Virus record (IMG/VR): IMGVR_UViG_3300021599_001619
Span: 1-21,681 of that record
Strand: one strand, 5' to 3'
DNA length: 21,681 nucleotides
Origin: a virus
The notes below the pieces were generated by a model. It was not told where the DNA came from. It did no database searches and worked only from the letters and a program-made list of their open reading frames with translations. Shown in pieces: positions 1-21,681 of the stretch (the stretch's first letter is position 1; the number at the start of each line of letters is the position of its first letter). Both the position numbers and the translations under genes were made by a program.

Positions 1-876
1 ATATTGTAAATAAATATCTCCATCATTACCTCCAGATGGAGCCGCTGTTCCATAAGTAATTACGGTTCCTGATAAGCCACTTGATCCTGAAGTACCCGAA
101 GTTCCACTACTTCCGCTAGACCCGCTGCTTCCACTTGATCCTGAAGTACCCGAAGTTCCTGAAGTGCCACTTGTTCCAGAGCCACCACCACCACCACTTT
201 GATCAACCCAAGTAGTATCATAATTTGCGTTTGAGGCTTTTGCTAAAACTTGTCCACTTGTTCCACCAGTCGGAACACCAATACCATTTATTCCAGACGA
301 GCCTGAAGAGCCACTTGTTCCTGATGATCCGCTTGTTCCAGAACTGCCTGAAGTGCCGTTTATACCTGAACTACCTGATGTACCATTTATGCCTGAGCTG
401 CCACTAGATCCACTAGAACCAGACGAGCCTGAAGAGCCGCTTGTTCCTGATGATCCGCTTGTTCCAGAACTGCCTGAAGTGCCGTTTATACCTGAACTGC
501 CTGATGTACCATTTATGCCTGAGCTGCCACTAGATCCACTAGAACCAGACGAGCCTGAAGAGCCGCTTGTCCCTGATGATCCACTTGTCCCAGAAGATCC
601 AGAAGTTCCATCGATTCCAGATGAACCGGAAGTACCATCTATTCCTGATGATCCACTTGTGCCAGATGAACCAGAAGTTCCACTGGTTCCTGAAGTCCCA
701 TTTATTCCGTTTGTTCCATCTATACCTGATGTACCGTTAGTGCCAGAGGTTCCATTTATGCCGGAAGTTCCCGAACTGCCAGAACTTCCGCTGTTTCCAG
801 GCGGACCACCCGCTACCGCAGTGACATTTATATCATTGCAATTAGCATCAATAACTATATCATATATACATCCCAT
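1..876 (-). CDS. Collagen-like phage tail fibre protein (C-terminus beyond window)
   Basis: The minus-strand frame opens at ATG 874-876 and stays open to base 1, so the C-terminus is missing. After about 25 residues (starting MGCIYDIVID) it enters Gly-X-Y triplets such as GPPGNSGSSG, dominated by GSS, GTS, GIN and GTN. An interruption around 181-280 reads VPTGGTSGQVLAKASN, a motif I know from phage tail-fibre proteins, followed by a Gly-rich hinge and more GTS/GSS triplets. The last visible residues (APSGGNDGDIYLQY) are also typical of phage collagen-like fibres. Such proteins form trimeric shafts for receptor binding. The Ser/Thr content makes it a plausible glycosylation target (inference). 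It starts 3 nt after the stop of the upstream gene, so the two are probably co-expressed. The plus-strand ORF over the same bases, rich in Pro, Glu and Leu, is an antisense shadow of the glycine codons. Confidence 0.88.
   Translation of the reverse strand, partial: MGCIYDIVIDANCNDINVTAVAGGPPGNSGSSGSSGTSGINGTSGTNGTSGIDGTNGINGTSGTSGTSGSSGTSGSSGIDGTSGSSGIDGTSGSSGTSGSSGTSGSSGSSGSSGSSGSSGINGTSGSSGINGTSGSSGTSGSSGTSGSSGSSGSSGSSGSSGINGTSGSSGINGTSGSSGTSGSSGTSGSSGSSGINGIGVPTGGTSGQVLAKASNANYDTTWVDQSGGGGGSGTSGTSGTSGTSGSSGSSGSSGSSGTSGTSGSSGLSGTVITYGTAAPSGGNDGDIYLQY
293..582. repeat. 126-bp tandem repeat inside the collagen-like fibre gene
   Basis: Two full copies (293-418 and 419-544) differ at only about two positions, and a third partial copy runs from 545 to about 582. 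The period is 126 bp, or 42 codons, or 14 Gly-X-Y triplets, so copy-number change keeps both the reading frame and the collagen register. Near-identity at the DNA level suggests a recent duplication or ongoing homogenisation. Confidence 0.9.
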
Positions 877-879
877 ATA

Positions 880-1209
880 TTAATGTGTTACGTCTGAACA
901 AACATTTAACCTAAAACTAAACAAAGTTCTATTTCCTATTCCAGTAGAATAAAAATGCACATCACCATATAAATTTATAGGTGGAAAATTTCTTGTTTGT
1001 GACGCAGGTACATCAAATTTTACTTGAGCATTTCCTGAAACACCACTTATTACAGTTGGAAAAAAACTATATAATAATTCTCCATCAGGATGAGTTCTTA
1101 TTTGACCTGAACAAGTTAAATTATCAAAATTCAAAACTTGAGATTCCAAATTGATCGTTTGAGAATCTAAATCATCGCCCCTAATTACTGATAGCTGGAC
1201 AACTGCCAC
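880..1209 (-). CDS. Small tail/baseplate-type protein, BppU N-terminal-like
   Basis: A 109-aa protein. It has the layout I associate with the N-terminal domain of phage BppU-like baseplate/fibre proteins: an early RGDD (residues 10-13), a strand-rich middle with an IRTHPDG segment, a later LYGDVHFYSTG segment, and a terminal DVT. This is pattern recognition, not a proven match. The start used is GTG (VAVVQLSV); no in-frame ATG lies nearby and the out-of-frame ATG at 1235-1237 is not usable. It lies 3 nt upstream of the fibre ATG, which suggests the two act together, for example as a fibre-attachment or baseplate component. A terminator lies just upstream, so it needs its own promoter or readthrough. 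Confidence 0.68.
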   Translation of the reverse strand: MAVVQLSVIRGDDLDSQTINLESQVLNFDNLTCSGQIRTHPDGELLYSFFPTVISGVSGNAQVKFDVPASQTRNFPPINLYGDVHFYSTGIGNRTLFSFRLNVCSDVTH

Positions 1210-1245
1210 AAATATTATTACACGTTTTTTTACACATGTGATAAT

Positions 1246-1273
1246 AAAAAAAACCCCAAGAAATATCTTGGGG
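1246..1273 (-). terminator. Rho-independent terminator (minus strand)
   Basis: Stem CCCCAAG (1254-1260) pairs with CTTGGGG (1267-1273) around a 6-nt loop. On the minus strand the hairpin is followed by a run of Ts (complement of the A-run at 1246-1253). It ends the transcript of the 57-aa gene at 1297-1470 and separates it from the fibre genes. Confidence 0.9.
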
Positions 1274-1296
1274 AATAATCTTCTTTACAATTATAT

Positions 1297-1470
1297 TTAT
1301 TGTGTTTTTTCTTGTTGCGAAGCGTTTTGCAATCTTTGTCTATTTGCGAGTTCTTGATTAAGTATAGATAAATTATTTTTAGCGATTTCTAATTTATTAA
1401 GCTCATCATAAGCTAAAGCTTTAAGTTGAACTTCGTTGAACTGTCCCAAATCTATCTTATTCTGTTCCAT
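1297..1470 (-). CDS. Small coiled-coil-like phage protein (57 aa)
   Basis: A 57-aa ORF from ATG at 1468-1470 to TAA at 1297-1299. The sequence (MEQNKIDLGQFNEVQL..., ending QQEKTQ) is Gln-, Asn- and Leu-rich with regular hydrophobic spacing, so it should be one helix or a short coiled coil. It starts 4 nt after the stop of the SAP-like gene and ends just before a strong terminator, as expected for the last gene of a short operon. No catalytic motif. Function unknown; small helical proteins in this position of phage genomes are common. Confidence 0.72.
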   Translation of the reverse strand: MEQNKIDLGQFNEVQLKALAYDELNKLEIAKNNLSILNQELANRQRLQNASQQEKTQ

Positions 1471-1474
1471 AATG

Positions 1475-1897
1475 TTAAAATTCTTTTAAAATTTTTATTG
1501 TTTTTTGATGTTGAGGGTTATTAGGATCTAAAATTAATGACGGATTTTGAACCATCATTGAAATAGTTCCTTTACTTGTTGATTTAAATTCCCGCAATAA
1601 TTTATCTCTAATTTGCTGTCTAGAACCACTTGCGAATATGCCAATTTTTTCGCACATATGTTGCATATCAACAATAGTCATTTCACTTAATTTTTCTGTA
1701 AATATTTCAATATTAGACGTACCAAATGGATTCATCTTTTTAATGCCTAGAATTTCTTCTAGTTGTTTAACTTTTTCAATATCTGGATCAGTATGAACTT
1801 TACCATCAGCAAGATTTATATTGTCAAGCTCTGACTTAACTGGTTCAGGCTGTTTTGCATTTACTGATTTATTCTTCTTTGTGGTTTTCTTAGCCAT
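1475..1897 (-). CDS. Phage protein with SAP-like helical motif
   Basis: A 140-aa protein. The N-terminus is very Lys-rich (MAKKTTKKNKS), followed by a charged linker to about residue 45. Residues about 68-105 (SEMTIVDMQHMCEKIGI, then SGSRQQIRDKLL) follow the pattern of a SAP-like motif: a helix, a Gly turn, then a second helix with basic residues. SAP motifs often bind DNA, and the basic tail fits, but a structural role is equally possible. It lies just downstream of the capsid-gene terminator, and its ATG is preceded only by A/T-rich sequence with no Shine-Dalgarno. Confident as a gene, tentative as a DNA binder. Confidence 0.75.
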   Translation of the reverse strand: MAKKTTKKNKSVNAKQPEPVKSELDNINLADGKVHTDPDIEKVKQLEEILGIKKMNPFGTSNIEIFTEKLSEMTIVDMQHMCEKIGIFASGSRQQIRDKLLREFKSTSKGTISMMVQNPSLILDPNNPQHQKTIKILKEF

Positions 1898-1930
1898 ATA
1901 CTATATTACACAAATTTGATAATATTCAAT

Positions 1931-1960
1931 AAAAAAGGCGTTACCCTTACGGATAACGCC
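1931..1960 (-). terminator. Rho-independent terminator after the major capsid gene
   Basis: GGCGTTA (1937-1943) pairs with TAACGCC (1954-1960), with a possible further G-C pairing in the loop. On the minus strand the hairpin is followed by six Ts (complement of 1931-1936). It lies 26 bases past the capsid stop codon. Confidence 0.9.
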
Positions 1961-1985
1961 TAATTTATGACGAACCGACTATATA

Positions 1986-3158
1986 TTAGACAACTAGACC
2001 AACTAGAGCGCGATTGTCGAGAACCATGCGGCCCTCTTCAAGTGAACCATAGTAACCGATCTTGCCCTGACGAAGAGTATACTGATCATCAGCGACGAGG
2101 TTGAACTCAGAACCGCTGTCAGCATCAACAGCGATAGCGCGAATCAAAGAATCGCGTGATCTGTCAAGACCAACGATAATCTCTTCAGTAGCACCATTGA
2201 AACCTGTAGCAGTGCCACCGTAAGCATTGATACCATAGTGGTCAGCATAAGCTGTGGCACCAGCGACAGTATCGAAGATTGTGTTGAACTTCTTACCAAC
2301 ACCGAATTCAAGAATTTCCATGATGCTAACACCATAGAACTCAGGAAGACCAGCTTGGTTAAAGATTTGATCGCGGACCGCATCTGTTGCAACAACTGGA
2401 GCGTTAGCAGCGGTGTTAGAACCTGCGGCGATTGGAGCTACGGCTGTATTGATAGGATTGTAAGCCATGCCACGAATCTCTTCAACGATTTCTGGAGAAA
2501 CGATAAGATCTGTTAGACCTCTACGAGCGCCAGAAGGAGTTCCACCAACGAAAGAAGCGTTGATACGCTTGATCTTAGTGAACAACTTATTAAGATCGTT
2601 CAATACAAAACGACCAGCAGCAGCAGTACGGAAAACGTGATAGTTATTTGCAGCAGTAGCATCATTTCCGGTGGAAGCTTGAGCTAGAGCAGTCATGAGG
2701 AGGTTAGCAGAAGTTCTCTCTTGCCTTAGCATAACTTCTTGAGCTAGGCGAGTAAAAGACTTACTAACTACATCTAGACGACTCTTGGCGGCATACTTCT
2801 TATCGAAAGCTACAGCACTATCGAGACGATAAGTAGCAATCTTTAACTCAGAAGCGAGAGGTTGAACTACGTTCTGAGGTAGACCACCAGCTACGCTCTG
2901 GCTGTAAACCTTAATATAGTCCTCATCGAAAATATCATAATATAGGTCGAGAGGAATTGAAGGATTATCTTCAGCATTGAACTGAAGACTGGTGAACAAG
3001 TTAGAAACAGTAGGAGCATTGTTGATAACTTCAGCCAAAACTGGACCAATGAATTCAGCCAATGCAACTTGAGCGTCAAAGGCTACTTCACGGTTCTTAG
3101 AGGCTAGAGCTTTGATTAGCTCAACTTGTTCATCTGTTCTCTTTAAAACGATTTTCAT
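1986..3158 (-). CDS. Major capsid protein (HK97-fold type)
   Basis: A 390-aa protein at the end of the head module, where the capsid gene is expected. Recognisable capsid features are a helical N-terminal segment, a long helix-like stretch around residues 120-165 (KSRLDVVSKSFTRLAQEV, then RQERTSANLLMTAL; this would be the spine helix), a beta-rich centre, and a C-terminus that ends in DNRALVGLVV, a type of ending common in phage major capsid proteins. It forms the icosahedral shell, probably after trimming or scaffold removal by the protease encoded upstream. Base composition is clearly more GC-rich than the flanking glycan genes, as often seen for highly expressed genes. Its own terminator follows. 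The assignment rests on context and overall pattern, not on a specific named relative. Confidence 0.85.
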   Translation of the reverse strand: MKIVLKRTDEQVELIKALASKNREVAFDAQVALAEFIGPVLAEVINNAPTVSNLFTSLQFNAEDNPSIPLDLYYDIFDEDYIKVYSQSVAGGLPQNVVQPLASELKIATYRLDSAVAFDKKYAAKSRLDVVSKSFTRLAQEVMLRQERTSANLLMTALAQASTGNDATAANNYHVFRTAAAGRFVLNDLNKLFTKIKRINASFVGGTPSGARRGLTDLIVSPEIVEEIRGMAYNPINTAVAPIAAGSNTAANAPVVATDAVRDQIFNQAGLPEFYGVSIMEILEFGVGKKFNTIFDTVAGATAYADHYGINAYGGTATGFNGATEEIIVGLDRSRDSLIRAIAVDADSGSEFNLVADDQYTLRQGKIGYYGSLEEGRMVLDNRALVGLVV

Positions 3159-3177
3159 ATTAATAAATTGTTATAGA

Positions 3178-3858
3178 TTAGACAACGTAAGATGTGGTAC
3201 AGTCGATCTGAACTAGAGCGAATTTGCCAGTTGTACCGGCAGCGGCATAATAATCACTCTTACCATTCTGAGAAGTACGAGTACCTGTTCCAAGAACACG
3301 ACCAATAATACTTGTAGTTCCAGTGAGGGGAGAAATAGCACTAACTGCTAAACCAGAAACTTTACCAGCGTTTGCTGATATAATCAAATGGCTATTTGGG
3401 GCCATTGATGCATCAACCCAGTCGATAGCAGTATCAGCTAGAGTGAAAACGCCGCGAGTAGCTACAGGAACAGCCTGTCCAGTGAGAACAGCTTGTAGTT
3501 CAGCACGTTTGACAGGATTGTAGAGTAATCTCTCACCATTTTCATCAGCAGCAAGGGTCTGATTTAGTGTTAGACCAAGAACTGGCTCACCAGCTGTTGC
3601 AGCAGTGAAGCGCAAAGGTACAGCAGGATATTGAGCAGCACCCAAGAAAGGATAATCTGCCTTACCAAGTGTATTTGTAATATCGGTAGCTGTGTATTGA
3701 ATTGGATCTAAATCCAAGTTACCAGCAGATACCTTGACGAAAACACCAGCTGAACCATTGCCATTTGTAGATGGACTGGCATCAACAGTGTCGCTAGCGT
3801 ACATATTGATAACATCAACGTCGCTATACTGTCTGAATGGATATAATCTTAGTGACAT
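3178..3858 (-). CDS. Putative capsid decoration/head stabilisation protein
   Basis: A 226-aa protein between the protease/scaffold and the major capsid gene, 19 nt upstream of the latter. The sequence is Ala-, Thr-, Gly- and Val-rich with alternating polarity, so mostly beta structure, with no transmembrane segment or catalytic motif. It starts MSLRLYPFRQYSDVDVINMY and ends in TTSYVV. Position, size and the same relatively GC-rich composition as the capsid gene suggest an abundant virion protein, most likely a head decoration protein. A head-completion or minor capsid role is possible. I do not recognise a specific family. Confidence 0.65.
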   Translation of the reverse strand: MSLRLYPFRQYSDVDVINMYASDTVDASPSTNGNGSAGVFVKVSAGNLDLDPIQYTATDITNTLGKADYPFLGAAQYPAVPLRFTAATAGEPVLGLTLNQTLAADENGERLLYNPVKRAELQAVLTGQAVPVATRGVFTLADTAIDWVDASMAPNSHLIISANAGKVSGLAVSAISPLTGTTSIIGRVLGTGTRTSQNGKSDYYAAAGTTGKFALVQIDCTTSYVV

Positions 3859-3864
3859 ATATTT

Positions 3865-5151
3865 TTAAAATTTTACTGTGATATTTTCCTTACTGAAAGC
3901 CTTACCTAGTCTTTCCTTCCAAGAAGTCTTTGTTACCGTTGGGGTATTCGTCTGAGAAGGAATAGTTGGCTCTTCGCGTTTAGCATTTGCTAAAGCTGTT
4001 TCAACCTCAACTGTCTTCTCGACAACTTCAGTTGGTTGAGTCTTTACTTGTCCCATTCTCTTAGCCAACTCGGCCTCAAGACGGTCTTGGAAAATCTTAT
4101 CTTGATCTAGCTTTGAAGCTTTGTTTTTGTGTCTGAATATAACAGCGAGCTTCTCCTTATATGAAGCAAAAGCCTCATCAGTTGTAGCTAAAGCGGAAAT
4201 TTCCTTTGCTAAATAACTACGATCAACTTCGTCTAGATCATACTCGTTATCAAGAGAAGCCATTCTTGAATTATAAATCTCTTGAGCAGCTTGAGCTGAA
4301 ATTGTATTCTGAAGCTCTTGTAACTTAGCGGCAGTTTCAGCGAGCTTCTTGTTGTTGTCTTCAAGATCCTTCTTGAACTGTTCAGCTTGAGCTATAGCTT
4401 CAGCCTTAGCGACTTCAGCTTTTTCCATCTCTAGCTTAATTTCTTCGTTCTTTTGTTTAATGCTGTCAGCGATTTTAGCAGAAATTGAGGCAACTGCTTC
4501 TTCACTAAACTTAACAGTTTCTTGCTTTTCAGCGAGAACTGTCTTTAATGCAGATAGTATTTGTTCTAAATCCATAATTTTAGTTTTGGTATTATTTACA
4601 GGTTGTTTATCAGATTGTGAAAATAATTTATTATTTAAGCTAAGTAAATCTATAGAATTTATCTCGTAGCATTCAGCTTCTTCAACTTCCATTTCATTTT
4701 CTTCATTATCCTCCTCCTCATTATCCTCTTCGTCTTCTTCATTTTCGGTTTTCATTGCTGATGTACCATCATCAATAACAACTCCTTGAACATCAGCAGC
4801 AGGATTTGTATCTGATAAAATTTTATTTTCACCATAAGATGAAAATGCAGAATTAACAATATGACCAACTACTCTTTGCTTTTTATGTTCAATATTTGTT
4901 GGTTTATGTATGAAATATTTCTTAAAAGCAATAGCTGTATTCGTATCGATTCCATCACCATTTTTGTTAAAACGATTTACAACAGCAGCATTAAAAGCTG
5001 CACCAACTAAATCTACATTCTTATCTAAATTAACAGTTGCTGGAATAATAGATTTTAATGGTTCAAGTGAAGCTTGAGATAACAAAATATTTTTATCAAA
5101 GTTCACAGAAGCGGTAACAATATTCTCAAATGATGTCTTATAAAGGAACAT
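3865..5151 (-). CDS. Putative prohead protease fused to scaffold protein
   Basis: A 428-aa protein between portal and capsid genes. Residues about 50-110 contain NKNGDGID, HKPTNIEH (His89) and VVGHIVNSAFSS, a layout I associate with phage prohead maturation proteases; the catalytic Ser cannot be fixed by eye. An acidic stretch follows (about 135-160). From about 193 to 330 the protein is a highly charged Glu/Lys/Ala-rich coiled coil typical of scaffolding proteins, and the C-terminus (about 385-428) is Thr/Pro-rich then basic. Protease and scaffold are separate genes in T4 (gp21, gp22) but fused or nested in other phages (lambda C/Nu3). An internal Met193 (ATG at 4573-4575) begins exactly at the coiled coil and could give a free scaffold. 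No Shine-Dalgarno is seen at either start. Confidence 0.75.
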   Translation of the reverse strand: MFLYKTSFENIVTASVNFDKNILLSQASLEPLKSIIPATVNLDKNVDLVGAAFNAAVVNRFNKNGDGIDTNTAIAFKKYFIHKPTNIEHKKQRVVGHIVNSAFSSYGENKILSDTNPAADVQGVVIDDGTSAMKTENEEDEEDNEEEDNEENEMEVEEAECYEINSIDLLSLNNKLFSQSDKQPVNNTKTKIMDLEQILSALKTVLAEKQETVKFSEEAVASISAKIADSIKQKNEEIKLEMEKAEVAKAEAIAQAEQFKKDLEDNNKKLAETAAKLQELQNTISAQAAQEIYNSRMASLDNEYDLDEVDRSYLAKEISALATTDEAFASYKEKLAVIFRHKNKASKLDQDKIFQDRLEAELAKRMGQVKTQPTEVVEKTVEVETALANAKREEPTIPSQTNTPTVTKTSWKERLGKAFSKENITVKF

Positions 5152-5162
5152 ATTATTAGATT

Positions 5163-7193
5163 TTACACTGAATATTTAGTGCTGTGATACAAAAGACCAG
5201 CGGCATAACTATCTAGTTCGTGTTCTGCGGCAACATTTTGAATATTATTTAATATTCCTAATTTGTCTAATTTTGCAGGATCATTAAGAACTTCAATGGC
5301 TAAATTATTCCATGAATCCAATTCTGAACCCATTATAATTGCTTCAGAAATACCATTAGCTAATTTCTTTTGTTCGACATTTAAAGATTTCTTTGAGTAT
5401 TTCTTTTTTAAACCAGATTCAACTAAACTATATAAATCTTTAGTTCTGTCTAATACTTTTGCAATCGCATCTTTAGAATAAACTGATGCTTTTGCGCCAA
5501 TTGGACGACCTTTTTCATTTGGAGTGGATGTCTTTTTATTTGGAGTCGCTCCACCTACGTCAGGCAATGGAGGCGGAATAACAGGAACGCCGCCAACAAT
5601 TGGATTGTAATAACCTTGTTTTCTTTCTTGAACAAATTTTTCTTGAGCAGAAGCAAGCTCTTCTTTGGTTGGATAAATTCCTGTTTCAATAACCTTTATT
5701 CCTTCTTCAGGAGGAAGAATACCAAGCTCCATCATTCGCGTAACTACACGATTAAATTGAGTTTCATCTTTGATTGATACTTCTTCAAACTTTGCAATTG
5801 GGCATTTTCCTTTGAATCCTAAATTACGAAAAATCAATTCCATTTCAGGCTGTAAAAAATCATTTAAGAAAGCTTTTCTAGCTTCCTTTAATCTTTCGAA
5901 GAACACTTGAGCTTTTACTGTTGTATTAGCAAATTTTTCGGAACCAATTAATATATTTTGCAATCCTTCTTTTATATCTTCATTGACTATTTTATATTTT
6001 TCATAACCTAGAACTCTATTCATATCTGGAATAATAAATTCGGCTTTTGTCGTATAATCAGCGACAAGAACTCTACCAACCGATTGATTACTCAAAAGAC
6101 TTTGCATTGCTTTAATATTTTTATGATTGATGCCACCTTTTGTTGGCTCAGTACCCATAGTAATCAATAAAATTACATTCTCGATTGTGCGGCAAATAGC
6201 TTGATCAATCTTTTTCATTTCCATTTTAAAATTAATATCATCAAGAACTGCAAATCCAAAAGGCACAGCAAAAGGTTCATAGTCTTGTTTCTTATAAAAA
6301 GAATATATAATATTAGTAGGATTTATTTGTATTTTTAGTCCATCTCTTGCCCATTGCCCATTAGTGATCTTATTTTGAGTCTCTTTATCTAAACTATTAA
6401 AAACCATTTTATCATGCTCGTTTTTTGGTGAGCGAAGTCTTTCTAATTCATATTCAGAAAGAATTTTTTGATAAACAACTTGATGCCAAGAACTAGTATG
6501 ATTTGTTGTTAGATAAAAAGGATTCAATAAAATATATTGAACTGGAATCGAATTCTTTATGTCATAATTAGTTGGATAATTATATAATTTTATATCTGTA
6601 TTATAAGAAGCTCCATCATATGAAGCGTATGTTTCTAGAATCTTTTGGAAGTCATCGATCTCAAACTTAGCATTAATCTTGTAAAAGAAAACATTACCAC
6701 TACGATAATACTCGCGGAAATACTGATCTTTAATATTCCACATTCTTGTATACTTCATCCATTTGGCAAAAAAGTCCTTAGCTTTCTGACTACCTCCCTC
6801 AAGATAAATCTCAGCGTTAGCAAACTCAGACATGATATCTACTGCATTTCTAAAAATAGCGACATTAGCATAAGCTTTTTGACACAATTCAATAGCATCG
6901 CGGATATTATATCCGTTTACAGAGAACTCAAAAGGTAATAAACCTTCACGAATATTACCATATTTATAAATTTTTGGTCCTACATATGCTAGATTGCGAC
7001 GAAGATTAGTTGTTTCGCCTGAACCTGTTCTTTCATAAGTCGAAGCTTTTGATTCTTGCTGATAGAATGGATCTCCAACTAAAGAAGGTTCAGAAAAATC
7101 TTTCAACATAGCGTCCAAAGGTTGTGAATGTTCTTCATTAGCTTTAGAGAACTTGTTCCAATAATCTGAACGTTTATTATATTTACGACTCAT
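5163..7193 (-). CDS. Portal protein
   Basis: A 676-aa protein directly after the large terminase, the usual portal position. The dodecameric portal forms the DNA entry channel and nucleates head assembly. The body has the mixed alpha/beta portal pattern: NPFYL-type segments near 224-229, a long central helix region with IDQAICRTIENVILLI (about 329-344), a strand with VGRVLVADY, and the segment from NEDIKEGLQNILIGSEKF to FFERLKEAR (about 404-439), reminiscent of portal stem/wing helices. A Pro/Gly-rich linker follows at about 535-565. The C-terminal tail is helical and ends YHSTKYSV. It is longer than T4 gp20 (about 520 aa), with the extra length mostly C-terminal. It ends 11 nt before the protease/scaffold ATG. 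Confidence 0.82.
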   Translation of the reverse strand: MSRKYNKRSDYWNKFSKANEEHSQPLDAMLKDFSEPSLVGDPFYQQESKASTYERTGSGETTNLRRNLAYVGPKIYKYGNIREGLLPFEFSVNGYNIRDAIELCQKAYANVAIFRNAVDIMSEFANAEIYLEGGSQKAKDFFAKWMKYTRMWNIKDQYFREYYRSGNVFFYKINAKFEIDDFQKILETYASYDGASYNTDIKLYNYPTNYDIKNSIPVQYILLNPFYLTTNHTSSWHQVVYQKILSEYELERLRSPKNEHDKMVFNSLDKETQNKITNGQWARDGLKIQINPTNIIYSFYKKQDYEPFAVPFGFAVLDDINFKMEMKKIDQAICRTIENVILLITMGTEPTKGGINHKNIKAMQSLLSNQSVGRVLVADYTTKAEFIIPDMNRVLGYEKYKIVNEDIKEGLQNILIGSEKFANTTVKAQVFFERLKEARKAFLNDFLQPEMELIFRNLGFKGKCPIAKFEEVSIKDETQFNRVVTRMMELGILPPEEGIKVIETGIYPTKEELASAQEKFVQERKQGYYNPIVGGVPVIPPPLPDVGGATPNKKTSTPNEKGRPIGAKASVYSKDAIAKVLDRTKDLYSLVESGLKKKYSKKSLNVEQKKLANGISEAIIMGSELDSWNNLAIEVLNDPAKLDKLGILNNIQNVAAEHELDSYAAGLLYHSTKYSV

Positions 7194-7203
7194 GTTAATA
7201 ATA

Positions 7204-7237
7204 GTTACACATTGTAACTTTAAAAGTGACTTTTAAA
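7204..7237. promoter_or_regulatory. Two adjacent small inverted repeats between terminase and portal genes
   Basis: GTTACA/TGTAAC (7204-7209 with 7213-7218, 3-nt loop) and TTTAAAAG/CTTTTAAA (7219-7226 with 7230-7237, 3-nt loop) almost fill the 46-bp gap between the terminase stop and the portal ATG. They could be operator half-sites or an RNA processing or attenuation hairpin. No T-run follows on the minus strand, so a standard terminator is unlikely. Confidence 0.4.
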
Positions 7238-7239
7238 CT

Positions 7240-9102
7240 TTAAGCAATAAACATTGGTTCAAAAGTTTCAGTTATATCTTCAACATGAGTGTTATTCATA
7301 TCAAAGTAAATTTTACATAACCAGTTACCTAATACCAATGCAGAATAACTATCTTTACGAGGTTTATCAGGTCCAGATTTACGTTTCAGATTAGGTGGTA
7401 AATCAAAATTCTGCATACCTTGAGAAGAAGTTGTTATTTGTATCAAAGCGCATTCTGTTTTTGTAAGCATAATCATATCTGATAAATGTTCAACAAAGTC
7501 AATCATCTTCGCTTCTTCATTTTCTTTTTCAGTATCTAAAGCATTAGAGAATTTCAAATCTGAAATACCTATATGTTTTTTAGTTTGGCTTCTAAAATTA
7601 TCATCAATTGCTCTACTAGCAAAATAAGTACGACGATGATCAAAGTTAGCTTGTAATAACTCATTAGCTAAACGTATCCATCCAGAAGTTGGCTTTCGCA
7701 AGAATACGTATTTATAATCTGATTTATTATATTCAGTCTTTGCGGAATATAAATTTTGAGCATACTCTTCTGGTCTCTCAAATTCAGTTACCATTGGTTT
7801 TAAATTGATTTTGGCATCTTTAAACAATTCACTTTCGTTGCAAGAATTCATAAACTGAACGCCACCGTTATAGTCCATACAAACACCTACAATATTAAAG
7901 TTCTGCAATATATATAAGAAATATTTTATATGATCTTTTAATGAAGATCCAGAAAGAGCATATGAATGTACTAATGTGTTTATCTGTTTTTCTTTATTAA
8001 TCTTTAATACTTGAATTGCGAAATCATCTGATGATTCAGTTTCTGACCAAGAAGGATCAACGGCTAAAATATACTCATCTTCTGGATTTCCGACAACTTC
8101 AACAGATGGAGCTTCGCCATCTGGAACTGTACATAAAGCCATCTTAGATATTTTAAAATATCCAGAACTGTCGTCACTAAATTGAGCGCCAAACTCACGC
8201 AAGAATTGCGACTCACTCATTGTGGCCTTCGCTTGATTGATTAGATTCTGATCATATAGTTGCAATGGAGCGCAATCATAAGAGAGCTGCATAATGCAAC
8301 GTTTTGTTTTTTCTTTGTTTTTAGGGTTGAATATCAAATTCTCATACTGCTCATAAAGCTTATATAAATATTCAAATTTGAATGAAGCAGAAGACAGCGC
8401 AATTAATTTATTATTAGGCCATATATATCTGTCGTCTTCAGTCATCTCGCCTTTAGCGATCAACTGTGTTTCTAAATTATATAATTCTTCTCTTTGAGTA
8501 GGATTCTGTACTACTGACAAGAACGGTACTATAACTTCGTTATAAATTCGTTCAGGCATCAAAAGAAACTCGTCAATAATTATCCTATGAAAACGGAAAC
8601 CACGAAGCTTTTCGCCATCGCCCAAAGGCAATGCGCGAATTCGACTTTTACCAATTTCCATCACCCATTCGTCATTAGACTTTGATACCTTTGTAATACA
8701 TTGTTTTAAAAGATAAGCTTCAGGTTTTGCAGCAATATCTTCTATCTTTTTAAATATCATTTTTGACTGGCGAAAAGAGCGCGATAATATACCTGTTTCA
8801 ATTCCTTGATTCAATATAGCATCTAATACTGCATAAATACCGCATGTATACGATTTTGAAAGCCCACGACTCCATACAGCTAAAAAATAATCACTTTCTA
8901 ACATTCCTTTAATAGCCATGTGTTGAAAAGGAAATAACTTTACGCCAGTGATTAAATCAGTAGCAAAAGTAGTATTATTGCGAAGAAATTGATAAAACAA
9001 TAACTTCGCTTCTCGTTCTTCTAAATAACCAGGAATCTTTGCTAATTCCTCATTGGAAATTAAGCGTGATTTCCTTGGTACTTGATTCCCTATTTCCCAC
9101 AT
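7240..9102 (-). CDS. terL: Terminase large subunit (packaging ATPase/nuclease)
   Basis: A 620-aa protein with both expected domains. ATPase: an adenine-binding-type LFPFQ (56-60), a deviant Walker A SRGLSKS (78-84) like other T4-type terminases, and Walker B IIIDEF (174-179) with catalytic Glu178. C-terminal RNase H-like nuclease: ILAVDPSW (Asp349) and CMDYNGG (Asp410), two of the metal-binding acidic positions. It docks on the portal, pumps DNA into the prohead and cuts the concatemer. The ATG at 9102 overlaps the upstream nuclease gene by 53 nt. The next in-frame Met is Met62, just before the ATPase core, so the long start is preferred. No Shine-Dalgarno. No obvious small terminase is seen; the 356-aa protein upstream is one candidate. 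Confidence 0.95.
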   Translation of the reverse strand: MWEIGNQVPRKSRLISNEELAKIPGYLEEREAKLLFYQFLRNNTTFATDLITGVKLFPFQHMAIKGMLESDYFLAVWSRGLSKSYTCGIYAVLDAILNQGIETGILSRSFRQSKMIFKKIEDIAAKPEAYLLKQCITKVSKSNDEWVMEIGKSRIRALPLGDGEKLRGFRFHRIIIDEFLLMPERIYNEVIVPFLSVVQNPTQREELYNLETQLIAKGEMTEDDRYIWPNNKLIALSSASFKFEYLYKLYEQYENLIFNPKNKEKTKRCIMQLSYDCAPLQLYDQNLINQAKATMSESQFLREFGAQFSDDSSGYFKISKMALCTVPDGEAPSVEVVGNPEDEYILAVDPSWSETESSDDFAIQVLKINKEKQINTLVHSYALSGSSLKDHIKYFLYILQNFNIVGVCMDYNGGVQFMNSCNESELFKDAKINLKPMVTEFERPEEYAQNLYSAKTEYNKSDYKYVFLRKPTSGWIRLANELLQANFDHRRTYFASRAIDDNFRSQTKKHIGISDLKFSNALDTEKENEEAKMIDFVEHLSDMIMLTKTECALIQITTSSQGMQNFDLPPNLKRKSGPDKPRKDSYSALVLGNWLCKIYFDMNNTHVEDITETFEPMFIA

Positions 9103-10006
9103 AATCTAAAAAATATTGTATGTCTACCTGCCACAGTGACTTACCATGATATAGTAATTTTGGTATAATCTCTAATGATTTATTTCTATCGCCAGTAAAT
9201 ATAAATTGCGTATGTCTTGGATATTTATGGCACAAGCTACGCATATTATGAAAAACATATTCTAGATTTGTTTTTCTATTATATTTCTTTTGATTTATTA
9301 AAATATTTGCTATAGTTGTCTCTACAACAACAAATAAATAACAATTCAGCTCAACAGCTCTTTGGACTTCACGCTCAAACCTTTCAATGCCAGAAGCCAT
9401 TGTTCCAAGAAAATCTGATTCACTTTTTCTGTCAACAAATGTGTTAGTAAAATATTTCTTATCAGCAATAAGATAATCTCCAACATAAATTTTTTCAACT
9501 TTTGTATTTTCAAAAGATAATGGATCTTGCTCCCGAGTATCTACAAGAATAGGCAACTTAGAAACATCAGTTGATTTAAAAACTTCAGGTAAATTTTTAT
9601 TAAACAATGGTTCAATATTCAATAATTTACAAGCAGCAGTATATGAGTTGAAATATTTTTTATATATAGTCAAACTCGGCATATTCAATGTAATCAACTC
9701 ATTATGAAATGGAGCAAAACGATAACTCTTTTCATCAACTCTTTTCTTTAAAAGTTCCAAGCACTTTTCTTTTACAATTTCTGGATTATTAGCTTTTTCC
9801 CATTTCAAGAATTCAGAATAATCAATAAATTCTGTTTCAAAATACTGCTGCTTGTTCTTAAAAGGTATTCTTTGACGATAGTACAATGAATATCTTGGAA
9901 AATGAGTACAATAATATTCTGCCTGATAAAGATTATGCTTCTTTAAATGGGCATGAAAAGCTCTATCGTTATTGAAAGACTCGCTACAGATTTTGCACTG
10001 AATCAT
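9050..10006 (-). CDS. ERCC4/XPF-type nuclease with N-terminal C2H2 zinc finger
   Basis: A 318-aa protein. It begins with a perfect C2H2 finger: Cys4, Cys7, His20, His24. Residues about 109-135 (MPSLTIYKKYFNSYTAACKL) resemble the short DNA-binding repeat found in homing-endonuclease-like proteins. The C-terminal half carries the ERCC4 nuclease signature: DTREQ (156-160), GDYLI (176-180) and VDRKSESD (191-198), equivalent to the V-ERKxxxD core of XPF/Mus81 nucleases, with Asp for the first Glu. It should cut branched or structured DNA. Its ATG overlaps the upstream stop by 4 nt (ATGA) and its 3' end overlaps the terminase gene by 53 nt, so it is translationally embedded in the packaging operon. 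A role in resolving replication branches before packaging is a reasonable inference; a homing role is the alternative. Confidence 0.82.
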   Translation of the reverse strand: MIQCKICSESFNNDRAFHAHLKKHNLYQAEYYCTHFPRYSLYYRQRIPFKNKQQYFETEFIDYSEFLKWEKANNPEIVKEKCLELLKKRVDEKSYRFAPFHNELITLNMPSLTIYKKYFNSYTAACKLLNIEPLFNKNLPEVFKSTDVSKLPILVDTREQDPLSFENTKVEKIYVGDYLIADKKYFTNTFVDRKSESDFLGTMASGIERFEREVQRAVELNCYLFVVVETTIANILINQKKYNRKTNLEYVFHNMRSLCHKYPRHTQFIFTGDRNKSLEIIPKLLYHGKSLWQVDIQYFLDYVGNRESSTKEITLNFQ

Positions 10007-11073
10007 ATAGCATCTTCTTTAGAAATTCCTAAAATTCTAGCTTTCCAAGATGACATATTCTCCAATCGATCAGCTTCTTCTTTAATTGTTCGTTTTTGCA
10101 TATCAGCGATTTGTATCATCATCTTGCGCTCTTGCTCATCTTGGAATAGCTCTACAAGATTAAGAATAGAAGCGTTTTTTTGATGCGTTAGTTCTACTCT
10201 CTTTGAGCGTTCACCGTTTAATTTTTGAATACTCTTATCTATACGACTTGCACACTGATTATATTCTTCAGATATAGTCTTAAGAACTTCAGTTAGACGC
10301 ATAGTAAAATCTTTCTGATCTTGCGTCTCATTAAACATTTCATTGATCTTATTCTTTTTAATATCAATCTGGCGAAGATTGATGTAATCCATGCAAACAT
10401 TTATATATAAATTTATTTCATCAACCGTAAGATCAGGCTTATCCCAAACTGATCGAACGAACTCCGCTTCAAATAATTCTTTATCTGTAGAGCTGTTATA
10501 AGAATCGTAATTGCCGACAAAACGTGGACTAGACAAGTAAGTCAATAGTTTTTCCATGCATTTTCTATGCTGCAAAGATAATTTATCTTCTGAAATGTTT
10601 TGACCCGCCCAACGATTAACTTTATTTATTACAGTTTTAATAGAGCGCGGGACTGAATATTTATCTCCAATACCTGATTCATTATCAACAAGATGATCTG
10701 GATGTTTTTCTTTTATATATTTTTGTACAGCTCTATATTCTGGCGTGATAAAAATATTTAAATTTTCTATTCCTGCAAATTTTTCATGGAATATCAATTC
10801 TGTGGCTTGTCTAGGTGTAATACCTGTTTTTATATTTTGATCGATAAATTCACAATTTTCTTTTGACAATATTTCGATCATTTGCGTGGGTTTTGGTTTT
10901 TCGCTTTTTTTAGCAAAACCTGTTGAAATCAAAAAATCTCTAACTATTTTTGATTCTTTTGATCTTCCAGTTAAATCTTCACGATTATAAAGAAGATTAG
11001 CCAAGACAACATAATCATGAATATCTTCATTTATTTTTTTTAATATAAATGCTTTTTGATCGTCACTTAACAT
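10003..11073 (-). CDS. Conserved-looking phage protein of unknown function; possible terminase partner
   Basis: A 356-aa, largely helical, charged protein. The N-terminal region contains LLYNREDLTGRSKES (about 27-41), a pattern I associate with uncharacterised phage proteins near packaging genes, then ITPRQATELI and a TPEYRAVQKYIKE segment that could be a helix-turn-helix. The C-terminal third (about 250-345) is strongly coiled-coil-like with many Lys, Glu and Gln. It sits 1 nt after the sigma gene and overlaps the ERCC4 nuclease by 4 nt. Helical DNA-binding head plus coiled coil plus location next to terL would fit a small terminase or packaging accessory, but it is longer than typical small terminases and I cannot assign it. 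Confidence 0.7.
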   Translation of the reverse strand: MLSDDQKAFILKKINEDIHDYVVLANLLYNREDLTGRSKESKIVRDFLISTGFAKKSEKPKPTQMIEILSKENCEFIDQNIKTGITPRQATELIFHEKFAGIENLNIFITPEYRAVQKYIKEKHPDHLVDNESGIGDKYSVPRSIKTVINKVNRWAGQNISEDKLSLQHRKCMEKLLTYLSSPRFVGNYDSYNSSTDKELFEAEFVRSVWDKPDLTVDEINLYINVCMDYINLRQIDIKKNKINEMFNETQDQKDFTMRLTEVLKTISEEYNQCASRIDKSIQKLNGERSKRVELTHQKNASILNLVELFQDEQERKMMIQIADMQKRTIKEEADRLENMSSWKARILGISKEDAI

Positions 11074-11074
11074 A

Positions 11075-11791
11075 TCACAGTGAAAATAAATCGTTATCTT
11101 TTAATAAATTTTGTGCTTTTAAGTATAGCATTTTTTTCAAATTTTTTATTTGCTTGTAACCAGCTTTTCTACCTTTTTCGTTCGTTTTAAACTTTAAGAT
11201 TTTAGCTACCTGATCATCAGAAAGATTATCAATAAAAAACATTTTATAAATAAAAAAATGTTTATCACTTAAATTTTGTTTCATCAAATCGTGTAGTTTT
11301 TTTTCAGCTGTTTTAAAATCATAAGTTTGAGAAGACTCAAAACTCATGAAATAATTTTTATGATTTTCTAAACTTACAGTGATTTTAATATCGTATGCAG
11401 ATTTCTTTACTTTTTCCCATTTAGCGTACAATGGACATTCATTACACTGTCTTCCACTAAGAGTAAAACCGCAAGACAGATCAAGGCCGTTTTCACTATC
11501 TTTATTTTGATTAAAAGGGCAAGATAAACAAGGTCTAGCATAATTACTATAGTTATTGCGAATTATATTTCGCATTTGATTTGTAACAATGCGATTTATC
11601 CAGGGTTCAATGGCTCGCGTTTGATCCCAAAGATGCCATTTTTTATAAATATGCAGCTTTATGATTTGTTCGATATCTTCAAAATCAAACCAAGTAATCG
11701 CTTTTAATTTCCATTTATTTTTACGCTTCTTGATTACTTGATCAATTGTTTCATACATCTCTTCAAATTTTTTATTTTTACGCTTCATCAA
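11075..11791 (-). CDS. Phage sigma factor (sigma-70 family, ECF-like) with cysteine cluster
   Basis: A 238-aa protein. Residues about 33-80 read like sigma region 2: WFDFEDIEQIIKLHIYK, then WDQTRAIEPWINRIVTNQMRN, matching the D-x-x-D-I-x-Q and W-I-x-R-I-x-x-N pattern. Residues about 188-230 (NLSDDQVAKILKF, then YKQIKNLKKML) look like region 4, the -35-binding helix-turn-helix. Between them lie five Cys (88, 91, 107, 116, 119) in CLSC and CNEC pairs, probably a metal site absent from ordinary ECF sigmas. It would redirect host RNA polymerase to phage promoters, most likely late ones, as T4 gp55 does. It overlaps the zinc-ribbon gene by 14 nt, implying coupled synthesis. Confidence 0.82.
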   Translation of the reverse strand: MMKRKNKKFEEMYETIDQVIKKRKNKWKLKAITWFDFEDIEQIIKLHIYKKWHLWDQTRAIEPWINRIVTNQMRNIIRNNYSNYARPCLSCPFNQNKDSENGLDLSCGFTLSGRQCNECPLYAKWEKVKKSAYDIKITVSLENHKNYFMSFESSQTYDFKTAEKKLHDLMKQNLSDKHFFIYKMFFIDNLSDDQVAKILKFKTNEKGRKAGYKQIKNLKKMLYLKAQNLLKDNDLFSL

Positions 11792-12176
11792 TATCCTGAA
11801 TTCTTCTAGAACTACATTCTTTTAATGATTGACGCAAAAACTCTTCTTTGCTAAGTTTTTGATAATTCACCCTTCTTCTCGGAGTTTTATCTGTATCTGA
11901 TAAAGGAGAAGAATTGAACAAATCTTTCGCAAAAAATTTATTATTTGGTTTTTCTATTTCGTAATGTAGTTTTGATGGTTTACGAAAAGACGTTGGAATA
12001 CCATCATCATCTTCATCAACATTTACTGTAACAATATTATTGGTTTTAGATGATATGTTTTGTAAAGAAGGTTTGCTTATATTAGCGAAACCACCTAATG
12101 AGTTGCCACAATTGCTGCAAAATTTAGCTCCAACAATATGTTTACTTCCACAACTTGAACAGTAAATATTACTCAT
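11778..12176 (-). CDS. Zinc-ribbon protein, possible transcription co-regulator
   Basis: A 132-aa protein. The N-terminus is a classic short zinc ribbon, YCSSCGSKH then FCSNCGNSL, with Cys6, Cys9, Cys20 and Cys23. The rest is low-complexity Ser/Asn/Asp-rich linker and a charged C-terminus with DKTPRRRVNYQKLSKEEFL. Its 3' end overlaps the sigma-factor start by 14 nt. T4 pairs a late sigma with small co-activators, so this protein could help the sigma factor or bind polymerase; that is inference from gene order only. A TATAAT lies 5 nt upstream of its ATG. Confidence 0.75.
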   Translation of the reverse strand: MSNIYCSSCGSKHIVGAKFCSNCGNSLGGFANISKPSLQNISSKTNNIVTVNVDEDDDGIPTSFRKPSKLHYEIEKPNNKFFAKDLFNSSPLSDTDKTPRRRVNYQKLSKEEFLRQSLKECSSRRIQDIDEA

Positions 12177-12181
12177 AAATC

Positions 12182-12187
12182 ATTATA
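12182..12187 (-). promoter_or_regulatory. Candidate -10 box upstream of the zinc-ribbon/sigma genes
   Basis: A perfect TATAAT on the minus strand lies 5 nt before the ATG at 12176, just after the PhoH stop. If used, the transcript would begin at or next to the start codon. No convincing -35 hexamer is visible 16-18 nt upstream, and in an AT-rich genome a chance match is possible. Confidence 0.3.
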
Positions 12188-12937
12188 TCAATGAATGGTG
12201 GTTTTATCTAGTTTCTTAAATGTTGCAACGATATATTTTAGTATTTCACTACGCATAATATCTTCTTCGTCGAATTGAAAACAATAAATTCCACGATCTT
12301 CGCTTTCTTTATTATTAAAAAGATCGTAGACTTTCATAAAACCAGATTTATTACCAATATCTGATTGCATTGCGTCACCACAAATAAATATTTTAGTATT
12401 TTCTCCTATACGAGTTAGAAGAGTAACAAGCTCTTTAGTACTATAATTTTGCGATTCATCAGCGATGATAACTTTATCGTTCCAAGTTGCACCTCTCAAA
12501 AAATTTATTGGTAGAGCTTCGATAAAACCATTGGTTTCTAAATATTTTGATTGAGATATAGGCAACAATTCATCCAACTTATCATATAAAGGCATCATAA
12601 ATGGATTGAACTTTTCATCTACGGTTCCCGGTAACGAGCCTAAAGCTCTTTCTCCAGATTCAGCAATAGTTCTAATATATTTTAATTCAGATCTCTGATT
12701 CATATTTAATATATGAAGCGCACAATATACCGCCAAAAATGTTTTAGAACTACCTGCGGGACCATTAATAAAAATAATTTTTGTATTTTTATCGAAAGCT
12801 ATTTGTGCAAAACTTTTTTGTTTGTCTGTTAAATTGAAGTTTCTAATATTTAATTTGACCGATCTGAAATGATTATCGGCTATTATTTCATTAAAATCAT
12901 CTTTTTCTTTTTGAATTTTTTTCTTTTTTGTTGACAT
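12188..12937 (-). CDS. phoH: PhoH-like ATPase
   Basis: A 249-aa protein with the complete PhoH core: Walker A GPAGSSKT (59-66), the family hallmark LGSLPGTVDEKFNPF (99-113), Walker B VIIADESQN (156-164) and the sensor-like ICGDAMQSD (185-193). PhoH-like ATPases resemble superfamily 1 helicase cores, are frequent in marine and freshwater phages, and their exact role is unsettled; RNA metabolism or phosphate stress are proposed. A Lys-rich N-terminal tail (KKKKIQKEK) precedes the domain. It starts 27 bp from the divergent glycosyltransferase gene, so both promoters must be compact or overlap the coding sequences. Confidence 0.93.
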   Translation of the reverse strand: MSTKKKKIQKEKDDFNEIIADNHFRSVKLNIRNFNLTDKQKSFAQIAFDKNTKIIFINGPAGSSKTFLAVYCALHILNMNQRSELKYIRTIAESGERALGSLPGTVDEKFNPFMMPLYDKLDELLPISQSKYLETNGFIEALPINFLRGATWNDKVIIADESQNYSTKELVTLLTRIGENTKIFICGDAMQSDIGNKSGFMKVYDLFNNKESEDRGIYCFQFDEEDIMRSEILKYIVATFKKLDKTTIH

Positions 12938-12964
12938 GATATTTAAAAATTTACACTATATTGT

Positions 12965-14008
12965 ATGATTTTTCACTGTTTAAGTGTTCCTTATTCTCCT
13001 ACAAGAAAAGATATATCATTATGCGCCTTTATTCAAAAAGTTTATAAATTTTGTGATGAAATGACTAAAAGAGGTCATATTGTCTATCATTATGGCCATG
13101 AAGATTCTATTGTTAATTGTACAGAACATATAAATGTTGTTAATAATGATATCTTAAAAGAAAGTTATGGCAACTTAAATGATTGGAAAACAAAAGGGTT
13201 CAATCAAAATATAGATACAAAAGCTGTCAAAATATTTAATGAAAATTGCATTCACGAATTAAATAAAAGAATAAAATCTAATAATGAATTCATACTATGT
13301 TGGTTTGGCTTTGCACACGAACAGTGTGTAAAACATTTCTATAATAAAGCTATTGTAATAGAACCTAGCATTGGATATGATAGTATGTTTGCTCCAATAA
13401 AAATATTCGAAACATATAGTCAAATGCATAAAATGCATGGATTTTCTAAAACGAATATTTCTTTAGGATTAGAACACGTTGTTTATCCAGGTTTCGATAG
13501 TAAGGATTTTATTTATAAAAAAGATAAATCAAATACAGCGTTATTTCTTGGTAGAGTAATCGAAGCTAAAGGAGCAAAACTTGTTTATGATATTTGCAAT
13601 CATATTGGCCAAGATATAATATTTGCAGGGCCAAATATCTTAAATCTCAAAGATACTAAGCATTGTAATTTCATAGGTTTTGTAGAACCTATTCAAAGAA
13701 TGCATTTATTGAGTAATGCAAAATTTTTATTCGCTCCCTCTTTGTTTATAGAACCTTGTAACTGGACTATTATTGAGGCTCAGTTTTCGGGAACCCCTAC
13801 AATAACTACGGATTTTGGCGGTTTTTCGGAAACCGTTGTTGATGGAAAAACTGGTTTTAGATGTCAAGATATCAACAGCATGATAAATAAAATAAAAGAT
13901 ATTGATAAAAAAATTGATTCAAAAAATTGTTATGAAAACGCTTGCGATAAATTTTCAATCAAGAAACATTGTGATTCTTATGAGAGTATTTTTCATAACC
14001 TATTTTAG
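12965..14008 (+). CDS. Family GT4-like glycosyltransferase
   Basis: A 347-aa protein with GT-B fold features. The C-terminal half holds TALFLGRVIEAKGAKL (191-206), the nucleotide-sugar-binding region GFVEPIQRMHLLSNAKFLFAPS, and the EX7E motif (Glu263 and Glu271 in EPCNWTIIEAQ) followed by GTPTITTDFGGFSETV. The product should transfer a sugar from a nucleotide donor to a growing glycan. It is the only plus-strand gene in the first 20 kb, lying between PhoH and the minus-strand 125-aa gene. Its 3' end overlaps that gene tail to tail by 50 nt. No terminator is seen. Very AT-rich, like the rest of the glycan locus, suggesting acquisition as a block or independent insertion of one gene. Confidence 0.9.
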   Translation: MIFHCLSVPYSPTRKDISLCAFIQKVYKFCDEMTKRGHIVYHYGHEDSIVNCTEHINVVNNDILKESYGNLNDWKTKGFNQNIDTKAVKIFNENCIHELNKRIKSNNEFILCWFGFAHEQCVKHFYNKAIVIEPSIGYDSMFAPIKIFETYSQMHKMHGFSKTNISLGLEHVVYPGFDSKDFIYKKDKSNTALFLGRVIEAKGAKLVYDICNHIGQDIIFAGPNILNLKDTKHCNFIGFVEPIQRMHLLSNAKFLFAPSLFIEPCNWTIIEAQFSGTPTITTDFGGFSETVVDGKTGFRCQDINSMINKIKDIDKKIDSKNCYENACDKFSIKKHCDSYESIFHNLF

Positions 14009-14336
14009 ATTCAGATAAGTTAGAATTGAAAAATTTCTTTTGAAAATTTTGTTTTGCAACATGTCTTTGATAATTACAAAAATCAACGTATTGAGCGGTT
14101 ACTTGATTATTCTTAGCTTTGTCAACAGCGTCAAAAGTTAATTCATTAGCTTTAAGCATTTCCTTATATTCTTTAGAGTGTATCATGGATATCCATGTTT
14201 CCTTATCAAATTGATTTTGTAAATGTTGATGACATTGAATCCAAGAATTATATGAATCTGATTTTTTATTTTTTTTGATCTCTAAAATACTTAGATAATC
14301 AAATGCGTAAGCTTCATCGACAGATAATGTAATCAT
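13959..14336 (-). CDS. Glycan-locus-associated protein of unknown function (125 aa)
   Basis: A 125-aa soluble helical protein starting MITLSVDEAYAFDYLSILEIK. This opening resembles the start of small proteins found next to glycosyltransferases (the DUF6165-type I-T-V-S-x-x-E-x-x-D-x-x-S-I-L-E-I-K pattern), though I cannot verify the match. The middle carries WISMIHSKEYKEMLKANE and a run of Asn, Lys and Gln. It begins 1 nt after the stop of the 1557-aa glycosyltransferase gene (TAAAATG), so it is translationally coupled to it, and its last 50 nt overlap the opposing GT4 gene. Function unknown. Confidence 0.68.
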   Translation of the reverse strand: MITLSVDEAYAFDYLSILEIKKNKKSDSYNSWIQCHQHLQNQFDKETWISMIHSKEYKEMLKANELTFDAVDKAKNNQVTAQYVDFCNYQRHVAKQNFQKKFFNSNLSESKIGYEKYSHKNHNVS

Positions 14337-14337
14337 T

Positions 14338-17300
14338 TTAATTTAAAAAGTTTCTTTTAGTTTTATTGACAAAAGATTCGCCAGAATATTGACTAGTCAC
14401 TCTATTGAATAAAATTGCCATGTCAATATTTTCGTCCCAACAAAATTGATTCAACCATCCATCAATAACGTACCAAGGACGATTATTAGAAAAACTTTTT
14501 TTAAGAGAATCTTTAATTGTCTTGTTATACATAATACATTGAGTACCAATTATTTTGTCAGTTATAAAACAATCAACTTGATTATTTGGCACATATTTTA
14601 TATTAGATTGCGGCACACCATAATCTAAAGTTTTTGTATCTCCAAAAGAAAAATAACCAATATTATTTTCTTTGCATGTTGTAGTTATTTTATTCAATAA
14701 AATTATAAATTCAGAATGAGAAATTTCAAACAAACAATCTCCCTCACAAACAATCAAAAAATCAATATCGTCATCGAATTCTTGCATTATAGCTTTTTTA
14801 TGTGAATCAAAACATCCATAATGTCTAGATGTTAATCTATCAGAACTATCAGAAGTCAATAAATCTGGGTATAAACAATTCTTTAAATATTCGTCGCCAT
14901 CATATAAATCATTTTTATGATTAACGTATTTTATACCATAATCTTCAAACTTTTTAATAAATTCTTTTGATTTTTTTTCACTTTCTGTGACTAATGTTGT
15001 TTGAAGGTGAACAATTTTTATTTTTTTTTGAGTAAAGGAAACTGAGTTTTTCAACAATTCATCTATTTTATTGATTACACGTTCTTCTGTAATGTTTTTA
15101 GAACATTCAAAATTTTTATTTTCGGGGCACCATGACCAGTTACTAGGATCAAATTTATGATTTACATTATTGAAACAGCTATTACAAACCGACTTGTCAT
15201 GAACATAATATTCGGTTCCGAATTCAAAAAAAGGATCAACGCTACCATTGATTTTTACTATCTTTTTATTTAAAGCCCAAGCCAACCAAGACAAACCAGA
15301 ACTCAAACCAATAAAAAATTCACATCCATTCATTATATCAATAATTTCTTCAAATGAATGTTCTCCTGCGAAATAATCTATATTACTAGGGCAAGTGTTA
15401 GAATATTTTTTAGTACCAAAACTATAATGTTTATCAACACATACCACTTTATAATTTTTACGCTTAAGATAAGAAACTATTTTTTCCCAAGCACCAGATC
15501 TATTCCAATACCTAGATTGAGAAGTTGATTGTATAGCAATACATACATAATTTTCATATCTAAAATTATATTTTTTGGGAACATGAACTTTTGTACGTGT
15601 TTCTTTGTATTCTAGACCTAGCAAATCAAATGCGATTTTTTGTAAGTTAGAAGTTTGCCAGTTTTTATTAGTTAGATTTGATTGTTTAATATTATCGAAA
15701 CAGCCTATTTTATATTCTACATAATAATTTTTATCATTTTTATCAGCATAATTGAAAAAACTAATATTGGAATATTCTTTTTCAAATATATCTTTTTTAG
15801 CAGTAAAATAGTCTATTTTACAATTGTGTAATTTTTGAAATTCATCCACAGCGGCCATCCAAGCAATCGAATCACCTAAACTATTCGACTCATTAATTAT
15901 GCGAACATTTTTCTTACTTAAATCTAAAGTGAAAGTTTTTTGTAAACGTGATTTGAGATTTGTTACAATAATTTTCCAATCACAATAATAAGCGATAGAA
16001 CATGCGGTCCACATGTTGTTTTTTATTGTTGATCTAAAATGTTCAATGTTATTTTTATTATCTATGAAACGAATTTCATAATCACATGAGACACCACCCA
16101 AGATTTCAATTTTTGGAGTTGGAAAGAATGTGCAAACAACTTTATTACGCTCTTCTTCTATATCAGATAAATTAAAATTTATTATATTTAACATGTTTGT
16201 TTCAAAACATTTAGATAATAAGTATTTTTCTAAATTATCGTTTTTAATGAAATTTATATTTTTATTATTAGAGTATTGATTTTTTATAGTATTAAGTTCA
16301 GACACGAAACAAGGCATGTTCCACGATAAAGCTTCTTTTAGAGCTATTGGATTCAATTCTTCCAAAGATGGCATAACAAAAACATCCATACAAGACATAA
16401 ACACATCAACATCAGATCTTTCACCCCACACTCTACAATTTTTCTGATTTTTGTCTATACCACATTCATCAATATAACAATGATTACCTACAAAATGAAA
16501 TAATATCTTATTACTAATAAATTTTTTTGCTAGTTCGAATGTATATTTTTGATTTTTATTTGAATTGAACAAACCTACTTGCAACACATGAATATAACTC
16601 GGATCTAAGTTTAGAGATCTTAAAACAGATTCTCTATCCGGTTTGTTTTTCTTAGGAATGTCCATTTCAACCAATAAGCTATCAAAATCATTTTTAATAG
16701 CGATATCATAATGATACTTAGAAACTAACCACAATTGATCAGGAATATTTCTTTTTTTAGAAATATCAGATTGTGTAGAGTGAGTCGTCTCATACAACTT
16801 GAATTTTTTGTTTTTATCGTACAAAAAGTCAACCATATCTTGAGATAAATTTTTTATTGCAAAATTTTCACTAAATTCATTCAAATGAATGTAGTCTGGA
16901 TCATATTGCTTTATTTGTTCAATTATATTTTTTGATTTAGAATAAAAAACGTCATCTTGTTCGGTATAATGGCCAACACTAATAAAATTTTCTGCTCCAA
17001 TCAAATTAATTATTGAATTTCTATGTATTACATATGCATCGCTATATAAATTCCATTCTATGACTTTCACAGAGTAACCTTCATTTATTTTTTTTGAAAT
17101 CAACCATTCAAGATATTTCGGACTACCACCTGTGGAAAGATGAGCTGTAATAAATAAGAATTTTTTATTATTTTTGTTATTTGTAAAAATAAAATCACAA
17201 ATTGCGCTAGGTTCTGGATGACAATCAAAATTTGATTTATTTTCTAAACAATTTATTAATGGAGGTATGCCTTGTATAGTTTTCCATTCTTTTACTCCAT

Positions 17301-19011
17301 ATTTGATATCAGAAGCGCAAAAAATACCGCACGGCCCACTGATGTAAGTGTATTTATATTCTTGGCTATTTTTTCTAAATGGAGCGCGTAATTTATTGTT
17401 TATTGATGAGCCAAGTTGTATGATGTGTGTGTCAGTTGTTCCAGCTAAATGCAATAAACCAGAATCCATTGTTATAAAATATTTAGCTTTGTTTATAACA
17501 TGCCAACACTGCGAAATATCTAATTTATTTGTAAGATCTATGCCAATAGTAAAATTTAAATTTTTTGTCGGCTTATCAACATTGTAAAAACCTGTTTCAT
17601 GACTATTTTTTCCAATAAGAACAACAGGTATATTTCTTGAATTTAATAAATCAATCAATCGTTGCCAATTTTTATCAGAATAAGTTCTTGAAGGCCATGT
17701 GTTAGCGACATGTAAACAAATATAATCATTTGGTAAATTTTCTATTGTTATAAAATCATTAGAAACATAATCATATTCCATTTCTTTATCACTTAGCATG
17801 AAACCTAGATCGATAGCATGATATTGGCGAATATCTATTGTATTATGTTTTTTTTCAACTCCGTAATCATTCTTTTTGCCGCCAACTCCGAGAAATGTGT
17901 TAAATATTTCTGAATAAGAACTTTCATCACATTTATCATTAAATTTATATATCTTATCAACGTATTTATTTTTTATGAAAAGCTCTGGATGATACGTGAT
18001 AATATCTATTTTTCTGTTATAAGATTTTGATAATTTTCGCAACGTAGGAGTAACCGCCAAGCTATCACCAAGCGACTGAGAATGAATTTTTAAAAGATAT
18101 TTATTCGTCATGTGGTTTTTCACATAATTATATTCATTGTCTGATATTTTTCCGTGATAAAAAAACAAATGTTTAAGATTTTCTGTTGATGGTATGCGAC
18201 AAAATGTATCTATGAAATAATCAACATCTTTGGGCGCTTGTAAACAAGACAACATTTCAGATATCTTATTTAGAGATTTATCATAATTTTCTGTATTATA
18301 TGGCAAATTAATTAATGATTGACATAGGTCATCTATGTATTCATATTTTTGCCACAATAAACAATTAGCGACTGTTTCTTCATGAAAAGGCGCATAGAAT
18401 TTCCAATTATTTATAATTGTCATGTCATTGCAAATAGTTGACCATTCTTTTATAAAATCTGCGCATTTATTATTAAAGAGAAAGACGCCTGTTTGTAGAT
18501 ATTGTTTTCTATTATTGATATCAAATTTCAAATAATTCAAAAGATTAGCTTCTAATGTTAAATTAAGATCACAATTACCATTTATAAATGGATCTCCTTT
18601 ACCATTGAAAATCATGAAATCATGACAACCTTTATTAAACAAAGGATATTCTGTATTTTTTTTTATTTTATCAAATATATTGTCGCAATTTTTTATTGCT
18701 AAACAATCTGCATCAAGATAACAAAAATTATCTTTGGCGCTAAAATTATGCAATGTATCTTCGACGATTAAAGGCTTTAAAAATACATGATGAACTTTGC
18801 AAAGATCATTATTTTCTACTGAAGACTTTATTTGAGATTTACGGTTATCTGTTGTTATTTTTTTTACTATTACGTTTTTATATTTACAAATATAGTCAAA
18901 ATCAACTGTATAAAATATAATTTTATTCGATGAAAATAAAGATAACGTTTCAAAAAGACGTTCGGCGTATTTTATGTATGTTTTGTCACAATGAGTAACA
19001 TAATAATTCAT
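14338..19011 (-). CDS. Giant multi-domain glycosyltransferase (five GT-like modules)
   Basis: A 1557-aa uninterrupted frame with five successive glycosyltransferase-like regions. (1) About 1-300: GT-A type, with DXD-like motif YLDADCLA (Asp100, Asp102) and YLQTGVFLFN. (2) About 304-610: GT9 heptosyltransferase-like, with HSQSLGDSLAVTPTLRKL, SRTYSDKNWQRL and TMDSGLLHLAG. (3) About 615-935: GT4-like, with AHLSTGGSPKYLEW, VLQVGLFNSNKNQ, and SLEELNPIALKEAL (EX7E). (4) About 955-1325: resembles TibC/BAHT autotransporter O-heptosyltransferases, with INESNSLGDSIAWMAA and four Cys (1276, 1279, 1295, 1303) in CNSC, WCP and FECS. (5) About 1330-1557: GT25-like, with GCFDSHKKAIM and VCEGDCLF. It would assemble a glycan stepwise from nucleotide sugars. 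The ATG lies 3 nt after the epimerase stop and the 125-aa gene follows 1 nt downstream. No signal peptide or transmembrane helix is seen, so cytoplasmic. Confidence 0.87.
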   Translation of the reverse strand: MNYYVTHCDKTYIKYAERLFETLSLFSSNKIIFYTVDFDYICKYKNVIVKKITTDNRKSQIKSSVENNDLCKVHHVFLKPLIVEDTLHNFSAKDNFCYLDADCLAIKNCDNIFDKIKKNTEYPLFNKGCHDFMIFNGKGDPFINGNCDLNLTLEANLLNYLKFDINNRKQYLQTGVFLFNNKCADFIKEWSTICNDMTIINNWKFYAPFHEETVANCLLWQKYEYIDDLCQSLINLPYNTENYDKSLNKISEMLSCLQAPKDVDYFIDTFCRIPSTENLKHLFFYHGKISDNEYNYVKNHMTNKYLLKIHSQSLGDSLAVTPTLRKLSKSYNRKIDIITYHPELFIKNKYVDKIYKFNDKCDESSYSEIFNTFLGVGGKKNDYGVEKKHNTIDIRQYHAIDLGFMLSDKEMEYDYVSNDFITIENLPNDYICLHVANTWPSRTYSDKNWQRLIDLLNSRNIPVVLIGKNSHETGFYNVDKPTKNLNFTIGIDLTNKLDISQCWHVINKAKYFITMDSGLLHLAGTTDTHIIQLGSSINNKLRAPFRKNSQEYKYTYISGPCGIFCASDIKYGVKEWKTIQGIPPLINCLENKSNFDCHPEPSAICDFIFTNNKNNKKFLFITAHLSTGGSPKYLEWLISKKINEGYSVKVIEWNLYSDAYVIHRNSIINLIGAENFISVGHYTEQDDVFYSKSKNIIEQIKQYDPDYIHLNEFSENFAIKNLSQDMVDFLYDKNKKFKLYETTHSTQSDISKKRNIPDQLWLVSKYHYDIAIKNDFDSLLVEMDIPKKNKPDRESVLRSLNLDPSYIHVLQVGLFNSNKNQKYTFELAKKFISNKILFHFVGNHCYIDECGIDKNQKNCRVWGERSDVDVFMSCMDVFVMPSLEELNPIALKEALSWNMPCFVSELNTIKNQYSNNKNINFIKNDNLEKYLLSKCFETNMLNIINFNLSDIEEERNKVVCTFFPTPKIEILGGVSCDYEIRFIDNKNNIEHFRSTIKNNMWTACSIAYYCDWKIIVTNLKSRLQKTFTLDLSKKNVRIINESNSLGDSIAWMAAVDEFQKLHNCKIDYFTAKKDIFEKEYSNISFFNYADKNDKNYYVEYKIGCFDNIKQSNLTNKNWQTSNLQKIAFDLLGLEYKETRTKVHVPKKYNFRYENYVCIAIQSTSQSRYWNRSGAWEKIVSYLKRKNYKVVCVDKHYSFGTKKYSNTCPSNIDYFAGEHSFEEIIDIMNGCEFFIGLSSGLSWLAWALNKKIVKINGSVDPFFEFGTEYYVHDKSVCNSCFNNVNHKFDPSNWSWCPENKNFECSKNITEERVINKIDELLKNSVSFTQKKIKIVHLQTTLVTESEKKSKEFIKKFEDYGIKYVNHKNDLYDGDEYLKNCLYPDLLTSDSSDRLTSRHYGCFDSHKKAIMQEFDDDIDFLIVCEGDCLFEISHSEFIILLNKITTTCKENNIGYFSFGDTKTLDYGVPQSNIKYVPNNQVDCFITDKIIGTQCIMYNKTIKDSLKKSFSNNRPWYVIDGWLNQFCWDENIDMAILFNRVTSQYSGESFVNKTKRNFLN

Positions 19012-19014
19012 GTT

Positions 19015-19824
19015 TTATAAAATAGATTTTAATTTATTGATATCAGCGCAAGAATGCCTAACTTCTTTTCTTGCTTCCTTGTATATTATATTATTTCCAA
19101 ACTGTTTTGCTAGTGTATTTATAGAAATTGATTGGCCGGTTCCAATATTTAAAATATCATTTTTTACATCAGCAGTTAATAATTTAGAAACATAATTACA
19201 TATATCATTTACATTTATAAAATCGCGAGTTTGTTCGCCATCACCATATATAATCAAAGGTTGATTATTTTTCGCGGCATTATTAAAAGCAGTAATTACA
19301 CCAGCATATTCTGGATTTTGACCGTGACCATATACATTAAAGAATCGCAATATTAGATAATCTATATTCCATAGTTGACAATACATTTGTATATATTTTT
19401 CAGATGCTAATTTATCTAATCCGTATGGACTGTTAGGTTCTGTAATATCGTTTTCACTAACAGTTCCTTCTTTAGGCCCATACACTGATGCGCTAGAAGA
19501 GAATAAAAATTTCTTGATTTTATGAACGTGGGCGGCTTGCAATAATTTCACAGTCAAGAATGTATTGTTGCCAAAACTATTTATCGGATCTTCAAATGAT
19601 CGCGGCACACTAACCATACCTGCGAGATGAATAATGACATCTGTATCATTAAGAAAAACATCGTTAACGTCAATATCCAATATATCTATTATTTTTTGTT
19701 TGTCAGCTGGAAGTTCGGGGCTGCAAATTTTATCTAAATTATATATATCGTGTCCATCATTTAATAACTTTTTTGTGATATGTTTGCCGATAAAGCCGCT
19801 GCCGCCAGTTATAAGTATTTTCAT
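19015..19824 (-). CDS. NAD-dependent sugar-nucleotide epimerase/dehydratase (extended SDR)
   Basis: A 269-aa protein with the extended SDR layout: Rossmann motif GGSGFIG (7-13), IIHLAGMVSVPRSFEDP (64-80), the catalytic Ser region SSSASVYG (109-116), Tyr134/Lys138 in YGLDK, and RFFNVYGHGQNP. It should act on a nucleotide-activated sugar, in the manner of UDP-glucose 4-epimerase or related enzymes, and supply donors for the adjacent glycosyltransferases. It ends at ADINKLKSIL, some 30-40 residues short of the usual SDR C-terminus, so part of the substrate domain may be reduced. Its stop is 3 nt from the ATG of the giant glycosyltransferase. A TATAAT lies 8 nt before its ATG; it heads the leftward operon. 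Confidence 0.92.
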   Translation of the reverse strand: MKILITGGSGFIGKHITKKLLNDGHDIYNLDKICSPELPADKQKIIDILDIDVNDVFLNDTDVIIHLAGMVSVPRSFEDPINSFGNNTFLTVKLLQAAHVHKIKKFLFSSSASVYGPKEGTVSENDITEPNSPYGLDKLASEKYIQMYCQLWNIDYLILRFFNVYGHGQNPEYAGVITAFNNAAKNNQPLIIYGDGEQTRDFINVNDICNYVSKLLTADVKNDILNIGTGQSISINTLAKQFGNNIIYKEARKEVRHSCADINKLKSIL

Positions 19825-19832
19825 GTATTTTT

Positions 19833-19838
19833 ATTATA
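19833..19838 (-). promoter_or_regulatory. Candidate -10 box for the leftward glycan operon
   Basis: A perfect TATAAT on the minus strand lies 8 nt upstream of the epimerase ATG at 19824. The upstream sequence is A/T-rich without a clear TTGACA. As the first gene of a long leftward transcription unit it needs a promoter here, which supports the call. Confidence 0.4.
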
Positions 19839-20084
19839 AAATTGGTTCGTATTTTTTTACATAAATAATAGGATTGGTGGCAGATTTTTTTTGTTTTTTT
19901 TTGATAAATAGGGGGGTATGCATATATATTAATTATATGGTTGTATGATAAAAAAGAATGATAATGATATGGGTTTGTATATGTTAGATAATGTGTTAAA
20001 TAAGAATAAAATGAGATAGAGATTGAGGAAAAGCTCCCCCCACCTTGATGCAACAAATGTCAAGTAAAAAAATTTCAAAAAAAT

Positions 20085-20109
20085 GGGGGGGTATCGCAGC
20101 CCCCCCCCC
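20085..20109 (-). terminator. G-run/C-run hairpin, possible minus-strand terminator
   Basis: G7 (20085-20091) can pair with the first seven of C10 (20100-20109) across an 8-nt loop TATCGCAG. On the minus strand the hairpin is followed by ATTTTTTT (complement of 20078-20084), so it fits a rho-independent terminator that would stop leftward transcripts from the right arm. Homopolymer lengths may be inaccurate. Confidence 0.5.
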
Positions 20110-20116
20110 AGGCTGG

Positions 20117-20132
20117 TTGGCACGATTCCTGC
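20117..20132 (+). promoter_or_regulatory. Sigma-54-like -24/-12 motif
   Basis: TTGGCACGATTCCTGC has GG and GC separated by exactly 10 nt and matches the -24 element TTGGCACG perfectly; the -12 element has CTGC instead of TTGC. Part of it also forms one arm of an inverted repeat, so an operator is an alternative. No enhancer-binding protein gene is seen nearby. Confidence 0.35.
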
Positions 20133-20151
20133 CTAGCAAGTGTTGTGCCAA
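20117..20151. repeat. Inverted repeat TTGGCAC...GTGCCAA with AGCAAG core, copy 1
   Basis: TTGGCAC (20117-20123) and GTGCCAA (20145-20151) are perfect 7-bp inverted arms. The right half, AGCAAG then 4 nt then GTGCCAA (20135-20151), recurs at 21274-21290 on the other side of the small-gene cluster. Confidence 0.6.
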
Positions 20152-20181
20152 GCTAACGAAAACCAGGTCGAAAGAAAGTTT

Positions 20182-20221
20182 AAGAAAGTTGTGGACAGAG
20201 AAAGCGCCGATGCCCTACCTT
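20182..20221 (+). promoter_or_regulatory. Upstream element, copy 1 (probable promoter)
   Basis: AAGAAAGTTGTGGACAG ... TGCCCTACCTT, ending 6 nt before an ATG. TGGACA and TACCTT are spaced 18 nt, as -35 and -10 boxes would be. The same element precedes the next gene at 20482-20520 with 17-nt spacing and the same 6-nt distance to ATG, so it is unlikely to be chance. Confidence 0.55.
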
Positions 20222-20227
20222 GTACGC

Positions 20228-20482
20228 ATGACGAAGAACAAGTTCACGGTGGTTTCTAAGGTTCGCGACTTCTCTGGCCGTTGGTCCATGCGCTACCGTG
20301 TCGAAGGTGCAGACCGAGATGAGGTGGCTTTCGGCAAGTCCGAAAAGCATTGTCTTTTCATCATCCTCAACCGTGTCGGTGCGATTCGTCCGACGAATCC
20401 GACGGTTTCCTACCTGCCGCCGAAGCGGTCCAACAGCGGACGGAGCTTCATCAACAACAACGGTTTTCTTTGCGAAGAGTGA
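20228..20482 (+). CDS. Small basic protein of unknown function (84 aa)
   Basis: An 84-aa ORF starting MTKNKFTVVSKVRDFSGRW and ending NNNGFLCEE. It is basic and has no motif I recognise. The start at 20228 is preferred because the conserved upstream element ends exactly 6 nt before it, as at the next gene; an in-frame ATG at 20210 lies inside that element and would add MPYLVR. The same frame stays open upstream with other Met codons, which I consider non-coding. Codons are GC-rich, unlike the leftward phage genes. First gene of the rightward cluster. A real gene is likely, the function unknown. Confidence 0.55.
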   Translation: MTKNKFTVVSKVRDFSGRWSMRYRVEGADRDEVAFGKSEKHCLFIILNRVGAIRPTNPTVSYLPPKRSNSGRSFINNNGFLCEE

Positions 20483-20520
20483 AGAAAGTTGTGGACAGGA
20501 ATCACCCTTTGCCCTACCTT
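20482..20520 (+). promoter_or_regulatory. Upstream element, copy 2 (probable promoter)
   Basis: The second copy of AAGAAAGTTGTGGACAG ... TGCCCTACCTT begins at the last base of the preceding stop codon and ends 6 nt before the ATG at 20527. TGGACA-17-TACCTT. If transcription starts about 7 nt after the -10 box, the mRNA would be leaderless. Confidence 0.55.
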
Positions 20521-20526
20521 TTCAAC

Positions 20527-20730
20527 ATGACGAACGACTTCGCCAACATCAGCGCCGAATCCGACCTTCGCGACCAGATCGCCCTCCGCATCGAAGACTT
20601 CACGGGACCGCTTCCCGCGAGTTGGGGCGGCACCTCGATGGAACTCACGGAGGCCGAAAAGGCCGAGGCGAACGCTCGGTTCGATGAACAACACGACTCT
20701 TGGATGATGTCGCTTGTCGGCACTATCTAA
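20527..20730 (+). CDS. Small acidic protein of unknown function (67 aa)
   Basis: A 67-aa acidic ORF (starts MTNDFANISAESDL, ends MMSLVGTI). The middle holds SMELTEAEKAEANARFDEQ, which should be helical. No recognised domain. The start is chosen from the upstream element and from its ATGACGAA context, shared with the gene before; a longer in-frame opening exists but lacks these. A minus-strand ORF over the same bases is Arg/His-rich and looks like an antisense shadow. GC-rich codon use as in its left neighbour. Small acidic proteins of this kind are typical of phage early regions. Confidence 0.55.
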   Translation: MTNDFANISAESDLRDQIALRIEDFTGPLPASWGGTSMELTEAEKAEANARFDEQHDSWMMSLVGTI

Positions 20731-20750
20731 CAACACAGCACAACAACGTT

Positions 20751-20954
20751 ATGCAATACAACTACAAATTGGACAACGACACTCGTTTTACTATTGTTTT
20801 CAATCTCAAGCAACGGTTGCAACAGATTGACGCTCTGTTAAACGAAGCTAAAGCTCTTAAGGTGGAGAGCGCTGTGTCACACTGGGCAACCGAGAGCGAC
20901 AGTCTTAACAATGCAATTAAGACGTTGGAGAATCAAACAAAAGCGCAATACTAA
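20751..20954 (+). CDS. Small coiled-coil protein of unknown function (67 aa)
   Basis: A 67-aa ORF starting MQYNYKLDNDTRFTIVF and ending ENQTKAQY. Residues about 17-64 have regular Leu/Ile/Ala spacing (LKQRLQQIDALLNEA, then SLNNAIKTLE), which predicts a helical hairpin or coiled coil. The start at 20751 is preferred over an in-frame ATG at 20700 that lies inside the previous gene. The 20-nt gap before it is A/C-rich (CAACACAGCACAACAACG) with no Shine-Dalgarno. Base composition is more balanced than the two genes to the left. Function unknown. Confidence 0.6.
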   Translation: MQYNYKLDNDTRFTIVFNLKQRLQQIDALLNEAKALKVESAVSHWATESDSLNNAIKTLENQTKAQY

Positions 20955-20960
20955 TACAAC

Positions 20961-21260
20961 ATGATAACACTATCAGAGTATCTTGCTAAACATAATATCC
21001 TTATCAACGAAGATACTGTTGTTGAATATCATTTGATAAACGATCCTGACCACGAAGAGTACAAAGACACTATGTACTTTCCTGGTTTTACTGGAGAACA
21101 AATTTTTATTGATGAACAAGATAGGCTTGTAATAAATACAGAGTTTGATGATGGCGGCGTCAATGACATAAAGATACCATTGTCACATAAAGGAGAAGAT
21201 AATGATGGATTTGTTACTGAACTAATTGGAGAGTCAGTAAAGTTAGTATTCTTATCGTAA
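20961..21260 (+). CDS. Acidic phage-type protein of unknown function (99 aa)
   Basis: A 99-aa acidic protein beginning MITLSEYLAKHNILINED and ending LIGESVKLVFLS. The sequence alternates acidic loops and short strands (VVEYHLIND, EQIFIDEQDRLVINTEF, IKIPLSHKG), suggesting a small beta domain. It lies 6 nt after the previous stop, so the two are probably one transcript. AT-richer than the genes further left in this cluster. No Cys, no membrane segment, no family recognised. An ORF on the opposite strand is Ser/Pro-rich and treated as a shadow. Confidence 0.6.
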   Translation: MITLSEYLAKHNILINEDTVVEYHLINDPDHEEYKDTMYFPGFTGEQIFIDEQDRLVINTEFDDGGVNDIKIPLSHKGEDNDGFVTELIGESVKLVFLS

Positions 21261-21268
21261 TACAATAA

Positions 21269-21290
21269 GGCACAGCAAGAACCGTGCCAA
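21269..21290. repeat. GGCAC-AGCAAG-N4-GTGCCAA hairpin element, copy 2
   Basis: GGCAC (21269-21273) pairs with GTGCC (21284-21288) around a 10-nt loop. It shares AGCAAG-N4-GTGCCAA with the element at 20135-20151. It lies between the 99-aa gene and a possible convergent minus-strand gene; no T-run follows it, so it is not a standard terminator. Confidence 0.5.
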
Positions 21291-21304
21291 CCTACATCCA
21301 ACCT

Positions 21305-21520
21305 TCAGAAAACGTCATCAACGTACTGGTGAGCGTCGTCCGCGACATCGTCGTGGACAGGTTCTGCGACATCGTCGCAGGTGGGACCGTCGTCGTCCAC
21401 CCAATTACGGGCGTCCTCGGCGGCGTCGTCCTCGGGACCGTAAAAACCACCGTACACCTCCTCGGGCGCGACGGTGGCGAGATCGGAGATGTCGGACTGA
21501 GCGTCAATCATCGAGTTCAT
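21305..21520 (-). CDS. Possible small acidic protein (71 aa, minus strand)
   Basis: From ATG at 21518-21520, a 71-aa Asp-rich frame: MNSMIDAQSDISDLATVAP, then DDGPTCDDVAEPVHDDV, ending QYVDDVF. The bias toward GC-ending codons and the acidic content look like a small phage protein. Against it: the opposite strand is also open (80 codons from GTG 21284, Val/Gly-rich), and GAC-rich genes always give GTC-rich shadows. I favour the minus strand because it has an ATG and a soluble composition, and because the plus-strand start falls inside the hairpin at 21269-21290. Extension upstream to 21640 would add an implausible Phe/Leu-run N-terminus from the A-tract. It would be convergent with the 99-aa gene. 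Confidence 0.38.
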   Translation of the reverse strand: MNSMIDAQSDISDLATVAPEEVYGGFYGPEDDAAEDARNWVDDDGPTCDDVAEPVHDDVADDAHQYVDDVF

Positions 21521-21552
21521 GCGTAAACGATAGGACGAAAACGGTGTGGACG

Positions 21553-21628
21553 CAAGAAAAAAAAGCAGAAAAAAGAAAAAAAATTCTGAAAAAAAAGCTT
21601 GACAACGAGATGGTTGCGCGAGTACAAT
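21553..21628 (+). promoter_or_regulatory. Strong sigma-70-type promoter with A-tract UP element
   Basis: TTGACA (21599-21604), an 18-nt spacer and TACAAT (21623-21628) form a near-consensus promoter pointing right, off the end of the window. The preceding 45 bases consist of phased A-runs broken by GC, TTCTG and single G, as in an UP element. This is the clearest promoter in the window. Confidence 0.75.
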
Positions 21629-21651
21629 GGGGTATCCCAAGGGGATACCCC
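21629..21651. promoter_or_regulatory. Perfect inverted repeat at the transcription start
   Basis: GGGGTATCCC (21629-21638) and GGGATACCCC (21642-21651) are a perfect 10-bp inverted repeat with a 3-nt loop AAG, directly after the -10 box. It could be an operator or a 5' RNA hairpin. The left arm resembles the GGGGTAT motifs at 19914 and 20088. Confidence 0.6.
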
Positions 21652-21681
21652 CCCTCCCCCCCCCCGGGGGGGGGGGGGGGG
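21652..21681. other. C-run/G-run palindromic contig end, probable artefact
   Basis: The window ends with a C-run broken by one T (21652-21665) and 16 Gs (21666-21681). Such ends arise when poly-G reads from two-colour sequencing are assembled with their reverse complement. No biological meaning should be assumed. Confidence 0.7.

What the first reader, a model, noticed from the sequence alone, without database searches (positions are those of the whole stretch)
14338..19011. A five-module glycosyltransferase 'assembly line' in one phage protein
One 1557-aa frame contains, in order, regions resembling a DXD GT-A enzyme (about 1-300), GT9 (304-610), GT4 (615-935), TibC/BAHT-like (955-1325) and GT25-like (1330-1557). 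Phages usually carry one or two separate glycosyltransferases. Five different folds or families fused in one polypeptide, adjacent to a sugar epimerase and a further GT4 gene, suggest ordered assembly of a defined oligosaccharide. I know of no described phage enzyme with this exact architecture.
Basis: partly seen in the sequence, partly recalled or inferred. Interest (0 to 1): 0.85.

Follow-up and report, generated by a model that had tools for sequence, protein, structure and literature searches.

The report
Phage protein with five fused glycosyltransferases
A freshwater-type phage encodes one 1557-residue protein made of five sugar-attaching enzymes in a row; relatives fuse, split and reshuffle the same parts, and their link to serine/threonine-rich tail-fibre repeats suggests that the phage builds a custom sugar chain on its own particle.

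Summary
A single 1557-aa frame (14338-19011, minus strand) contains five glycosyltransferase (GT) modules at almost exactly the stated boundaries: M1 GT-A fold (orphan; nearest LARGE1, glycogenin, LgtC), M2 GT9, M3 GT4, M4 TibC-like, M5 GT25-like. Catalytic motifs are intact in all five. It is not an assembly artefact: an independently assembled contig is 100% identical, and a divergent relative (55-73% identity by module) keeps all five fused in 1561 aa, with pN/pS 0.27-0.45. Corrections: only two folds are present, and M2 and M4 are homologous. The module order is not fixed. Relatives carry M4-M5-M3, M5-M3-M4, M1-M4 without M5, separate genes, or up to 1895 aa with an extra GT and FkbM methyltransferase, so a positional 'assembly line' is not supported; a shared pathway is. 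New link: module-carrying records are strongly enriched for (Gly-Ser/Thr-Ser/Thr)n collagen-like tail proteins (26/54 versus 0/50 random viral contigs; reverse test 17/50 versus 0/50), often adjacent, and one lies in this window (1-876). Best reading: a one-polypeptide glycan synthase that O-glycosylates the phage's own repeat-rich tail fibre, with M4 starting and the others extending. This is inferred; donors and acceptor are untested.

The parts
14338..19011 (-). five-module glycosyltransferase, 1557 aa (stop codon included)
   Evidence: single ORF; identical in L001; five modules conserved in one frame in L010/L011
18106..19011 (-). M1 (aa 1-302): GT-A fold glycosyltransferase, DxD at aa 100-102, HEET at 210-213
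   Evidence: AlphaFold2 pLDDT 85; LARGE1/glycogenin/LgtC matches; D100, D102, Q173-G175, H210-E212, H286 invariant in 10 sequences
17170..18105 (-). M2 (aa 303-614): GT9 (heptosyltransferase-like) with DSGxxH motif and four invariant Cys
   Evidence: Pfam GT9 1.1e-22; weak WaaC match; D14, D214, G216, H219, C259/263/286/295 invariant in 11
16168..17169 (-). M3 (aa 615-948): GT4, EX7E motif
   Evidence: Pfam Glycos_transf_1 above cut-off; E271/E279 invariant in 24
15028..16167 (-). M4 (aa 949-1328): TibC-like O-glycosyltransferase with N-terminal beta region and iron-finger cysteines
   Evidence: TIGR04414 268 bits versus cut-off 200; TibC 4rap E 1.8e-45; catalytic Asp and four Cys conserved
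14341..15027 (-). M5 (aa 1329-1557): GT25-like glycosyltransferase, nearest fold COLGALT1
   Evidence: AlphaFold2 pLDDT 92.9; COLGALT1 Z 18.7, mimivirus R655 Z 15.8; Pfam GT25 2.9e-4
15021..15029 (-). A9 tract at the M4/M5 joint; A10 in L003, where M5 is out of frame
19015..19824 (-). NAD-dependent sugar epimerase/dehydratase, 269 aa, directly upstream of the GT gene
   Evidence: Pfam Epimerase 1e-55; GalE model 1.5e-41 but below cut-off; same place and length in L003
13959..14336 (-). 125-aa protein of unknown function directly downstream, conserved in L003
12965..14008 (+). separate GT4 gene, 347 aa
   Evidence: Pfam GT4 3.1e-15; phrog_3408 glycosyltransferase 2.9e-63
1..876 (-). collagen-like (Gly-Ser/Thr-Ser/Thr)n protein, cut by the contig end; proposed acceptor
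   Evidence: repeat content; tail fibre/collagen-like tail PHROG matches (may rest on repeat composition)

Best explanation
The gene encodes a multi-module glycan synthase: five active glycosyltransferases on one chain that together build a defined oligosaccharide on Ser/Thr residues of the phage's own collagen-like, GTSG/GSSG-repeat tail fibre. Likely mechanism: the TibC-like module (M4) puts the first sugar on Ser/Thr of the repeats, and the GT9, GT4, GT25-like and GT-A modules extend it, with the neighbouring epimerase supplying one nucleotide sugar. Fusion keeps the enzymes together and in fixed ratio on a multivalent acceptor; the linear order of modules does not set the order of sugars. 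Shown: single conserved frame, five GT modules, intact catalytic motifs, purifying selection, module reshuffling among relatives, statistical link to the repeat proteins. Inferred: enzymatic activity itself, the acceptor, which module starts, the donors and the sugar order.
For: Modules and folds. Motifs conserved. Selection on each module. The same modules are fused in different combinations or adjacent as separate genes, the classic sign of one pathway. Repeat proteins in 26/54 module-carrying records (21/32 of those over 25 kb, 11/13 over 100 kb) versus 0/50 random viral contigs; reversed-pattern control 0 throughout. Reverse: M4 in 17/50 repeat-carrying contigs versus 0/50 random (Fisher 1.5e-6). 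Repeat gene within 2 kb of the GT genes in several lineages: L005 24 bp, L036 32 bp, L405 and L396 next door, L055 abutting, L006 1.7 kb, L034 1.7 kb. TibC itself is a protein O-glycosyltransferase that hyperglycosylates Ser in repeats (PMC4358343). M5's closest solved fold is the collagen galactosyltransferase COLGALT1. The gene is co-oriented with the terminase gene.
Against: In the window the repeat gene is 13 kb from the GT gene, not adjacent. 33 of 50 repeat-carrying contigs show no M4 (many are fragments, some probably are not). Contigs are not phylogenetically independent, and shared aquatic habitat could contribute. TibC Arg-286, which reads the adenine of ADP-heptose, is Ile in M4 and variable in relatives, and the thumb-tip residues are not kept, so ADP-heptose use and the TibC dodecamer are doubtful. 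TibC modified Ser, not Thr. No activity, glycan or glycoprotein was measured.
Confidence: 0.6

Rival explanations
1. The synthase changes the host's surface glycan (LPS or other polysaccharide) during infection, blocking superinfection by other phages, as proposed for pelagimyophage glycosyltransferases.
For: GT9, GT25, GT4 and GT8-like enzymes are typical of LPS synthesis; pelagimyophage GTs were read this way (PMC7029224); a relative carries an HldE/RfaE domain II gene above cut-off.
Against: M4 is nearest to a protein O-glycosyltransferase; strong link to Ser/Thr repeat tail proteins; I identified no flippase, polymerase or acyltransferase among the window's ORFs (not every ORF was tested); no lysogeny gene identified.
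Confidence: 0.2
2. The acceptor is a virion protein other than the repeat fibre (capsid or tail tube), as in mycobacteriophages.
For: Virion capsid and tail-tube glycosylation is known in mycobacteriophages (Freeman 2023, cited in PMC12619734); the gene lies in the same strand block as terminase and the putative head genes.
Against: Does not account for the enrichment of repeat proteins.
Confidence: 0.12
3. The modules decorate phage DNA bases (hypermodification).
For: Many phage GTs do this; the genome is incomplete, so base-modifying genes could lie outside the window.
Against: None of the five modules matched a known DNA GT family; M4 is closest to a protein glycosyltransferase; the tail-repeat link is unexplained.
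Confidence: 0.05
4. The long frame is an assembly or sequencing join of separate genes, or M5 is normally a separate protein.
For: L003 has M5 in another frame after an A10 run; L060-L065 lack M5 in the M1-M4 frame.
Against: 100% identical independent contigs L001 and L002 and the divergent five-module frame L010/L011 whose joint has no long A run.
Confidence: 0.02

Closest known systems
Chlorovirus PBCV-1 A111/114R (three-GT protein; PMC7826918)
   Same: one viral polypeptide with several about 300-aa GT domains proposed to add successive sugars to a virion glycoprotein
   Different: three domains, eukaryotic algal virus, N-glycan on capsid protein; here five domains, a tailed phage, a TibC-like module and no demonstrated product
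TibC/AAH bacterial autotransporter heptosyltransferases (PMC4358343)
   Same: M4 passes the TIGR04414 cut-off; catalytic Asp, Thr, Lys/Arg, Trp and the four iron-finger Cys are kept; repeats with Ser as acceptor
   Different: fused inside a multi-GT protein; Arg-286 that reads ADP and the thumb-tip residues are not kept; no autotransporter seen in the window
GT25 collagen galactosyltransferases (COLGALT1, mimivirus R655)
   Same: fold of M5 (Z 18.7 and 15.8), acidic ExD motif; collagen-like proteins in the same genome
   Different: 13-16% identity; COLGALT1 acts on collagen hydroxylysine, here presumably a sugar or Ser/Thr; motif EGD instead of the usual EDD (the latter from general knowledge of GT25)
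Mycobacteriophage virion glycosylation (Freeman 2023, cited in PMC12619734)
   Same: phage-encoded GTs that glycosylate the particle
   Different: separate GTs, different proteins modified, different host group

Membership tests
TibC/BAHT (TIGR04414) for M4 | curated model cut-off (200 bits) | tested here: met
   268 bits, 1.2e-79, profile 28-373 of 374
TibC/BAHT (TIGR04414) for M4 | catalytic base Asp-110 | tested here: met
   M4 D99 aligned; D in 27 of 28 sequences, one gap
TibC/BAHT (TIGR04414) for M4 | iron-finger Cys 339/342/358/370 | tested here: met
   M4 C328/331/347/355
TibC/BAHT (TIGR04414) for M4 | Arg-286 contacting the adenine of ADP-heptose | tested here: not met
   Ile in M4; I/V/R/A/L/T/C in relatives
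TibC/BAHT (TIGR04414) for M4 | hydrophobic thumb tip Phe-265/Val-266 for the dodecamer | tested here: not met
   aligned residues Lys/Tyr; sequence alignment only
TibC/BAHT (TIGR04414) for M4 | dodecamer and heptosyl transfer to protein | not testable with these tools
   needs biochemistry
GT9 for M2 | Pfam GT9 cut-off and D-[ST]-G-x-x-H motif | tested here: met
   81 bits versus 22; D214, G216, H219 invariant
GT4 for M3 | Pfam Glycos_transf_1 cut-off and EX7E motif | tested here: met
   42.9 bits versus 26.4; E271/E279 invariant in 24
GT25 for M5 | Pfam GT25 gathering score | tested here: not met
   21.2 bits versus 24 for the window protein; 8 of 19 relatives match at E<=1, best 5e-6
GT25 for M5 | GT25 fold | tested here: met
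   COLGALT1 Z 18.7 over 208 residues, rmsd 3.0; bacterial GT25 Z 14.3
GT-A fold for M1 | GT-A fold with DxD | tested here: met
   LARGE1 Foldseek 2.4e-8, glycogenin Z 16.2, LgtC Z 15.8; D100/D102 invariant
GT8 or GT6 for M1 | family profile match | tested here: inconclusive
   no Pfam or NCBIfam match; GT8 and GT6 structures tie in Z

The most novel reading that the evidence does not exclude
These phages carry a general, plug-in system in which one long polypeptide, assembled in evolution from interchangeable GT, methyltransferase and TibC-like modules, writes a lineage-specific O-glycan on collagen-like (GTSG)n tail fibres: a phage counterpart to modular synthases, diversifying virion surface glycans by domain shuffling.
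Probability: 0.45. Interest if true: 0.85.

Novelty: new variant of a known kind. Interest (0 to 1): 0.68.

Why it matters
If right, it names an enzyme, an acceptor and a glycan-building logic for virion glycosylation in a large group of uncultured aquatic phages, and gives one protein in which the cooperation of five GTs can be tested. Tail-fibre glycans would bear on host recognition and on escape from host defences, and module shuffling would be a new way to vary them. The multi-GT viral protein I found described has fewer GT domains (PBCV-1 A111/114R: three).

Tried and rejected
1) Assembly artefact: rejected by independent and divergent contigs. 2) Reading module order as sugar order: rejected, because permutations exist. 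3) Using adjacency of the repeat gene within the first 8-kb flanks as the test: only 8 of 67 loci, too short a reach; replaced by whole-record searches with a random control. 4) In-clade control for the M4/repeat link: not possible, because 42 of 45 PhoH-linked contigs carry M4. 5) Search for GT25-like M5 relatives in bacterial genomes: no relatives among 271 pattern hits, so no host link. 6) Host from the terminase: only 24-27% matches to Firmicutes phages and Microcystis phage MaeS, not informative. 7) PHROGs gave no confident family for the 1557-aa protein. 8) ADP-heptose as donor: suggested by family, weakened by the Arg-286 loss; an RfaE domain II gene above cut-off occurs in only 1 of 24 large relatives. 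9) Literature searches found no phage five-GT protein, within an open-access library only.

Full report
What was checked. The window is a 21.7-kb viral contig. The frame 14338-19011 on the minus strand is one ATG-started ORF of 1557 aa without internal stops. I split it at aa 302, 614, 948 and 1328.

The five modules. M1 matches no Pfam or NCBIfam family, but its AlphaFold2 model from nine relatives (pLDDT 85) is a clear GT-A glycosyltransferase: LARGE1 (Foldseek 2.4e-8), glycogenin (Z 16.2, rmsd 3.2 over 196), LgtC (Z 15.8). M2 is GT9 (Pfam 1.1e-22), M3 is GT4 (Pfam 4.8e-11). M4 scores 268 bits on TIGR04414, the Aah/TibC O-heptosyltransferase model, against a curated cut-off of 200, and matches the TibC crystal structure at 1.8e-45. 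M5 is just below the Pfam GT25 cut-off, matches a solved GT25 enzyme by profile (9.6e-4), and its model (pLDDT 92.9) fits COLGALT1 at Z 18.7, mimivirus R655 at 15.8 and bacterial GT25 at 14.3. So all five are GTs, on two folds. M2 and M4 are homologous to each other (3e-10).

Are they likely active? The DxD and HEET of M1, DSGxxH of M2, EX7E of M3 and EGD of M5 are invariant in the representatives compared; in M4 the catalytic Asp, Thr-215, Lys/Arg-219, Trp-294 and the four cysteines are kept apart from single gaps and exceptions. Between the window and L010, pN/pS is 0.27-0.45 in each module, so every module is under purifying selection. Activity itself was not measured.

Not an artefact. L001 encodes the identical 1557 aa and L002 the identical part from within M2 onward; L010/L011 keep all five modules in 1561 aa at 55-73% identity per module. 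In L003 the M1-M4 part is 1331 aa and M5 lies in another frame after an A10 tract, where the window has A9; the M5 reading upstream of its only common start codon is conserved (KKIKLVHLQTT), so this is either a one-base difference in a homopolymer, a slippage site or a recent split. I cannot tell which.

A family of reshuffled synthases. Profiles of the modules applied to fetched loci show M1-M2-M3-M4-M5; M1-M2-M3-M4 (1317-1330 aa); M1-M2 plus M3-M4-M5 in two genes; M2-M3-M4; M1-M3-M4; M4-M5-M3; M5-M3-M4; M3-M5 plus GT4-M4; and separate genes. In contigs that carry a close PhoH relative, M4 occurs in 42 of 45, in frames of up to 1895 aa. The 1895-aa frame holds M1, M2, an FkbM methyltransferase, a weak GT2-like region, M3 and M4; others carry FkbM, GT2 and two GT4 domains. 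Fusion and separation of the same set indicate one pathway; permutation means that module order does not encode sugar order.

The likely acceptor. At 1-876 the window encodes a protein of GTSG/GSSG repeats, cut by the contig end, with tail-fibre and collagen-like-tail PHROG matches that may partly reflect composition. Such repeats were found in 26 of 54 module-carrying records (21 of 32 over 25 kb; 11 of 13 over 100 kb) and in none of 50 viral contigs chosen by a neutral 15-mer. In reverse, 17 of 50 repeat-carrying contigs have M4 against 0 of 50 random (Fisher 1.5e-6). The same M4 query matches in 42 of 45 and 17 of 50 records of the other sets, so the search itself works. In L005, L036, L055, L396 and L405 the repeat gene is next to the GT genes, and within 2 kb in L006 and L034. 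Contigs are related to one another, so the p-values overstate independence; the spread over unlike phages (a 735-kb phage, Microcystis phage Mel-JY01, the window's clade) is the stronger point.

Mechanism. TibC hyperglycosylates serines in repeats of its partner protein (PMC4358343). I infer that M4 starts the glycan on the repeats and the other modules extend it, with the GalE-like epimerase at 19015-19824 supplying a donor. TibC's Arg-286, which reads ADP, is Ile here and variable in relatives, so the first sugar need not be heptose; one of 24 large relatives encodes an RfaE domain II above cut-off. The TibC thumb-tip residues are not kept, so the dodecamer is doubtful. For these reasons I call M4 TibC-like and do not file it as a BAHT.

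Comparison. The nearest described viral analogue is PBCV-1 A111/114R, with three GT domains acting on a capsid glycan (PMC7826918). Aquatic phage GTs have so far been read as LPS or DNA modifiers (PMC7029224, PMC10202952). I found no description of a five-GT phage protein in the papers held. It is a new variant of a known kind (virus-encoded multi-GT protein; phage virion glycosylation), with an unusual modular evolution and a testable acceptor.

Noticed in passing
window 19825-21681: The right end has a different composition (GC up to 0.55 against about 0.27 in the GT gene), simple-sequence stretches near the terminus, and diverges from L001 near the end; it may be a different genome region or an assembly join.
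   Followed up: no
L003:5096-5121: A10 then A7 tract at the M4/M5 joint puts M5 in another frame although upstream coding is conserved: possible slippage site or homopolymer error.
   Followed up: partly
L066:12914-13759, L178-L182, L191, L430:7022-7885: A second, shorter M4-like gene (275-310 aa, lacking the N-terminal beta region) often follows the multi-GT gene.
   Followed up: partly
L426:1458-7142: 1895-aa frame with an FkbM methyltransferase and a GT2-like region inserted between M2 and M3.
   Followed up: yes
window 11075-11791: TTG-started protein with a weak sigma-factor match and CxxC pairs, conserved in L003.
   Followed up: no
window 1986-3158, 3178-3858, 3865-5151, 5163-7193: Likely head genes by position (after the terminase) without any PHROG match; the one tested (1986-3158) had no hit in the phage collection, so the phage is far from cultured ones.
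   Followed up: partly
G030 (contig of L036) 13632-14054: RfaE/HldE domain II gene above cut-off in a relative that also has M3-M5, GT4-M4 and an adjacent GTSG protein.
   Followed up: partly
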